From: Candidatus Limnocylindrales bacterium
GTDB lineage: Bacteria > Desulfobacterota > Binatia > UBA1149 > CAITLU01
DNA length: 64,000 nt
Direction: 5' to 3'
NCBI GenBank assembly: GCA_035571835.1
Contig: DATNBU010000037.1
Location: forward strand, 1-64,000
Numbering within the stretch: the stretch's first letter is position 1; every line of letters begins with the position of its first letter. Of this stretch, positions 1 to 64,000 are shown piece after piece. The notes below the pieces were generated by a model. That model ran no database searches. It had not been told where the DNA came from and was given only the letters and a program-made list of their open reading frames with translations. Position numbers and translations under genes: made by a program.

Positions 1-13
1 GGGGGGGGGGGGG
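1..13. other. Poly-G run at the window start
   Basis: Thirteen consecutive G bases open the sequence and then normal GC-rich sequence begins. Such a run at a sequence end is usually a read or assembly artefact (for example two-colour chemistry dark cycles), so the first bases and the contig edge should be treated as unreliable. Nothing else is recognisable between here and the first gene. Confidence 0.6.
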
Positions 14-157
14 CCTCGTCGCCGATTTCGCGCTGATCAGCGCTGCTGCGCCCACCAGAATCAGGACATTTCGCCTGCAAATCGTTGTTTCCAGGTGGGC
101 ATCGCCATACGCTCCGCACCTGCCGCGTTAATGACACCTCCGAGAGGGCTGCCTCCT

Positions 158-3100
158 ATGAAAACGCTGGACCCCGACAAGCACGACGACAACGGTGCCA
201 TCGGGGAGCAGCCGGATTCCGAGCACGACCGCCTCGCGCAGCCGGTCGACAACGAAGAGCCACCCAGGCTCGCGTTTCCCGTCGTCGGCATCGGCGCGTC
301 GGCCGGCGGTCTCGAATCGGCAATCGAGTTCTTCGAGCACATGCGCGCCGACAGCGGCATGGCCTTCGTGCTCGTGCAGCACCTCCCGCCCGACCGCGAA
401 ACGCTGATCCCCGAGATTCTGTCGCGCAAGACGACGATGCCGGTGGACGTCATTGCCGAAGCCCAGAAGGTCGAGCCGAATCACGTCTACGTGATCCGGC
501 CCGGGCGTACGGTCACACTGCGCGAGGGAGTCTTTCATCTCGGCGAGCCGCTCGTGAAGCCGATGCACAACCGGCCGGTCGACGACTTCTTCCGATCGCT
601 CGCCGAGGAGCAGCGCGAGCGCGGCATTGCGATCGTGCTGTCCGGCATGGGCAGCAACGGCACCGCCGGAGCGCAGGCCGTCAAGGCCGTCGGCGGCCTT
701 TGCATCGCACAGGATCCGGACTCGGCGGCGTATCCGTCGATGCCGCGTCATCTTATCGACGCGGAATACGCCGACTACATCCTGAGGCCGGCCGACATGC
801 CGGAGACGCTCCTTGCGTACGCGGGTCATCCTTACGCGCGGGATCGCGGTGGAGATTTCGAGCAGACGCTCGGGCGCGAGCAGCAGTACGTGCGCGAAAT
901 CCTCGCGGTGCTGCGTACGCGCACGCACCACGATTTCAGCGGCTATAAGCGGCCTACGTTATTGCGCCGCATCCAGCGGCGCATGGGCCTCGCTCGTGTG
1001 ATGCAGGTCGCGGATTACGCACGCCTGCTGCGCCAGACACCGAGCGAGGTCATGGCTCTCGCGGACGACCTTCTGATCCATGTGACGGGATTCTTCCGCG
1101 ATCGTGAGCTGTGGGAGGTGCTGCGAAGCCAGGTGATCGTGCCGCTCGTGGCGTCCAAGGATGCCGATTCGTCGATCCGTGCGTGGGTTGCGGCGTGCTC
1201 GAGCGGCGAAGAAGCCTATTCGCTCGCAATGCTGCTCGTCGAAGAGTCCGAGCGGGCGGGCAAGCGGCTCGACATCAAGATCTTCGCGACCGATACCGCC
1301 GAGCGCACGCTCAGCAACGCGCGCCAGGGCATCTATCCCGGTGGCATCGAATCGGAAGTCGAGCCCGAGCGCCTCGAACGTTTCTTCCAGCGCGACGACG
1401 CGGTCTACCGCATCCGGCCCGAGCTGCGCGAGCGCGTGGTCTTCGCGCCGCAGAACCTGCTGCAGGATCCGCCGTTCAGCCGTCTCGACATCATCACGTG
1501 CCGCAATCTGCTGATCTATCTCGAGCCGGGCGTGCAGCAGCGCGTGCTGTCGATGCTTCATTTCGGACTGCGCGACGGCGGCACGCTCTTCCTCGGAACC
1601 AGCGAGACCGTCGGCGCGAACGACGACATGTTCGAGACGATCGACAAGAAAGCACGCATCTATCGCCGCATCGGCCCCACGCGCCACGGCAACATCGATT
1701 TTCCGCTTCCCCGTATCCTGGCGATGCACAATCACGAAGCGGCGTTCGCCGAGAACCGCTCGCTGGCGGCGCGCCAGTCGATCGCGCAGCTCACGACCCG
1801 CGCGTTGCTCGACCACCACGTTGGGGCTGCGGTGACGATCGATCGCGACTACCGCATCCTTTACTACCACGGCAACACGTCGCCGTTCCTTCGCCAGCCG
1901 GCGGGAGAACCGACGCGTGAGCTGATGTCGGTGATCCGCGACACGCTGCGGGGAGCGGTGCGCGCCGCCGTCCAGCGCGCAATCGCGCACCCGGGCACGA
2001 CGACGCTCGAGAACGCATGGGTGTACCGCGACGGCGGAGGCCGTGCGCAGATTGCCGTGTCGGTTTCGCGCGCCAGCGCAAAGTCCGAGCCCGACTGCTT
2101 CGTCGTCAGCTTTCGCGAGGTCGGCGAATGGCTGGCGAGTGGGGCCAATGCATCGCGTTCCGACCAGGAGAATGCCGACAACCTGCGGCGCGTGCGCGAC
2201 GAGCTGCAAAGCACGGTCGACGAGTTGCAGACGAGCAACGAGGAGCTCAAGGCGGCACACGAGGAGGTCGTCAGCACCAACGAAGAGCTTCAGAGCACCA
2301 ATGAAGAGCTCGAAACCAGTCGCGAGGAGATGCAGTCGCTCAACGAGGAGCTCTCGACGGTCAACGGCCAGCTGCAGGCCAAGATGGAGGAATACCAGGC
2401 GGTCACGAGCGACCTGGCGAGCCTGCTGACGAGCACCGACATCGCCGTGCTGTTCCTGGATACCGGGTTTCGCATCCGCCGCTTCACGCCGCAGGTCAAG
2501 CAGCTGCTCGACGTGATCGCGACGGACGTCGGGCGGCCGTTTTCCGATCTGGCGCAGAAATTCGACGACCCGCTGCTGCTCGAAGAGGCCCGGCTCGTTC
2601 TCGAGCGCCTCACTCCGTGCGAGCGCGAGATCGCCGTCGGCCCCGACCGCTGGTTTTTGCGGCGGATCACACCGTACCGCACGGCGGAGAACCGCATCGA
2701 CGGCGTCGTGATCACGTTCGTCGAAACCACCGCTCGCCGGCGCGCGGAGGAGGCGCTGCGAAGGAGCGAGGAGCAGTTCCGCCGATCCATCCAGGAAGCG
2801 CCGGTTCCGGTCATCATGATGGCCGAAAATGGAGAGGTGCTGCAGCTCAGCAGCGCATGGACGGAGCTCACCGGACATACCATCGACAGCATCCCGGTCA
2901 TGGAAGCTTGGCTCAGCCACGTGGACGACGATGGTGCCGCGGCCGTGCGCAGCCGGATCCGCGATCTCTTCCGGGGCGCGATCCGTACCTTCGAAGTCGA
3001 CTTCGTGATCCGCACGCGCGACGGACAGGATCGCCACTGGCGCCTGCACGCTTCGTCTCCGGGTGCGCTGCCCGACGGGCGACGGATGTGCGTCGGAATG

Positions 3101-4294
3101 GCCGTCGACCTGACCGACCGCAAGCGCGCCGAGGCCGAGCTCGAGAGCTCGAAGCAACTCGTCGAAGCGGCGAGCGAGATGAAGGATCGCTTCCTCGCAA
3201 ACATTTCTCACGAGCTGCGCACTCCGCTGTCGGTGATCCTGATGTGGTCGAAGCTGCTGACGTCGAGCGACATGACCCCGGACGAACAACACGAGGCCTA
3301 CGACGCGATCGTCCGGGCTGCCGATGCGCAGCGTCGCCTGGTCGAAGACCTTCTCGACACCACGCACATCGCTTCGGGAAAGCTGCGGGTTTCGCTGAAG
3401 CCGATCGAGCTCAATCGTCTCGTACGCGCGGCAATCGACGTCGTACGGCCTCTTGCCGACAGCAAGGACGTCACGCTGTCGACCCAGCTGCAGGAGCCGC
3501 CGGATGTGGTGCTCGCGGACGCGGGGCGGCTCGAGCAGGTCGTCTGGATCCTTCTGACCAACGCCGTCAAGTTCACGCCGAGCGGCGGCGCGGTCGAGAT
3601 CTCGACGTGCCAGGACGGCGACTGGGTGGACCTTCGCGTGCGCGATACCGGCGCGGGAATTCCGGCTGATTTTCTCCCCCATCTCTTTCATCCGTTCGCG
3701 CAGGCCGAAACAGGTCGAACTCGTTCCGGACTCGGCCTCAGGCTTTCGATCGCGCGCTCGCTCGTCCAGCTTCATGGCGGCGCGATCACGGCCAACAGTG
3801 ACGGGCTCGGCAAGGGGGCCACGTTCACGATCCGGCTCCCCCGACATGTGCGTCCCGTCGAGCGCGATGCGCTTCACCGCGACGGGAATGCTGGCGGTCA
3901 AAGTCTCGGAGGCGTCTCGGTCCTGCTGGTGGAGGACAACGTCGATGCGATCCGCGCGATCAAGATCGCGCTCGAAAACGCGGGTGCGCGCGTCGAAGCG
4001 ATGACGAATCCGCTCGAAGCTCTCGAAGCATTTCGCGAAGTTGCGCCCCACGTCGTGATCAGCGACCTCAGCATGCCGGAGCTGACCGGCCTCGAGCTGA
4101 TGCAGAAGCTGCGCGCAATCGAAAAAGAGGAATCCCTCGCTCGCGCAAAGGCGATCGCGCTGACCGCGCTCGCGACCGGACACGATCGCACCGAGGCGCT
4201 CGAGAGCGGCTTCGACATCTTTCTTGCCAAACCGATCGACCCCGAGATGCTCATCGCCGAAACCCACGCGCTGATTCACGCCGGAAACAATTGA
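158..4294 (+). CDS. CheB/CheR-PAS-histidine kinase-receiver fusion sensor protein
   Basis: A 1378-residue multidomain signalling protein. Order seen: CheB-type methylesterase (about 42-225; GASAGG with Ser48, His75 in VQHLPP), CheR-type methyltransferase (about 245-510; SAM-binding stretch AACSSGEEAYSLA), a PAS-like region, a Glu-rich coiled coil (about 675-748, repeats of the TNEELQ type), two PAS domains (about 755-860 and 875-988), HisKA with phospho-acceptor His1018 (NISHELRTPL), a HATPase with N box TNAVKF and GLGLRLSIA, and a C-terminal receiver with Asp1303 (SDLSMP). The family methylates or demethylates receptors and phosphorylates its own or a partner receiver; the input is unknown. 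The CheB Asp position reads Asn167 (GMGSNGTAG), so esterase activity is doubtful. Start at 158 was chosen because CGAGAGGG lies upstream; in-frame ATGs at 95 and 131 are alternatives. A single-receiver gene follows almost immediately. Confidence 0.93.
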   Translation: MKTLDPDKHDDNGAIGEQPDSEHDRLAQPVDNEEPPRLAFPVVGIGASAGGLESAIEFFEHMRADSGMAFVLVQHLPPDRETLIPEILSRKTTMPVDVIAEAQKVEPNHVYVIRPGRTVTLREGVFHLGEPLVKPMHNRPVDDFFRSLAEEQRERGIAIVLSGMGSNGTAGAQAVKAVGGLCIAQDPDSAAYPSMPRHLIDAEYADYILRPADMPETLLAYAGHPYARDRGGDFEQTLGREQQYVREILAVLRTRTHHDFSGYKRPTLLRRIQRRMGLARVMQVADYARLLRQTPSEVMALADDLLIHVTGFFRDRELWEVLRSQVIVPLVASKDADSSIRAWVAACSSGEEAYSLAMLLVEESERAGKRLDIKIFATDTAERTLSNARQGIYPGGIESEVEPERLERFFQRDDAVYRIRPELRERVVFAPQNLLQDPPFSRLDIITCRNLLIYLEPGVQQRVLSMLHFGLRDGGTLFLGTSETVGANDDMFETIDKKARIYRRIGPTRHGNIDFPLPRILAMHNHEAAFAENRSLAARQSIAQLTTRALLDHHVGAAVTIDRDYRILYYHGNTSPFLRQPAGEPTRELMSVIRDTLRGAVRAAVQRAIAHPGTTTLENAWVYRDGGGRAQIAVSVSRASAKSEPDCFVVSFREVGEWLASGANASRSDQENADNLRRVRDELQSTVDELQTSNEELKAAHEEVVSTNEELQSTNEELETSREEMQSLNEELSTVNGQLQAKMEEYQAVTSDLASLLTSTDIAVLFLDTGFRIRRFTPQVKQLLDVIATDVGRPFSDLAQKFDDPLLLEEARLVLERLTPCEREIAVGPDRWFLRRITPYRTAENRIDGVVITFVETTARRRAEEALRRSEEQFRRSIQEAPVPVIMMAENGEVLQLSSAWTELTGHTIDSIPVMEAWLSHVDDDGAAAVRSRIRDLFRGAIRTFEVDFVIRTRDGQDRHWRLHASSPGALPDGRRMCVGMAVDLTDRKRAEAELESSKQLVEAASEMKDRFLANISHELRTPLSVILMWSKLLTSSDMTPDEQHEAYDAIVRAADAQRRLVEDLLDTTHIASGKLRVSLKPIELNRLVRAAIDVVRPLADSKDVTLSTQLQEPPDVVLADAGRLEQVVWILLTNAVKFTPSGGAVEISTCQDGDWVDLRVRDTGAGIPADFLPHLFHPFAQAETGRTRSGLGLRLSIARSLVQLHGGAITANSDGLGKGATFTIRLPRHVRPVERDALHRDGNAGGQSLGGVSVLLVEDNVDAIRAIKIALENAGARVEAMTNPLEALEAFREVAPHVVISDLSMPELTGLELMQKLRAIEKEESLARAKAIALTALATGHDRTEALESGFDIFLAKPIDPEMLIAETHALIHAGNN

Positions 4295-4295
4295 C

Positions 4296-4700
4296 GTGGA
4301 CAGCGGAACGGCCCATGACGCGTTCATGGAGCCGGTTCATGTCCTTTGTGTCGACGACAACGCCGACATGCGAAAGATCCTTTCGATGCTCATCGACAGG
4401 ACGGACGGAATGACCTGCGTCGGAGCGCTCGATAGCGCCAGCAACCTTGCAACCGAAGCGGCCGATCGCGATGCCGATGTCGTGTTGCTCGATCTCGGCA
4501 TGCCCGGATGCGATTCGTTCGAGGAGATGCGCGCGCTCGCAAGGACGGGCTCGGCGAAAATCATCGTTTACAGCGGGAGCAGTGATCCGGATACCGCCGA
4601 ACAGTCGATCGCAGCGGGCGCCGCCGCGTGTCTCTGCAAGGGAACGCACCCGCGCGCGCTCGTCGAGAAGATCCTCGACGTTGCGGCGGGCAACTGCTGA
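4296..4700 (+). CDS. Stand-alone response regulator receiver
   Basis: A 134-residue single receiver domain with no output domain. The acidic pair DD is in LCVDDN, the phospho-acceptor Asp in LLDLGMPG, the conserved Ser/Thr position is Ser in VYSGSSD, and the conserved Lys is in LCKGTHP. The GTG start lies one base after the stop of the large hybrid kinase, so the two are almost certainly cotranscribed and translationally coupled; an ATG at 4326 is an alternative start that still keeps the whole domain. Stand-alone receivers of this kind usually act by protein-protein contact or as phosphate sinks. The inference is that this is a partner of the upstream kinase. Confidence 0.88.
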   Translation: MDSGTAHDAFMEPVHVLCVDDNADMRKILSMLIDRTDGMTCVGALDSASNLATEAADRDADVVLLDLGMPGCDSFEEMRALARTGSAKIIVYSGSSDPDTAEQSIAAGAAACLCKGTHPRALVEKILDVAAGNC

Positions 4701-4712
4701 TCGCCGGCTGGA

Positions 4713-5462
4713 CTAGCCGCAGGCCGGGCAGGCAAGGCTTACCGGCAGGGACACCGCGGCTTTCAATGCAATGAGAGCGTCGGTCGCGGTCGTGCCGCCG
4801 GTACCATTGACGTTGCAGTAGCAGACATCGCACTCGGTCGAGCCGACCGACGCACGCAGCACGAACAACGCATCGCCCGCGGTGACCTTGCCGAACGGTG
4901 CGACCGGATCCGCGCAACCGGCAATCGCGAGCGACTGAAAAACCGCATCGTCGAAGCTCGCGGTGATCGATCCGCCTGCGGGTCCGGTCTTGGTCGTGCG
5001 CAGCTCGACCAGCGCGGCAACTGCACCCTGCGGTGCAGCCGCAGTCACATGATGGGTCGTCCAGTCGGGCGCACTCGTCAGGAACGTCGACTCGAGCAGG
5101 TCGTTGAGCGACTGGCTGCAGGCTGCATCGGCTTCCCACCGCACCACGATCACGGCCCTTCCCTCTGCGCTGCCCTCGAGGTCGATCTTGATGTCTGCGC
5201 CGAATTCGTAGGTGTCGCCGGCGGTGACCGGCACGCAGGTCGTGATCGCCGTGCTCTTGGGTTCGGTCACGACGATCGCGAGCGAGCCGGACGACGGCGA
5301 GCCGTCCGAATCCTGCGGCGACCAGTCGGTGCCGACGGTGGTGTCCCATCCGTCGAGATTGGTATCGAAGTCCGCGTTCGGCAGGAGGTTCTGCGCGAAC
5401 ACCGGGCTCGAAAAGACGGTCAGCATGGCGGCGACGGCGCCGGCGGCCAGCGGTCTCAGCAT
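4713..5462 (-). CDS. Secreted carbohydrate-binding-like protein with dockerin-like tail
   Basis: 249 residues. An N-terminal signal peptide (hydrophobic LAAGAVAAMLTVFSSPVFA, cleavage near residue 23) is followed by a region opening NLLPNADFDTNLDGW, which is typical of jelly-roll carbohydrate-binding domains of the CBM4/9 type. The last 65 residues contain two EF-hand-like repeats (GKVTAGDALFVLRASVG and GGTTATDALIALKAAVS) bracketed by cysteines (CxVCYC), the same module seen in three other exported proteins in this window. The ligand is unknown. The gene converges on the receiver gene with only 12 bases between their stops. The inference is an extracellular or surface-attached binding protein. 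Confidence 0.75.
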   Translation of the reverse strand: MLRPLAAGAVAAMLTVFSSPVFAQNLLPNADFDTNLDGWDTTVGTDWSPQDSDGSPSSGSLAIVVTEPKSTAITTCVPVTAGDTYEFGADIKIDLEGSAEGRAVIVVRWEADAACSQSLNDLLESTFLTSAPDWTTHHVTAAAPQGAVAALVELRTTKTGPAGGSITASFDDAVFQSLAIAGCADPVAPFGKVTAGDALFVLRASVGSTECDVCYCNVNGTGGTTATDALIALKAAVSLPVSLACPACG

Positions 5463-5544
5463 CGACGGACCTCCATCATCCGCCGCATCCTAGACGATCG
5501 CCCGACCTGGCACGAGCAGACGCCGCACGCAGTGTCACGAAAAA

Positions 5545-6015
5545 TCAGATCGGTCGCGACGCGTCCTTCTCGGAGATGCCGAACTTCTCGGCCGGATGAT
5601 GAATGCCGGACTGCGTGAGCTCGGCGTTGTCTTCGCGAAGAATGTCCTTGAGGGCGCAACGCTCGCGTTCGATCTCGGATGCGGTGCGGAATCCCATCCG
5701 CCGCAGCACCGGCAGCGGCGGACACCAGCCCTGCAGCGTGTGCTGCATGTAGAAGCCCTGCACGATCAGCGAAAGCACGAAGCCGCGCCGCCGCCCGGAG
5801 AATCCGGCAAGCAGGCCGGCGAGCGAGAATCCCGACGAAGCCATGGCCAGTGCGCGTTCGATGTCCCACTCCTGGTCGAGCATTTTGAGGCGGTGAGGAA
5901 TGGCGGTCGGATGCTCGGTGAAATAGGCGACGCTCGCGCGAAATGCCTCCTTGATTTCGAGATTGACGTCGCGCGAGGTGTTCGATGGAACGCGGCCTGC
6001 AGTGGATTCGATCAT
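5545..6015 (-). CDS. Small membrane protein, DUF2892/YgaP-like
   Basis: 156 residues. A soluble N-terminal half (about 1-80) precedes one or two hydrophobic stretches (FSLAGLLAGFSGRRRGFVLS, then LSLIVQGFYMQHTLQ), followed by GWCPPLPVLRRMGFRTASEIERER. This GWCPP...LRRxGxRT signature is what is seen in DUF2892/YgaP-type inner-membrane domains. The start at 6015 is supported by an AAAGGAGC ribosome binding site; an upstream in-frame ATG at 6165 would add an unlikely basic extension. Function is unknown; in rhodanese-linked relatives the domain accompanies sulfur or redox chemistry, but no such partner is visible here. Confidence 0.6.
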   Translation of the reverse strand: MIESTAGRVPSNTSRDVNLEIKEAFRASVAYFTEHPTAIPHRLKMLDQEWDIERALAMASSGFSLAGLLAGFSGRRRGFVLSLIVQGFYMQHTLQGWCPPLPVLRRMGFRTASEIERERCALKDILREDNAELTQSGIHHPAEKFGISEKDASRPI

Positions 6016-6299
6016 GGCTTGCTCCTTTGCCGCATGCGGCGCACGCCGGCATCGCGCCAGGCGGGCAGAGATCAATATGTGGATTCGGCGGCTTGGAGCT
6101 CCGGGTGAGAGCTCCAAGTCGCGCTTCTCTGCGACCATTAGGGAGGTCGATGCGGAGTCGAGCAAGTCGAACGCAGCGATTTACCCGAACGGGAGAAAAG
6201 CCCTGCCGCGTGCGGCGAATTGCTTCGGAGCGATCGCGTTTGCAGTATCCCGACACCGGGTGAGCGGTTCGCCCGATTCTTCGTGCGAGGCAACGAACA

Positions 6300-6707
6300 A
6301 TGACAATCCCGGGAAGCTGTCTGTGTGGTGCGGTGCGCTTCGAAGTGACCGGCGATCCGCTGTGGGCCCACAACTGTCACTGCTCGCGCTGCCGCAAGAC
6401 GCGCGGCGCGGCGTTCGCATCCAACCTTTTCATTGGCGAGGACGGATTCCGCTACATCGAGGGCGAGAGCGAGGTCCGTTCGTACAAACCGCCGGGCGCC
6501 GAGCGGTTCACGCACGCGTTCTGCACCCGGTGCGGCTCGAGCATGCCGTGGCGCAACGAGAGCCGTGCGATGGTGGTGGTGCCGATGGGGTGCCTCGACG
6601 GCGATCCCGGAATCGAGCCGCGCGCGAACATCTTCGTCGAGTCGAAGGCGACCTGGTTCGCGATCACCGATGCGCTGCCGCAGAGTCCGGCCGCGCCCGG
6701 AAGCTGA
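6300..6707 (+). CDS. GFA-family zinc-binding protein
   Basis: 135 residues with the Cys pattern of the GFA/CENP-V fold: CLCGAVRF at the N-terminus, NCHCSRCRK near residue 30, and FCTRCGSSMPW near residue 75. These cysteines bind structural and catalytic zinc in glutathione-dependent formaldehyde-activating enzyme homologues. Full family length is present. Many members have no proven activity and glutathione specificity cannot be read from sequence. It is transcribed away from the DUF2892-like gene across a 284-base divergent intergenic region in which I recognise no specific site. Confidence 0.88.
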   Translation: MTIPGSCLCGAVRFEVTGDPLWAHNCHCSRCRKTRGAAFASNLFIGEDGFRYIEGESEVRSYKPPGAERFTHAFCTRCGSSMPWRNESRAMVVVPMGCLDGDPGIEPRANIFVESKATWFAITDALPQSPAAPGS

Positions 6708-6719
6708 ATCCCACGGTCT

Positions 6720-7493
6720 CTACAGGCACGCCGAGCACTGCAGCGGCGTCGCGCCGGAGACCGCAAAGCGCAGCACCTTGAGCGCGTCCGTGCTCGCGAC
6801 CACGCCGTTGCCGTCGCCGTCGCAGACGCACGGCAGGCATTCGAGAGTTCCCACCGCAGTTTTCAGTACCTGCAGCGCATCGCCCGCGGTCGTCGTGCCG
6901 CTGTTGTTCGGGTCACCGCAGCGGGCTTCGACGGCTCTGGTGAACTGCAGCAGCATCGTGCCGTGCGTATCCTTGAGGCTGAACGTGTGCGGCGTGCCGA
7001 GGAAGCCGAACGTGTACGCCGGGAACGGATCGATCAGGTCGTCATTCAGGAATGCATCGTCGGTGATGGCGAGGAAGAGCTGGACGTCCTCGTCGGGCGT
7101 CCCGTCGATCGACATCGTGCCGCCTTCGTTGCCGACCACGCGCGGACCGTCGTAGGCGCGAAAGGTATCCGACGGCGAGCTGCCCGAGAGCTGGACCTCG
7201 TAGAACGCGGTGTGCGAGCCGCGGATTTCCGTCTCGAGGAAATCGGCAACGAACGCCGAGTTGTGCGTGTGCGGATACTCGCCGCGCATCGGGTCGTCGT
7301 CGGTGTCGGGCGTGCTGGTGTCGAACGTGAAATAGCCCGTGACGACGGTGTCGAGCGGTACGGTGAGACCGAACGGTTTGCCGGCCACGGTTGCCGCCCT
7401 TGCCTCGTACGCCACCGTAACGATTGCCGCGCGGGCTCCGGTCGAAAGCAGAGCCAGCATCGGCAACGTCATCGTCAGTCGGAATGCGTGCAT
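6720..7493 (-). CDS. Secreted protein with C-terminal dockerin-like repeats
   Basis: 257 residues. A signal peptide (MHAFRLTMTLPMLALLSTGARA) is followed by a beta-rich domain of unknown function containing VVTGYFTFDTSTPD, a phrase common in PEP-CTERM-type exported proteins, although there is no PEP-CTERM tail. The C-terminus carries two EF-hand-like repeats, GTTTAGDALQVLKTAVG and GVVASTDALKVLRFAVS, each framed by cysteines (CLPCVCDGDGNG between them). The start was chosen by the strong AAGGAGG site seven bases upstream of the ATG. Immediately upstream of that site lie tandem hairpins (7513-7590), so the leader RNA is probably structured. Exact function is unknown. Confidence 0.72.
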   Translation of the reverse strand: MHAFRLTMTLPMLALLSTGARAAIVTVAYEARAATVAGKPFGLTVPLDTVVTGYFTFDTSTPDTDDDPMRGEYPHTHNSAFVADFLETEIRGSHTAFYEVQLSGSSPSDTFRAYDGPRVVGNEGGTMSIDGTPDEDVQLFLAITDDAFLNDDLIDPFPAYTFGFLGTPHTFSLKDTHGTMLLQFTRAVEARCGDPNNSGTTTAGDALQVLKTAVGTLECLPCVCDGDGNGVVASTDALKVLRFAVSGATPLQCSACL

Positions 7494-7512
7494 GTTCCCC
7501 TCCTTCTGAAGC

Positions 7513-7590
7513 GCGCGGTTTCCCGCGCTCAGGCTGAACGCGCGGTTTCCCGCGCTCCGGCCGAACGCACGGTTTCCGGCCGCTTCGGGC
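7513..7590 (-). repeat. Tandem 27-base repeats forming GAAA-loop hairpins in the leader
   Basis: Two 27-base copies (7513-7539 and 7540-7566) differ at only two bases, and a degenerate third copy follows from 7567. Each good copy contains GCGCGGTTTCCCGCGC, a 6-base-pair inverted repeat; read on the minus strand the loop is GAAA, a stable GNRA tetraloop. The array ends about 12 bases before the AAGGAGG site of the secreted-protein gene starting at 7493. It could be the 3' hairpin of the upstream metalloprotease transcript, an mRNA stabiliser or a translational control element. Confidence 0.7.
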
Positions 7591-7699
7591 CAGCCGCGCA
7601 ATTCCACGTAACAGATCGGCCAGGCTCGAAAAAGATCCTCGGCGGCGAATCGGGCATCGGCCGTCAGAGACGATACGCCGCGTCGAGAAGCCGGGCTCG

Positions 7700-10066
7700 C
7701 TACGGGACGCAGGACGAATCGGATGCGGCGTTGTCGAAAAGATCGCAGTCGCGTGCGAGCGCGTCGGCAGCGTCGAACAGGCGGCACATGCGGCACGCGG
7801 CGCCCGACGCGACGCACGCGTCGAACCCGGTATCGGTAAACGCTGCGCACTGGCCGGGGAACGCAGCCGACAGGTCCATGCCGGCGCAGCTCTTGATCCG
7901 CGCCTGGCGCAGCCTGGTCGCATCCATGGCGATGTGGGAGCTCATCACGAGCGAGTCGGCGGCGACGTCGTCGAAGCACGCTTCGAGATTTTCGGCGGCG
8001 AAGGCCGCACCGTCCTGGATTCGTGCTTTTACGCAGCGTGCGAAGCTCGTGACGTACGAAATCATCAACCGGTCGGCGGCTTTGGCAACGGCGCGCTGGC
8101 ATGCGGCGCCGACCGGATCGGCGGCCTTGGCAAGAGCGGCCGCGGACACGTCGTCTCCCAGCAGATCGAGCAGCCACGAGCGGCGCTCGGATTCTGCGGC
8201 GGCTGCTGCGACCAGCGCGCCGGCGTACCCGATCTCCGGAGGAGTCAGGCAGAAGCGCTCGTCCGCCGCGACAGTTTTTTCACGTGCACGCGCGACTTTG
8301 CCTTTCGCGTCCGCGACGAGGCAGCTGTCGGCATCGCTATCGGTTCCGGCGGACGCACCGGCCAGGCAGGTCAGGTTTTCCTTTCCCTGCGCCTTGGCGA
8401 CACCAATGGTTCGGTCGTTGATCGTCGTCACGCAAAGTCCGGCTTCCGAATCGAGAGCGTTCTCGTTCATGCATGCGGAATCGCATCCGTCGCCTTCGAG
8501 CCGGCCGCCGTCGTCGCACTGCTCGGCCGGGATCTCGAGGACACCGTTTCCGCAATCGGGAATCGCGCGCATTCCGGTGACGGGTCCGGCAATCGCGCTT
8601 TCCTCTCCAAGCTCGGTCCGCGCGCTGATCCAGTAGTCGTAGCTCGTTCCCGGGGTCGCCGAAGCATCGTCGTAGGAAGTCGCGTCGGCCACGGCGAGCC
8701 CGGCCATCGGCTCGCCATGGACTGCGCGATAGATCTGGAACTGCCACGGCCACGGATGAGTGAACGTGAGCTGGACGGCGTCGCTGCGGCTGGTCGACGC
8801 GGCAACATTTGCCGGCTCGACGAGCGACCGGAAATTGGCGGTGACCGGCGATGTCGCGTCGATTGCGAGCGCGCAATCGGCGGCATCCGGATCGGCCGGC
8901 GAGATGCCCGTCGGAAGGCCGGTGTACGACACATCCGGATTGGCGAAATGTGCGATGCGCGGGCAATCGCCGGCGCAGCCTTCGGCAACGCCCATGATCG
9001 TGCGGAACTGTCCGCCCGGATCCTGAAAACCGTACGCGTACGTGAACGCCGGCGAGCTCGTCGAGTTCGCGCGATCGTGCTGGCATCCCATGTTGTGGCC
9101 GAGCTCGTGGGCAGTCGTCCAGTTGGTCGCCGAGCACGGCAGCCAGACCACGCTGAACGCGGAGCTTTCGAACGACGGCGAAAGCGTTGCCATCAGCTTC
9201 GCCATGCCGCAGTAACCGGCGCCGTCGTTGGTCAGCAGCGAGACGAAATCGGCAAGATACGCGTTTCGAAGCTCGTGCAGCTCGTCCATGTATCCGTCGG
9301 TCTTTCCCTGCAGACGCGAAAGATCCGTAGCGATCGTTCCCGACTCGACGTAATCGGTCGCTGCCGTAGCGACGAGCTCGATGCGCGTCGCCATCGCGCT
9401 GTTGGCGTATGCGTCGTTGGCGGCGTCGACGGCCAGCTGCGCGGCGGCTTCGATGTCGCCCGACGCGGAAGCCGCGGCCGGAGTGTATGCGATGAGCACG
9501 CGGATCGTGTCGACGGCGTCGAACGACGCCGTGCCCGTCGCAGCCTGTGCCGCGCGGGCAGCGCCGCTCGCAACAGCAGACGGATCGGGTTCGGCTTCCG
9601 GCGGCAGCGCGTCGCGATCGATCTGTCGGATTTCCGAGATGCCGCCTGCCAGCGGGCGGATCTCGTAGATCGCATCGCCATCCGGGACGAGGCCGGTCAC
9701 GCCGTCGCCGCGGACGACGAGCAGGGCACGGTTGCCGCCTTCGACTCCCGCCGACCAGCTTCGCAGCCCGCTCGGATGATCCGTGAGCACGACGCCGCTC
9801 GCGACGGGCTGCGTGTCGGAGAACAGATTCAGCCGCACGTCCTGCCCGGCATCGAGCAGCGCATGATTCGTGCGGACGAATCGCCGGCGTACCGAAGGTG
9901 GAACGTCCGGAGGAGCTCCGGAGCCCGGCGGATCGGCTGCGGAGAACAACTCGTCCGGCGTTGCGTGTGCCGCACCACTGCCGATGCCGCCGAACGTGGC
10001 GGCGACAACAGAGATGCAGAGCAGGAAACGGATGCGATGCACGCAGGCACACCCTACCACCGACAA
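7700..10066 (-). CDS. Secreted reprolysin-like zinc metalloprotease
   Basis: 788 residues. A hydrophobic signal segment (about 12-34, ending AAHA) leads to an N-terminal propeptide-like region and a catalytic domain with zinc motif HELGHNMGCQHD, the extended HExxHxxGxxHD of reprolysin/ADAM-type metzincins. Tyr-rich YAYGFQD and a following IMG turn stand in for the Met-turn region. Next come a fibronectin-type-III-like segment (about 425-510), one Cys-rich CGNGVLE...EQCDDG repeat (DUF4215/TIGR02232 type) and a 225-residue helical Cys-rich tail of unknown function. Substrate is unknown. The start could also be the GTG at 10042, which gives a more ordinary signal peptide. It is divergent from the DUF3995 gene. 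Confidence 0.85.
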   Translation of the reverse strand: MSVVGCACVHRIRFLLCISVVAATFGGIGSGAAHATPDELFSAADPPGSGAPPDVPPSVRRRFVRTNHALLDAGQDVRLNLFSDTQPVASGVVLTDHPSGLRSWSAGVEGGNRALLVVRGDGVTGLVPDGDAIYEIRPLAGGISEIRQIDRDALPPEAEPDPSAVASGAARAAQAATGTASFDAVDTIRVLIAYTPAAASASGDIEAAAQLAVDAANDAYANSAMATRIELVATAATDYVESGTIATDLSRLQGKTDGYMDELHELRNAYLADFVSLLTNDGAGYCGMAKLMATLSPSFESSAFSVVWLPCSATNWTTAHELGHNMGCQHDRANSTSSPAFTYAYGFQDPGGQFRTIMGVAEGCAGDCPRIAHFANPDVSYTGLPTGISPADPDAADCALAIDATSPVTANFRSLVEPANVAASTSRSDAVQLTFTHPWPWQFQIYRAVHGEPMAGLAVADATSYDDASATPGTSYDYWISARTELGEESAIAGPVTGMRAIPDCGNGVLEIPAEQCDDGGRLEGDGCDSACMNENALDSEAGLCVTTINDRTIGVAKAQGKENLTCLAGASAGTDSDADSCLVADAKGKVARAREKTVAADERFCLTPPEIGYAGALVAAAAAESERRSWLLDLLGDDVSAAALAKAADPVGAACQRAVAKAADRLMISYVTSFARCVKARIQDGAAFAAENLEACFDDVAADSLVMSSHIAMDATRLRQARIKSCAGMDLSAAFPGQCAAFTDTGFDACVASGAACRMCRLFDAADALARDCDLFDNAASDSSCVP

Positions 10067-10405
10067 CGACGGTCACACGAGCGACGTTCGCGCGCGGTTC
10101 GCTCGTCCCCTCATGCGACGTGACGCGTCCGGAATTTGTATGGGCGTTCAGGAAGAGCCGGTCGATCAAGCAAGAGGCCGCGGCGAGTCCGTCGGCCGTA
10201 TTCGGCACGAGCGCGTGGGGCAAATTCGCAGCCGGAATCACGGCGATGCAGCGCGTCGAAAAAAAATACCCCGACCTGGTTCGAATTGGCGCGGCATCAG
10301 CCTAATATGCGGCGCGTCGGTAAGGGGAATGCGGGCGCGGGACCGCTCGCACATCGCCGGCACACAGTTCGTACATTGGAAGCTCGTCGCCGGCCTTGCG
10401 CCGGA
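10067..10405. other. Divergent intergenic region, 339 bases
   Basis: No convincing gene was found here between the metalloprotease (leftward) and the DUF3995 gene (rightward). A TAATAT at 10303-10308 could be a -10 element for the rightward gene, but the sequence 17 bases upstream (TTCGAA) matches the -35 consensus poorly. An A-rich stretch lies at 10259-10266. Promoters for both genes presumably sit here. Confidence 0.4.
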
Positions 10406-10840
10406 ATGGGGGAAATCATCGTGGCGTTTACGATCGCTTGCGTTCTCGCAATTCTCTCGATGCTGCACGTCTACTGGGGCGTCGAGGGCATCGAAGCTCC
10501 GTCCGCAGTCATTCCCGAAGTCGACGGCAAGCCGGCGTTCATTCCGGATGCCCGCGACTGTTACGCCGTCGCTGCGGCGCTGGCACTCGCGTCCATACTC
10601 GTCACGACGCGCGGTGGACTGCTGCGCTCGCCGTTTCCCGAAGCATGGACGCAGATCGGAACGATTTCGGTCGGAGCGGTGCTCGCCGTTCGTGCGATCG
10701 GAGACTTCCATCTGATGGGCTTCTTCAAGCGCGTGCGCGGAACGGCGTTTGCCGAATGGGACACGCATCTGTTCTCGCCGCTCAGCCTGGTGCTCGGTCT
10801 TGCGACCCTGTGGGTCGCGCTGATGGACAAAACGTTCTGA
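10406..10840 (+). CDS. DUF3995 integral membrane protein
   Basis: 144 residues with four predicted membrane segments: IIVAFTIACVLAILSMLHVYW, YAVAAALALASILVT, IGTISVGAVLAVRAIGD and SPLSLVLGLATLWVAL. The HVYWG motif after the first segment and the RAIGDFxLxGFFKR...F..WDTxxFSPL pattern are typical of DUF3995. Function of the family is unknown. The ATG at 10406 was chosen because it places the first helix at the N-terminus; the longer in-frame extension is Arg-rich and looks non-coding. Confidence 0.82.
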   Translation: MGEIIVAFTIACVLAILSMLHVYWGVEGIEAPSAVIPEVDGKPAFIPDARDCYAVAAALALASILVTTRGGLLRSPFPEAWTQIGTISVGAVLAVRAIGDFHLMGFFKRVRGTAFAEWDTHLFSPLSLVLGLATLWVALMDKTF

Positions 10841-10932
10841 AGCAGGCCTCACGCGCCCTCGCGTGAGGAACGAATTCCGGCGAAGCGTGCGAATCGCTGC
10901 GCGCGACTGAAAAACCGCGTTACGCTGGCGGC

Positions 10933-12027
10933 GTGTTCCCGATCGAGCCGCCCGTCGAGCCCATGCTCGCAAAACTCGCGGAGGAAATTCCCGCAGCAGG
11001 CGGTTTCCTCTACGAACCGAAATGGGACGGCTTCCGTTCCATCGTGTTTCGCGGAGGCCCCGGCGAGGTCTTCATCCAGAGCCGCGATTCGCGTCCGCTC
11101 GATCGATACTTCCCGGAAATGCACGACGCATTCGCCGAGCTTCTTCCCGACGGCTGCGTCGTCGACGGCGAGCTCGTGATGCCGGCCGCGGCCGGGCTGG
11201 ATTTCGACGCGCTGCAGATGCGGCTTCATCCGGCAGCATCGCGCGTCGCCAAGCTCGCGAAGGAGACGCCGGCGTCGTTCGTTGCGTTCGATCTTCTCGC
11301 GGCGGGCGGCCGCAGCATGCTCGAGCTTCCGCAGGCCGAGCGCCGCCGCGAGCTCGAAAAGCTGCTCGGCCGAACGAAGCCGCCGATCCACCTAACACCG
11401 ATGACGCGCGATCTCGAAACGGCTACGCGATGGCTTCGCGAGTTCGAGGGAGCAGGGCTCGACGGCGTCATCGCCAAGCCGGAGACGGCGCTGTACCAGC
11501 CGGGCAAGCGCGCGATGTTCAAGGTGAAGCACGTGCGAACCGCCGATTGCGTCGTGGCTGGCTTTCGCTGGCACAAGCAGGGCGAGGGCCTGGTCGGATC
11601 GCTTCTGCTCGGGCTCTACGACGGCGCCGGCGTTCTTCACCATGTCGGCGTCTCCTCCGCATTCACGATGTCGGTGCGCCGCGAGCTTGCCGCCGAGCTC
11701 GAACCGCTTCGCCGCAACGCGATGGCCGGCCATCCGTGGAGAGACTGGGCGCAGGCTGACGAGAGCTCGCAGCGGATGCCCGGTGCGCAAAGCCGCTGGA
11801 GCGGCGGCAAGGATCTTTCGTGGGAACCGCTGCGCATCGAGCGCGTCTGCGAAGTGAAGTACGACCACCTGCAAGGCGACAGGTTCCGTCACGCAACGAT
11901 CTTTCTGCGCTGGCGTCCCGACAAGAAGCCGGCCGACTGCCGATACGATCAGCTCGAGGTCACGACTCCTTACGAGCTCGCGAAGGTGTTCGGCGAGCAG
12001 AAGTCGCGCCGGGCGGCCGCCCGCTAG
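10933..12027 (+). CDS. ligC: ATP-dependent DNA ligase, LigC type
   Basis: 364 residues. The adenylation motif is EPKWDGFR near residue 35, where Lys accepts AMP; DGELVM, FVAFDLL, DGVIAK and FKVKH follow as motifs III, IIIa, IV and V. The C-terminal part from about residue 205 is an OB-fold ending with FRHATIFLRWR. Length and composition match the short bacterial ATP ligases (LigC) without nuclease or polymerase domains; in mycobacteria LigC works with a Prim-Pol in base excision repair. Here the Prim-Pol gene is convergent, and the two 3' ends overlap by 68 bases. No Ku gene is visible. GTG start. Confidence 0.92.
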   Translation: MFPIEPPVEPMLAKLAEEIPAAGGFLYEPKWDGFRSIVFRGGPGEVFIQSRDSRPLDRYFPEMHDAFAELLPDGCVVDGELVMPAAAGLDFDALQMRLHPAASRVAKLAKETPASFVAFDLLAAGGRSMLELPQAERRRELEKLLGRTKPPIHLTPMTRDLETATRWLREFEGAGLDGVIAKPETALYQPGKRAMFKVKHVRTADCVVAGFRWHKQGEGLVGSLLLGLYDGAGVLHHVGVSSAFTMSVRRELAAELEPLRRNAMAGHPWRDWAQADESSQRMPGAQSRWSGGKDLSWEPLRIERVCEVKYDHLQGDRFRHATIFLRWRPDKKPADCRYDQLEVTTPYELAKVFGEQKSRRAAAR

Positions 12028-13300
12028 AGACGTCCTCGTCGGGATCGAGCGGTTCCTGCTCGGGCTGCAGCGGCGGCGGCACGTTGCGCAGGTTCACGCG
12101 CACGCGCGTCCACGTCGAGGATTTTCCACGCATCGCGTCCACCAGGATGTCGGCGGGCTCGAGATACTCCGACACGCGGCGGTGGCGTTTCTTCCAGCGT
12201 TCGAGACCCGCGAGCGCATCTTCGCGCCGCCACGCACGGCCGACTTCGATCAGCGGATTGGCCGCGGAGCGGCGCTCGGTCGCGTTCGCCGCGAGCTTGC
12301 GCTTCGACGGCTGCACGCGCGGCGGCTCGTTCTTCTGCTTCGCATAGTGCGGCGGCCACGGCGCGTCGCCGAGACCGTCTTTCGCCTGACGGTCGGCAAG
12401 CTCGAGCAGAAGCTCGAGGCTCGACGCGTGATCGTCGATGGCCGCGTGGCGGTCTCCGATCTCGCGAAAGCGCGCCGGCATCGTTGCGATCGTGAAGTCG
12501 GCGGGATCGCATTCGTCGATCTCGCTCCAGTCGAGCGGTGCCGACACGCGGGCATCGGGCTTCGGACGGATCGAGTATGCGGACGCAACGGTGCGATCCT
12601 TCGCGTTCTGGTTGTAGTCGAGGAAGACGCCGTGACGTTCTTCCTTCCACCATTTGCTCGATGCGATGGCAGGCGCGCGCCGTTCGACCTCGCGCGCCAG
12701 CGCTACCGCGGCGCGGCGCACGTCGTCGAATCCCCAGCGTCGCTGGATGCGCACGTTGATGTGGATGCCGCGCGAGCCCGATGTCTTCGGCCAGCCGACT
12801 AGCGAATATTCCGACAGCACTTCGCGAACCACAGCGGCGACGGCGCGGATCTGCGGCCATTCGACGCCGGGCACGGGATCGAGATCGACACGCAATTCGT
12901 TCGGATGATCGAGATCCTCGGCGAGCACCGGATGCGGGTGCAATTCTATGCAGGCGAGGTTGGCCATCCACGCAAGCGCTGCGGCATCGCGCGGAACGAC
13001 TTCCTCCGCGACGCGGCCGGACGGAAACGAGATCGTCACCACTTCGATCCAGTCGGGCCGATGCTCGCTCGCACGCTTCTGGAAGAAGAACGACTCGCCG
13101 ATTCCGTTCGGGTAACGCACGAGCACGTTCGGACGACCGCCGGCTCCGCGCAGCGCGCCGGCGGCGACCGACAGGTAGTACCGGGCGACGTCGAGCTTGG
13201 TGTAGCCGGCGTCCGGAAACAGAACCTTCTGCGGATTCGTGATCGCAACTTCGCGACCTTCGATCTCGAGGACGCGGGTTTCGCTTTTGCTTGCCGCCAT
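11960..13300 (-). CDS. LigD-type primase-polymerase (Prim-Pol)
   Basis: 446 residues. The N-terminal 300 residues are the archaeo-eukaryotic-primase-type polymerase domain found in LigD: TNPQKVLFP at the start, SFFFQKRA, the metal-binding DLDP (in LRVDLDPVPG) and SGSRGIHINVRI. The C-terminal 140 residues carry a helical extension (WKKRH...EPADILVDAMRGKSSTWTRVRVN) common in stand-alone actinobacterial-type members, then a low-complexity basic tail. The family fills short gaps and prefers ribonucleotides in repair. Its last 22 codons are read antisense to the ligase gene end. Together with that ligase it gives a two-gene, non-fused repair pair. Confidence 0.9.
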   Translation of the reverse strand: MAASKSETRVLEIEGREVAITNPQKVLFPDAGYTKLDVARYYLSVAAGALRGAGGRPNVLVRYPNGIGESFFFQKRASEHRPDWIEVVTISFPSGRVAEEVVPRDAAALAWMANLACIELHPHPVLAEDLDHPNELRVDLDPVPGVEWPQIRAVAAVVREVLSEYSLVGWPKTSGSRGIHINVRIQRRWGFDDVRRAAVALAREVERRAPAIASSKWWKEERHGVFLDYNQNAKDRTVASAYSIRPKPDARVSAPLDWSEIDECDPADFTIATMPARFREIGDRHAAIDDHASSLELLLELADRQAKDGLGDAPWPPHYAKQKNEPPRVQPSKRKLAANATERRSAANPLIEVGRAWRREDALAGLERWKKRHRRVSEYLEPADILVDAMRGKSSTWTRVRVNLRNVPPPLQPEQEPLDPDEDVSSGRPPGATSARRTPSRARKES

Positions 13301-13433
13301 CCCATTCCGACTAGCGAAGGACGGCGAGAGAAGCGACGCCGTTGCGGGAGTTTCACGCTCCGTCGAGGCGGATTATCCTTCGGGAAGCCGCGGGCGGGGG
13401 ATTCAGTCGTTGTGCTCCATACGACGGCCGGGC

Positions 13434-13838
13434 CTACGCGTGGCGTGCCTTTTCGATCTCCGCGAGCAGAGCGGAGCGATCGAACCAGACTTCGTTGCGG
13501 CGGATCTTTCCGACGGCGTCGAGCTGAACCGAACAGACACCGATCACTTCGAGCGTGCGCGAGCCGACGGGAATCGTCGCGCACCACTTGTTGAGAAAGC
13601 CGTCCTCGAGCGGAATTCCCTCGATGTGTTTCCAGACCCAGGCCGGGTTGTACGCGAGCAGCTTGCGGAAATACGCGAGCAGCGCGGCCTTGCCGCGCAC
13701 GCCCGCGGGAATCGCGGGATCCAGATACAGCGCATCGTCGGAATAGAAGCTCGCGAGCAGCTCCGGATCGTTGCCGGTCCAGGCCGGGAGCCACTTGTCG
13801 GTAAAGTGTCGTGCTTCTTCGGCGGTCAGGTACTTCAT
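13434..13838 (-). CDS. NTF2-like (SnoaL-type) protein
   Basis: 134 residues with the cone-shaped NTF2-like pattern: an N-terminal helix TAEEARHFTDKWLPAWTGND, ELLASFYSDDALYLDPA, GVRGKAALLAYFRKLL, and a C-terminal strand set ending RRNEVWFDRSALL. Such proteins are small isomerases, hydrolases or ligand-binding subunits; specificity cannot be assigned. It lies between the Prim-Pol and the SRPBCC gene on the same strand, but spacing (54 bases to the next gene upstream) and content do not suggest a common pathway. Confidence 0.75.
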   Translation of the reverse strand: MKYLTAEEARHFTDKWLPAWTGNDPELLASFYSDDALYLDPAIPAGVRGKAALLAYFRKLLAYNPAWVWKHIEGIPLEDGFLNKWCATIPVGSRTLEVIGVCSVQLDAVGKIRRNEVWFDRSALLAEIEKARHA

Positions 13839-13892
13839 CGGAGAGTCTCCATTCTGCCGTCGCGTCGACGTCGAACGCGACGCCGTCCGCAG

Positions 13893-14336
13893 TTACGTGC
13901 GCGTCTGTTCGGCGCGCCGCTGAAGGGCGTCGGTCATCGAACGAAAGCCGTGCTCGAGCCGTGATCCGAGCATTGCCGCGACGACCGGGCTCAGCCAGCC
14001 CGAAAGCTCGAAGTGCGAGCGGTAATGCGTGCGCCCCGCGGCGCCCGCTGCGACCTCGTGGCAGCGGCGGCTGATGATCGCGCCGGCCCGGCCGCCGTCG
14101 AGTCCGTAGCAGAGACGAGCCTGCGGGACGTGCTCGAAGACCGCTTCGGTCTGCGACTGCGTGAACCACGGAAACAGCCGCACTTGCATGACGATCGGAT
14201 CTCCGGCTTTGAGGCCGGACCGGCATGCGACGACGAACGGATTCCATTCCGGATAGGCCGCGAGATTCGTGACGACGTCCCAGACCACCGGCGGCGGCGC
14301 ATCGATCTCGCGCGAAAGATCGATCACGAGTCCCAT
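13893..14336 (-). CDS. SRPBCC (polyketide cyclase/START-like) protein
   Basis: 147 residues of helix-grip fold: SREIDAPPPVVWDVVTNLAAYPEWNPF at the N-terminus is the classical SRPBCC opening, followed by beta strands and a C-terminal helix (GSRLEHGFRSMTDALQRRAE). It would bind a small hydrophobic ligand in a deep cavity; the ligand is unknown. The start at 14336 was chosen because it begins exactly at the first strand and lies ten bases after the stop of the cytidylate-kinase-like gene, suggesting cotranscription. Confidence 0.82.
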   Translation of the reverse strand: MGLVIDLSREIDAPPPVVWDVVTNLAAYPEWNPFVVACRSGLKAGDPIVMQVRLFPWFTQSQTEAVFEHVPQARLCYGLDGGRAGAIISRRCHEVAAGAAGRTHYRSHFELSGWLSPVVAAMLGSRLEHGFRSMTDALQRRAEQTRT

Positions 14337-14346
14337 TCTCCGGCCT

Positions 14347-15009
14347 CTACCTTGCGACCGTGACGATGATCGACGCGGCCTGCTCGGCGGTGAGCACTTC
14401 GGTGTTGAGCACGACGTCGTAGCGGGTCGGCGATTCGTCGTCCACTTCGTAGAACGTACGCAGGTATTCGCGCCGGCCGCTGTCGCCTCTGGCGATAGCT
14501 TCCGCGGCGTCCTCCTGCGACAGGCCCCGCTCGGTCGCGATGCGACGAGCACGCACGTCGTCGGGCGCAGTGAGCAGCACACGCATCACGCCGCTCCTGC
14601 CGGCAAGGGCCAGCGACGCGGCATGCGCCGCGATCACCGCATTGCCCTGCTTGCCGACTTCGTGGATCACCGCGCGGATCAGCGTGCGAAGGTCTTCCTT
14701 GTCGGCCGGACGCGTGGTGGTGACCTCGGGAACGATCGGAACGGCGAAACCCGCGGCGAGCGCGGCAGGCCCGAGAGTCTGCTGCGCGGAGGCGAGGCTG
14801 TCGAGCAGGCGGTCGAAGAACGACTGCTTCTTTTCCGCGGCAGTAACGAGCGCCGGATCGACGCGCGCCATGCGCGAAGCTTCGAGGATGATCTCCTCGT
14901 TCACGTAGCGATAACCGAGCTGATCGGCGACGCGGTGACCGACCGGCTCGGCGCCGGCGCCGTCCGTGTACGAGATGCAGACCACGCGGAATCCCATGAC
15001 CGGTGGCAT
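14347..15009 (-). CDS. Cytidylate-kinase-like protein with degenerate P-loop (paralogue 1)
   Basis: 220 residues related to the Cytidylate_kin2 (AAK6-like) family. The opening FRVVCISYTDGAGAEPVGHRV aligns with the usual ISRxxGSGGxxIG P-loop, but the glycines are altered and no P-loop Lys is present. The core HEVGKQGNAVIAAHAASLALAG and the tail ESPTRYDVVLNTE are intact. Most characterised relatives are nucleotide or nucleoside-monophosphate kinases, but activity here is uncertain. A paralogue lies at 38490-39110 with the same conserved blocks and a differently eroded P-loop. It is probably cotranscribed with the downstream SRPBCC gene. Confidence 0.8.
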   Translation of the reverse strand: MPPVMGFRVVCISYTDGAGAEPVGHRVADQLGYRYVNEEIILEASRMARVDPALVTAAEKKQSFFDRLLDSLASAQQTLGPAALAAGFAVPIVPEVTTTRPADKEDLRTLIRAVIHEVGKQGNAVIAAHAASLALAGRSGVMRVLLTAPDDVRARRIATERGLSQEDAAEAIARGDSGRREYLRTFYEVDDESPTRYDVVLNTEVLTAEQAASIIVTVAR

Positions 15010-15079
15010 AGGCCGTGCGCTTCACTCTCGCAAGGTGACTGCACCTCGCAGAGACGACGACGTCGGCGCGGTCGTTGCG

Positions 15080-16417
15080 TTATGGAGCCTGCTGTCCGCC
15101 GAGCAGCGGCAGGAGCTCGAGGATTGCCGACAGCGGCAGATCGTCGGTCGGGATCGGAGACTCGCAGATCGAAGGCGGCGGCGCGGGCGGCGACGGCAGC
15201 GACGGGACGCTCGCATCCGGATGCGCGAAGTCGAGGACCGTCAGCAGGTTTCCGACATCGCTCGATGCATCGCGGGCCGTGAGCGGAGCAAGGTTCCAGC
15301 GCCATTCGATCAGCTTGAGGACCGACGTGTGATCGAAAACCGTCGAATCGACGCGAGGATTTCCGGCTGCGCTGCGCGTGAACGGTGACGCGACGACGGC
15401 GGGCACGCGCATGCCGAGAAGCACCTTGCCGTCGACAACGTCTGGGTCGACGTCGTTCGGGGCGACCACGCGCGGCGGCGCGACGTGATCGAAGAATCCG
15501 CCCCATTCGTCGTACGTCACGATGAACACCGTATTGCTCCAGTCCGGACCATGAACGACCGCACTGAAGGCCTCGGCAAGAAACGCATCGCCGGTACGGA
15601 TGTCGGCGTGCGGATGATCGTCGCCCGACGTGCCGCTCTCCTCATCGAGAAAACGCGGCTCGACGAACGAAACCGCGGGCAGCTTTCCGGCGGCGGCATC
15701 GACGAGGAACTGCTCGTGCGTCGCAAAGATCGGCGCGTATTTCGCACCCCACAGAAGAAGGAACGGGACGTCCGAGAAATAGTAGCGGTTGCTGATGCCG
15801 GCTTCGGCGAGCCGGTCCCAGATCGTCGGCAGCGTCGAGATGTCGAGCGTGTTCTCGATGCGGTCGGTCTGCGCGGCGTGCTGAAAGATCCGGTTCGGAT
15901 AGGTCGATCCGAGGTGCGCAGCGAAGAAGTGGTCGAGCGTCGTGAACGTCTGCGCAAAGGTATTGAAGAACGGCCGGTCTGCCTCGTTGTAATAGCCGAT
16001 TGCATACTCGTCGTTCGCCCCCGCGACGAGGAATCCGTCCATCTTGCCGTCGTCGTATTCTACCCGCGCGCCGTCGAACGAATGATCCGGGTCCGGATGG
16101 GTACATCCTTGCCAGTCGGGAGCCAGCGGCATCGTGCTGATCATCGATCCGTCCTCGGCAGGGTACGCAAGGTTCTGATTGCCGTCCGCATTCGGCATCC
16201 ATCCGAGGAGATGATCGAAGCTGCGGTTCTCCATCATCACGACGACGATATGCTTTACGCTCGAGCGCGCCTTGCGCGGAGTCTTCGATCCGGCGTTTGC
16301 TCCGTGATGATCGTGCGCAGCGAGTGCGGTGTCGGGAAACGCGGATCCCAGAAGAAGTGCGATCAGCGAAGTGCCGGTCACGAGCAGGCTGTACGGTGTG
16401 GGTTTTTTGCAGACCAT
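15080..16417 (-). CDS. Secreted phosphoesterase (phospholipase C / acid phosphatase family)
   Basis: 445 residues. A Sec-type signal peptide (LLVTGTSLIALLLGSAFPDTALA) is followed by HIVVVMMENRSFDHLLG, the hallmark N-terminus of the PF04185 phosphoesterases, where Glu and Asn bind the metal. Further family motifs are FTTLDHFFAAHLGSTYPNR, VEPRF, DDHPHADIRTGD and FIVTYDEWGGFFDHVAPP. Products of this family cleave phospholipids or phosphomonoesters outside the cytoplasm; substrate is not readable. There is no twin-arginine motif, unlike classical PlcN. The ATG at 16417 follows AAGGAGA. A proline-rich stretch near residue 405 precedes the C-terminus. Confidence 0.87.
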   Translation of the reverse strand: MVCKKPTPYSLLVTGTSLIALLLGSAFPDTALAAHDHHGANAGSKTPRKARSSVKHIVVVMMENRSFDHLLGWMPNADGNQNLAYPAEDGSMISTMPLAPDWQGCTHPDPDHSFDGARVEYDDGKMDGFLVAGANDEYAIGYYNEADRPFFNTFAQTFTTLDHFFAAHLGSTYPNRIFQHAAQTDRIENTLDISTLPTIWDRLAEAGISNRYYFSDVPFLLLWGAKYAPIFATHEQFLVDAAAGKLPAVSFVEPRFLDEESGTSGDDHPHADIRTGDAFLAEAFSAVVHGPDWSNTVFIVTYDEWGGFFDHVAPPRVVAPNDVDPDVVDGKVLLGMRVPAVVASPFTRSAAGNPRVDSTVFDHTSVLKLIEWRWNLAPLTARDASSDVGNLLTVLDFAHPDASVPSLPSPPAPPPSICESPIPTDDLPLSAILELLPLLGGQQAP

Positions 16418-16493
16418 GTGCGCTCTCCTTGAAGCGTGAGTCTGGACACCCGGCGGCTTGCCCCGCAATCCATCGGTGACAAAACGGCCACCA

Positions 16494-17237
16494 ATGCCCC
16501 GCGAATCGACAACCGACCGCAGGAAGCGTGCGCGACGGATCGCGAAGAAACTCTTCGCAGCGCACCCCGATGCGACCATCGCGCTGAGCTTCCGGAATCC
16601 GTTCGAGCTGATCTGCGCAACCGTGCTGTCGGCGCAGTGTACCGACGAGCGCGTGAACAAGACGACGCCGGCGCTGTTCGAGCGTTTCCCCGACGCGCGC
16701 TCGATGGCCGGCGCGTCGCCGGATGAGCTCGAGAACCTCATCCGCTCGACGGGATTCTACCGGGCCAAGGCGCGCTCGCTGCTTGGTCTTGCCAGTGCGA
16801 TCACGACCGCACATCGCGGAGTCGTGCCGAAGACAATGGAAGAGCTCGTCGAGCTGCCTGGTGTCGGCCGCAAGACGGCCAACGTCGTGCTCGGCAATGC
16901 GTACGGCACGCCGGGCATCGTCGTCGACACGCACGTTCGCCGCGTATCGGGCAGGCTCGAGCTGACGGCCAGCGACGATCCGGTCGAGATCGAATCGGAC
17001 CTGATGCAGCTCATCGAGCGCGCCGACTGGACGATGTTCTCGCACGCGATGATTTTTCACGGGCGACGGATCTGCATCGCGCGAAAACCAAAATGCCCGG
17101 AATGTCCGCTTCTCGACGATTGTCCGTTCCCGAAGCGCGCTGGAATAGCGGTGGCTCCCGATCGGGTTGCCGGCAGAACCGATCCGCGCGCACCGACGCG
17201 TTCGGCGGGAGGTGCGAAACGAAAGATCCCGTCTTGA
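16494..17237 (+). CDS. nth: Endonuclease III (DNA glycosylase/AP lyase)
   Basis: 247 residues. The helix-hairpin-helix is LPGVGRKTANVV with the catalytic Lys, the catalytic Asp is in VDTHVRRVSGRL, and the iron-sulfur cluster ligands are in CIARKPKCPECPLLDDC (spacing 6-2-5). It removes oxidised pyrimidines and nicks the abasic site in base excision repair. The ATG at 16494 matches the family N-terminus; a TTG at 16458 would add 12 residues. A 30-residue basic, low-complexity tail follows the cluster. It is transcribed divergently from the phosphoesterase. Confidence 0.95.
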   Translation: MPRESTTDRRKRARRIAKKLFAAHPDATIALSFRNPFELICATVLSAQCTDERVNKTTPALFERFPDARSMAGASPDELENLIRSTGFYRAKARSLLGLASAITTAHRGVVPKTMEELVELPGVGRKTANVVLGNAYGTPGIVVDTHVRRVSGRLELTASDDPVEIESDLMQLIERADWTMFSHAMIFHGRRICIARKPKCPECPLLDDCPFPKRAGIAVAPDRVAGRTDPRAPTRSAGGAKRKIPS

Positions 17238-17283
17238 GAACCGTCGGGCCCCGCGAAACGAAAGATTCTCTATTGAGAACCGT
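17214..17283. repeat. Two 31-base direct repeats upstream of a secreted protease
   Basis: GCGAAACGAAAGAT...TTGAGAACCGT occurs at 17214-17244 and again at 17253-17283, 39 bases apart start to start, with about 27 of 31 bases identical. The first copy overlaps the last codons of nth and the second lies just before the metalloprotease start at 17308. They might be binding sites or the remains of a local duplication. Confidence 0.7.
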
Positions 17284-17307
17284 GTTTCCGGTCTTCATGG
17301 TGCGGGG

Positions 17308-18624
17308 ATGCCCTTTTTCCGAGCGCTTCCCCGAGCTTTTGTAACAGCCTGTCTTCTGTCTTTGCTGCCGGTTGCTTCCGTGGTTTCGCCGCGTGTCGCC
17401 GCCGCTTCGACGAGCTGCGGCAACGGCGTCGTCGATGCCGGCGAGCAGTGCGACTCCGGCAGCGCGCTCGGCTCGCCGGAATGCAACACCGCGTGCCAGC
17501 GCACGGCATTCGAGCCGGCCGGACTTCCGTTCGGTGTTCCGATGAGCACATTGAGCAGCGATTTCGGCAATCTCGCCGAGATCTTTTCGCCGGGTCTCGA
17601 CTGCAAACCGGCCTCCGTGCGCGATGGCGCGCGCGACCTCGAACCGGTTCACGTCAAATACCGGATCCACCTTTGCCGCACGCCGCTCGGCGTCGATTCG
17701 TTCACACCCGAGCAGGTGCGCGCCGCAATGAAACGTGCATCCGACGAGTACGCGCTCGGGGGCGTCATCCTCGAGGAAGAATCGCTGGTGCGATTTTCCG
17801 ACAAGGACTGCCTCGTGTCGGCCGACGATTCGACGTGGTCGGACGCGCTGGTTGCGAACACACCCCCGGGCGTGCTCGCCGTCAGCTTCGTCACCGGAAT
17901 TTCGATGGCGTCGAGCCAGTTCGCAGTCGGCGGCTACTGTTACTTCTTCGGTCCCATCTGCGTGAATGCCGGCGCATACGACACGCTGGTCGTGCACGAG
18001 CTCGGCCATTTCTTCGGGCTCGCGCACACGTTCGAATGCGAGTACGGCTCGGAAACGCGGGCGGCGTGCTCGTCGACGGGCGATTTTCTCTGTGACACTC
18101 CGCCCGACCGCGGCCCCGCCGGCGTCAGCGGCATTGCGCAATGTGCGAACGGCTCGCTGCTCGACGGCTCGTGTTCGGGAACCTGCGGCCACAAGGTCTG
18201 CACCGACGGGAGCGTCCCCGACTCGTTCGACTGGATGGGCTACTACCACTGCACGCCCGGGCATTTCACCGACCAGCAGCGCGACTTCATGCGCTGCACG
18301 CTCGATCACGAGATGCGGCCGTACAACGCCAACACGTTCGTCGCGCCGACGACGACCCTGCCGCAGACGACGACCACGACGACACCGGAGACGACGTCGA
18401 CCACGATGGCCGACGAAACGTCATGCGGAGACGTCAACGACGACGGCGTGATCACCGCCGCCGACGCGCTCGGCGTGCTTCGCGCGGGCGTCGGTTTGTT
18501 CGGATGCGCGGTCTGGCAGTGCGACTACGACGGGTCCGGCATCATCTCGGCGTCGGACGCGCTCGAAGTGCTCAAGGCGGCGATCGGTGCAGGCGCGTCG
18601 GCCGACTGCCCGGCACGATACTGA
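17308..18624 (+). CDS. Secreted metzincin-like metalloprotease with dockerin-like tail
   Basis: 438 residues. Signal peptide (FVTACLLSLLPVASVVSPRVAA), then a short Cys-rich repeat CGNGVVDAGEQCDSG, then a catalytic domain with HELGHFFGLAHTFE, the HExxHxxGxxH zinc motif of pappalysin-like metzincins. The DWMGYYHC segment probably supplies the Met-turn. Many cysteines suggest disulfides. A Thr-rich linker (about 348-370, encoded by a run of ACG/ACC codons) leads to two EF-hand-like repeats (GVITAADALGVLRAGVG, GIISASDALEVLKAAIG) of the same type as in other exported proteins here. Substrate is unknown. The ATG at 17308 directly precedes the signal peptide. Confidence 0.84.
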   Translation: MPFFRALPRAFVTACLLSLLPVASVVSPRVAAASTSCGNGVVDAGEQCDSGSALGSPECNTACQRTAFEPAGLPFGVPMSTLSSDFGNLAEIFSPGLDCKPASVRDGARDLEPVHVKYRIHLCRTPLGVDSFTPEQVRAAMKRASDEYALGGVILEEESLVRFSDKDCLVSADDSTWSDALVANTPPGVLAVSFVTGISMASSQFAVGGYCYFFGPICVNAGAYDTLVVHELGHFFGLAHTFECEYGSETRAACSSTGDFLCDTPPDRGPAGVSGIAQCANGSLLDGSCSGTCGHKVCTDGSVPDSFDWMGYYHCTPGHFTDQQRDFMRCTLDHEMRPYNANTFVAPTTTLPQTTTTTTPETTSTTMADETSCGDVNDDGVITAADALGVLRAGVGLFGCAVWQCDYDGSGIISASDALEVLKAAIGAGASADCPARY

Positions 18625-18650
18625 GATTCGGCGCGTCGGCGTTCGCGGCG

Positions 18651-19697
18651 TCAGCCCGGATCGAACCATGCCGGCGCGGTGCCCGCTTCGCGTTCGATGT
18701 CGCTGACGAACGACTTCTCGAGCGCATCGACGATGATGGCGAGATTCTCGACGATGCCCTTCCAGCCGGCCGCGCCGGCGATCGGCGTCTGAAGCGTGCC
18801 CGGCGAGACCGGAAGCGGAACCGACGCACGAAAGCCCGGAACGTGCACGATCAGAAATCCCGTGAACGAATGGCTCCAGGTCCCGACGTCGAGTGACAGC
18901 TCGACGACGTGGTTCGACGGCGTGCGGCGGCGCAGCGTGAACGCGCCGTGCTCGCCGCGGCAGTCGTAGCCGCGCGGTCCGAACGTCTCGACGAGCAGCG
19001 GCTTCATCGGCCCCGCGGCTTCTCCGATCCCGCCGGCCGCGAACGCATGCGGGAGATCGAGCGTTGCCGCCAGGTCTCGCATGCCGCTGCGATACCGGCG
19101 TGCGATTTCGAGCAGATTGCGTGGTGCGACCGTCAGCGCGTCGCCGGCAGGCTGGCGCGTCGTCGATTTCGGCTTTCCGAGCGCATCGACGAGCAGGTGA
19201 AGCTCCTCGGACGGCTGCGGCAGCGCTTTGGACGCCGGATCGGCCTCGGTCGTCCACGTCAGCGTGAGCGAGCGGTTGCGGCCGTTGATCCACCACATGT
19301 CCGTGATGCGAAGCTGCGGCTTCTCAGGGGTATCCCAGCTCAGCATCACGCCGACCTGGTTGAATGGAAACGATCTCGGCACGCCGTCGAGCACGGCAAG
19401 CACGAGGTCGGACGGGATTGCGATCCGGCCCTGCGATGCGGACGTCGAAAGGCCGCGAACCGATGCCGGCGAACCGGGAAGCTGGACGTCCCTGGCGAAA
19501 CGGAACAGCTCGCCGTGTTTCTTCACCGCTCGCGCCGTTGCGGAGACGCTGCCGACCGGCGAATCGGTCGCCAGCATGTCGATCGTGGGTGGACCGAGCG
19601 AGCTCGATGCGTCGAGGACTTTGCGGAGCAGCACGGCCGCCGTGTCTTTCTTCGACACGCGCCACGACTGATGGACAAGAACGGACGGCGCCGCCAT
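18651..19697 (-). CDS. Unrecognised protein, 348 residues
   Basis: I do not recognise the family. The protein is mixed alpha/beta, has no signal peptide or membrane segment, and contains GDALTVAPRNLLEIARRYRSGMRDLAATLDLPHAFAAGG in the middle and a predicted strand-rich C-terminal half (HVVELSLDVGTWSHSFTGFLIVHVPGF). Coding is supported by length and amino-acid composition. The start is uncertain: 19697 is chosen, and an in-frame ATG at 19718 would begin inside the REP-like palindrome at 19702-19751. Its stop is 26 bases from that of the convergent metalloprotease. Confidence 0.65.
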   Translation of the reverse strand: MAAPSVLVHQSWRVSKKDTAAVLLRKVLDASSSLGPPTIDMLATDSPVGSVSATARAVKKHGELFRFARDVQLPGSPASVRGLSTSASQGRIAIPSDLVLAVLDGVPRSFPFNQVGVMLSWDTPEKPQLRITDMWWINGRNRSLTLTWTTEADPASKALPQPSEELHLLVDALGKPKSTTRQPAGDALTVAPRNLLEIARRYRSGMRDLAATLDLPHAFAAGGIGEAAGPMKPLLVETFGPRGYDCRGEHGAFTLRRRTPSNHVVELSLDVGTWSHSFTGFLIVHVPGFRASVPLPVSPGTLQTPIAGAAGWKGIVENLAIIVDALEKSFVSDIEREAGTAPAWFDPG

Positions 19698-19701
19698 CGG
19701 T

Positions 19702-19751
19702 AAATCGGGGTCAGACACCGATTTTGCGAAATCGGTGTCTGACCCCGATTT
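19702..19751. repeat. REP-like palindrome, copy 1
   Basis: A perfect inverted repeat: 23-base arms (19702-19724 and 19729-19751) separated by TGCG. Each arm reads inward AAATCGGGGTCAGACACCG then ATTT. The flanks CATCGGT on the left and TCACT on the right are shared with copy 2 at 24890-24939. It sits at the 5' end of the unknown gene ending at 18651. Confidence 0.9.
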
Positions 19752-19820
19752 TCACTCTGTCGATGCCGCCGAGTTGACGCCAGACACCTCGGCATCGACA
19801 AGTGGCCGTGCCCGGCAATC

Positions 19821-20084
19821 TCAGGCCGCGCGGCCGCGTGCGGGCGGCAGGCCGAGACGATCGACGGCTGTCGGCCGCATCATCACCGAGCGCACGAAGG
19901 CCCAGAGCTCTTCGGTGGACTCGAAGCTGGCCGTGTCGCCGCTGGTCACGTGTTCGACGCGCCCCTGGAAGAGCCCGGTCTGGGGACCGGCCTCGGCGGA
20001 GAACTGCACGACGAACGCCTTGCGCTGGGGAAACGAAGTGCGGGCTGCGCCTTCGGTTTTTTCGTTGCGAGCTGCTGTGTCCAT
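19821..20084 (-). CDS. Small conserved-looking hypothetical protein
   Basis: 87 residues. The central part FVVQFSAEAGPQTGLFQGRVEHVTSGDTASFESTEEL followed by WAFVRSVM looks like a compact beta-sheet unit plus helix, a pattern I have seen in small hypothetical proteins of delta-type and acidobacterial genomes. No signal peptide, no catalytic motif. The start at 20084 is not decided by a good ribosome binding site; a CTG/ATG option exists at 20114. Function is unknown. Confidence 0.6.
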   Translation of the reverse strand: MDTAARNEKTEGAARTSFPQRKAFVVQFSAEAGPQTGLFQGRVEHVTSGDTASFESTEELWAFVRSVMMRPTAVDRLGLPPARGRAA

Positions 20085-20270
20085 GCTTGCAGGATGAAGG
20101 CGGGGAGCCGGCAAGTCTTTGAGAAGTTCTTGAATTGCATTTGAAGATCACGCCCGCGGCTGCCGCACGGGGCGTGCCGCGGTCGGATATCGGCGCGGCG
20201 AATCGCGGACGTTCTGCGCGAGGGCCTTGTCCCTTGCGCCGCCGCCGAGGCATATTCGCGCCCCGGGGAC

Positions 20271-23200
20271 ATGAGCAGAACATCCACTCAGGGTGGCCAG
20301 GCCGGCGTGCTTCGGTTTGCCGGATTCGAGCTCGATCCGGCCGGGCCGGAGCTGCGCCTCGATGGCGACGTCGTGGCGGCGCGCCCGAAGAGCCTTGCGC
20401 TCATCGGCTATCTGGCCACGCGGCCCGGGCAGCTCGTGCGAAAGGAAGATCTCGTCGATGCGGTCTGGGGCGATACGGCCGTGACCGATGCGACACTCGC
20501 GCGGACGCTTTTCGATGCCCGCGAAGCCCTCGGCGACGATTCCCGCGAGCCGCGCTTCATCGAAACCGTCCACCGCCTCGGCTTTCGCTTCCTTGGCAGG
20601 ATCGAATCGGAAGACGGGCCGGCCGCGCAGACGCAGGCGCCGGCCGCCGGCTCGAACCTGGTCGGACGCGAGCGCGAGCGGCAGCGGCTCGATGATCTCA
20701 AGGCGCTGGCCGAATCGGGATCCCGCCAGATGGTCTTCCTCGTCGGCGAGGCCGGGATCGGCAAGACCACGATTCTCGGAAAGTTTCTGTCCGACTGTTC
20801 GCATGCGGCGACGTCCGCGGGCGCGACTACTGCAAGATCGTCTTCCAGGTCGCCTGCGCGAAGCTCGATCCTGATCGCGCGCGGCCAGTGCATCGAACAT
20901 TACGGCACCGGCGAAGCCTATCTTCCGCTGCTCGATGCGCTCGGCGAGCTCTGCCGCAGTGCGGCCGCCGAGGAGGTCGTTCCGGTGCTGCGCCGCGTGG
21001 CGCCGACATGGCTCGCGCAGTTCCCGTGGCTGATCGACGACGCCGATCGCGCGGCTCTCGAACGCGAGATGCGCGGCGTGACCGCCGACCGCATGCTGCG
21101 CGAGCTCGCGCAGGCGCTCGAAACCATCGCCCAGCAGCGGCTGCTCGTGATCGCGCTCGAAGATCTTCACTGGTGCGATTCGGCGACGGCCGATCTGCTC
21201 GCATTTCTTGCGCGGCGTCCTGCGTCCGCGAGATTGATGGTGGTCGCGACCTATCGGCCGGTGGACGCAATCCTCGCCGAAAACCCGATCCGTCCGGTGC
21301 ACCAGGAGCTTCTGCGCCAGGGGCGCTGCCAGAACCTCGCAATCGAACCGCTGCCCGCCGGCGACGTCGGCGATCTCGTGGCGCGCCGTTTCCGCGAAGC
21401 GCCGTTCGCCGAGCGCCTCGCCGAGATCGTGCATCGCCGCACCGAGGGACATCCGCTGTTCGTCGTCAGCATGCTCGAGGATCTCATTTCGCAGGGAATC
21501 ATCGCTCCTGCGCCGGTCGACGGCGGCTGGCTGCTCGACGGCCGCATCGTCGACGTCGAAGGAAAAGTTCCGGACGATTTGAAGCAGATGGTCCGCACGC
21601 AGGTCGAGCGCCTCGAGCCGGAAGAGCGCGCCGTCGTCGAAGCGGCGAGCATCATCGGCGTGTCCTTTTCGGCAGCGGCTGCCGCGGCCGCGCTCCAGAA
21701 GGATCCCGTCGAAGTCGAAGACCTCTGCGAAGCGATGTCGTTTCGCGGGGTGTTTCTCGATCGCGCGGGAATGGACGAATGGCCCGACGGCACGTCGGCA
21801 AGCGCGTACTCGTTCCGCCATGCGCTCTACCGCGACGCGCTCTACGACGCGGTTCCGGGTGCGAGAAGGCGGCGGCTGCACCAGCGCGTCGGCGAGCGTC
21901 TCGAGACGGCGCACGCGGCCGATCCCGGTGCGAGCTACGGAGTTCTCGGCATGCACTTCGAGCAGGCCGGCGACCGCTCGCGCGCGGCGCGCTATCTGCG
22001 CCAGGCCGGAGAGGTTGCCGCGCGCCGCGGCGCACCGCGCGAAGCGCTCGCGCTGTTTGCGCGGGCGCGCACGCATCTCGAGCAGCTTCCGCTCGGCCTC
22101 GAGCGCACCGCCGAACAGCTGATGATCGAGATGGCGGCCGGACCGGCGCTCGCGACAATCAAGGGCTACGCCGCGCCCGAGCTCGAGGAGATCTTCACAC
22201 GAGCGCGCGAGCTGTGCCGCGCGCTCGGCGACGGGCCGCAGCTCTTTCCGGTGCTGTGGGGACTGTGGGCGTTCTGGTGCGTGCGCGGCAAGCTCGACTA
22301 CGCGCTCGAGCTGGCGACGCAGGTGATGTCTCTCGCGCAGGAAGGCGGCGACCGCGAGATGATCATCGAGGGGCATCACGCGCTGTGGGTCACGCTGTTC
22401 TTCCGCGGCGACGTCGGGGAAGCAGGCCGTCACATGGATGCTGCGATCGAGCTCTACGATCGCAGGCACCATCACGCGCACGTGATGCTGTTCGGCCAGG
22501 ATCCCGGCGTGGTCGCCCTGTCGTACCGCGGATTGGTCTGGCAGCTGCAGGGCAACTCTGCGGAAGCCGACCGCAAGTGCCGCGAAGCCGTCGAGCTCGG
22601 CCGCAGCCTTGGCCATCCCGTCAGCCTGAACTTCGCCGTCGGTTTTACCGGATGGGTCCACATGGAACGCGGCGATGCCAAGGGATGCCGCAAGTACTGC
22701 TCCGAGGTCATGGAGATCGCGACGACGCACGGGCTTTCGTTCTGGCAGGCGCACACGATCTGGATTCTCGGTCGCGCACGCGCGGTCGAAGATCTTGCCG
22801 ACGGAATCCGTGAGATGCGCGCGGGCATCGATGCGCTGATCGCGATCGGCGCACGCATGGGACTGGCGGGTTATCTCGCCAAGGTCGCGGCTGTGCTCGT
22901 TGCGCACGGAGAGCGCGACGAAGCCAGGCGGCTTCTCGACGAAGCCTGGACGATCGGCGAGGAGGACGGCGAGCTTCTCGGGCGCGCCGAGGTTCTGCAG
23001 CTGCGCGGCGATCTCGAGCTTGGCGATGCTCCATCGGACGAATCGGTTGCGCGCGCGGAAGCCCTCTATCGTGAAGCGGTCGACGTCGCGCATCGCCAGG
23101 AAGCGACGACGGCCGAGCTTTCGGCTGCGATGCGGCTCGAGCAGCTGCTGCGCGATTCGCCGCGCGCCGGCGACGCATCGTCGCTGCTGGCGGAAGTGCT

Positions 23201-23273
23201 GAGCAGGGTTCCGGGCGACGGCGCGCTGCCCGGCGTGGCCGCTGCGCGCGAACGCGTGCAAGCCATGCTCTGA
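20271..23273 (+). CDS. OmpR-type winged helix/AAA ATPase regulator, 1000 residues
   Basis: N-terminal winged-helix DNA-binding domain (about 12-108; LRFAGFELDP, RKEDLVDAVWGD, FIETVHRLGFRF) of the CadC/OmpR_C type, followed by an AAA_16-like ATPase with GRERERQRL, Walker A GEAGIGKTT (about 162-170) and Walker B-type LLVIALEDLHWCDS. The C-terminal half is helical with repeated AxRYLRQAGE, AREALALFARA and AEADRKCREAVELGRSLG stretches that look like tetratricopeptide repeats. This architecture suggests a signal-responsive transcription factor of the MalT/STAND type. Neither effector nor target is visible. It resembles the ATPase and repeat part of some class III cyclases but has no cyclase domain. 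Confidence 0.85.
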   Translation: MSRTSTQGGQAGVLRFAGFELDPAGPELRLDGDVVAARPKSLALIGYLATRPGQLVRKEDLVDAVWGDTAVTDATLARTLFDAREALGDDSREPRFIETVHRLGFRFLGRIESEDGPAAQTQAPAAGSNLVGRERERQRLDDLKALAESGSRQMVFLVGEAGIGKTTILGKFLSDCSHAATSAGATTARSSSRSPARSSILIARGQCIEHYGTGEAYLPLLDALGELCRSAAAEEVVPVLRRVAPTWLAQFPWLIDDADRAALEREMRGVTADRMLRELAQALETIAQQRLLVIALEDLHWCDSATADLLAFLARRPASARLMVVATYRPVDAILAENPIRPVHQELLRQGRCQNLAIEPLPAGDVGDLVARRFREAPFAERLAEIVHRRTEGHPLFVVSMLEDLISQGIIAPAPVDGGWLLDGRIVDVEGKVPDDLKQMVRTQVERLEPEERAVVEAASIIGVSFSAAAAAAALQKDPVEVEDLCEAMSFRGVFLDRAGMDEWPDGTSASAYSFRHALYRDALYDAVPGARRRRLHQRVGERLETAHAADPGASYGVLGMHFEQAGDRSRAARYLRQAGEVAARRGAPREALALFARARTHLEQLPLGLERTAEQLMIEMAAGPALATIKGYAAPELEEIFTRARELCRALGDGPQLFPVLWGLWAFWCVRGKLDYALELATQVMSLAQEGGDREMIIEGHHALWVTLFFRGDVGEAGRHMDAAIELYDRRHHHAHVMLFGQDPGVVALSYRGLVWQLQGNSAEADRKCREAVELGRSLGHPVSLNFAVGFTGWVHMERGDAKGCRKYCSEVMEIATTHGLSFWQAHTIWILGRARAVEDLADGIREMRAGIDALIAIGARMGLAGYLAKVAAVLVAHGERDEARRLLDEAWTIGEEDGELLGRAEVLQLRGDLELGDAPSDESVARAEALYREAVDVAHRQEATTAELSAAMRLEQLLRDSPRAGDASSLLAEVLSRVPGDGALPGVAAARERVQAML

Positions 23274-23365
23274 ACCCCGGGATCATTCCATCCCTGTAGT
23301 CGTCGGAGTGCGTGGTGAAGGACTACCTTTGCCGGCACGATGCGTTGGGCTACGCTTGGAGGACC

Positions 23366-23962
23366 ATGCCGATGCAGACGGCGTTCCGGTCGGACGAAAA
23401 ATTCACGCAGGCCGAGTTCTGGGACTGGCTCCAGGAGCTTCCGGCTTCCGACATCAACCGCTACGAACTGCTGGGCGGGCGCATCATCATGACGCCACCG
23501 GCGTGGTTCGGCCACAGTGCCGTCGCGGTGCGTATCTGCACTGCGCTGGATCGTTACCGGAGAGCGGCGGGTGGCGGTCTCGTGCTCGAGTCGAGCGCCG
23601 GCTTCGATCTGCCGTCCGGCGATACGCTCGAGCCCGATGTTACGTTCATATCCGCCGGGCGCCTCGCGGCCGGACCGAAAGCGCCCGAGAAGGGTTTCGT
23701 CAAAGTGGTTCCCGACCTCGTCGTCGAGGTGCTCTCGCCGTCGACTGCGCGCCGCGACCGCGTCGAGAAGAAGAAGGTCTACGAGCGGTGCGGCGTGGAC
23801 GAATACTGGCTCGTCGATCCGCGCCGCCGTGAGGTCACCATTTTCACGCGCGACGGCGATCGCTTCGGCGCAGGCCGAATCTTTCGTGCCGGCCGATTGG
23901 ACTCACGGGTTGTCTCCGGCCTCGACCTGTCGATCGAGGAGCTTTTCGCCGATCTCGACTGA
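23366..23962 (+). CDS. Uma2-family putative PD-(D/E)XK nuclease
   Basis: 198 residues of the Uma2 (DUF820) family: FTQAEFWDWLQELP, RYELLGGRIIMTPP with the Glu of the nuclease core, LEPDVTFIS with the acidic residue, and VPDLVVEVLSPSTARRDRVEKKKVYERCGVDEYWLVDP carrying the ExL-and-Lys part of the PD-(D/E)XK site. Biological role of the family is not settled. The ATG at 23366 is chosen because TTGGAGGA precedes it by four bases. It follows the ATPase regulator by 92 bases and may share its transcript. Confidence 0.87.
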   Translation: MPMQTAFRSDEKFTQAEFWDWLQELPASDINRYELLGGRIIMTPPAWFGHSAVAVRICTALDRYRRAAGGGLVLESSAGFDLPSGDTLEPDVTFISAGRLAAGPKAPEKGFVKVVPDLVVEVLSPSTARRDRVEKKKVYERCGVDEYWLVDPRRREVTIFTRDGDRFGAGRIFRAGRLDSRVVSGLDLSIEELFADLD

Positions 23963-24120
23963 TTCCATTCGACACGGTGCGCTGCCGTTCGCGCGGGAGG
24001 CTCGCCTGCGTCACTCCGCCCTACTTTGAGTGGGGACGTGGCGAGGATTTCTTCGCTTCGCGCGGAAGCGCCATTCCCAAACGGCCCGAGTCCTGCCTCT
24101 GATGAACCGGAGGAATTCCC

Positions 24121-24852
24121 ATGCCAGTCACGAGAATGCTCCTGATCGCGTGCGCGATGGCTCTTGCCATCGCAAGGCCATGTTCCGCGCAGCAATGCGG
24201 CGACGTGAACGACAGCGGTTCGGTTACCGTCTCCGACGCGCTGGTGGTGCTGCAGTCGGCCGTCGGACAGCCGGTGCCGCTTGAGTGCCCCGCTTCCGGC
24301 TCGCCGGGACGCACGGGGCAGTCGATGTGCTGGAACGGCGGCGGCGAAGAGATCAACTGCAACGGCACCGGGCAGGACGGCGAGCTTCGCACCGGCCAGC
24401 CGCTGAGCTTCACCGACAACGGCAACGGCACGGTGACCGACAACCTGACCGGCCTGATGTGGGAGAAGCTCTCGCGCAACGGCACCATTCACGAAGTGTC
24501 CGACACGTTCGACTGGACCAACGCGTTCGTGAAGATCTCGATGCTCAACGACGCGAAGTTCGCCGGACACGCCGACTGGCGGCTGCCGAATCAGCGCGAG
24601 TTGTTCACGCTCGTCACGTTCGGCGGTGCGGCCGAGCAGACCATCTCCGCGGTCTTTCGCGACGATTGCCAGCCCGGCTGCGCGGTGACGACGTGCAGCT
24701 GCACGGCCGCCGATCGCTACTGGTCGGCGACCACGGATCCGTTTCTCTCGGGTTTGGCCCACGGTGTCGACTTTGGCGCAGCGACGACATTCTCGGCGAC
24801 CAAGCTGTCGAACCGGCACGTTCGTGCTGTGCGCACGGCGGGCGGCCAGTAG
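24121..24852 (+). CDS. Secreted DUF1566 protein with N-terminal dockerin-like unit
   Basis: 243 residues. Signal peptide (MLLIACAMALAIARPCSA), then one Cys-framed EF-hand-like unit (CGDVNDSGSVTVSDALVVLQSAVG...LEC), then a DUF1566/Lcl C-terminal-type domain recognised by FTDNGNGTVTDNLTGLMWEK, HADWRLPNQRELFTLV, YWSATTD and HVRAVR near the end. DUF1566 domains are lectin-like and occur in surface proteins. This is the only one of the four dockerin-like proteins with the unit at the N-terminus. The start follows CCGGAGGAATTCCC. A REP-like palindrome lies between this gene and the convergent exonuclease III gene. Confidence 0.82.
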   Translation: MPVTRMLLIACAMALAIARPCSAQQCGDVNDSGSVTVSDALVVLQSAVGQPVPLECPASGSPGRTGQSMCWNGGGEEINCNGTGQDGELRTGQPLSFTDNGNGTVTDNLTGLMWEKLSRNGTIHEVSDTFDWTNAFVKISMLNDAKFAGHADWRLPNQRELFTLVTFGGAAEQTISAVFRDDCQPGCAVTTCSCTAADRYWSATTDPFLSGLAHGVDFGAATTFSATKLSNRHVRAVRTAGGQ

Positions 24853-24889
24853 CGAGGTTTATTCGAGCTACATACGGGCACGCATCGGT

Positions 24890-24939
24890 AAATCGGGGAC
24901 AGACACCGATTTCGCGAAATCGGTGTCTGTCCCCGATTT
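24890..24939. repeat. REP-like palindrome, copy 2
   Basis: A perfect inverted repeat with 23-base arms (24890-24912 and 24917-24939) around a CGCG loop. It differs from copy 1 only by compensating A/T changes in the two arms (GGGGACAGAC against GGGGTCAGAC) and in the first loop base, which preserves pairing. It fills most of the 87 bases between the convergent stops of the DUF1566 and exonuclease III genes and could act as a bidirectional transcription end. Confidence 0.9.
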
Positions 24940-25713
24940 TCACTGCGAGCGGAGTTCGATCCACGCCGGAGCGTGATCGCTAGCACCTTCGCGTCCACGG
25001 AATTCCGCGTCGACCTGGGCATCCGCAAGCCGCGGTGCGAGATCCGGTGACACCAGCAGGAAGTCCATTCGGAATCCCGCTCCGCGGCGAAACGCATTGG
25101 CGTTGACCCAGAACGTATAGATGCGTTCTTTCGGATGCAGATGCCGGCTCGAATCGATCCAGCCCTGCGCAAGAAGTCGTTGATATGCCGCGCGAGTTTC
25201 GGGCTGCATCACGGCGTCGAATCGCCACGGCCACGGGTTGTAGATGTCGAAGTTGGTCGGCACGACGTTGAAGTCGCCGGCCAGCACGACGGGCCGGCCG
25301 CAGTCGCGCAGCGTTTGCGCATGCCGGATCAGGCGCTCGAACCACGCGAGCTTGTAGTCGAACTTCGGACCGGGCTGCGGATTTCCGTTCGGCAGATAAA
25401 TCGAAGCAACGACGATGTCCTCGATCTCGGCTTCGATGTAGCGCGCCTGGCGGTCGTCGTCATCGCCGGGAAGACCGCGGCGCGTTTCGATCGGAAGCCC
25501 GCTTCGGGCGAGGATCGCGACGCCGTGATGCGACCTCTGGCCGTGCCAGATCGAGTTGTATCCCGCGCGTTCGAGCGCTGCGGCCGGACACTTCTCGTCG
25601 GTGGTCTTGATCTCCTGAAGGCAGACGATGTCGGGGCTGGTCTCGCGGAGCCAGTCGAGAATGCGCGGCAGGCGTCCGTTGACGCCGTTTACGTTGTACG
25701 TCGCGATCTTCAT
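24940..25713 (-). CDS. xthA: Exodeoxyribonuclease III
   Basis: 257 residues of the exonuclease-endonuclease-phosphatase fold. MKIATYNVNGVNGR, the metal-binding Glu in CLQEIKT, YLPNGNPQPGPKFDYKL, the catalytic Asp/Asn pair in LAGDFNVVP, and SDHAPAW near the C-terminus are all present. It removes 3' blocks and cuts at abasic sites in base excision repair. Other repair genes in the window (nth, ligC, Prim-Pol) are 7-14 kb away, so the functional link is pathway-level rather than operonic. Its stop codon directly abuts REP-like copy 2. Confidence 0.94.
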   Translation of the reverse strand: MKIATYNVNGVNGRLPRILDWLRETSPDIVCLQEIKTTDEKCPAAALERAGYNSIWHGQRSHHGVAILARSGLPIETRRGLPGDDDDRQARYIEAEIEDIVVASIYLPNGNPQPGPKFDYKLAWFERLIRHAQTLRDCGRPVVLAGDFNVVPTNFDIYNPWPWRFDAVMQPETRAAYQRLLAQGWIDSSRHLHPKERIYTFWVNANAFRRGAGFRMDFLLVSPDLAPRLADAQVDAEFRGREGASDHAPAWIELRSQ

Positions 25714-25875
25714 CCGTGGGCACCGAGCCCGGCCGTGCCGGCAGAGTAAGCGGACGCCGGTTGCCGCGCATCCCGTCTTCGTCTGCTTCCTCCTTGTTGG
25801 CTGCCCCGATGCGCGCTACCTACGACTTAGTAAGTAGTGCAGCCGGCATCGCTCCGGCCGCTGCGGAGGGACCCC

Positions 25876-28800
25876 ATGAATCGCCAGAATCTCCTTGTCT
25901 GCCAAGGGTTTGCATTGCTCGTTGCGACGGCCTTGCTGGTGCCCGCGGCCGCCTCGGCCGCATATCCGGAAGACGCGGATACCCCCACCGAAGGCTGGAA
26001 GTACGGCTTCCGCAGCACGATCGACAGCGCGCAGTATCCGCTCGCGACCGACAAGGAAGGCGCCTCGGGCATGTCGCTCGAGGCCGCGTGGAACGACATC
26101 GACGACTGGCCGCCGCTCGCATCGAGCGGCGGAACGTTCTCGAGCCTCGGGCGGCCCGACGCGCTGGTCGCCTACATCGAAGGCGGCGTGAACTACTGGG
26201 ACAACGGCAACACCCAGCTCATCAAGAAGATCTACATCAATGCTGCCGAAGCGATGGCCGCGCCGGCCTGTGCCGCACGCTACACGCCGAACGGCGATCC
26301 GTGGCTGAACGTCCTCGATTTCCCCGGCACGCCCGATCACAACGGCAACGGCCTTCTCGATCCCGAAGACCTGATCGTCGAGTGCGAGGACGGTGTCGAC
26401 GACGACGGCAACGGCTACACCGACGACATCTCGGGCTGGGATTTCTACAACCGCCAGAACAACCCGCACTCGCAGGACGTGACGTACGGCCATCACAACG
26501 GCCAGATGCTCAACGGTGAAGCGGCGATCAACGACGGCGGCACGCTCGGCGCGTGCCCGCTCTGCATGGTGATGCCGATCCGCGCCGGTGCCGAGGCGCT
26601 CGACCGCACCGACGATCTCGCGCAGGCGTTCCTGTTCGCCGCGGACTCCGGGGCGGCGTCGATCGCGACGCTGACCGCCGACCTCGGCTACTCGAGCTTC
26701 ATGCGCCAGGCCCAGGAGAACCTGTGGCAGCGCGGCGTGCTGATTGCGCATTCTTCCAACGATTTCGATTCGACCGATCACCAGGGCGGCATGTACTGGC
26801 CGCACTCGATTCCCGGCAACGGCGTCGTCAAGGACAACGAAGGCGGCGTGCCGGTGGTGCCGACATGCCTGCCGGGAACGCCGCTGTGCCTTCCCGGTGA
26901 TACGGCGACGCGCACGTTCCGGCAGCGATCGGGGCAGACGTCGTGGGGCACGCGCAACATGGTCTCGGTGGCCGGCACGACGTCGACGTCGGCGTCGACC
27001 GGAACGCTCGGCGGCATTCTCGCGCTGCTGACTTCGTACGGGCGAACCGCCGCCGAGCTCGGCTACATCGATGGTGCGCTCACCGGTCCGGAAGTCGTGC
27101 AGCTGATGATCGCGACCGCATCCGACATCGATCCGTCCGACTTCAGCGCAGTGCCCACGGCGTGGCCGACGCAGGCCGGCTGGGATCTGCAGACCGGATA
27201 CGGACGCATCAACGTCCGGCATTTCCAGGACGAGCTGCTGCACGGCAACGTGCGGCCGGTCGCGTGGCTGAACGCTCCGGAGTGGTTCACGCTCTATGAT
27301 CCGACGGTGACGCCGAAGGTCGAGCTGTTCGGCCACACCGAAGCGAGCCGCTCACCGGACCACAGCTACGACTGGACGCTCGAGTGGGCGGTCGGCGCGG
27401 AGCCGACCGACGCGGACTTCATCGAGATTTCCACCGGTACGCGCAGCGCGGCTTTCGATGGCAAGCTCGGCGAGCTCGATCTTTCTGCGATTCCAGCTTC
27501 GGTCTACGCGAAGGCGTTCGCGCTCTCGACCGGCAAAGAGCTCGAGACGACCGAGAACTATACGGTCACGCTGCGCGTTCGCGTCTCCTACGAGAAGAGT
27601 CCTGGCGTCGTGCTGAGCGGCGAAGAGCGGCGCTCGATCTTCGTGCACCACGACGACGACTGGATGGCCGGCTTTCCGCGACGCATTCGCAGCGGTGCGG
27701 AATGTGCGGGCGGATTCCAGGTTGCGGGCGGCACGCCGGGCTACTGTTTTTCGCCGGGCGGCGAAGCGCAGCCTGCGCTCGTCGACCTCGCCGGCCTCGG
27801 CCATCTGCAGATCGTCTTCGGCGATACCGACGGCTACCTGCACGCAATCGATCCGCTCAGCGGAAACGAGTTGCCGGGCTTCCCCGTCACGACCGATCCG
27901 TCGCCGATCATCAAAAGCGGAGGCTTCCCGGATATCGAAGCCGGTTTCGAGCCGATGCCGAGCAACATCGCCGTCGGCGATCTCGACGGCGACGGCAGGC
28001 TCTCGATCGTTGCGGGAACTTCGACCGGCCGCATCTATGCATGGGATTCGCACGGACACCGGCGTGCCGGCTTTCCGGTGCTGCCGGCCACGGGCGTTGC
28101 TCCGCTCGAATCGCCGCGCATCCCGCGCCAGTTCTCGCGCATGCCGCATCAGGGACTGTTCGCGGCGCCGACGCTGTCGGACTGGGACGGCGACGGCGAC
28201 CTCGAGATCATCGAGGCCGGCTACGACGGGCACATTCACCTCTACGACGGCGACGGCAGTGAGGTGACGAGCGGCAACTGGCCGATCCAGGTGCGCGTTC
28301 CCGACTCGGTGCCGATCACGAGGCCTGCGCTCAACAATCCGAGTGATACGCGCACCCCGATCCGCATGCAGGACCTGCGCATCAGCTCGAACCCGGCACT
28401 CGCGCAGCTCGACGACGATCCCGAGCTCGAGATCGTGGTGCGCAGCCAGATGTCGGACACGATGCCGTCCGACGACATCGAAGTGCTGTCGGGCGTCGGG
28501 CATCTGATCGCGTACGATCACGACGGCAGCTACCTGTGGACCGCCAAGATGGACAGCGCGGCGTTCTATTACGGCAGCGCGCAGGAGTTCATCACCGAAG
28601 GATCCAATTCTCCGGCGGCCGCCGACATCGACGGCGACGGCAAGGACGAAGTGGTGTCGAACCCGGTGCTGTCGACGAGCTCGTATCCGTTCAAAGGCGA
28701 CGGAACCGCGTTCGGCGCGGCGCCGTGGACGTCGCCGCAGGAAGGCGTCGTCGATCCCGCGCTGCCGATTCCCGACGTACCGCTCGGATTTACGACTTCC

Positions 28801-30063
28801 GGCGCGTTCGGCAGCTTCGCCGGAACGCTGACGTACGCGCAGCCGGGTTCCGGCGCGGCATCGATCATCGGAGCGTTGCTGACTGCAGGCTCCGGCCAGC
28901 CGATCCTGAACAAGGAGCGTGCGTGGAACGCGCAGACCGGCGAGCAGCTGCCGGGCTTTCCGTCGAAGCTTCAGGGCCTCAACTTCCTCGGCGCGCCGAT
29001 CTTCGCCGATATCACCGGCGACGGACTTGCCGAGATCCTCGACGGCGGCGATTCGAGCGCGCTGCATGGATACATGGCCGGCGGACTCCAGGCTGTGCTC
29101 GCCGGCTTTCCGAAATTCACGACCGGATGGATGCTGTGGTCGCCGGGTGCGGCCGACCTCGACTCCGACGGTACGACGGAGATCGTCGCCAACACGCGCG
29201 AGGGCGTGACGATGGTGTGGCATACGCCGGGCCTCGCGGCGTCGAACTCCGAATGGTGGCGTTACGGACACGACGAGTGGAATACGCGCCGATACGGCAC
29301 CGACACACGACCGCCGGGAATTCTGCGCGATCCGGTGCTCGACACAGCGGCGCATGGCATCGCGTTCACCGCGCCGGGCGACGACTGGTATGCGGGAAGC
29401 GTCGCAGCCTACGTGGTGCGCTATGACGGCGGAGAGCAGTCGCTCGCGGCTGCCGCAGCCGCCGGTGCGAACGAAACGCTGGCGATCCCTGCGGCCGTAT
29501 CGCGCGGCACCGTTCATGCGGTCGACGACGCCGGCAATCTCGGCCGCGGCCTCGCGTTCGATTTCGTGCTCGGCACGGTCGGCGGGCTGCAGCCGGTGGC
29601 CGGATCCCGCCTGCTCTTCGTCCAGGATTCGGCGAAGCCTGCGTGGCGGGTCGTCTGGCAGGTGAAGGACGCTCTGCTCGAAGCGCCGTCGGGCGATGAC
29701 GCTCCGACTGTTGCCGGCGCGTCGGTGACGATCAGCAATCCGGACAGCGGCGAGTCGGCGACCATCGAGCTGCCGGCCGCGGGCTGGGCCGCCAGCGGCG
29801 ACGGACGTTATCGCTACAAATCGGACGACGGCAGCACGCGAATCGCCGCGAGCATCAAGAGCGGGCGCATGAAGGTGAAGGCACGCGGCGGGTCGATTGC
29901 GTTCACGCTCGACGAGCCATCGCAGGGGTCACTTGCCGTGGTGCTGAGCAGCGGAGAGCGAGGTTACTGCACGCTCTTCGGAGGCGAGATCGACAGCGAC
30001 GAGCCCGGGAAGTTCTCGGCGAAGCGAGCGGGCGCGCCCGATCCGTGTCCGGCGGGGCCGTAA
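25876..30063 (+). CDS. Giant secreted subtilase-like protein with FG-GAP repeats
   Basis: 1395 residues. Signal peptide (LLVCQGFALLVATALLVPAAASA), then a region resembling a divergent S8 subtilase: VDDDGNGYTDDISGWDFYN, MVMPIRA, LIAHSSNDF and GTTSTSASTGTLGGILALL match the spacing of the Asp, oxyanion Asn and Ser regions, though GTS-AxP is altered (Ser372 is the best candidate nucleophile). From about 620 to 1120 there are at least six FG-GAP/VCBS-type repeats (VGDLDGDGRL, SDWDGDGDLEI, AADIDGDGKDE, FADITGDGLAE, AADLDSDGTTE). The last 130 residues form a beta-rich module also present in the hydrolase at 31826-34435. Role is presumably extracellular. The ATG at 25876 follows GGAGGGACCCC. Confidence 0.8.
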   Translation: MNRQNLLVCQGFALLVATALLVPAAASAAYPEDADTPTEGWKYGFRSTIDSAQYPLATDKEGASGMSLEAAWNDIDDWPPLASSGGTFSSLGRPDALVAYIEGGVNYWDNGNTQLIKKIYINAAEAMAAPACAARYTPNGDPWLNVLDFPGTPDHNGNGLLDPEDLIVECEDGVDDDGNGYTDDISGWDFYNRQNNPHSQDVTYGHHNGQMLNGEAAINDGGTLGACPLCMVMPIRAGAEALDRTDDLAQAFLFAADSGAASIATLTADLGYSSFMRQAQENLWQRGVLIAHSSNDFDSTDHQGGMYWPHSIPGNGVVKDNEGGVPVVPTCLPGTPLCLPGDTATRTFRQRSGQTSWGTRNMVSVAGTTSTSASTGTLGGILALLTSYGRTAAELGYIDGALTGPEVVQLMIATASDIDPSDFSAVPTAWPTQAGWDLQTGYGRINVRHFQDELLHGNVRPVAWLNAPEWFTLYDPTVTPKVELFGHTEASRSPDHSYDWTLEWAVGAEPTDADFIEISTGTRSAAFDGKLGELDLSAIPASVYAKAFALSTGKELETTENYTVTLRVRVSYEKSPGVVLSGEERRSIFVHHDDDWMAGFPRRIRSGAECAGGFQVAGGTPGYCFSPGGEAQPALVDLAGLGHLQIVFGDTDGYLHAIDPLSGNELPGFPVTTDPSPIIKSGGFPDIEAGFEPMPSNIAVGDLDGDGRLSIVAGTSTGRIYAWDSHGHRRAGFPVLPATGVAPLESPRIPRQFSRMPHQGLFAAPTLSDWDGDGDLEIIEAGYDGHIHLYDGDGSEVTSGNWPIQVRVPDSVPITRPALNNPSDTRTPIRMQDLRISSNPALAQLDDDPELEIVVRSQMSDTMPSDDIEVLSGVGHLIAYDHDGSYLWTAKMDSAAFYYGSAQEFITEGSNSPAAADIDGDGKDEVVSNPVLSTSSYPFKGDGTAFGAAPWTSPQEGVVDPALPIPDVPLGFTTSGAFGSFAGTLTYAQPGSGAASIIGALLTAGSGQPILNKERAWNAQTGEQLPGFPSKLQGLNFLGAPIFADITGDGLAEILDGGDSSALHGYMAGGLQAVLAGFPKFTTGWMLWSPGAADLDSDGTTEIVANTREGVTMVWHTPGLAASNSEWWRYGHDEWNTRRYGTDTRPPGILRDPVLDTAAHGIAFTAPGDDWYAGSVAAYVVRYDGGEQSLAAAAAAGANETLAIPAAVSRGTVHAVDDAGNLGRGLAFDFVLGTVGGLQPVAGSRLLFVQDSAKPAWRVVWQVKDALLEAPSGDDAPTVAGASVTISNPDSGESATIELPAAGWAASGDGRYRYKSDDGSTRIAASIKSGRMKVKARGGSIAFTLDEPSQGSLAVVLSSGERGYCTLFGGEIDSDEPGKFSAKRAGAPDPCPAGP

Positions 30064-30339
30064 ATGGCAGATACGGTTCCGTAGGCCCGGTGGCAGCAGG
30101 CTCCCGCGCAGCCTGCGCCGTCGGCCACTGCGGCGCAGTGGTCGTTCCGACCGGTGACGCCGCATCCGTGGAGGGCGTGTCCATGCAGATGGCCTTGCGG
30201 GGTACTGTCGCACGCGCAGCATGAATGCGCGCCGCACGGCAGGTCGCGCAATCGGCACTGCGAAGCATGCGGACCTCATCCGCGCGCCGGCAGGTTTGGG
30301 CCGGACGCGTGAGTGGATAGAACCGAAGCTGGCAGTGCA

Positions 30340-30762
30340 ATGAACGACGGTCCGGCGATATCGGTCAGAAAGACGAGCGTGGTGCTTCTGAAGGCGATGG
30401 GCAGCTTCGTCGCCGTCTGCATCGCGCTCGGCGTGTATTTCGATCTGATCAACGGCCGCTTCTCGGGTGCCAGCTTCGTAGCCGAGGTGCTGTGGATCGC
30501 AGGGCTGCTCGGACCGCTTCTGATCGGTGGAGTGGCCTCCGTCTGGATGGGCGATCGTTTACGTGGCTCGCATCGGGCGAGCTCCCGTGTCGCGCTCCGC
30601 GTAGTGCTCATCGCTCTCGCTTTCGCGTCGGGAGCGCTGACGACGGCCATCGCAATCCGGCTCGTCGTCGCGCATGCACCGGAGAGCGTAGCGGCGCACT
30701 ATTCGGAGATGACTTCGACGCTCGAGGCAGCGACGGAAAGCATAAGGGCAAAATCGCGCTGA
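30340..30762 (+). CDS. Small membrane protein, unrecognised
   Basis: 140 residues with three probable membrane segments: VLLKAMGSFVAVCIALGVYFD, VAEVLWIAGLLGPLLIGGVAS and VVLIALAFASGALTTAIAIRL. The C-terminal 35 residues are helical and hydrophilic (EMTSTLEAATESIRAKS). No family recognised. Start uncertain: ATG at 30340 is chosen, while GTG at 30313 would add nine residues; neither has a strong ribosome binding site. The 276 bases before it, after the subtilase-like gene, hold no gene I can support. Confidence 0.6.
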   Translation: MNDGPAISVRKTSVVLLKAMGSFVAVCIALGVYFDLINGRFSGASFVAEVLWIAGLLGPLLIGGVASVWMGDRLRGSHRASSRVALRVVLIALAFASGALTTAIAIRLVVAHAPESVAAHYSEMTSTLEAATESIRAKSR

Positions 30763-30953
30763 TCGCGCCGACGCTTCCTCCGCAAGCGTTCAGCGAGCAG
30801 GCGCCGCCATTGTCGCACGGCGCACATGGCTTCAGCGGCATATTTCCAACCTCGTGGGTGGGTTTATCCGCTGCCCAAGTCTTGTCGGACGGCGCAACTC
30901 ATGAGAATTTTTCGCAAAGGGGGAGCGCGATGCCGGTCGACAAAAGGAGCGTC

Positions 30954-31736
30954 ATGAAAAATTCCCTTTCGATCTTCTTCCTGATGTTCGCGGTCGTTGC
31001 ATTGCCGGGCTCGAGCAGCGCGGGAGGCAAGGCCGACGGGCGGCCGTGCCATGTTTCCAAGAGCTGCCGGAGCAACTACTGCATCACGCTCCATCCCGAG
31101 GACAAGTTCGGCGTCTGCTGCACGCCGCAGGGCTGCCCCGAGCCGAATGCCCAGTGCGGTACGATCGGCAATGCGTGCGGCGTACCGATCGAATGCGGAC
31201 CCTGTGATCCCGGAAGCACGTGCGTCAACAATCAATGCGTGCCGGCATCGACGACCACCACAACGACCTCGACGACGAGCACGACCATGTGCACGGAATT
31301 AGCCTGCGGAAATCTTTCGCTCTGTGGCGAAGGCGCACCCGGCTCCTGCTTCGTGGTCCAGACGCCCGAGACCGGCGCGTGCACGCCGAACTGCGTGAAC
31401 AACGCGGACTGTCAGACGTTGACGGCGTGCACCGCGACCACCGACTGCGCGCCGGGCCAGGTCTGCGCGATCAAGACGTGCTGCGGCGAGGCCGGTGTGT
31501 GTGCGACTCCATGCGGCCAGACGCCGCCGAGCACGTCCACGACCACGAGCTCCACGACCACGACGACGAGCACCACCAGCACCACGCTCGGGTTCCCGAA
31601 GAGCTGCGTCGGATTCTGCAACACCAACTCGGTTCCTCCGGGTGACGGAGCCGACTGCTTCTGCAATGACATCGCGTGTTTCTCGCCTACGGGATGCGCC
31701 GATTTCTTTACGGCTTGCCCGTTCGTGTGCGACTGA
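30954..31736 (+). CDS. Secreted Cys-rich protein with Thr-rich linkers
   Basis: 260 residues. Signal peptide (LSIFFLMFAVVALPGSSSA), then three Cys-rich blocks separated by two Thr/Ser linkers (after CVPAS at about residue 100, and after GQTPPS at about 190). The blocks include CCTPQGCPEPNAQCGTIGNACGVPIECGPC, and CTPNCVNNADCQTLTACTATTDCAPGQVCAIKTCC, close to the disulfide-knotted repeats of myxobacterial-type surface proteins. No catalytic motif. The ATG at 30954 follows AAAAGGAGC; an ATG at 30930 is an alternative. It is convergent with the alpha/beta hydrolase gene, with a hairpin terminator between them. Confidence 0.78.
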   Translation: MKNSLSIFFLMFAVVALPGSSSAGGKADGRPCHVSKSCRSNYCITLHPEDKFGVCCTPQGCPEPNAQCGTIGNACGVPIECGPCDPGSTCVNNQCVPASTTTTTTSTTSTTMCTELACGNLSLCGEGAPGSCFVVQTPETGACTPNCVNNADCQTLTACTATTDCAPGQVCAIKTCCGEAGVCATPCGQTPPSTSTTTSSTTTTTSTTSTTLGFPKSCVGFCNTNSVPPGDGADCFCNDIACFSPTGCADFFTACPFVCD

Positions 31737-31780
31737 AGACCGGCCGGAGCGCGGCCGGTCTGATCACAGGCACGCTCTGA

Positions 31781-31818
31781 CGGAAGGGTCGTCACCGTAC
31801 GCGGCGACGACCCTTCCG
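31781..31818. terminator. Bidirectional hairpin terminator between convergent genes
   Basis: CGGAAGGGTCGTCACCG (31781-31797) pairs with 31802-31818 around loop TACG: 16 of 17 positions pair. On the plus strand it is followed by GCTTTTCC, a modest U-tract suited to ending the Cys-rich gene; on the minus strand there is no U-tract. A second, smaller hairpin (GACCGGCC...GGCCGGTC, 31738-31760) lies just after the plus-strand stop. Confidence 0.7.
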
Positions 31819-31825
31819 GCTTTTC

Positions 31826-34435
31826 CTACGGTGCGAGGCACGGTGACGCGTTGCAGACGTCGACCACCGCGCCGTTCTCTTTCAGGAACTCCGACTTCTG
31901 AAGTCGCGCCGCCGGCGTGCTGCGCGGCTTGCTGTGCGGGTCGGAGCCTTCGCGCGGCGGCGAATTCGTCGTCGGCGGCGTCGGAACTCCACTGTCCCAC
32001 ACGACGAGCGCCGACCCGTCGAACGGAAACGCGGGAATTGCCGGGATGCCGAAGTACGGTTCGACGTCCGAATGCCGTCCGGGCGCGAGCGCCGGCTGAT
32101 AGACATGCGCGCCGATCGTGCGCGCCTCGACCTCGGCCGCAATGTTGGCAACCTGGTGATCACCGAATGCGACATGCATGAGGATGTCGTGCGTCGGCGT
32201 GCCCGGCAGCGGGTCGGCGGTCATGTGGTGCGCGTAGCCGTTCGGCTCGCCGCGATCCCAGAGCATCTGGATCAGCGAGAACAGAAGCGGGCGCTCGAGC
32301 TGGTTCTGGTAGGACGCGTAAAGGCCGGTCGCATAGGTGTCGAAATCGACGCTGCGCTGCAGCAGCGTGCTGTAATTCATGCCCGGAACTCCGAGCACTC
32401 CGCGCCGGATGTCCTGCGCCACGGCCATGACCATGCCGCCTGCAATGCCGCCCTGGCTGTTGCCGTCGTAGTAGATGTTGCTCGTGTCGATGACCGGATT
32501 TCCGAGCGCATCCTGGAAGGCCGCGTTCGACACGAATCCGTCCGGATGAATCATCAGGCGGCCGAGGACGAGGAAGTTCAGCGCGGCCTGCTGCAGCCGG
32601 TCGGGCAACGTCGGGAAGTTCGAAAGGTCGACGGTTGCGGCCAGCGCCGTCGGAACGTCGGTCAGCGCCATGCCGATCCAGTCCGTCGCGCAGAACACGA
32701 AGTTGTGCTCGTTGCCCATCGCTTCGACGTTGCCGGCCCCGACCTCCGATGCTTCGCCGAAAAGGCCGTGACCATAAAGCGACGCACGCGCCGGCACGGC
32801 CGTCGCGAGTGCATCGGACAGGGCCGCGCGCGGAATGTTGCAGATGAAGTTGGCCTGCTGCGGCGTCGGCTGTCGCACGGGCAGCCCGTCGGGACCGATG
32901 AGGAAGCGCGCGCCGGGCAGCGGCGAGTCGACGTAGCGATCGACGAGGAACACGCCTTCGACGGTGCGGTAGATATTGCTGTCGACGTCGTCCGTTACGC
33001 TGGTGACGACGAAGGTCGGAGCCGCCGCACCGAGGCGCGAGAACGCGTCATCGCGCATGTACACGAGCCGGCCGGTCGTGCTGCCGGCACTGGCCACCGT
33101 GAAGTCCCACGCAAGGTTCAGATCGCCGCGCGCGACGCCGGCCGCCGCCAGCGTCGTGAACAGCGATTCCATGTGGCTGCGTCGGGCTTCCTTTGCCGCG
33201 TTGCCGAGCGGCGTGTCGTCCCTGTAGGCGAGGAAATCCGCCGACGGCGCAATCGGCGCGCCGGCAGAGTCCTTCAGGTTGCGCAGCGCGACAATGTAGC
33301 GCGCGCCTTCTTCGAAGTTGACGGCCGGACGCAACAGCAGCGAGCGATCGGCTTCGACTTCGGCAAGCGAATCGAGCTCCGCCCAGAATTTGTGGTGCTC
33401 GAGCGTAGCGGCGTTGACGATCACGATCGGTGCATCGGCGTCGAGCGAGCGCGCGATGTCGGTGATCGGTACTGCGCCGGTCTGTACGAGGTCGATGCCG
33501 GGAATCCGAAGCGTGATCAGCGCGCCCGGGCTGAAGCCGTCGCTGTAGTTGTAATCGCTCGGCTCGACGGGCCTCGCGGACTGGTTGCGCGGCATGCCGG
33601 TCACCGAAAAATGCACGCGCCGACCGGTCGGCGACGCTGCATCGGGGACCGTGAAGTAATCGTTCGGGAACGGATGCATGCACACGCTCGGGTCGAGCGG
33701 GTCGCACGGGCACGTGCAGTCGGCGTTGCACACCGAGCCGCCGCAATCGGAGCCCGGAGGATCGCACTGCTCGCTGCCGTTGATGGCGAGATCGCCGCAA
33801 AGCGCCGGCACCGGCAGCGTGGTCGTCGTCGTGGTGGTGGTCCCATCGGGCTGGGTCGTCGTCGTCGTTTCGGGAAGTGTCGTCGTCGTTGTCCCGGCAT
33901 CGTCGCAGCTGGCGGGCGCCGCTGCGGCCCTGGCCTGGAAACGTCCGGCTTCGTCGCGGACGATCGTGCCGCCGAAGTGCAGGCACACACGCAGCGTACC
34001 GCTGGCGAACGAGATCGCGATGCTGCCCTGGGACTCCTCATCGAGCGTGATGCCCGAAGCGCGCGCACGAACTTTGATCGAGCCGTCCGCGATGCGTGCG
34101 GTTTTTACCGGCGAGCTGCCGTCCGGGGCATCCGGATTGCGGAACCTGTATGCCTTACCGTCAAACGACCATCCGACGGCCGGGAGGATGAACGTTGCGG
34201 CCTCGCCGCTCTGCGGGTTGCGGATCAGCAGGCTTGCTCCGGTGATGGTCGGGTCCTCGTCGCTGGCGGCGGACGGGGCGCTGAGGCTCGCATCCTTTCC
34301 ATCCAGCGACAGCGCCTGCTTGCTGCCGTCTCGGATGGACAGCTGGCGTCCGGTGGCCGGAACGTCGGCTGCCATGGCATCGGTGGCAACGAGGGCGGCG
34401 AAGAATGCGCATACGAACGTAGCGAGCAGCGGCAT
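31826..34435 (-). CDS. Secreted alpha/beta-hydrolase-like protein, 869 residues
   Basis: Signal peptide (MPLLATFVCAFFAALVATDAMA), then a beta-rich module of about 130 residues shared with the C-terminus of the subtilase-like protein, a Thr-rich linker with two TTTTLP stretches, one CGDLAINGSEQCD repeat, and a large C-terminal domain from about residue 260. That domain has the nucleophile elbow YYDGNSQGGIAGG with Ser660 (GxSxGG) and VAFGDHQVAN, which may supply the His. This matches large secreted esterase/lipase-like proteins of delta-type genomes; substrate unknown. The C-terminus ends in a Cys pair (VCNASPCLAP). The ATG at 34435 is chosen for the GGAGG site; the longer in-frame extension upstream has no such support. 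Confidence 0.8.
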   Translation of the reverse strand: MPLLATFVCAFFAALVATDAMAADVPATGRQLSIRDGSKQALSLDGKDASLSAPSAASDEDPTITGASLLIRNPQSGEAATFILPAVGWSFDGKAYRFRNPDAPDGSSPVKTARIADGSIKVRARASGITLDEESQGSIAISFASGTLRVCLHFGGTIVRDEAGRFQARAAAAPASCDDAGTTTTTLPETTTTTQPDGTTTTTTTTLPVPALCGDLAINGSEQCDPPGSDCGGSVCNADCTCPCDPLDPSVCMHPFPNDYFTVPDAASPTGRRVHFSVTGMPRNQSARPVEPSDYNYSDGFSPGALITLRIPGIDLVQTGAVPITDIARSLDADAPIVIVNAATLEHHKFWAELDSLAEVEADRSLLLRPAVNFEEGARYIVALRNLKDSAGAPIAPSADFLAYRDDTPLGNAAKEARRSHMESLFTTLAAAGVARGDLNLAWDFTVASAGSTTGRLVYMRDDAFSRLGAAAPTFVVTSVTDDVDSNIYRTVEGVFLVDRYVDSPLPGARFLIGPDGLPVRQPTPQQANFICNIPRAALSDALATAVPARASLYGHGLFGEASEVGAGNVEAMGNEHNFVFCATDWIGMALTDVPTALAATVDLSNFPTLPDRLQQAALNFLVLGRLMIHPDGFVSNAAFQDALGNPVIDTSNIYYDGNSQGGIAGGMVMAVAQDIRRGVLGVPGMNYSTLLQRSVDFDTYATGLYASYQNQLERPLLFSLIQMLWDRGEPNGYAHHMTADPLPGTPTHDILMHVAFGDHQVANIAAEVEARTIGAHVYQPALAPGRHSDVEPYFGIPAIPAFPFDGSALVVWDSGVPTPPTTNSPPREGSDPHSKPRSTPAARLQKSEFLKENGAVVDVCNASPCLAP

Positions 34436-34619
34436 TGGCGGGTCCTCCAGGTCGGATTCGGAACGCCACCACAAAACGCACGGCCCGCTATTTACAACAA
34501 TGACAGTTAGCGCGACGGCCGCGAATTCCCGTATTTTGCCTGTATCTGGACTTGCTGCCCGGGGCCGGCTGGCCGCTGCGCGGGTGTTCTGGACGATGCC
34601 CGATCGAGGGTGCCGGCCG

Positions 34620-34667
34620 CCGGCATCGACCGGCATCGATTCGCCGCCATCGACCGGCATCGACTCG
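34620..34667. repeat. 24-base tandem duplication
   Basis: Two adjacent 24-base copies (34620-34643, 34644-34667) differ at two positions; each also contains the sub-repeat CGGCATCGA twice. They lie in the 279 bases between the hydrolase start and the stop of the next minus-strand gene. Confidence 0.75.
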
Positions 34668-34670
34668 GTG

Positions 34671-34702
34671 CGGTCGTCGCCGCACGCATACGGCGACGAC
34701 CG
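34671..34702 (-). terminator. Perfect 12-bp hairpin after a secreted-protein gene
   Basis: CGGTCGTCGCCG (34671-34682) and CGGCGACGACCG (34691-34702) pair perfectly around an 8-base loop, 12 bases beyond the stop of the gene ending at 34715. No U-tract follows on the minus strand. The hairpin and the bases up to the stop codon closely resemble those after the gene ending at 31826. Confidence 0.65.
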
Positions 34703-34714
34703 TTCCGTGGTTGC

Positions 34715-36334
34715 TTACGGAGCGGTGACCGCCTTGAGGATGCCATTCGCATTGCGGCGGACGTCGTCGGTCCCGTACGACCCCTCGAAACATGAGCCGT
34801 CCTGGATCTGCAGCTGCACGCGGATCGGAAGCGACACCTCCGGCACCGGAAGCGGCAGCGCCTCGCCGGATGTTTTCACGCCGAGCTTTGGAGCGTCGCC
34901 TACGCGCAGGTCGATCGCCGAAATTGCGTCGGTGCGGCTGCGGAAGCGCATGCTGCCGCTGCTGTCCACGCTCCATCCCGGCTCGAGGTAATAGTCGTTG
35001 ATGCTGTCGGAGTAGAGCAGCACCGGATCGACGCCCGATTCGTCGAACACGCAGAGCCCGACCTCGCTCGATACGTCGGGTCGCGCGATCTCCGAAGGCG
35101 CTACCGGGCCGCCGTCTTTCCAGTCCCAGCGAAGCGATCTGCGCGCGCTGCCTTCAACGTTCTTGATCGAGAATTTCGTCGTCGCGGCGCGGCAGTCATC
35201 GCGCGGGCCCACGCTGCAGCCGCCGGAACCATCGCAGACCGAGCAGGAAGGGCAATACTGCGAGAACGCCGCTACGCACTGGCCGGCGTGGCATGTCGAG
35301 ACGACTGCACACGGATCGTCGGACTCGCACGGCGTCCAGTCGGGTACCGGCTCGCAAACGGCCGGATCGCCTTCGCAGCGCTGGCACGAATCGACGCTGC
35401 AGCCGTCCGGCGGCTCGAGCGCAGGGGGTGCGCAGCGCACGCCGAACTCATCGTACGGAGCGTAGCCGAAGCATCCGTGCGGCGTCGGTGCGAGAAAACC
35501 ATCGGTCGCCATATAGGTGTTGCCGTCCGCGGCGACGGCTCCGTCGAGCCCGCCGAGACCGCAGTTCGGAAACGATCCGGTACCGTCCATCTGGATCGCC
35601 AGCGTCGTGGAATCGAATGATCCACTTCTTTGTTCGGCTCCGCCCGGCAGCGAGTACACCGTCAGAGTCCCGTCGGCGGCCTGCACGAATTCACTGCGGC
35701 TTACTCCGGTCCCGTCGAAAAGGCCGCTCGTCCCGCGAATCCCGCGCAGCCACGTGCCGCTGAGATCGATGCACTGCGCAGTTTCGACGCCGCTTGCGCA
35801 CGTACCACCGCTGCACGCTCCGCCGGCAACGCAGAGGCTCGGGTCTTCGCACGGCGTGGCGTCGGCGACCGGCGTGCACGTGGATGGCTCGGCGGTGCAT
35901 TCGTTGCACACTTCGACCAGGCACTTGAAGTCGCAGCCGTCCCCATTCGCCGTGTTGCCGTCGTAGCAGGCGCATCGTTCGAGCGTCACATTGGAAGTCA
36001 CGTACTGGCAGAACGAGAGCACGCACTGGAACGAGTGCCGCACGCCAGTAAGCGTCGATTCATCCTCGGAGACGACGAGCGAGTACGACTGGGGAAAGTT
36101 CGGATCGGTGCTCGCAACTTCGACGTTGCTGCCGTCAATCGATCCTTGCAGCCCGTTCAACGTAACCGAAGTGCCGGACTGCACGATTGCGTACTTGGCG
36201 TTTCTGACGTCGCGCCAGTGACCAGTCAGATCGATGGCCGCAGCCGCAGGTGCCCAGACAAGGACGCCGAGCAATACGGCAAGCGACGACGTGAGCACCG
36301 TTTGCGACAGTCCGCGGCCGGCGAGGTTCGACAT
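34715..36334 (-). CDS. Secreted Cys-rich protein of unknown function
   Basis: 539 residues. Signal peptide (VLTSSLAVLLGVLVWAPAAAA), then IDLTGHWRDVRNAKYAIVQSG, reminiscent of small beta-barrel modules that start with a GxW motif; a second such start (IDLSGTWLRGIRG) occurs near residue 210. Cys-rich blocks follow each (CNECTAEPSTCTPVADATPC; CQRCEGDPAVCEPVPDWTPC), so the protein looks like two repeats of barrel plus Cys-rich block. The C-terminal 150 residues begin TKFSIKNVEGSARRSLRWDWKD and resemble the beta module of its neighbours, more weakly. Function unknown. Start could also be the in-frame ATG at 36370. Confidence 0.7.
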   Translation of the reverse strand: MSNLAGRGLSQTVLTSSLAVLLGVLVWAPAAAAIDLTGHWRDVRNAKYAIVQSGTSVTLNGLQGSIDGSNVEVASTDPNFPQSYSLVVSEDESTLTGVRHSFQCVLSFCQYVTSNVTLERCACYDGNTANGDGCDFKCLVEVCNECTAEPSTCTPVADATPCEDPSLCVAGGACSGGTCASGVETAQCIDLSGTWLRGIRGTSGLFDGTGVSRSEFVQAADGTLTVYSLPGGAEQRSGSFDSTTLAIQMDGTGSFPNCGLGGLDGAVAADGNTYMATDGFLAPTPHGCFGYAPYDEFGVRCAPPALEPPDGCSVDSCQRCEGDPAVCEPVPDWTPCESDDPCAVVSTCHAGQCVAAFSQYCPSCSVCDGSGGCSVGPRDDCRAATTKFSIKNVEGSARRSLRWDWKDGGPVAPSEIARPDVSSEVGLCVFDESGVDPVLLYSDSINDYYLEPGWSVDSSGSMRFRSRTDAISAIDLRVGDAPKLGVKTSGEALPLPVPEVSLPIRVQLQIQDGSCFEGSYGTDDVRRNANGILKAVTAP

Positions 36335-36473
36335 TCGCAAGCTATACGCGGCCGTCTCGAGTCGAGTCAACCCGGCTCGCGGCCTGCCCGGATTCAGGGG
36401 TCGCGACGAAATCGTCGGTGGTCCGGGAGCTGTTCAACGGCAAAACACGAGCGTCACCGTTCAGGACACGGAT

Positions 36474-38423
36474 TCAATCTCCATTTCGAAGACTTGCGAT
36501 CAGTTGTTCGATCGCGCGCGGTTCGGGTGGCTTGACGATGTGGTGGTCGAACCCGGCTTCGGACGTACGCCGCCGGTCCTCGGATTGTCCCCAGCCGGTC
36601 ACTGCCGTCAGCACGACGTGTTTCAGGCTCGGCTCGGCGCGAATCCGGCGCGCGACTTCGTAGCCATCCATGCCGGGCATTCCGATGTCCAGAAAGACGA
36701 GGTCGGGAGCATAGGCCACGGCCATCTCGAGGCTGGATGGCCCGTCGTGCGCGACGCAAACTTCGTGACCCTGGAGACGCAGCAACATCGCGAGGCTCAC
36801 CGCGGCATCTTCGTTGTCGTCGACCACCAGCAGCCGGAGGCCCGACGGGCGTACCGCTTTCTGCGCCGCTCGCTCGTCATTCGTTTCGGCGCATTCGTCG
36901 GCACGAACGGCGAGCGGAAGGCGCACGGTGATCTCCGAGCCTTTGCCGGGACCGTCGCTCGACGCTTCGACAGTGCCGTGGTGCATTTCGACGAGCCGGC
37001 GGACCAGAGTCAGCCCGACGCCGAGGCCTCCCTGCGAATGCGACGCGGTGTGATGTCCCTGCACGAACAATTCGAACACGTGCGGCAGCAACTCGGTCGC
37101 TATGCCGACGCCGTTGTCGCGGACCTCGAGCACGGCCACATCGTCGATGCGCCTGGCGCCGAGCCAGATCCTTCCGCCCGGGCTCGTGTACTTGGCCGCG
37201 TTCGTCAGCAGGTTGCCGACGACCTGCGCAAGCCGGACAGGATCGGCATCGAGGAGCATCGATTCGGCCGGAAGCGAGATCTCGAGCCTGTGCCGCTGCG
37301 AGTCGATCAGCGGCTGGCAGGTTTCCACGGCGCGGGCGACGACGGTCGCGAGCTCGACCGGTTCCATGCGAAGGTCGATCTTTCCGCGCATCACGCGTGA
37401 GACGTCGAGAAGATCGTCGACGAGTCGCACCAGGTGATGCACCTGGCGCTCCATCATCTCGCGGGCGTGCCGGGCCATCCCGTCGTCGATCCGCGGCATG
37501 CGCAGCACTTCGAGCGAGTTGCGGATCGGCGCCAGAGGGTTGCGAAGCTCGTGCGCGAGCGTGGCAAGGAATTCGTCCTTTCGCTGGTCGGCCTCACGAA
37601 GCTCGCGGCTGACGCGCGCCAGCTCTTCCTCGGCCTTCTTCCGCTCGGTGACGTTCTGCACGTACACCGAAATGCCGCCGCCCGGAGCCGGATAGACATG
37701 CACCTCGTACCAGCGGTCGTGGTCGGGATAGTAATCGACCATCGAGCCCGAAACGCGCCCGGTCGCGACCTGTCGGAAGCACTGCTCGAAGCGGCTGCCG
37801 ACGAGCCCCGGGTATTCTTCCCAGACGATCTTGCCGAGAAGCTTTTCCGGCGGCAGGCCGACGACGCGTTCGGCCTGCGGATTGACGTACGTGAAGCGCC
37901 ATTCCCGGTCGACGGCATAGAACGCATCGCCGATGCTTTCGAGCACGTTGCGGGTGATCTGCTCGCTCTTGTTGCGCTCGTTTTCGGCGTGCACGCGCGC
38001 GGTGATGTCTTCATGGATGATGACGACTTCGGCGATGGCACCGCTTGCGTCCCTGACCGGAAAGATGACGGCCGACAGCCAGCGTTGCGGATCCTCGATC
38101 TCGGTAATCCCGGGGATGGTGTCGTTCGGGTTGTACTGGGCCGCCGGAACCCTGGTGGTCTCGCCGGCGAAGGCCCGGCGGATGAATTCGAGCGCGCCCG
38201 ACTGCTCGAGCTGCGGATCTTCCAGAATGTTGTACCCGGCGAGCTGTTCGAGGCGGACGCCCCAGAGCCGTTCGAAGGCCTGATTGACGCGAATCGTACG
38301 CCCGTCCGGCGAGAAGACCTGAATGCTGAACGGAGCCTGTTCGAGCAGGCTGCGATAGCGATTCTCGTGCACGGCACGGCGACTGTAGCGCGCCGCCCGC
38401 CGGGCGAAAAGCAGCGGCGGCAC
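36474..38423 (-). CDS. PAS-PAS hybrid histidine kinase
   Basis: 649 residues without membrane segments. Two PAS domains (about 20-145 and 150-270; the first contains RTIRVNQAFERLWG, the second FTYVNPQAERVVG), HisKA with phospho-His in LATLAHELRNPLAP, HATPase with N box GNLLTNAAKYTSPGG and GVGLTLVRRLVEMHHG, and a C-terminal receiver with Asp in LVFLDIGMPGMDGYEVA and Lys in HIVKPP. It would phosphorylate its own receiver and then a phosphotransfer or response partner not present next to it. Divergent from the second cytidylate-kinase-like gene. A GTG at 38372 is an alternative start that would trim the Arg-rich N-terminus. Confidence 0.92.
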   Translation of the reverse strand: MPPLLFARRAARYSRRAVHENRYRSLLEQAPFSIQVFSPDGRTIRVNQAFERLWGVRLEQLAGYNILEDPQLEQSGALEFIRRAFAGETTRVPAAQYNPNDTIPGITEIEDPQRWLSAVIFPVRDASGAIAEVVIIHEDITARVHAENERNKSEQITRNVLESIGDAFYAVDREWRFTYVNPQAERVVGLPPEKLLGKIVWEEYPGLVGSRFEQCFRQVATGRVSGSMVDYYPDHDRWYEVHVYPAPGGGISVYVQNVTERKKAEEELARVSRELREADQRKDEFLATLAHELRNPLAPIRNSLEVLRMPRIDDGMARHAREMMERQVHHLVRLVDDLLDVSRVMRGKIDLRMEPVELATVVARAVETCQPLIDSQRHRLEISLPAESMLLDADPVRLAQVVGNLLTNAAKYTSPGGRIWLGARRIDDVAVLEVRDNGVGIATELLPHVFELFVQGHHTASHSQGGLGVGLTLVRRLVEMHHGTVEASSDGPGKGSEITVRLPLAVRADECAETNDERAAQKAVRPSGLRLLVVDDNEDAAVSLAMLLRLQGHEVCVAHDGPSSLEMAVAYAPDLVFLDIGMPGMDGYEVARRIRAEPSLKHVVLTAVTGWGQSEDRRRTSEAGFDHHIVKPPEPRAIEQLIASLRNGD

Positions 38424-38489
38424 GATCGGCCTCGGCCAATTCCCCAGTCACCCCCGCACGTGCTACTGGCGCGGGGTCCGGAGGTCGCC

Positions 38490-39110
38490 ATGAGATTTCA
38501 CACGGTCTGCATTTCGTTCACCCAGGAATCCGACGGGGAGAGGATCGGACAGATGGTCGCCGCTGCACTCGGCTTCCGCTTCGTCGACGAGGAAATCATC
38601 TTCAAGGCGGCCGACCTTGCGGGTGTGGAGCCGGAGCGCGTTGCGGCCGCCGAACAGAAGCCGCCGCTGCTCGAACGCGTGCTCGGAATCCTTTCGTCGG
38701 TCGAGCCGCTGGTTCGAAGCTCGCCGGGGCCGGGTCGATCGTCTGCGGCCTCGAGCGACGAGCTTCGCGACATGATCCGCGCGGCGATTCACGAGGTCGG
38801 CAAGCTCGGCAACGTGGTGATCGTCGCGCACGGCGCATCGATGGCTCTTGCCGGTACGCCGGGTGTCCTGCGTGTGCTGGTCACGGCGCCGGAGGAGGTC
38901 CGCATCGATCGTCACGCCGAGCGGCGCATGCTCACGCGGGTCGACGCCAGCGAGTCCGTCACGAGCTCGGACGATGCGCGGCGCGACTACTTCCAGAGCT
39001 TCTACAAGATCGAAGACGAATCGCCGACGCGTTACGATCTCGTGTTGAACACCGAGCTTCTTTCGGCCGAGCTCGCGACCCGGCTGATTGTTGCAGCCGC
39101 GCTCGGTTGA
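38490..39110 (+). CDS. Cytidylate-kinase-like protein with degenerate P-loop (paralogue 2)
   Basis: 206 residues, clearly homologous to the protein at 14347-15009: shared blocks HEVGKLGNVVIVAHGASMALAG and EDESPTRYDLVLNTELL. The opening FHTVCISFTQESDGERIGQM occupies the P-loop position but lacks the GSGG core and Lys. Its loss differs from that of paralogue 1, so the site has drifted independently. Function unknown; kinase activity on nucleotides is doubtful. The ATG follows CCGGAGGTCGCC. The nucleotidyl cyclase gene starts 107 bases downstream and may be on the same transcript. Confidence 0.8.
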   Translation: MRFHTVCISFTQESDGERIGQMVAAALGFRFVDEEIIFKAADLAGVEPERVAAAEQKPPLLERVLGILSSVEPLVRSSPGPGRSSAASSDELRDMIRAAIHEVGKLGNVVIVAHGASMALAGTPGVLRVLVTAPEEVRIDRHAERRMLTRVDASESVTSSDDARRDYFQSFYKIEDESPTRYDLVLNTELLSAELATRLIVAAALG

Positions 39111-39216
39111 GCCCGCGCGCGATTCGCGACCGCGCCGCGGTCGATGTGCTTTGGCCGCCCCGCGGACAGAACCCGGACAATTTCGCGCCGGCGGCAAGCT
39201 GATCTAAGCTCTGCCG

Positions 39217-40935
39217 ATGTCGACGACCGAGACTCCCCGCGCGGTGCGAAAGCTTGCTGCCATCGTCGTGGCGGATGTCGTCGGCTACTCGCGGCAGATG
39301 GGTGCCGACGACGTAGGAACGCTCGGCCGCGTACGCTCTGTGCGCACGGAAATCCTCGATCCGCTGATGCGCGAGCACGGCGGCCGCATCGTCAAGCTGA
39401 TGGGCGACGGCATCCTCGCCGAATTCGCGAGCGCGGTGTCGGCAACGGCCTGGGCCGTCGGCGTGCAGCAGGCGCTGGCGAAGAGGAACGAAAGCGTCGC
39501 CGAAGCCGACGTCATGCTGCTGCGCATCGGCGTCAACATCGGCGACGTGATCCTCGAGGACGACGATATTTTCGGCGACGGCGTGAACGTGGCGGCGCGG
39601 CTCGAGCCGCTCGCTCCAAAAGGCGGCGTCTGCATTTCAGCGGCAGTGCACGATCATGTGGCGGGCAAGGTCGGCGTCGAGTTCGTCGCGCGCGGGGAGC
39701 GGACGCTCAAGAACATCGCGCGGCCGGTTGCGATCTGGTGCTGGTCGACGCAGCCGCTCGAAGAAGAAACGGTCGTTGCGACTGTGCGCGAGAAAGGTCG
39801 CAAGCCATCCGTCTGCGTGCGTCCGTTCGACGTGGCCGGCGGGAGCGGCGACGCGACCTTGCTGTCGGCTGCAGTCTACGACGCGACCGTGCTCGCGCTG
39901 TCCAACCTTTCGGGCATCACGCTTCTCGCCGATCCGGGCGGGGCCGATTTCCTCGCGAGTGCGACGATCCAGGCGGTCGGCACGCGATACCGCGCCACCG
40001 TGCGGCTCGTCGACAACAGCACCGGACAGCAGTTCTGGTCCGACCGCTTCGACGGTGACCTGTCCGAAATCTTTGAAGCGCAGGACGATCTCGCACTGCG
40101 CATCTCGACGGCGCTGCGCTACTCCATCTATGACCGCCAGGTCCAGGAGACCGAGCGCATTCCGGTGTCCGAACGAACCAGCGAGATGATCTTCGCGCGC
40201 ATCGGGCGGACGCTGGCCGGCGGTTTTCGCTCGGAATGGCCCGACGCGGGGCCCGCGCTCGATACGATTCTCGCCGCAGATCCGTCCGATGCGGGCGCGC
40301 ATGCTATGAAAGCATGCTGGCACCTGTACGAGGTCTTCTACGGATGGCGCGAGCTTGCAGCCGAGGATCGCAGCGCGGCGATCAAGGAAGCGCGCCAGGC
40401 GGTCCGGTGCAACGAGCAGAACGATTTCGCCCGCCTGACGATGGCGCTCGTGCACATCTACGCCGAGAACGATCCGCAGCGTGCGCTGCGCGAATGCGAG
40501 CGCGCTCTCGAGCTCAGCCCGTACTTCGCGATGGGACGCTACGGCCAGGGGCTTGCGCAACTGTTCGGCGGCGATGCCGAGCGCGGGTTTACCAACTGCG
40601 TCGCGGCCGCGCAGGCCAGCTCGCGCAACGTGATTCATCACCGCATGCTGCAGGGCGCGGCGCTGGCCGCATTCCTGTGCGAGCGCAGCGCCGAGGCCTT
40701 CGAGATCGCGACGCGCGCCGATCATCTCCAGCGCGACGTCGCGCCGACACTGCTGATTCTTGCTGCGGCCGCTGCCAGTGCCGGCCGTGCGAACGAAGCA
40801 GCCGCAGCCGTCGGGCAGCTCCTCCAGCAGTTTCCGGATTTCACCCTCAGCGAGATGCGCCGCTGGCCGTTCCATCGCGACGCCGACAACGAGCGCTTCG
40901 TTGCAGCGCTCCGCAGCAGCGGGCTCCCGGACTGA
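39217..40935 (+). CDS. Class III adenylate/guanylate cyclase with TPR-like tail
   Basis: 572 residues. The cyclase domain occupies about 15-175: the two metal-binding aspartates are in VVADVVGYSRQM and KLMGDGILAEF, and GDGVNVAARLE follows. A central segment (about 195-300) resembles the TolB-like N-terminal region that often accompanies such cyclases (SVCVRPFDVAGGSGDATLLSAA). The C-terminal half is tetratricopeptide-like (ALRECERALELSPYFAMGRYGQG). The family makes cAMP or cGMP; substrate-specifying residues cannot be assigned by eye. No membrane segment. A short gap to the convergent acyl-CoA dehydrogenase stop (6 bases) follows. Confidence 0.9.
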   Translation: MSTTETPRAVRKLAAIVVADVVGYSRQMGADDVGTLGRVRSVRTEILDPLMREHGGRIVKLMGDGILAEFASAVSATAWAVGVQQALAKRNESVAEADVMLLRIGVNIGDVILEDDDIFGDGVNVAARLEPLAPKGGVCISAAVHDHVAGKVGVEFVARGERTLKNIARPVAIWCWSTQPLEEETVVATVREKGRKPSVCVRPFDVAGGSGDATLLSAAVYDATVLALSNLSGITLLADPGGADFLASATIQAVGTRYRATVRLVDNSTGQQFWSDRFDGDLSEIFEAQDDLALRISTALRYSIYDRQVQETERIPVSERTSEMIFARIGRTLAGGFRSEWPDAGPALDTILAADPSDAGAHAMKACWHLYEVFYGWRELAAEDRSAAIKEARQAVRCNEQNDFARLTMALVHIYAENDPQRALRECERALELSPYFAMGRYGQGLAQLFGGDAERGFTNCVAAAQASSRNVIHHRMLQGAALAAFLCERSAEAFEIATRADHLQRDVAPTLLILAAAAASAGRANEAAAAVGQLLQQFPDFTLSEMRRWPFHRDADNERFVAALRSSGLPD

Positions 40936-40941
40936 ACGCCG

Positions 40942-42849
40942 TCAGGCCGCGTCGCGATTGCGCAATGCAAACATCTTCGGCTCGTACGCATCGGCCGGAA
41001 GCTGCATGTCGACGACGCCGTCCTTGGCGAGCCAGTCGTAGTTGCCCTTCATGACGTTCGCCGTCACGGCTCCCGAAGCGGCGTCGTCATTGCGCCACAG
41101 CGCGCGGAACGACGCCTGCACCTTGCGCCGCGACAGCGCGCAGAACAGGTCGGCGAGCCTCATCGCTTCGGCAGCGTTCGGATCACCGGTCTCCTTCATC
41201 TGCCGTGCGCGCGAGCAGACGACCGACATTGCGAACAGCTCCATGACGATGTCGACGGTGCGGAACAAGAAGGCCTGCTTCCGTTCCATCTTCGCCTGGT
41301 ACAGCGCCATCGCGTGGAAGCTCGAGCGTGCGAGCTTGCGTGCGCCGCGATCGACGAAGCGGATGTGGCCCGCGAGCTCGCCCCATTCGCCGTACTGGAA
41401 CGGAGTGGCGAGTCCCTTGAGCCACAGCGGCGGATACCATCCGGCATAAAACGCCATGATCGAAGGCATCGCCGACATCTTCATGGCTGCCGTCGACTTG
41501 GGATCGATCATCGCGCCTGCGACCTGGAGGTGCTTGTCGACCGCCTCGCGCGCCATGAACAGGTGCATCACTTCGCTCGAGCCTTCGAAGATCAGGTTGA
41601 TGCGGCTGTCGCGCATCATGCGCTCGATCGGGATGCCGGTCTCGCCGCGCTCGCGCAGCGACGTCTCGTTCTCGTAGCCGCGACCGCCGCGGATCTGCAG
41701 CGTTTCGTCGATCATCTTCCAGCCCTGGACGCTGTTCCATTCCTTGGCCGCTGCGGCCTCGAGCCGGATGTCGTAGCCGCCGCGCTGGGCCATGTTGGCG
41801 GTGATCTTGGCGATCGAATCCATCGCGAACGTGACTGCGGCAATCGATGCGATCTTGTTCGAGATGGCCTCGTGCTTCCAGATCGGCACGCCCCACTGCG
41901 CGCGCGCGGCCGACCAGCCTTTGACGACTTCGAGGCAGCGCTTGGCCGAGCCGACGCACGCCGCCGGCAGCGAGAGGCGTCCGGTGTTGAGCGTCATCAG
42001 TGCGATCTTGAGACCCTGTCCCTCGGCGCCGATCAGGTTCTCCTTCGGTACGCGCACGTCGGTGAACGAGATGACGCCGTTGGCGAGCGCGCGGAGACCC
42101 ATGAAGCGGCTGCGGTGCTCGACCTTGACGCCCGGCGTATCGGCATCGACGACGAACGCGCTGATCTTCTTGGTCTTCGGATTGCGGGCCATCACGACGA
42201 ACAGCTCGGCGAGCGTGCCGTTGGTGCACCAGAGCTTCTCGCCGTTGAGCACCCAGAAGTCGCCTTCCTGCTCGCAGGTGGTCGACAGCGACGACGGGTC
42301 GGAGCCGACGTTCGGCTCGGTCAGCGCGAAAGCCGAGATCGCGCCCTTCGCGCAGCGCGTGAGGAATTTCTGTTTCTGCTCTTCGGTTCCGAAATCCTTG
42401 AGCGGCTGCGGCACGCCGATCGACTGGTGCGCCGACAACAGCGCCACGAGGTTGCCGTCGTAGCTGCCGATCAGCTCCATGGCCTGGCAGTACTCGGTCA
42501 CGGAAAAGCCGAGCCCGCCGTACTTCTTCGGGATCTTGATCCCGAATGCGCCGAGCTTGCGCAGCCCGTCGACGACGTGGTCCGGATACTCACCGGTTCG
42601 ATCGATCTCGGCCGAATCGACAGCGTCGCGCAGGAACGCTTCGAGGCGGTCGAGCCACTGGACGAACTCCGGGTTCTTGTTCGCGTCGATCGGGAACGGA
42701 TGCACGATGTCGAGCGGAAGCTGCCCCAGGTAGAGCTCGCGAATGAAAGCGCGCCCCGCCCATTCCTGCTCACGGGACTCTTCGGCTACCCGCCGGGACT
42801 CTTCTTCGCTGCCGATGTTCTTCGCGGTATCTGCCATGGTCTGCGCCAT
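40942..42849 (-). CDS. Acyl-CoA dehydrogenase, long VLCAD-like type
   Basis: 635 residues, well above the 380-residue classical length; the extra C-terminal 200 residues are helical, as in very-long-chain-type enzymes. Signature blocks: GLGFSVTEYCQAMELIGSYDGNL, AFALTEPNVGSDPSSLST (FAD/substrate loop), EKLWCTNGTLAELFVVMAR, LQIRGGRGYENE and INLIFEGSSEVMHLFMARE, in which Glu of FEGS is the catalytic base. It oxidises acyl-CoA at C2-C3 with electron transfer to ETF; chain length cannot be read. Start uncertain: 42849 or the next in-frame ATG at 42837, both near AGGAAGGA. Confidence 0.9.
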   Translation of the reverse strand: MAQTMADTAKNIGSEEESRRVAEESREQEWAGRAFIRELYLGQLPLDIVHPFPIDANKNPEFVQWLDRLEAFLRDAVDSAEIDRTGEYPDHVVDGLRKLGAFGIKIPKKYGGLGFSVTEYCQAMELIGSYDGNLVALLSAHQSIGVPQPLKDFGTEEQKQKFLTRCAKGAISAFALTEPNVGSDPSSLSTTCEQEGDFWVLNGEKLWCTNGTLAELFVVMARNPKTKKISAFVVDADTPGVKVEHRSRFMGLRALANGVISFTDVRVPKENLIGAEGQGLKIALMTLNTGRLSLPAACVGSAKRCLEVVKGWSAARAQWGVPIWKHEAISNKIASIAAVTFAMDSIAKITANMAQRGGYDIRLEAAAAKEWNSVQGWKMIDETLQIRGGRGYENETSLRERGETGIPIERMMRDSRINLIFEGSSEVMHLFMAREAVDKHLQVAGAMIDPKSTAAMKMSAMPSIMAFYAGWYPPLWLKGLATPFQYGEWGELAGHIRFVDRGARKLARSSFHAMALYQAKMERKQAFLFRTVDIVMELFAMSVVCSRARQMKETGDPNAAEAMRLADLFCALSRRKVQASFRALWRNDDAASGAVTANVMKGNYDWLAKDGVVDMQLPADAYEPKMFALRNRDAA

Positions 42850-43102
42850 CCTTCCTGCTTGAGGCCTGCTTGAGGTTTCTGCGTCGAAATTCTGGAACCG
42901 GACCCGGCACCTTAGCCTCGGCGCCACTCCAAGTGGAACGGCGCAGCGGAGCCGGGCCTGGCCGGTCACGAGCAGCCGGAGCGCCGACCGCGACCCCGCA
43001 TCGGCCTGCGCGGCCGTGCGGCTGACCGCCGGTTTTCCACGGGAATGGCCTGACGCAGCGGCCTCGGGGACCGCTGGACATGGCCTGCGACGCGGCGGAT
43101 AC

Positions 43103-43648
43103 GTGCGCGCAGTGCCACCGGAGCTTCGCCACTACCTTCTGGTCGAACACGTTGCCGGCTCGGCGGTTTTCAACTTCCTGATCAACGCGCTGATCGCGTG
43201 GCTGTCGTTTCGCCACGAGCCGGCTGTACCCCTGTGGGGCCAGCAGAGCATCATCGGAGATCTGCTCGGCACGACGATCATCCTGCCGACGCTCACGTGT
43301 CTGATCGTGACCCGCATCGTCCGCATGCATCTTCGCCGCGGGCGCATCCAGTCGACGGGATTCACCGGCGCGGCCGGCAATGTTCTCATCCGGCTGCCCG
43401 AAGGCGCATTCCTTCGCGGGCTCACGGTTGGTGCCGCAACGATGGCGGTGTTTGCGCCGCCGATGATTCTTGCCCTCGTCGCGTCCGGCATCGGCGGGCT
43501 CGATGTCGCAACCTTCGTCTGGTTCAAGGCCGGTTACGCAGCACTGATGGGCGCAATGGTGCAGCCGGTCATCGCGATGTGGGCGATCATGTACGGCGCC
43601 GGGCCGGAGCCCGTGCTCGAGGTCAGCCGCGACGGAGTTGCCGGATGA
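43103..43648 (+). CDS. Four-helix membrane protein, unrecognised
   Basis: 181 residues from the GTG at 43103, with four probable membrane segments: VFNFLINALIAWLSF, IIGDLLGTTIILPTLTCLIVT, GLTVGAATMAVFAPPMILALV and FKAGYAALMGAMVQPVIAMWA. I cannot place the family. Translation is coupled to the VOC gene, whose ATG overlaps its TGA (ATGA). The start is not decided: in-frame GTG/ATG codons exist back to 43016, but they add an Arg/Pro-rich extension. Confidence 0.6.
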   Translation: MRAVPPELRHYLLVEHVAGSAVFNFLINALIAWLSFRHEPAVPLWGQQSIIGDLLGTTIILPTLTCLIVTRIVRMHLRRGRIQSTGFTGAAGNVLIRLPEGAFLRGLTVGAATMAVFAPPMILALVASGIGGLDVATFVWFKAGYAALMGAMVQPVIAMWAIMYGAGPEPVLEVSRDGVAG

Positions 43649-44019
43649 AAGTTGTCCGAAGCGTCGATCACATCTCGTTTTCCGTTCGCGATCTCGACAC
43701 GTCGCTTCGCTTCTATTGCGATGTGCTCGGGCTCGAGAAAGCCCCGCGGCCGGATCTCGGCTTTCCCGGCGCTTGGCTGACGGTCGGCGACGCGCAGGTC
43801 CATCTCCTGCAGGTGCCCGAGGGCTTCGACGGCGGCACGCCTCCGCCATCGCTCAACCCGCTTGCGAGCCACGCGGCATTCGGCATCGACGATCACGCGG
43901 CCACGCGCGATCACCTCAAGCGGCACGGCCACGAGATCTTCGAGCTCGAAGCCAGCGGCCAGATGTGGGTCAAGGATCCCGACGGCTACATCATCGAGCT
44001 GATCTCGAGCCGCCGCTGA
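43645..44019 (+). CDS. VOC-superfamily (glyoxalase/bleomycin-resistance-like) protein
   Basis: 124 residues, one complete betaalphabeta-betabetabeta unit pair: VRSVDHISFSVRDLDTSLRFYCDVLGLEK at the N-terminus with the metal-ligand His, HAAFGIDD, and MWVKDPDGYIIELI with the C-terminal Glu. Members bind a metal and act as glyoxalase, isomerase, dioxygenase or drug-binding proteins; the substrate cannot be told. The ATG overlaps the stop of the membrane-protein gene by four bases, so the two are translationally coupled. Confidence 0.87.
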   Translation: MKVVRSVDHISFSVRDLDTSLRFYCDVLGLEKAPRPDLGFPGAWLTVGDAQVHLLQVPEGFDGGTPPPSLNPLASHAAFGIDDHAATRDHLKRHGHEIFELEASGQMWVKDPDGYIIELISSRR

Positions 44020-44038
44020 TCCGTAACGCCCCCAGTTT

Positions 44039-46650
44039 TCATCCGAGCGTCAGCAGCGGCCGTTCGCGAAGCACGCGTCCCATCGCCACGCGGGCAGTCA
44101 CGGCAGCGATCAGCGGCAGCACGATCGCCACGGCCATGAGCGGCAGCCATGCCGGATGCCAGTCGACGTCGAGAACGCTGCGCGCGAGCACGGCGCACGC
44201 GCCGATACCGATCGTGCATCCGGCCAGCGCGGCGACGGCGCCGAGCGTCGCGAACTCCATCGCGATGCTGGTGCGAAGCAGCCCGTGGCGGGCGCCCAGC
44301 ACCTTCATCAGATTGATATCCCAGCGCCGCTCGTCGGCTTCGTCGCGGGCGATCGCGAACACCAGCATCAGTCCCACGGCGAGCGCCGTCCACGCGGTGG
44401 CGGCCACGGCCCAGCGAAGCTGCGTGAGCAGGCCGAGCGCGCGCTCCACGCCGCGCGTCACGTCGATCATCGAGATGTTCGGAAATTTCTCGACGATCGA
44501 CGCCTGAAGGCGCTCGCGCGCCGCGCCGTCGAGGGCCGGGATCGACGCGAGAAACACCGTCGGCGCCGCCTCGAGCACGCCCGGCTGGAACGATACGAAG
44601 AAGTTCGGCTGCAGGCTGGTCCAGTCGACCTCGCGCAGGTTGACGACGCGTCCTTCGACCTCGACGCCCTGCACGTCGAAGCGCAGCCGGTCTCCGAGCG
44701 CGAGCCCGAGGCGGCGCGCGAACTCCTTCTCCAGTGAAATCTGCGGCAGCGAATTCGATTCGACGCTCCACGTTCCGTCGAACGGAGCTCCCGCAACGAT
44801 CTTCTCCGTCGTGTGCAGGTCGGCCTCGTACGTCAGGTTGTAGCGCCGCGCGCCGGGGTTCTCGCCGCTTCGAAAACCGCCCGAAGGTTTCTGCGCGGCC
44901 GCGTCGCCGGCCGGCGCGTCCTCGGCGCGGACGGTTTCGCCGTTGATGCTGAGCAGACGTGCACGCACCATCGGCGCGAGGCGCTGCCAGTCGGTGCCCG
45001 CAGCTGCGAGATGCGCGCGCAGCGGCCCGGTCTGCTCGGGCTGAATGTCGAAAAGAAACAGGCTCGGAGTCGTCTCCTTCCCCGGCGGAATGAGCTGCTG
45101 GGTCAGGATGGAACGCAGCTGCGGCGGCAGTCCGAGCAGCAGCGCCGTCATCGTCAGCGCCACGAACGCCGTGCGCGACGCGCGCCGATGCGGAGAAAGC
45201 TGGCGCAGAGCGAGCCGGATCGACAGCCGTGCGCGCACGCTCGCGGCAGCGACGAATGGAAGCAGCACGCGGCCCGCGCCGGCGGCCGCGCCGAATGCCA
45301 CGAGCAGGACCGCTGCGAACCATGCTCCGTGACGGGGATTGCCGACTCTTTCTGCCGCAAGCACGAACAGCAGCGCGACGGCCGGCAGAGTCCACAGCAC
45401 GTCGCGCGGGCGGCTGCGAAGAGCGAGATGGGCCTGCTCCTGAAACAGGTCGGCCACTCGCAGCGTTGCGAGCCGCGCGAGCAGCGGAAGGCATGAGACG
45501 GGGCCGACCGACAGCGCAACGGCCAGCGCGACGGCCGCGTCGCGCACGCCGACGCCGAGCGCGAGCTCGGCGGGAAGCAGGTCCGCCAGCAGCCATGCGG
45601 CGGCCGGCAGCGCGAGCATCACCGCGACGATCGCGACGACCGCGGCGATGGAAGCGAGCACGCCAACTTCGGTCATCAGAAGGGCCTGCGCGTAGCGGCG
45701 CCTCGCGCCGAGGCTCATGAGGATCGCGAGGTCGGCAACGCGTCTGCGCAGGAACGCATGGAACAGATAGGCCGACGCGACTCCGGCAAGAGCCAGTGCC
45801 ACGAGCGAGACCAGGCCGAGATATCCGGTCACGCGCGAGTAGCCGCCGGAAATCTCGGAGACGGCCTCCTCGTGGCTGATGATTCGTACGCGCGCATCAT
45901 GAAGTGCCGATCGCATGCGCGCGGCAGCGGCGCTCGCGCCTCCATCAGCGCGAGCACCGTCTTCGAGCGCGACGAGATGCTGGTGCTCGACGCGGCTTCC
46001 GGTGTCGAGCAGTCCCGTCGCGGCCAGAAGCGAGCCCGCAACGTACAGACGCGGCGCAAGCGACGCGGCGCGCACCGAAAGCCCGGTGTCGCGCACCAGC
46101 GTGTCCGCAATGCGGAACGTCCCGGTGCCGATCCTGATTGCATCGCCGACGTGGACGCCGAGCTGTTCGAGCAGGGACGGATCGGCCCACGCGTCTCCGC
46201 GTTCGAGCCCGTCGCGAACGGCGTCGCCCGCGACGCCTCCGTTCGCCAGCACCAGACCGCCGTAAAGCGGAAAATGCCGGTCGATTCCGCGCAGCTCGAC
46301 GAGGCGCGCGCGCCCGCTGCCGGAGACCATCGAGTACAGCTGAACGAGGTCTGATGTTTCGACACCGCTCGATGAAGACGAACCCGAGCCGTTTGCGCCG
46401 CCCGAGGAGTCAGGCGCTGCAGCTGCGGCGTCGATCCGTGCAGTCTCATCGGCGCTCAGCGCGTGAGGCGATGCCACGCGGATGTCCGCGCCGAGCAGGG
46501 CCTGCGACCTTGCCGTGAGCGTGCGGCTGACCGACCCCTGCAGCGAATCGAGCAGCAGCGAGCCGCCGAGCCCGAGCGCCAGGTTCGCAATGAAGAACAG
46601 CGAGAACGCCCGCTGCTGCCGCAGGTCGCGAAGCGCGAGCCCGAGGAGCG

Positions 46651-46657
<7 letters not shown>
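44039..46657 (-). CDS. ybbP: ABC transporter permease, YbbP/FtsX type
   Basis: 872 residues. An N-terminal membrane anchor (AFSLFFIANLALGLGGSLLLDSLQGSV), a large periplasmic domain, and further membrane segments in FtsX/MacB arrangement (around GYLGLVSLVALALAGVASAYLF, VLASIAAVVAIVAVMLALPAAAW and the C-terminal VLPLIAAVTARVAMGR). Length and the opening LLGLALRDLRQQRAFSLFF match YbbP-family permeases. It partners the ATPase encoded immediately upstream, whose end it overlaps by seven bases. Such pairs move lipids or peptides across the envelope; substrate unknown. Confidence 0.9.
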
Positions 46658-47420
<763 letters not shown>

Positions 47421-47424
<4 letters not shown>

Positions 47425-48095
47425 TTGCCGGCGTCCGCCGGCTTGAGCGATTCGAGCACGGGAACCAGATGCTGCTCGACGAGCTTTGCGACGATCACGT
47501 AGCCTGCTGCGTTCGGATGCAGTCCGTCGGAAAGGTTCAGGGCCGCGTCGCCGGCAACGCCTTCGAGCAGGAACGGCAGCAGCTTCACGTTTTTCTCGGA
47601 CGCGAGCGATTGAAAGGTCGCTTCGTAGCTCGCGGTAAACGCGTTGCCGTAGTTCGGCGGCATCTTCATGCCGGCCAGCAGCACGGTGATTCCGTTGCTC
47701 TTTGCGAGATCGATGGCGGCGCCGAGATTCTTTTTGGTCTCCGCGGGATCGATGCCGCGCAAGCCGTCGTTGGCGCCGAGCGCCAGTACGAGAACGTCCG
47801 GCTTCGTGCGCAGCTGCCACGTGAGGCGCGATACGGCGCTCGCCGACGTCGATCCGCTGACGCCGGCGTTGATCACCTGCACGTCCGGCCAGCCGCGCTT
47901 GCGCAGCGACTGCTCCAGCAGTGCAGGCCAGGCCTGCTCAGGAGAGAGGCTGTACCCTTCGGTCAGCGAATCGCCGAGACAGACGATGCGCGGCGAGCCC
48001 GCGCCCGCCGTGGCCTCGGCAGGTGCAGTCGCGCGGGCTATCGGAACCGCGATCGTCGCCGCGAATACGAATGCGGCAATTCGCCGGTGGAGCAT
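47421..48095 (-). CDS. tesA: TesA-like SGNH arylesterase/lysophospholipase
   Basis: 224 residues. Signal peptide (FVFAATIAVPIARATA), then the SGNH blocks: GDSLTEGY with the nucleophile Ser, Gly in NAGVSGSTSA, Asn in LGANDGLRG, and Asp/His in DGLHPNAAGY. TesA acts as thioesterase, protease I and lysophospholipase in E. coli. There tesA is divergent from ybbA; here the three genes run in one direction and overlap, so a lipid-related function for the transporter is suggested by context, not shown. Confidence 0.9.
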
Positions 48096-48166
48096 GGCGC
48101 AGAGGCTACCAGCGACGCAAAGGGCACTCGACCCGAGGCTTTACACGCACGGCCGGACAGGCCCGA

Positions 48167-48553
48167 TCACCGTGTCAGGTCTTCCGCTCCGTTGGCCGCG
48201 CCGCCGGCTGCGCTCTTCGCACCGTTGGCCGCGCCATGTGCCGCAGACCGCGTTCCGTTGGCCGCGCCGTGAACCGTCGACCGCGCGCCGGCAACAGGAT
48301 GCCCGTGCACGGTGTGGTCGACGCCGTTGGCGGCCCCGTGAACGACGTGCTCGGTCGCATTCGCGGCGCCGTGCACGACGTGTTTCGTCCCTTCGGCCGC
48401 GCCATGCACGACGTCGCTGGTCGCATCGGCGGCCTTGTGAACGACGTTGTCACCCAGCGCAGCAACCGGGACGAGACTTCCCACCGCGATCGTGGCGGCA
48501 AAGACGAGTCGGGAAGCGATGCTCGATTGGGTTACCTTTTCTGCAGTTTCCAT
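48167..48553 (-). CDS. Exported hendecad-repeat protein
   Basis: 128 residues. Signal peptide-like start (SRLVFAATIAVGSLVPVAALG) followed by eight 11-residue repeats of pattern V-V-H-G-A-A-N-x-T-x-H (VVHGAANATEH, VVHGAANGVDH, TVHGAANGTRS and so on; the fifth has a 12-residue variant). Hendecad periodicity usually means a long amphipathic or right-handed coiled-coil helix, as in LEA group 3 and apolipoprotein-like proteins. His residues recur in register, so metal binding is possible. No relatives recognised. Divergent from mepA across 149 bases. Confidence 0.65.
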   Translation of the reverse strand: METAEKVTQSSIASRLVFAATIAVGSLVPVAALGDNVVHKAADATSDVVHGAAEGTKHVVHGAANATEHVVHGAANGVDHTVHGHPVAGARSTVHGAANGTRSAAHGAANGAKSAAGGAANGAEDLTR

Positions 48554-48702
48554 ACGTCGAGCTTAGGCGCCTGATCCCGGGCGGCAAGGCGCCCGGACAA
48601 TTTTGCGCCCGATGCGGGTCAACGTTCGCGACCCGATCGAAGCGAACAGCCTCATGCGATCGTGCTGGGACTCCATCCGGGTTTCTGCAATCGTCCGCGT
48701 TC

Positions 48703-49689
48703 ATGAAGCGGCGATCGCAATCGGGGCACGAGCGTCGCCGCCGGCACTTCGGCCGCAGCTTTGTCGTACGCGCGTGCGTCGCGGCTCTCATCGCAAACGT
48801 TCTCGCCGCCATTCCCTCGATCGCGCAGGAAACTGACGTGCAGGACGCCGAGCTACGCAAGGCTGTCCTGGCGAGCCTTCCGAAAGATGCGGCGCGCAGG
48901 CAGTTCGGCGCGATCACGCTGGCCGCGCCCGGCAAGGCCGAAGTCATCGGCGAATACTGGAAAGGCTGCTACGCGGGCGGACAGCAGCTTCCGCCGTTCG
49001 GCGATCACTGGCAGGTGATGCGCCTTTATCGCAACCGGAACTGGGGAACGCCGATGCTGATCGACTTCCTCGAGAAATTTTCGGCGAAGGCTGCCGCCGC
49101 AACGGGATGGCCGGGCATCCTGATCGGAGACATGTCGCAGCCGCGCGGCGGCCCGATGCTGACCGGACATGCATCGCATCAGCTCGGCATCGAAGCCGAC
49201 ATCTGGCTGCGGCCGATGCCGGATCGCAGGCTGACGCCCGAAGAGATCGGCCGCATGATGTCGACCGATCTTCTGCGCGCCGACCGCAAGGATGTGGATC
49301 CGTCACGCTACACGCGCCAGCATTTCGAAATCCTGCGCGCGGCGGCCGAGGAGCCCGGGGTCGCGCGCGTGTTCGTCAACGCGGCCATCAAGAAAGCGCT
49401 GTGCCGCGACGCCGGCAGCGACCGCAAATGGCTGAACAAGGTGCGGCCGGTCCCCGGCCACACGTACCACTTCCACGTCCGGCTGGCGTGCCCGAAAGAC
49501 CAGAAGGAATGCATCGAGCAGATCGCGCCGCCGCCCGGCGACGGATGCGGCAAGGAGCTCGACTACTGGTTCACCGACGCCATCCTCAAGGCGAAGCCCG
49601 GCAAATCGTCGAAGGCAATGTCGATGGCGGCGATGCCGAAAGCCTGCCGCGCGCTGGTCGCACCGCCGGAAATCCGGGACAGACACTGA
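48703..49689 (+). CDS. mepA: Penicillin-insensitive murein endopeptidase
   Basis: 328 residues with a long basic n-region before a hydrophobic stretch (VVRACVAALIANVLAAIPSIAQ). The LAS-type zinc site is HASHQLGIEADIWL (HxxxxxxxD) and HFHVRL (second His), with GKAEVIGEYWKGCYAGG and FPPFGDHWQVMR-type blocks upstream (here LPPFGDHWQVMR). It cleaves D-alanyl-meso-DAP cross-links in peptidoglycan. The last residues RDRH and the TGA come from a partial REP-like copy at 49670-49692, so the native C-terminus has been rewritten by the repeat. The ATG at 48703 is taken as start, without a strong ribosome binding site. Confidence 0.88.
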   Translation: MKRRSQSGHERRRRHFGRSFVVRACVAALIANVLAAIPSIAQETDVQDAELRKAVLASLPKDAARRQFGAITLAAPGKAEVIGEYWKGCYAGGQQLPPFGDHWQVMRLYRNRNWGTPMLIDFLEKFSAKAAAATGWPGILIGDMSQPRGGPMLTGHASHQLGIEADIWLRPMPDRRLTPEEIGRMMSTDLLRADRKDVDPSRYTRQHFEILRAAAEEPGVARVFVNAAIKKALCRDAGSDRKWLNKVRPVPGHTYHFHVRLACPKDQKECIEQIAPPPGDGCGKELDYWFTDAILKAKPGKSSKAMSMAAMPKACRALVAPPEIRDRH

Positions 49690-49746
49690 TTTCCGCAATT
49701 CGGGGACAGACACCGATTTCGGTAAAGCGGCGTCTGTCCCCGATTC
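49670..49746. repeat. REP-like palindrome, degenerate copy 3 with a half copy
   Basis: A half copy (49670-49692) with two mismatches to the arm of copies 1 and 2 is followed by an imperfect full copy: arm 49697-49719, loop CGGT, arm 49724-49746. The second arm carries changes (AAAGCGGCGTCTGTCC) that break pairing. It lies between mepA and the radical SAM gene and supplies the mepA stop codon. Confidence 0.8.
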
Positions 49747-49752
49747 ATCGGA

Positions 49753-50760
49753 TCAGCCGCGGCGCGCCATCTCCCACAGCGCGAGCGGGCGCATGCCGAA
49801 CACCGACTTGCGCTCGTTCAGGTACGCGCAGTAGCAGTCTGCGCAGTCGTGGTGCTGCGCATTTTCGAGCGCGGGCCCGAGCCCGTCGCGCACGAGGTTC
49901 TTCGGCTGGAAGTTGGCGTCGTGCTGGTTGCACGGGTGCACGTCACCGTTGGGCTCGATGTGCACGTAGAACCGCCCCGCCATGCAGGTCGACTCGCCGC
50001 CCCCGGTATTCTGCGAGATGTCGCCGTAATCGTCCCAGTCGAGAACGTTCTCGTAGGTCGCAGCCGAAAACATCAGCCGGCGCCCTTCGCGTTTCAGCTC
50101 GCCGAGCCGGCGGTGCATCGCGCGGATCTGCTCGTCCGTCAGCGCGAAGTCCTTGACGGCGTCGTCGTAGTACTTGCGCCCCGAGACCGCGGGCTGCGAA
50201 TGGAGCCCGATCCCTCGCGCTTCGCAGAAGTCGAGCATCGGCTCGATCTCGTCGAAGTTGTCGCGGGTGACGACCATATTGATGAACAGGTTGATGCCGC
50301 GGCTGCGCGCGATCTCGATCGCCTCGCAGACGCGTTCGTGGACGCCGGCGCCGCGGATCCGGTTGGTGTGGCCGGGCGTGGCCGAGTCCAGGCTGAACAC
50401 GACTTCGTCCAGGTGATCGAACAGCTCGGGTTTTTCGACGAACTGCAGTCCGTTGGTGACCACGGCCGTGACGATCCCGGCCGCCTGCGACGCGGCGCAC
50501 AGCGTCCGGAAATCCTGCCGCAGCGTCGGCTCTCCGCCCTGGTACTTGATGCGCATGGTGCCGTGCGCGCCGAAGCCTTCGATTGCGCGGACCCACTGCT
50601 CGGTCGTCATCAGCTCGATCTTGACGTCGGGGCACCGGCAGTACGCGCAGCGCAGATTGCATGCGTTGAGCAGCGAGGCCTGGACTTCGAACGGATGCAG
50701 CTTCCGGAATCGATGCGCCGCGTAGCGGGCGGCAAATCGCAGGTGTCGTTCGGAAAGCAT
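49753..50760 (-). CDS. Radical SAM protein with SPASM-like C-terminus
   Basis: 335 residues. The [4Fe-4S] motif is CNLRCAYC (CxxxCxxC), followed by GGEPTLR and a TIM-barrel-type alternation (VTNGLQF, VFSLDSATPGHTN, INMVVTRDN). The C-terminal region has extra cysteines (GGGESTCMAGRFYVHIEPNGDVHPC, then CADCYC) of the SPASM/twitch type, which bind auxiliary clusters and often act on peptides. Substrate is unknown and no precursor peptide is visible beside it. It starts four bases after the glycosyltransferase stop, so the two are cotranscribed. Confidence 0.88.
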   Translation of the reverse strand: MLSERHLRFAARYAAHRFRKLHPFEVQASLLNACNLRCAYCRCPDVKIELMTTEQWVRAIEGFGAHGTMRIKYQGGEPTLRQDFRTLCAASQAAGIVTAVVTNGLQFVEKPELFDHLDEVVFSLDSATPGHTNRIRGAGVHERVCEAIEIARSRGINLFINMVVTRDNFDEIEPMLDFCEARGIGLHSQPAVSGRKYYDDAVKDFALTDEQIRAMHRRLGELKREGRRLMFSAATYENVLDWDDYGDISQNTGGGESTCMAGRFYVHIEPNGDVHPCNQHDANFQPKNLVRDGLGPALENAQHHDCADCYCAYLNERKSVFGMRPLALWEMARRG

Positions 50761-50764
50761 CGTC

Positions 50765-51958
50765 TCAGTCTCCCTTGGCGAGCGGCGTTGAAGGTGTGCG
50801 GCCGAGAATGCGCGCAGCCGCAGTGCGCGGCACGAGCAGCAGTGAATACCATGTCAGCCCGGCCATCGTGCCGGCCGCCATCCCGAGCTGCCAGCGGCGA
50901 TCCTCGCCGAGCGTCGTCGATGCGAACAATGCGAGGAACGCGGGCACGACGAAGCCCGCTGCGGCGGCGATGGGCCAGTGCCAGTGCGGCGTGGCAAGAA
51001 GCGCCAGCGCCAGCGCGGCCACGACTACTGCGAGCACCGGCATCACGAAGAAGTGATACAGGCGCAGTGCCTGCACCAGGTGCCAGCGCAGCGGCGCAGC
51101 CGCCGGCCGCGTGCGGCGCAGCTCGAGAAGATATCCGGTGCCGCGACGACGGCGGAACGTCATGAAGTCGCGCATCGTCTGCGGCACGCGCAGCTCGATC
51201 GCCAGCGCATGGCGGCAAAGGCGTACGTCACGGCCGCGCGCGCTGGCGAGCAGCCCGAAGCGGATGTCGTCGGCGGTGCAGTCGCCCGGCAGCGCGTCGA
51301 CGGCGCTCGAGCGCAGTGCATAGCAGACGCCCGACACCTGCCCGTTGCCGAGTGCTTCGCCTTCGAGCCACCACAGCGAATTGAGCAGCCACCAGTGGAT
51401 CCGTTCCTCGATGAGCCGCGTAGCAGGGCGCACCCGCGCTCCGACCACGTCGGTCGCGGGATGCTTCTGAAGCGTTTCGACGAGTGCGCGCAGACAGCCG
51501 GGGTCGAGCTCGGCATCGGCGTCGGTCACGACGACGATCTGCTGGGAAAGGCCGGAGAGCACGGCATTGAGCTGGTCGGCCCGGCCGCGCGCATCGCTCA
51601 CACGAACGAGCGTGACGGGATCGCCGCTGTCGCGAGCGGCCTCGACCAGCGCGGCGGTGTCATCGCTCGAGCCGCCGTCGACGACGATGATCGCGAGCCG
51701 CTCGGCCGGATAGTCGGCGTTGCGAAGGTTGGCCAGCTTGCCGGCAATGAATCGCTGCTCGTTGCGGACCGGAATGACCACGGCGATCTCGGGGAGGGCG
51801 GCCCCTGCGTACGCTGCGGCCCCGGGTTCACTGGAAAGCGAAGCGCGATGCGAGTGCAGCGACCGCCGCCGCCCGGCGGTCGCGACGAGGAACGCCACAT
51901 AGCCGAACACCGACGACCAGAGCACCGCGGCAGCGGCCAGAAAAGCAAAGCGCAGCAT
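50765..51958 (-). CDS. Family 2 glycosyltransferase, membrane-bound
   Basis: 397 residues. An N-terminal membrane segment (FAFLAAAAVLWSSVFGYVAFLV), a GT-A domain with VVIPVRNEQ, VVDGGSSDDT and metal-binding DAD (VVVTDADAEL), then EDD-type acceptor motif (TADDIRFG), R-rich RRRRGTGYLLELRR (QxxRW-like position) and three to four C-terminal membrane segments. It resembles processive or exopolysaccharide-type GT2 enzymes. Sugar and acceptor unknown. Cotranscribed with the radical SAM gene and divergent from a GT39-like gene, so a surface glycan or glycosylated product is a reasonable inference. Confidence 0.88.
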   Translation of the reverse strand: MLRFAFLAAAAVLWSSVFGYVAFLVATAGRRRSLHSHRASLSSEPGAAAYAGAALPEIAVVIPVRNEQRFIAGKLANLRNADYPAERLAIIVVDGGSSDDTAALVEAARDSGDPVTLVRVSDARGRADQLNAVLSGLSQQIVVVTDADAELDPGCLRALVETLQKHPATDVVGARVRPATRLIEERIHWWLLNSLWWLEGEALGNGQVSGVCYALRSSAVDALPGDCTADDIRFGLLASARGRDVRLCRHALAIELRVPQTMRDFMTFRRRRGTGYLLELRRTRPAAAPLRWHLVQALRLYHFFVMPVLAVVVAALALALLATPHWHWPIAAAAGFVVPAFLALFASTTLGEDRRWQLGMAAGTMAGLTWYSLLLVPRTAAARILGRTPSTPLAKGD

Positions 51959-52044
51959 TTCGAATTCCCGTCGGCGGTCCTTACGCGTTCGGTTTCGCGC
52001 TGTCACGGGCTTTCGCATACCACCCGGGGCGATCGAGGCGATTC

Positions 52045-53718
52045 GTGATAGGTCTCGACGCCGCATCGCGGGGAGGATTCGCCGCGTCGCATCTGCACGA
52101 GGAACAGCCGACCGTGACGACTTCGCAAACGCCGTCGCAGACCGAAGCGGGAGCGCAAGGCAGGCGTATGCCGGCGGCGATCCTGCTCGGGCTCGCGGTC
52201 GTTGCAGCCATCGCCGTGCGGGCGCTGTATCTCGATGCAAAGCCGTTCTGGCGCGACGAGGCGTGGGTTGCGCTGCTCGCGGACCACCCCGCGCGGGCGA
52301 TCCTCGAGGGGCGGCCCGTACCGTTCGGATTCCTGTGGCTGATACGGCTCACGCGGGCGATCGTTCCGGGACCGCCCGAGATCAGCTACCGGTTCGCACC
52401 GTTCGTCGTCGGCATTGCAATCGTTCCGCTGCTGGCACGCATGGCGTCGGTTTTCGGCGCGCGGCGCTGGGTGGCGGTGGCCGCGGCGTGGATCGCCGTC
52501 GGCCTCGTTCCGCTCGTGTACTATTCGCGCGAGCTCAAGCCGTACGACATCGACATGGCTCTGGCGATCCTGGTGCCGATGCTCGCGATCGTGAGCTACG
52601 ACGGGCGGGCGCCAGGCGCCGGAGCGCGCATTGGACTGCTGGCGCTTCTGATCGCGGCGCCATGGATCACGTATGCCGGCATCTTTCCGGTTGCCGCGCT
52701 GCTGTCGTGGGGCTGGCTTGTGTGGGCACGGCGCGCGACGCCTTCCGGCCGGCGCGATCTGTTCCTCGGCAGTGCGGCGTTCGCCGTCTCATTCGTCGCG
52801 TCGTACGTGCTGACGATTGCTCCGCAGGCGTCGAACCCGCGACTGCAGATCTACTGGAGCTCGCGCATGATCGGCAGCGCGGAGGGTCCACTGTGGAGAT
52901 CCGTCGCGACCGGCGCGTGGGACTACGTGCGGCTTTCGACCACGTATTTCTTCGACCGCCAGTGGCTGCCGATGTCGGTGCTCGCCGCGATCGGTGCGGT
53001 GACGTGGCCGCGCCGCCACCGCATGATGCTCGTCTGGATGTATGCGGGCTCGGCGGTGTTCTGCATCGCTGCAGCGGCGACCGATCGTTACCTGATCGCG
53101 CACGGCCGCCACCTCATGTTTGCGATGCCTCCGCTGATTCTGTGGTCGGCGCAGGGTTTGTGGACGCTCGCCCGGCCGTTCGGACGCCTGCGTCCGGTTC
53201 TCATGGTCGCCCTTCCCGTAGGACTGGCGACGTTTCTGTCGGTCGGGTCCGTCGCCAGGCGCGTCGGCCCTTATCGAACCAACATCACCGAGTTCTTCCG
53301 CTACGACACGCTTCAGGATGTCGACGACGCCATTTCCGCGGCGGCGCCGCTGATCGATGCTGCCGACCCGGTGATGGTTTCGCTGCGCGCGTCGTACGCG
53401 TTCCAGTTCTATCGCGATGGTCGTCTGCCGCAGGCGACCTACTGCGAGATCGCGTGCCCCGACTGGACCGATCGTGCCGCGCCGTGGCTCGACGCGATCG
53501 ACGGCCGTGCGTGGCTGTTCCTGACCGACGAAGAGGGGAAGTGGATGGGACCTTTTCTGGCGGCGAACGGATTGTCGCACGACGAGCGCGTGTCGGTGCG
53601 CGGTGCGCGCGTCTGGGAGCTTCATCGAACGGGCGCGAAGCCCGATCGCAGCGGCGACGACGCGCCCGCTCGCAGCGGGCCGACGGATCCAGGCAGCGAG
53701 TCGCAGGATATGCAGTAG
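52045..53718 (+). CDS. GT39-like membrane glycosyltransferase
   Basis: 557 residues, about nine to ten membrane segments (AAILLGLAVVAAIAVRALYL first, VLMVALPVGLATFLSVGSV last) followed by a soluble C-terminal third. The acidic pair in FWRDEAWVALLA after the first helix is the DE/DxE motif of ArnT/PMT-type GT-C enzymes that use polyprenyl-linked sugars. RELKPYDIDM matches the second conserved loop. It is divergent from the family 2 glycosyltransferase. Start uncertain: GTG 52045, with a GTG at 52114 or an ATG at 52168 as shorter alternatives; the first 35 residues look like a non-conserved cytoplasmic tail. Confidence 0.82.
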   Translation: MIGLDAASRGGFAASHLHEEQPTVTTSQTPSQTEAGAQGRRMPAAILLGLAVVAAIAVRALYLDAKPFWRDEAWVALLADHPARAILEGRPVPFGFLWLIRLTRAIVPGPPEISYRFAPFVVGIAIVPLLARMASVFGARRWVAVAAAWIAVGLVPLVYYSRELKPYDIDMALAILVPMLAIVSYDGRAPGAGARIGLLALLIAAPWITYAGIFPVAALLSWGWLVWARRATPSGRRDLFLGSAAFAVSFVASYVLTIAPQASNPRLQIYWSSRMIGSAEGPLWRSVATGAWDYVRLSTTYFFDRQWLPMSVLAAIGAVTWPRRHRMMLVWMYAGSAVFCIAAAATDRYLIAHGRHLMFAMPPLILWSAQGLWTLARPFGRLRPVLMVALPVGLATFLSVGSVARRVGPYRTNITEFFRYDTLQDVDDAISAAAPLIDAADPVMVSLRASYAFQFYRDGRLPQATYCEIACPDWTDRAAPWLDAIDGRAWLFLTDEEGKWMGPFLAANGLSHDERVSVRGARVWELHRTGAKPDRSGDDAPARSGPTDPGSESQDMQ

Positions 53719-53773
53719 CCGCGGCGCGAACCGGGTGGCTACGCATGCGGCCGGTCCGTGTTAAGGTCCGGCG

Positions 53774-54607
53774 ATGCCCGCGCTCCGCCAGACTGCTGCT
53801 TCCGGGTTTGCGGCACTTTCTGTCGACGAGCTGACGATCGATGACGAAGCTTCGTTTCGCCATGTCGCGCTCTACGCGGAGCTGAAGCAGGTGCTGCGCG
53901 CGGCGACGTACCGTTTTCGCGTGCTGCCATCTGCGCCCGGCGGACAATGGGAGCGCGCGCTTCTGCTCAATCTCGTCTTCTGGCAGGCCGATGCCGGAGG
54001 CGACGTGCTCGCCGACCGTCACCTGCCGGCGGACGTCGTCGCGCATGCCGCATGGCATCACCTCGCCAGCCGCGCGGTGTCCGGCAACGACGCACCAGCG
54101 AGCGCAGGCGCAATGCTTCTTGGTGAGGCGATCGCCAGCGCATTCGATCTCTATCTGATCGGACGCCTGCTCGGACAGGCGCCGCAGTCGTCGTTCCTGC
54201 AGACCCAGGTCCCGGCGATGGCGGAGGCAGCCATGGCCGCAGGACTTCCGGACACGGAGTTCGAACGGCTTCTTGCCAGTGTTGCCTGCGAGCCCGAGCT
54301 CGCGTTCTCCGATCTTCGCGAGCTGCTGTCGGATGTCACGTCGGCGCTGTTCGCCTGCGACTCGGCGGAAGCCGCGCTCGGCGCGCTGGCACGTTTCGAG
54401 ACGCACCGCTTTGCATCGCTGCTGCACCACTACGAGCTTTCCAACTGGATCCTGCATGCGCGTGCCCACGGACATCCGTCGGCGCTCGCCGACGCGCGTG
54501 TCGAGGCCGTCGATTTCGCGATGCGCTCGGCGCCGGTTGCGCTGGACTGGCTGGTTGCGCAGTGGGTGCTGCCAGCGCAGCAGTGCGCGCAGCCCTCTGC
54601 GCACTGA
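53774..54607 (+). CDS. Unrecognised helical protein, 277 residues
   Basis: No family recognised. The protein is mostly helical. A cluster VAHAAWHHLASRA and, about 15 residues later, LLGEAIASAFDLYLIGRLL gives a His-His-Glu arrangement that could bind a metal, though the spacing is not a standard motif. No signal peptide. It lies 55 bases after the glycosyltransferase and 24 bases before the EthD gene, all on the plus strand, so cotranscription is likely. Confidence 0.6.
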   Translation: MPALRQTAASGFAALSVDELTIDDEASFRHVALYAELKQVLRAATYRFRVLPSAPGGQWERALLLNLVFWQADAGGDVLADRHLPADVVAHAAWHHLASRAVSGNDAPASAGAMLLGEAIASAFDLYLIGRLLGQAPQSSFLQTQVPAMAEAAMAAGLPDTEFERLLASVACEPELAFSDLRELLSDVTSALFACDSAEAALGALARFETHRFASLLHHYELSNWILHARAHGHPSALADARVEAVDFAMRSAPVALDWLVAQWVLPAQQCAQPSAH

Positions 54608-54631
54608 TCACAGCGGAGGAGGGAATCCCTT

Positions 54632-55003
54632 ATGATCAAGCTCGTGTACGTGATTCGCCGACGTGCCGACCTGACGCCGCAAGCATTCCGCACGCGCTGG
54701 CTCGCGCACGGCCCGCTGGTAAGCGAGGTGGCCGCGGCCATTCGCGCTCGCCGTTACATCCAGAGCCACACCATCGATACCCCGCTCAACGCCGTGCTGG
54801 CGGATTCGCGCGGCATGGCCGAAGGCTACGACGGCATCACCGAAGTCTGGTGGGACAGTATGGAAGAGCTGGTCGCGGGCATGGGCTCCGCGGAATCGCT
54901 CGATGCCCGGAGGCGGCTTCTCGACGACGAACGCGAGTTCATCGATCTTGCACGCTCGTTCGTCTTCCTGACCGAGGAACATCCGATCTTCGACCACGCC
55001 TGA
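54632..55003 (+). CDS. EthD-domain protein
   Basis: 123 residues with the ferredoxin-like EthD fold: MIKLVYVIRRRADLTPQAFRTRWLAHGPLV with the conserved HGP turn, then YDGITEVWWDSMEEL and EREFIDLARSFVFLTEE. Family members act in degradation pathways (for example with the EthABCD ether monooxygenase) or as small stress-related dimers. No pathway partner is recognisable here. The ribosome binding site CGGAGGAGGG is strong. Confidence 0.86.
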   Translation: MIKLVYVIRRRADLTPQAFRTRWLAHGPLVSEVAAAIRARRYIQSHTIDTPLNAVLADSRGMAEGYDGITEVWWDSMEELVAGMGSAESLDARRRLLDDEREFIDLARSFVFLTEEHPIFDHA

Positions 55004-55035
55004 CCGCGGCGTCAACTGCGGCGCGCACGTGCCGG

Positions 55036-55803
55036 CTATTTGCCCGGCCCGACCGGGACTTTCTCGGCAAGGCTGTTGATCACGTCGTCCGACGCCTTTC
55101 CGCCCTTGCAGCTCGGGTGGCCGAATCCGCTCACGCTCGTTCCGTCGCGGATGTCGAGAATCATGTTGTCGGTGACGTTCTTCGCAACGCCGACCGGGAC
55201 CGCGTCGAGGTTGAGCGCATGGCGGACCTTCCATGCGACCACGTGATCCGCGCACGAAGTGTCGCCGCTTACGCCAAGCCCGCCGACGATCTTGCCGCCC
55301 GAATCATAGAGCGCGAGTCCGCCGCCAAAGACGACGATGCCGCCGATGGGCTTGCCGATCATCGGATCGTCGGCCTGCCCGAATTTTTCCGGGCTTCCGC
55401 CGTAAGCGGCGTCCGGGTTCGGCGGCGCGCTCGCCGTCAACCCGAAAAGGCTCTGTCCCGGCTGCGATGCGAAGTAGAGGTTGGCGGTCGACAGCGCGAA
55501 GTTCGGTGCGCTCAGTGCGTTTGCCGTGCTGGCTTTCTCTGCGGCGATCACGCGGCTGCCGGGCCATTCCGCCGAGCGATCGGGACCGCTGAATACCACG
55601 GCGCAGACGATGCCGTCGCGATTGACGACGGCGGCCCACGACGGATTGCCCATGCCCGTGTTGGCATCGCTGCCCTCGCCGGTGATCGTTTGAAGTACGC
55701 CGCGCAGATCATCGTGCGACGGCAGCCCATCGCAGGTTGCGGCGGGCTGCGCGAGCGCACGCGTCGCGCCGAGCAGGAAGACGGCCAGAAAAAGCGTTCG
55801 CAT
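55036..55803 (-). CDS. Exported GlcG/HbpS-type heme-binding protein
   Basis: 255 residues. Signal peptide (LFLAVFLLGATRALA) and a GlcG/HbpS (DUF336, PF03928) fold: a VVNRDGIVCAVVFSG stretch, then ASTANALSAPNFALSTANLYF, GGIVVFGGGLALYDSGGKIVGGLGVSGDTSCADHVVAWKVR. In Streptomyces HbpS binds and degrades heme as part of a redox sensor. Heme ligands are not obvious. Internal Cys residues could form a disulfide. It is convergent with the EthD gene and likely monocistronic. Confidence 0.84.
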   Translation of the reverse strand: MRTLFLAVFLLGATRALAQPAATCDGLPSHDDLRGVLQTITGEGSDANTGMGNPSWAAVVNRDGIVCAVVFSGPDRSAEWPGSRVIAAEKASTANALSAPNFALSTANLYFASQPGQSLFGLTASAPPNPDAAYGGSPEKFGQADDPMIGKPIGGIVVFGGGLALYDSGGKIVGGLGVSGDTSCADHVVAWKVRHALNLDAVPVGVAKNVTDNMILDIRDGTSVSGFGHPSCKGGKASDDVINSLAEKVPVGPGK

Positions 55804-56001
55804 CGGGTTGCCTCGCGATCATTCAAACTCCATCCACGATGCTGTTCCACGGTGGCCGGCGAGAATTTTCCGCAGTGGAGCGGCTCACGGGACGCGTTCG
55901 AGTGGCGAGAAGCGATTGCGCGGTGCCCATCTGCGGGTAGGAAACTTGTCGCGGAGAGCGCGGCTGCGCGCGCTGCCGTATCGTTATAGACGGGAACGAC
56001 T

Positions 56002-56307
56002 GTGGCCGCGGACGATACCGAAGACGACGAAACCGAAGACACTGTAGTGGTCGCGATCGAAGACTCGATCGATCTTCATACGTTTCGTCCGCGCGAGATT
56101 CCGGCCGTCGTCGAGAGCTATCTCGAAGCAGCACGTGAGGCAGGATTTCGAGAAGTGCGGCTCATCCATGGGCGCGGCACGGGATTCCAGCGTGACCGCG
56201 TACGCACGGTGCTCACCGGGCACCCCGATGTGGAGTCGTTTTACGATGCACCGCCCGAGCGTGGAGGCTGGGGCGCGACGGTCGTGCTTCTTCGTCCGCC
56301 AGCGTGA
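56002..56307 (+). CDS. Smr-domain protein
   Basis: 101 residues: an acidic N-terminus followed by the Smr domain with IDLHTFRPRE, the central LIHGRGTG, and the terminal GGWGATVVLL. The Smr domain has nicking endonuclease activity in MutS2 and its relatives; here it stands alone. It starts with GTG at 56002 and is followed 52 bases later by the YaiI gene. Confidence 0.85.
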   Translation: MAADDTEDDETEDTVVVAIEDSIDLHTFRPREIPAVVESYLEAAREAGFREVRLIHGRGTGFQRDRVRTVLTGHPDVESFYDAPPERGGWGATVVLLRPPA

Positions 56308-56359
56308 GTCCGGGGTGGCCCGATTCGCGACGCCGGGGGGTCTGATAGGCTTGCCGCCA

Positions 56360-56815
56360 ATGCGTATCTGGGTCGATGCGGACGCCTGTCCGGCCGTTGT
56401 CCGCGAAATTCTTTTTCGCGCGAGCGCGCGACTTCGCTGCACGATGACGCTGGTTGCCAACCGCACGCTTCGAACTCCCGATTCGTGCGACTGGATCACG
56501 TCGGTGCGCGTCGCCGATGGTTTCAATGTGGCCGACCGTTACATCGTCGATTCGCTCGAAGCCGGAGATCTCGTGATTACCGCGGACATTCCGCTTGCCG
56601 CGGAAGTCGTCGACGCCGGCGCGTATGCGCTCAATCCGCGCGGCGAGCTCTACACGCACGACAACGTCCGGCAGGCGCTTGCGGCGCGCGACCTGCTCGT
56701 GACGCTCCAGGGCGACGGGCTCGTGACAGGCGGGCCGGCGCCGCTCAATCATGCCGATCGCCAGCGGTTCGCGAACGCGCTGGATCGTTTTCTTTCGCAG
56801 CATGCGAGACAGTGA
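56360..56815 (+). CDS. yaiI: YaiI/YqxD-family (DUF188) protein
   Basis: 151 residues, full family length. MRIWVDADACPAVVREILFRAS is the diagnostic N-terminus with the acidic pair, followed by DYIVDS-like RYIVDSLEAGDLVITADIPLAAE, the classical metal-binding DxP loop, and the C-terminal helix QRFANALDRFL. PIN-like nuclease fold is suggested for the family but substrate is not known. The gene precedes a DUF748 gene by three bases, so it is almost certainly cotranscribed. Confidence 0.88.
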   Translation: MRIWVDADACPAVVREILFRASARLRCTMTLVANRTLRTPDSCDWITSVRVADGFNVADRYIVDSLEAGDLVITADIPLAAEVVDAGAYALNPRGELYTHDNVRQALAARDLLVTLQGDGLVTGGPAPLNHADRQRFANALDRFLSQHARQ

Positions 56816-56818
56816 ATC

Positions 56819-59800
56819 GTGGCCGGCGAGGACATCACGCTGCCGCCGACGGAATCCGCGGACGTACGCCCGGACTCCGGCGACGCGCAGCCGACGCCCG
56901 CGGACAGCAAGCCGCGCCGGAAACGGCGATGGATCTGGATCGTGCTCGTCGTCGACATCGCGCTGCTGGTCGGGCTTCGCGCGCTGCTGCCGACGATCGT
57001 CGAGCGCGGCGCGGCCTACGGTTCGCGCTACTGGCTCGGGCTTCCGGCACGCATCGACAACGTGGATTTCGATCTCGTCGACGGCGTCGTCGTTCTCGAG
57101 GGCGTGAGCGTAGGGCGCGAGCCCGACAACGTATTGCCCGAGGACGCGGCATTCGAGCCGCCTGCGATCGATCGATCGACCGCGCTGCTGCACTTCGATC
57201 GCATCTCTGCGCGGCTTTCGTGGAAAGACCTTCGTGACCACGCGCTTCGGCTGGTCGATCTCACGCTCGAAGCGCCGCTGGTGCGCGTCGAGCGTGAAGC
57301 CGACGGCGCCATTGATCCGCTGAGACACGCCAGGCCGCTTGCGCCCGCATCACCCGCCGAGCCCGAGACCGGTGAACCTTCACGGCCTTGGCCTGTATCG
57401 GTCGATCGCTTCGCGCTGCGCGCACCGAACGTCGTGATCGTGGATCCGCCGACCGGCGGTAATCTTCTCGAGTTCTCGCTCGAGAGCTTCGGGCTCGATC
57501 ACGTGGCGGTGAACGGCAGCAGCTTCGCGCTCGGCGGCATCGACGTCGAGGGGCCGGTGCTGCGCGTGCGTCGCGACCTCGTTCTTTCCGGTTCTTCGGC
57601 AAAGCCTGGAACGACGGCCGCGCCGTCGCCGCCGGCTGCCGGTGCGCCGGCCGCTCCGGCGCCGGCATCATCGCCCGCTGCTGCGCCTGCATCGCCGCCC
57701 GTTGCTGCACCTGCATCGCCACCGGCCGCGACACCGCCACCGGCACCGGCCGCGACGCCACAGCCTGCCGCTTCCGCAGCTGCGCCGCCCGCGACTTCCG
57801 CGCCGTCGCGCGCCGGCTACCGCATCGAGAAGATCGACATCGCGCGCGCGACGTTCACGTGGGTAACCGATCACGGTCCCCTCGACGTCGCTCTTGCACT
57901 GAAAGCCAGCGACATCACGGCCGACGAGGGCAAGACGTTTCCCGTCGATCTGAAGCTCGACATCAACAAAGGGCACGTGAGCGTTGCAGGCGACGTCGGA
58001 ATCCTGCCGCCGACCTACAAGGGCAAGCTGGCCTGGAACGGCCTGCCGTTTCCGCCGCTGCTTCTCGCATCACTGCCGGATCTCGCCGCATGGCTGCGAT
58101 CGGCCGATTCGACCGCTGCGCTCGAGATCGATGCGGACATCGCCGGATCCCACGGGCCTCCGTCGATCCGCATGGCGGGCCATGCGACCGTCGCGACGCT
58201 CGCGATTGCCGACCCCGGCGACAAGGAAGTCGCCGTCGGATTCAAGGAGCTCGAGGTCGCGATGAAGGACGTGCTGGTTCCGCTTCCGGAGGCGGGAAAA
58301 CCGATGCGCACGACTGTCGTCCAGCTCGATCTCGTCAAGCTCACGCAGCCGACGATCCGTTACACGCATCCTTCGCCGTCGCTCTACGCGCTGCTGGGAA
58401 TTGCGCCGCCGCAGCCCGCGACCGCTGCACCACAGCCCGCGACCGTGGCAGCAGCGAAGGATGGCAAAGCCGCGGCAACGAAGGACCAGTCTTCTGCGAC
58501 GAAGCAGACGAGCGTCGCAGCGCCAGCTGCAAAAGTCGCCACAGCGCCACCGGCAAAAGCCGTCGCGTCGAAACCAGTCGCTGCTTCGGCAAAAGCCGCC
58601 GCCGCGAAACCGGCGGCGCCGACCACGATCGCAACCGATGCCCCGCCACCGCCGTCGTCGCCCGTCGACGTTTCGATCGCATCGCTCGAGCTCGTCGCCG
58701 GAGACCTCGCAGTCACCGACACCACGGTCGCGCCGCCGGTGGTCTCCACGGTCAAGGACCTGTTCGTCACCGCGCGCGACGTCCACATTCCGGATCCGTC
58801 CGCGCACGACATCAGCATCCGTGCGATCCTTCCGAAAGTTTCGGAGCTGACGATCAAAGGCGACCTGAAGCCCGGCAACGTCGGCGACTTCACGGTGTCG
58901 CTGCAGAAGCTCGACCTTCCGGTCTTCAGCCCGTACGCGATGATGGGCGGCGCATCGCTCGATGCAGGTCAGGCCACGGTCAAGACCAGCGTCAAGCTGC
59001 GCGGAAAGATGACGCAGATAGACAGCGAGCTGGTGCTGAGGAAGCTCGGCGTGTCGCTGCGCGACCCGTCGACGTTCGACCGCAGCTTCGGGATGTCGAT
59101 CGATCTGGTGCTCGCGCTGCTGCGCGATCCGGCCGGCGACATCCGGCTGCGCATTCCCGTCAAGATGGACGAGAAAGGCACCGAGGTGGATACGGGCGCG
59201 ATCATCGCCAGCGCGGTGCGCGACGCGATTCTGGGAGCGCTCACGTCACCGCTCAAGCTTCTCGGCGGCGCATTCGGAGCAGGCGGCGGCAGTCACGATG
59301 CCGGTAATGCGGCGGGCGGCGCGGTCGGCATCGCGCCGCTGCGCTTCGACGCGGGCTCGGCCGAACCGGCGGCCGACGCAGCGTCGCGCGTCGACGGCCT
59401 CGCGAAGCTGCTCGCGGATCGCCCGGTCGTAAAGCTCGTGCTGCGCGGCCGCACGTCGCCTGAGGATCGCCCGTTCGTGGCCGAGCAGCTTCTCATCGAG
59501 CGGATCAAAGCGGGCAAGGGCCTGCCCGACGTCGAGGGTTCCGGCTTTCTTGCGCGGCGACGCATCTCGCAGGCGCTCGTCGCTGCCGACAAGAGCGGCG
59601 CTGCGCGAAAGGGACCGCCGGCAGGGATGTCGCCGGAAGACAAGGCGCGCTACGACAAGACGATCGCGGCCGTCGAGATTCCGAATGACAGGCTCGTCGC
59701 GCTGGCATCTGCCCGTGCGGCGAGCATTCGCGCGCTGCTGGTTGCGAAGAAGATCGACCCTTCACGCGTAGCGGTCGGCGAGCGCGAGGCCGATGGCGAA

Positions 59801-59833
59801 GCAGGCGTCGTGGTTTCGCTCGCGGCCCGCTGA
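56819..59833 (+). CDS. DUF748/AsmA-like inner-membrane-anchored periplasmic protein
   Basis: 1004 residues. A basic cytoplasmic stretch (KPRRKRR), one membrane anchor (WIWIVLVVDIALLVGLRALLP) and a large periplasmic repeat-rich beta domain of the DUF748/AsmA type. A Pro/Ala linker (about 260-330) splits it, and a second Ala/Thr/Lys linker lies around 535-610. The C-terminal 100 residues include FDAGSAEPAADAASRVDGLAKLLADRP, which resembles an OmpA-like peptidoglycan-binding domain start. AsmA-family proteins move phospholipid to the outer membrane. Start GTG at 56819. Confidence 0.84.
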   Translation: MAGEDITLPPTESADVRPDSGDAQPTPADSKPRRKRRWIWIVLVVDIALLVGLRALLPTIVERGAAYGSRYWLGLPARIDNVDFDLVDGVVVLEGVSVGREPDNVLPEDAAFEPPAIDRSTALLHFDRISARLSWKDLRDHALRLVDLTLEAPLVRVEREADGAIDPLRHARPLAPASPAEPETGEPSRPWPVSVDRFALRAPNVVIVDPPTGGNLLEFSLESFGLDHVAVNGSSFALGGIDVEGPVLRVRRDLVLSGSSAKPGTTAAPSPPAAGAPAAPAPASSPAAAPASPPVAAPASPPAATPPPAPAATPQPAASAAAPPATSAPSRAGYRIEKIDIARATFTWVTDHGPLDVALALKASDITADEGKTFPVDLKLDINKGHVSVAGDVGILPPTYKGKLAWNGLPFPPLLLASLPDLAAWLRSADSTAALEIDADIAGSHGPPSIRMAGHATVATLAIADPGDKEVAVGFKELEVAMKDVLVPLPEAGKPMRTTVVQLDLVKLTQPTIRYTHPSPSLYALLGIAPPQPATAAPQPATVAAAKDGKAAATKDQSSATKQTSVAAPAAKVATAPPAKAVASKPVAASAKAAAAKPAAPTTIATDAPPPPSSPVDVSIASLELVAGDLAVTDTTVAPPVVSTVKDLFVTARDVHIPDPSAHDISIRAILPKVSELTIKGDLKPGNVGDFTVSLQKLDLPVFSPYAMMGGASLDAGQATVKTSVKLRGKMTQIDSELVLRKLGVSLRDPSTFDRSFGMSIDLVLALLRDPAGDIRLRIPVKMDEKGTEVDTGAIIASAVRDAILGALTSPLKLLGGAFGAGGGSHDAGNAAGGAVGIAPLRFDAGSAEPAADAASRVDGLAKLLADRPVVKLVLRGRTSPEDRPFVAEQLLIERIKAGKGLPDVEGSGFLARRRISQALVAADKSGAARKGPPAGMSPEDKARYDKTIAAVEIPNDRLVALASARAASIRALLVAKKIDPSRVAVGEREADGEAGVVVSLAAR

Positions 59834-59846
59834 GGGCAGGCGCCGC

Positions 59847-60260
59847 TCAGCGCGGGCGCAGCAGAACCACCGGAATGTCGCGCGACGATCCGGCCTGGTA
59901 GTCGTCGTAGCCGGGCCACTGCTTCGCCATCATCGGCCAGACGCGTTTCTTGTCTTCCGCGCTGCCGGTGCGCGCCGTGACCGGAATGATCTTGTCGCGA
60001 ACCTGAATCGACACGTCGGGGTGTGCGACCAGATTCTCGTACCAGCCCGGATTCTGCGGCGCGCCGCCCTTGGATGCGATGAGCACGTAGTCGTCGCCAT
60101 CGCGTCCGTAGATCAGCGGAAACTTGCGCGTCTTGCCGGATTTCCGACCGATGGTGTGAAGCACGAGGCAACTCGTGCCGTTCCAGTCGTGTCCGACCTT
60201 GCCGCCGGTCGCCTCGTATTGCCGAACGTGTTCGTCGCCGAAAAGACTGTAGTCAGGCAT
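59847..60260 (-). CDS. Deazaflavin (F420)-dependent nitroreductase-like protein
   Basis: 137 residues of the Ddn split-barrel family: NGTSCLVLHTIGRKSGKTRKFPLIYGRDGDDYVLIASKGGAPQNPGWYENLVAHPD is the classical N-terminal two-thirds with the GRKSGKxR and GGxPxNPxWYxNL signatures. The family reduces nitro groups, quinones or unsaturated ketones with F420H2. No F420 biosynthesis gene is in the window. A 16-base direct repeat (CTCTACCGGCTCCGCC at 60291 and 60312) lies just upstream of the start; no clear ribosome binding site. Confidence 0.86.
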   Translation of the reverse strand: MPDYSLFGDEHVRQYEATGGKVGHDWNGTSCLVLHTIGRKSGKTRKFPLIYGRDGDDYVLIASKGGAPQNPGWYENLVAHPDVSIQVRDKIIPVTARTGSAEDKKRVWPMMAKQWPGYDDYQAGSSRDIPVVLLRPR

Positions 60261-60346
60261 GGGCTATTCTTGGCACGACCGCCGGTGCTTCTCTACCGGC
60301 TCCGCCTGATGCTCTACCGGCTCCGCCACCGGCCACCCCCCGGCGG

Positions 60347-61120
60347 CTATTCGATACGGATCATCTGCCGATCGTAGTTGCGCGGACCCCGGAAGGACGC
60401 GAGAGCCGGAGGCGCTCCGGGCGACACGTAAAAGCTCGTGGTGGGGGCGATCATGCGAACGATCGGATCCACGACGAAGTTGATCGTCGGGCTCAGCGCG
60501 TAAAGCCTCGCATCGATCCTGCTTCCGTGTCGTTCGAGCGAGACGGGCTGCTTGCGAACGAATTCCATGTTCAGCACCCGCGGCTTCGGCGTGACGACGA
60601 CGGTCTGAAAGACCAGGTGATCGCCGTGCGAGTTCTCGTCGAAATTCTTGAGCACGATGGCGAGCAGCGGGCCCCAGTAGGTGGCGGGCGTAAGCTCGGC
60701 GGCTTCGTCGTACGTTTCGCGTTTCTTGCCCAGGCCGGAAAAGCCTTTGATGCGTCCAGCCGCGACATCGATGCTGACGTCGACGGTCGGGGTTCCTTTT
60801 GCGTTGCGGATGATCATGCGTCCGCGGATCGATCGAAGGGTTTTGCCGACGTCCGCTTCGACGCGGTCCTCGTCACTCGAACCATCCTCGAAGCGTGCGA
60901 CGCGCGAGACCTCGAGCACGCTGCCGCGGCGGTGCTGGCGATATTCGACGAACCCGATGATCGATTTGCCGTCCTCGCTCACGATCGAGCTCATGCCGGC
61001 AATGTCGCCTTCGACGTATGCGAGCCGGATGGGTTCGGGCGGGTCTGCGAATGCGGAGGGTGTGCCTGACAACGCGATGGTCGCAAACAGGAAAAAGAAA
61101 ATGTGGCCGCCGGATGTCAT
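60347..61120 (-). CDS. Exported protein of unknown function
   Basis: 257 residues. Signal peptide (GGHIFFFLFATIALSGTPSAFA) and a soluble all-beta-looking protein, IRLAYVEGDIAGMSSIVSEDGK at the start and a repeated long-strand pattern (IRGRMIIRNAKGTPTVDVSIDVAAGRIKGFSG). No family recognised. The ATG at 61120 follows GAGGAAACGC. The promoter (61182-61210) with its palindrome is shared in geometry with that of the ice-binding-like gene upstream, so both may respond to the same signal. Confidence 0.65.
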   Translation of the reverse strand: MTSGGHIFFFLFATIALSGTPSAFADPPEPIRLAYVEGDIAGMSSIVSEDGKSIIGFVEYRQHRRGSVLEVSRVARFEDGSSDEDRVEADVGKTLRSIRGRMIIRNAKGTPTVDVSIDVAAGRIKGFSGLGKKRETYDEAAELTPATYWGPLLAIVLKNFDENSHGDHLVFQTVVVTPKPRVLNMEFVRKQPVSLERHGSRIDARLYALSPTINFVVDPIVRMIAPTTSFYVSPGAPPALASFRGPRNYDRQMIRIE

Positions 61121-61181
61121 GCGTTTCCTCGATGGATCACGGGCCGCAGGGGACTTCCTTCCTGCGGCGCGATCACCATCG

Positions 61182-61210
61182 ATTATGCGGCAACAACGCA
61201 AAAACGTCAG
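61182..61210 (-). promoter_or_regulatory. Promoter of the exported-protein gene at 60347-61120
   Basis: On the minus strand CTGACG (61210-61205) and CATAAT (61187-61182) are separated by 17 bases, a good match to the sigma-70 -35/-10 pattern. The ATG lies about 55 bases downstream of the expected start point near 61175. The palindrome at 61220-61231 lies nine bases upstream of the -35. Confidence 0.5.
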
Positions 61211-61219
61211 GGCGGAATT

Positions 61220-61231
61220 CTACGCGCGTAG
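61220..61231. promoter_or_regulatory. Palindromic site, copy 1
   Basis: CTACGCGCGTAG, a perfect 12-base palindrome, read on the minus strand as the start of CTACGCGCGTAGAATTCC. Its downstream edge is 32 bases from the -10 of the exported-protein gene, the same offset as copy 2. An activator site is the likeliest role. Confidence 0.5.
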
Positions 61232-61257
61232 TTGCGCGCGGATGCAGGCCGCACGGC

Positions 61258-61298
61258 AAAAACCAACAGACCGCTGCAGCGGAAACTGCAGCGGTCTG
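61258..61298 (-). terminator. Rho-independent terminator of the ice-binding-like gene
   Basis: CAGACCGCTGCAG pairs with CTGCAGCGGTCTG (13 base pairs, loop CGGAAA on the plus strand) at 61267-61298, and on the minus strand the stem is followed by TTGGTTTTTG. It lies 38 bases after the stop of the large Cys-rich gene. Confidence 0.85.
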
Positions 61299-61335
61299 TA
61301 GAAGATCGAACTGCTCGAAGCGCCCCCCGGCTGCT

Positions 61336-63546
61336 TCAGTACTGGCTTTGCGAAAGCGTCCAGCGTCCGTTGCCGAGCTTCCAGTTCGCCGTGACGAACG
61401 CGACGTCATTGCCGAGATAGATCTGGGTCGTCATCCGCGGGACGGTCGCGCTCGAGAGATCGGCGGAGACTTTGACCCGGACGCCGTATCCGTAAACGCC
61501 GCCGTCCCTGCGCCGCTTGACGCGGACGCTCTGGATGCCGTCTCCCTGCAGGTCCGGCGCCTTGAAGAGAAACCTGCTTTTGCGTGTCGCCCTCAGCTCT
61601 CCCGCCGGCAGGTCCGCGCGGAAAATTGTGCCGGCGGCGTTGCTGAGCATGATCGTGAAGGTCTCGAGGGCGGGGTTCACGTCTGTCGTCGGCACCATTC
61701 GGCCGTGGAAACTGAAGTCTCCGCTTCGAACGGCACGAGGGTCGACTTCCGACAGATACACCATGGCCGGATCCCGCAGCAGCGGAATGCACGGGACGAG
61801 GAGCTGGCACTCATCGCTGCAGCTTGGTGGAATGGCATCCACGCAGTCGCTATCCGCGCAATCGATCTCCCCATCTCCATCGTCATCGGTTCCGTTGTTG
61901 CAGAGCTCTCCACCGGGCACATCGCACTGCTCGCCGCAGGCGAGCTCGACGATTCCATTGCCGCAGGTCGCGCTCACGTGCATGCAGAGGTCGGTCGCTT
62001 CGACGCACGAATCGATGGTGCACGCATTGGCATCGGTGCAGTCGCGGGCCGGCCCGGCCAGGCACGTGCCGCTGTCGCAGGCATCGCCCACCGTGCAGAA
62101 CTCTCCGTCATCGCACGGGACGGCGTTGTTCACGTGCGCGCAGGTGTCGGTCGCTTCGATGCACGCATCATTCGTGCACAGGTTCGAGTCGCCGCAATCG
62201 CGCGGCACGCCGGCGCAGGCGCCGCCGGTACAGACGTCGCCGACCGTGCAGAACTGGCCGTCATCGCAGGCAATCGGGTTGTTCGCGTGCGTGCAGGTAT
62301 CGGTGTTCTCGTTGCACGAATCGATGGTGCACGCGTTTGCGTCGCCGCAATCGCGCGCGGCACCGGGGATGCAGTTGCCGGCGCTGCACGAGTCTCCGTC
62401 CGTACAGAACAACCCGTCGTCGCAGAGACCGGTATTGTCGTTGTGAGTGCAGATCCCGCCCGCCTCGTCGCAGGAGTCGTTCGTACAGACGTTCGAATCG
62501 GTACAGTCGCGAGGCACACCGCCGCAGGTGCCCCCGCTGCAGGCATCCCCCGTGGTGCAGAACTGCAGGTCATCGCACGCAATCGAGTTGTTCGTGTGCA
62601 GGCAGACATCCGTGGCTTCGCTGCACGAGTCGTTGGTGCATGAATTCGCGTCCGCGCAGTCGCGCGCCGTGCCGGAGCAGGTGCCGCCCGCGCACACGTC
62701 GCCGACAGTGCAGAACAGGGCATCATCGCAAGTCAGGGTATTGTTCGGAAAAGTACATCCGTCGACGTCTGCGACCGGGTCGGCGGGAGCGCAAATCTGG
62801 GTGGTACAGACGTTGCCGTCGTCGAGACACTCCGCATTGCTGCCGCACGACGGCCCGCACGCGGAAATGACGTTGGTGTCCAGCGTAACTGCGCCGTTGA
62901 GGGCATACAGGCTGCCGTCGTTGGATGCGTCAGTCGTCATCGTGATGGATTCGGAGGCCAGGATGTCTCCGAAGAACGCCGTTCCCGTTCCGAGAGTGGC
63001 GGAGCTGCCGACTTGCCAGATGACGTTGTTGCAGGACGGAAATCCGTTGATCGTCACCACGCTCGCATTGCTTGCCGTGGTCAGCGTACTTCCGATCTGA
63101 AAGATGAAGACGGCGCTGGAGTTGCCCTGGAAGTCCAGGGTCAGCGTTCCCGTCAGTTCCGCCGAGCTGTCGAAACAATAGACTCCGGGAGTAAGCGTGA
63201 GGCCGCCGAGATCGCTGCCCGTCAAGTCGGTATTGCACGCCTGTCCGGCAACGAAGTTGTATGCGTCGAGTGCATCGGCCTGACCCGGACCGGCGTTCGA
63301 GCTGAATCCCGAGTAGATCGTCCCGTTGACGATTCCGGGAGGATAAAACCCCGTAACCGCGGTGCCAGGGCTCACACCGAGATCGCCATTGACGACGGTG
63401 AGTCCGGTACTGGTTACGGTGGTCGCTCCGAGTACCGCGAAGTCGATTGCCGTGCCGAGGTCAGGACGAACGGCCGCGTACAGCGAAACCGGAGATGCCA
63501 TCATCGACAACGCCACAGAAAAAGTCAGGCTTCTACGAAGTTTCAC
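61336..63546 (-). CDS. Secreted ice-binding-like (DUF3494) Cys-rich repeat protein
   Basis: 736 residues. Signal peptide (LTFSVALSMMASPVSLYAA), a DUF3494-type ice-binding/adhesin beta-helix (about 28-225; LGTAIDFAVLGATTVTSTG, VNGDLGVSPGTAVTGF, FIFQIGSTLTTAS, VIWQVGSSATLGTGT), five tandem Cys-rich repeats of about 51 residues (eight cysteines each, CDDxxFCTxGDxC...RDCxDxNxCTxDxC), one CGNGIVELACGEQCD repeat, and a C-terminal 150-residue beta domain. The C-terminal domain may be related to the module of the secreted proteins at 25-36 kb. The protein is presumably exposed at the surface. Its promoter carries palindrome copy 2. Confidence 0.83.
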   Translation of the reverse strand: MKLRRSLTFSVALSMMASPVSLYAAVRPDLGTAIDFAVLGATTVTSTGLTVVNGDLGVSPGTAVTGFYPPGIVNGTIYSGFSSNAGPGQADALDAYNFVAGQACNTDLTGSDLGGLTLTPGVYCFDSSAELTGTLTLDFQGNSSAVFIFQIGSTLTTASNASVVTINGFPSCNNVIWQVGSSATLGTGTAFFGDILASESITMTTDASNDGSLYALNGAVTLDTNVISACGPSCGSNAECLDDGNVCTTQICAPADPVADVDGCTFPNNTLTCDDALFCTVGDVCAGGTCSGTARDCADANSCTNDSCSEATDVCLHTNNSIACDDLQFCTTGDACSGGTCGGVPRDCTDSNVCTNDSCDEAGGICTHNDNTGLCDDGLFCTDGDSCSAGNCIPGAARDCGDANACTIDSCNENTDTCTHANNPIACDDGQFCTVGDVCTGGACAGVPRDCGDSNLCTNDACIEATDTCAHVNNAVPCDDGEFCTVGDACDSGTCLAGPARDCTDANACTIDSCVEATDLCMHVSATCGNGIVELACGEQCDVPGGELCNNGTDDDGDGEIDCADSDCVDAIPPSCSDECQLLVPCIPLLRDPAMVYLSEVDPRAVRSGDFSFHGRMVPTTDVNPALETFTIMLSNAAGTIFRADLPAGELRATRKSRFLFKAPDLQGDGIQSVRVKRRRDGGVYGYGVRVKVSADLSSATVPRMTTQIYLGNDVAFVTANWKLGNGRWTLSQSQY
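61971..62730 (-). repeat. Five tandem 51-residue Cys-rich coding repeats
   Basis: Within the ice-binding-like gene, five units of about 153-156 bases code for blocks starting CDDxxFCT and ending near xxCxHxNN. Cysteine positions are conserved (about 1, 7, 13, 18, 25, 31, 36, 43), and codon choice has diverged, suggesting an old duplication kept by structural constraint. Confidence 0.85.
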
Positions 63547-63581
63547 GATGCCTCCTGTCGCCGGGAGATGGCGGCACCGTA

Positions 63582-63610
63582 ATTCTAGGCTTCGAAGGTG
63601 ATGGCGATAG
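63582..63610 (-). promoter_or_regulatory. Promoter of the ice-binding-like gene
   Basis: On the minus strand TAGAAT (63587-63582) is a good -10; 17 bases upstream CTATCG (63610-63605) is a poor -35, which fits activator-dependent transcription. The start codon at 63546 lies 36 bases downstream of the -10. Confidence 0.45.
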
Positions 63611-63619
63611 ACAGGAGTT

Positions 63620-63631
63620 CTACGCGCGTAG
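63620..63631. promoter_or_regulatory. Palindromic site, copy 2
   Basis: The same CTACGCGCGTAG as at 61220-61231, followed on the minus strand by AACTCC (AATTCC in copy 1). The offset to the -10 is identical (32 bases between site and -10). Confidence 0.5.
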
Positions 63632-63696
63632 TGACGTGATTCGTGCCACGTCAGTGTGCGTCACGACGCCCTTAGGGGCTGCATAATCGACGCCGT

Positions 63697-64000
63697 TTAC
63701 TTCCCATTCGCCGAGCAGTCCGAAACGACCTGTCCGGCGTGCACGTTCGGATCGACGTTATCGTAGGCCTTCTCGATCTTTCCGTCGGCGCCGACCAGGT
63801 ACGAAATCCGCCGTGCGGTCTTTGCATCCGTCGATTCGGCCGCGCCGACGGCTACCGCGAGTTTTCGGTCCGTGTCCGAGAGCAGTCGGAACGGCAGCGC
63901 TTCGGCGGCGACGAACTGTTTGTTGCTCGCCGGTTCGTCGAACGAAACGCCGAGCACGACGACTCCGGCTTTCTCCAGCGTCGAATAGTTGTCGCGCAGG
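63697..64000 (-). CDS. Peroxiredoxin (AhpC/TSA, Bcp-like), 5' end outside the window
   Basis: The C-terminal 100 residues of a thiol peroxidase of the AhpC/TSA class. Reading continues past the last ATG (63957) to the edge with RDNYSTLEKAG, then VVVLGVSFDEPASNKQFV, LPFRLLSDTDRKLAVAVGA, RISYLVGADGKIEKAY. This pattern (LGVSxDxxxSxKxF, FxLLSDxxxxLA) is typical of Bcp/PrxQ. The peroxidatic Cys would be in the missing N-terminal part. A Cys near the end (VSDCSANGK) is an unusual extra and could be a resolving Cys. Confidence 0.82.
   Translation of the reverse strand, partial: LRDNYSTLEKAGVVVLGVSFDEPASNKQFVAAEALPFRLLSDTDRKLAVAVGAAESTDAKTARRISYLVGADGKIEKAYDNVDPNVHAGQVVSDCSANGK

Follow-up and report, generated by a model that had tools for sequence, protein, structure and literature searches.

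The T9SS CTD, a sorting domain of Bacteroidota, is a beta-sandwich located at the C-terminus of Sec-exported proteins and present in many copies per genome, as set out in PMC4804311. MYXO-CTERM marks dozens of surface proteins per genome (PMC11980579). The Binatota remain uncultured, with a cell surface that seems to have received little description; the main text of a global genome paper on the group (PMC8262859) lacks the terms 'secret', 'adhesi', 'S-layer', 'cell surface' and 'outer membrane'. In the 64,000-nucleotide stretch of DNA analysed here (the window), four proteins carry versions of a previously unnamed, beta-rich module of about 150-155 residues. We infer, with a probability of about 0.5, that this module serves in the class Binatia as a retention domain, specific to the lineage, by which exported proteins are anchored or sorted.

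Two of the window copies belong to subfamily A. Copy 1 (29593-30060, plus strand) forms the extreme C-terminus of a protein (25876-30063, plus strand) that has a signal-peptide-like start followed by FG-GAP repeats (FG-GAP_3, E 7.5e-16). This protein had been called subtilase-like in the original prediction, a label that found no support, Pfam above cut-off giving FG-GAP repeats only. Copy 2 (33902-34357, minus strand) stands directly after the signal-peptide-like start of its host (31826-34435, minus strand; start chosen by rule), and a Thr-rich linker leads from it to a hydrolase with distant likeness to VolA/Pla-1 phospholipases (TIGR03502, E 1.2e-8, under the curated cut-off). Both copies share one module, as had been proposed, with 64 of 154 positions identical in BLASTP (42%, E 2e-28); its length, however, is about 155 residues rather than about 130, including an N-terminal pair of strands. 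A recent tandem duplication of the two was considered and rejected: despite a shared nine-row clade (support 84), the A tree pairs copy 1 with L149 of another family (support 91) and groups copy 2, in a set of seven rows, with copies of other genomes (support 90). Copy 3, of subfamily B (34718-35197, minus strand), is the extreme C-terminus of a protein (34715-36334, minus strand) with a signal-peptide-like start and Cys-rich stretches (TIGR02232, E 0.0071, under the family cut-off). Copy 4, of subfamily C (61339-61734, minus strand), occupies the extreme C-terminus of an ice-binding protein (61336-63660, minus strand; an open frame with an approximate start), which lies outside the coordinates originally given but is genuinely of this kind (PF11999, E 5e-55).

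Pairwise BLASTP provided no link between copies 3 and 1 (E 0.32). Profile-profile comparison aligned 145 columns of A and B with a probability of 98.3% (E 1.6e-14), against 0.0-0.9% for 20 column-shuffled profiles and 2.0% for a reversed profile; the B profile left out three of 55 B places, one with an in-frame stop (C27:50673) and two that were too short (C11:151312 and C37:100699). Subfamilies A and B are homologous, and the weak third copy of the original prediction is a real one. The A and C profiles aligned over 86 columns with a probability of 85% (E 6e-6; column-shuffled controls 0.0-0.5%, reversed 0.4%), and the B and C profiles reached only 28%. With a two-sequence C profile, copy 1 was recovered at E 0.0024; direct matches of profiles A and B to copy 4 were weak (E 0.03 and 0.16). 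A and C are probably homologous, the distant fourth copy being less firmly linked than the third.

The source genome contains 51 B places at E <= 1e-5 and 7 C copies, two of each having gone into their own profiles, together with 8 A copies, the very copies from which the A profile that scores them best was built. With copy 1 alone as query, seven places including itself were recovered at E <= 2.9e-4 and the eighth at 0.043; matches in other genomes are free of this circularity. The 67 A and B places fall in 67 different proteins. Position within these proteins is strongly biased. In 51 of 55 places, against about 3 expected, B stops no more than 20 residues short of the protein C-terminus, as C does in 7 of 7, and A lies near one end in all 12 own-genome matches (4 of those weak), nearly always right behind the signal peptide or as the last part of the protein; five of the eight clear own-genome A copies adjoin a signal-peptide-like start. 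Furthermore, the A tree revealed at least 10 switches between N- and C-terminal placement among 56 labelled copies, the labels being assigned by rule except for L127, L143 and L172 (N) and L151 and L171 (internal), which were placed by hand. These switches agree with the original view of a module that is N- or C-terminal and moves as a unit. Internal copies are few (C28:23858; L151; L195, L200 and L204).

The proteins that carry the module are of varied kinds, including propellers, beta-helices, GH43 proteins, PHA depolymerases, penicillin amidase, lysyl oxidase and ice-binding proteins, as well as choice_anch_Q, CSLREA and HAF proteins. Scans of 66 proteins (excluding C27:50673) found TIGR02232 Cys-rich repeats in 19 and a MYXO-CTERM protein model in 1. 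In the summaries of host families (the first 25 of 48 and the first 25 of 35), the most-matched were not enzymes but repeat families, among them Cys-rich repeats and propellers; the enzyme hosts include two PHA depolymerase and two GH43 matches. A signal-peptide-like start was assigned to 58 of the 61 hosts with a closed 5' end. The rule is crude and generous, choosing among as many as 12 starts the one that scores best, and 30 of the 78 other long ORFs in the window, a set of real and spurious ones, pass it as well. Host proteins are very acidic and the module is lysine-rich. In 57 of the 60 copies in the charge table (from 67 in all), the module carries less negative charge than the remainder of its host; its lysine content is three to four times as high. 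Modules are still mildly acidic in the source genome (median pI: A 5.4, B 5.2), and the class figures include repeated matches and one own-genome locus.

Of the 148 genomes in the class Binatia (Binatota), 54 have subfamily A or B, and every match in the phylum sample fell within Binatia. Five named relatives, subjected to full scoring, have 10 to 47 B copies each; copy counts from the class and phylum-sample scans, which scored at most 25 and at most 19 candidates per genome, respectively, are minimum values. One B match (L141) proved to be an A copy matched twice and was left out of the count. The class restriction holds within the phylum sample, and the module may occur outside Binatia: the sole scan across phyla, with a pair of short peptide patterns as queries, yielded 5 loci. 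Carriage by plasmids or viruses was also considered and rejected, as tblastn of one A and one B copy against 72,556 plasmid records gave no match and two scans of viral contigs gave no confirmed relative.

The original prediction had assigned the module to no named family, and searches of Pfam and NCBIfam with 9 A and 14 B copies (matches at E <= 0.1) found none; nor does any sequence family of Pfam, NCBIfam or PDB span it. SAVED (E 0.0024), ProQ, GH79C and XpsN each matched one B copy and were judged chance matches. Among the titles and abstract starts listed in searches of open-licence papers, none describes such a domain. AlphaFold models of A (copy 1) and B (copy 3) are all-beta, with a pLDDT of 74.4 each, and on inspection without superposition they show a similar strand succession; the models are not independent, because the alignment for B included A rows. 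Neither of the outcomes named as refuting the original prediction, placement in a known family and disagreement between predicted structures, was seen. Foldseek returned no match at E <= 0.001 for either (the best for B was CTLA-4 at 3.9e-3). The comparison with Ig-like beta-sandwiches turns on these all-beta models (pLDDT 74) and on VIA matches to varied beta domains, the best Z being 5.9 for A (ZP-N domains) and 6.0 for B (FlaG). MtrC appears in both VIA lists (Z 5.2 and 5.9), a likeness that at such Z may reflect just a common arrangement. As modelled, the module is without a clear structural relative. T9SS CTD entries are absent among the matches listed in these fold searches, which has no bearing on exclusion.

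More than sixty tagged, probably exported proteins in one genome suggest that this lineage has its own means of keeping proteins on the cell. Judging from their signal-peptide-like starts, the host proteins would leave by the Sec pathway, and they would then probably cross the outer membrane via type II secretion. Placed at one end, the folded beta domain with its many lysines would keep the protein on the cell surface, most likely via an anionic surface polymer or one receptor common to most hosts, and one genome would thereby place the same tag on some 66 unrelated proteins. Partner, location and mechanism of retention are all putative. A membrane-helix-like stretch occurs in the last 45 residues of 0 of 60 proteins with a C-terminal A or B module and lipobox-like starts in 5 of 61 hosts (no control), and consequently no other anchor is obvious. 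Among 59 choice_anch_Q proteins chosen from the class, 3 have the module in the C-terminal slot. Other occupants of the slot are one membrane-helix tail, pairs resembling dockerin and repeats resembling RTX (both judged by eye), and further endings; the slot is thus not peculiar to the module. Of 13 choice_anch_Q proteins in module-bearing genomes not classed as running off, 10 are without the module. These proteins, the internal copies and the mildly acidic modules count against retention, as do the N-terminal A copies if the tag is one that a C-terminal-only machine reads.

The alternative that survives best, although we consider it unlikely, is a ligand-binding module, comparable to a CBM, that brings exported proteins to an external substrate such as a polysaccharide, a mineral or a polyester. 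It accords with the all-beta models, with the conserved tryptophans in alignments A1 and A9 and with the hydrolases among the hosts, including the PHA depolymerase and GH43 matches; terminal placement is usual for carbohydrate-binding-type modules too. However, the top host families, within the first 25, offer no obvious common substrate, and no carbohydrate-binding family matched in the 9 A and 14 B copies. Carbohydrate-binding-type modules are also often repeated within one protein, whereas here each of the 67 proteins has one module.

A translocation signal for an outer-membrane secretion machine, similar to the T9SS CTD and served by machinery of its own, for instance a type II system, appears doubtful. 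B and C do lie at the extreme C-terminus, like the T9SS CTD, which is a beta-sandwich (PMC4804311). Two GspD genes over cut-off occur in 22 of 54 module-bearing and 4 of 94 module-free genomes of the class. In a chosen tree sample (45 genes from 27 module-bearing genomes, favouring those with two genes, and 15 genes from 13 module-free ones), GspD clade II was found in 25 of the 27 but also in 7 of the 13, four of these being family f4, which has no module match; conversely, G211 and G212 have the module and only clade I over cut-off. Both kinship among the genomes and gaps in the assemblies confound this association, and the link with type II secretion is only a lead. No T9SS marker was found in a search without a positive control (SprA_N had 0 matches in the source genome and 0 in 14 control genomes). 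Furthermore, A copies directly after the signal peptide make a tag read by a C-terminal-only machine hard to reconcile. Finally, a structural cap or folding aid that binds no partner and stabilises exported proteins which are long and repetitive or rich in Cys would fit the many such hosts, the position at the protein end and the invariant Cys pairs of alignments A1 and A9 (a disulfide-stabilised domain), but is very improbable given the modules on enzymes (e.g., penicillin amidase and PHA depolymerase matches), the linker that parts copy 2 from its hydrolase, and an expansion to tens of copies that it leaves unexplained.

Our preferred reading is retention or sorting at the cell surface. More tentatively, Binatia may have a display system of their own, in which a superfamily of beta domains (A, B, C and probably more) tags an estimated 1% of genes. 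Recognition would then be of a folded domain at either chain end and not of a C-terminal peptide, by a conserved receptor or polymer of the envelope that might work with a dedicated type II system. The module flags more than 60 probably exported proteins in the source genome, many without any family match; its profile would outline candidate surface proteins in a dozen Binatia family groups at once and would offer a clear target for a receptor search.

Among known systems, SLH and similar cell-wall-binding domains may also be N- or C-terminal and retain proteins via an envelope polymer. SLH domains are helical and have Pfam models, and no SLH-type match was obtained with the 9 A and 14 B copies. 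Dockerin type I resembles the module in being small and terminal, and pairs that look dockerin-like to the eye take its place in some relatives; however, a dockerin is a pair of EF-hand repeats, the module is predicted to be all-beta, an EF-hand-like pattern occurs in only 3 of the 67 copies, and none of the 9 A and 14 B copies matched Dockerin. MYXO-CTERM, GlyGly-CTERM and PEP-CTERM likewise tag dozens of proteins per genome, but consist of a short motif, a membrane helix and a basic tail, in contrast to the helix-free ends of the 60 module proteins. NCBIfam holds models of T9SS sorting domains, and none in Pfam or NCBIfam matched the 9 A and 14 B copies (E <= 0.1). The T9SS CTD shares with the module many copies per genome and hosts exported by Sec (probably so for the module) and, with B and C, a C-terminal position. 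Its 65 ordered residues in the RgpB CTD structure compare with about 155 in the module, more than twice as many; and while it is C-terminal, as are 51 of 55 B and 7 of 7 C copies, five of the eight clear A copies are N-terminal.

Four copies of a beta-rich module of about 155 residues lie in the window, and their hosts are probably all exported. Copies 1 and 2 belong to subfamily A: the first (29593-30060, +) closes an FG-GAP protein, while the second (33902-34357, -) comes after the signal-peptide-like start of a hydrolase that distantly resembles VolA/Pla-1 phospholipases. Copy 3 (34718-35197, -; subfamily B) ends a Cys-rich protein and copy 4 (61339-61734, -; subfamily C) an ice-binding protein. 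The original prediction of a shared beta module described something real, mobile and unnamed: copies 1 and 2 are 42% identical across 154 residues (E 2e-28), the module changes between the N- and C-terminal ends of its hosts, and it falls in no Pfam or NCBIfam family. Its extent was nevertheless underestimated, as the module is a genome-wide terminal tag. The description of the copy 1 host (25876-30063, +) as subtilase-like was not borne out: Pfam does not recognize that portion, which is possibly a decayed subtilase.

Copy 3, thought weakly alike, could not be connected with copy 1 through BLASTP (E 0.32), but the likeness emerged on comparing profiles built from 57 A copies and, within the source genome, from 52 B and 7 C copies. 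A and B aligned over 145 columns with a probability of 98.3% (E 1.6e-14), and A and C over 86 columns with 85% (E 6e-6), in keeping with the more distant copy predicted at the ice-binding C-terminus; B and C reached only 28%. Controls with 20 column-shuffled B profiles against A gave 0.0-0.9%, 20 shuffled C profiles gave 0.0-0.5%, and reversed profiles 2.0% (B) and 0.4% (C). Single profiles tied copy 4 in only weakly. A two-sequence C profile also matched copy 1 (E 0.0024), and the first A profile matched two B places. The A-B relationship is firm and the A-C relationship probable. Weaker C-terminal relatives elsewhere in the genome (C39:408955, C11:141711, C11:187899 and C11:124915, plus C11:111038; loci L119-L123) may represent extra subfamilies; a Cys-containing tail ends some of these.

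Nine A copies matched no Pfam or NCBIfam family at E <= 0.1, 14 B copies gave only weak matches, each confined to a single copy, and a PDB sequence search returned no convincing relative (best E 0.16). AlphaFold predicted all-beta structures for copy 1 (from 6 sequences) and for copy 3 (from 7), each with pLDDT 74.4 and pTM 0.71, with 11 and 12 strands, respectively, that follow one another in a similar order; their agreement is not independent, because the alignment for copy 3 contained A rows. Fold searches with the models matched unrelated beta domains, and those only at a middling level.

The source genome measures 5.46 Mb and is 98% complete. Searching it with a B profile made from two sequences gave 51 places with E <= 1e-5, plus 5 weaker matches that include copy 1. 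The A profile found 8 clear places, the same copies from which it was made, and 6 weaker, 2 of them B places; copy 1 alone recovered 7 of the 8 at E <= 2.9e-4 and the eighth at 0.043. The two-sequence C profile found 7 places besides its weak match on copy 1. One B copy (L059, C27:50673-51110) has an in-frame TAA close to its end and represents a truncated module, an assembly error or a pseudogene; one C copy (L272, C8:54413-54832) ends an open frame roughly 5,000 codons long.

Among 148 genomes of the class Binatia, A occurred in 49 and B in 51 at E <= 1e-6, both in 46 and either in 54. In a phylum sample of 198 genomes, 4 contained A at E <= 1e-6 and 5 contained B at E <= 1e-5, every one in Binatia. 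The named relatives in a cross-phylum scan were all MAGs (Deltaproteobacteria OFTM157, OFTM293, UBP10_UBA1149, NIOZ-UU50 and Co_bin.122); B copies in the five numbered 47, 30, 10, 19 and 25 under full scoring. UBP10_UBA1149 is the same assembly as G281, as its matches agree in coordinates and scores, and belongs to the window's own order. A passage of PMC8262859 equates UBP10 with Binatota, a phylum for which NCBI names the class Binatia, and by inference the host belongs there. Plasmid and viral-contig searches for the module gave no match.

The module is strongly terminal. B ends within 20 residues of the C-terminus in 51 of 55 places examined (uniform placement would give about 3) and within 43 in 54, the sole exception, C28:23858, being internal; C ends within 2 residues in 7/7. 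Five of the 8 clear A copies begin 27-37 residues past the chosen start, right behind a signal-peptide-like stretch, and the other 3 stop no more than 3 residues short of the C-terminus. Another four, weaker, A matches lie 19-29 residues from the end. In class-genome loci, B is C-terminal in 28/31 and internal in 3/31. A is C-terminal in 26/49, N-terminal after a signal-peptide-like start in 18/49 by rule and in 3 more by eye (L127, L172, L143), internal in one (L151) and cut off in one (L171). A tree was made of 58 A copies, of which 30 are C-terminal, 26 N-terminal and 2 internal; on it the N/C label requires at least 10 changes, although well-supported branches by themselves force only 2-3.

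Hosts are varied. Library matches among 66 module proteins include FG-GAP, BNR, RCC1, HAF, delta-60 and ELWxxDGT repeats, beta-helices, GH43, PHA depolymerases, penicillin amidase, lysyl oxidase, a phosphodiesterase and others, with TIGR02232 Cys-rich repeats in 19, choice_anch_Q in 4 and CSLREA in 3. By a generous rule, 58/61 hosts with a closed 5' end have a signal-peptide-like start, compared with 30/78 other long window ORFs, a mixture of real and spurious frames.

'Choice-of-anchor' is the NCBI name for families whose members bear differing surface anchors. For this reason we inspected the sequence behind choice_anch_Q in 59 chosen class proteins. In module-bearing genomes (n=20), 3 carried the module (one likewise running off its stretch), 1 a membrane-helix tail and 7 were classed as running off; 5 had an ending of at most 150 residues and 4 ended otherwise, some in dockerin-like pairs. 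In module-free genomes (n=39) the corresponding counts were 18 short, 18 otherwise (by eye including RTX-like repeats and dockerin-like pairs) and 3 running off. The module, while not the commonest ending among these proteins, is thus one among several interchangeable ones. By eye, RTX-like repeats behind choice_anch_Q apparently replace it in L327 and L332 (genome G209). Dockerin-like (EF-hand) repeats, also seen by eye, occupy the slot otherwise used by the module near protein ends in the window (17149-18621, +; 24121-24852, +; 4716-5489, -) and in relatives (L347, L335, L339, L361, L364); of the three window proteins, only 17149-18621 gave a PF00404 match, a weak one (E 7e-4).

The module also differs in charge from its hosts. 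In the source genome lysine makes up 4.3% of A modules versus 1.3% of the remaining protein, and 5.1% versus 1.2% for B; 57/60 modules are less negatively charged than the remainder. Taken by themselves, modules of this genome remain mildly acidic, with a median pI of 5.4 for A and 5.2 for B. For copies at class loci the median pI is 9.4 across 67 A hits and 8.7 across 34 B hits, repeats counted. A patch that is less acidic, or basic, within an acidic protein is well suited to bind an anionic polymer of the envelope. Given this charge, the terminal position at either end, the varied hosts and the lack of another obvious anchor, retention of hosts at the cell surface is the best-fitting explanation, to which we assign a probability of about one half.

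Type II GspD exceeded the cut-off in 109/148 class genomes, and two GspD genes did so in 22/54 module-bearing versus 4/94 module-free genomes. A tree of 60 chosen GspD genes (L208-L267) resolved two deep clades, clade II occurring in 25/27 sampled module-bearing and 7/13 sampled module-free genomes, an association confounded by kinship and incomplete assemblies. In seven module-bearing genomes a single contig carries genes of both clades, separated by about 75-135 kb. A passage of PMC11980579 reports that surface localisation of MYXO-CTERM proteins relies on type II secretion, and by analogy with this precedent a type II route for module hosts would be plausible at most. Although a member of none of the known sorting and anchoring domains tested, the module would work much as they do.
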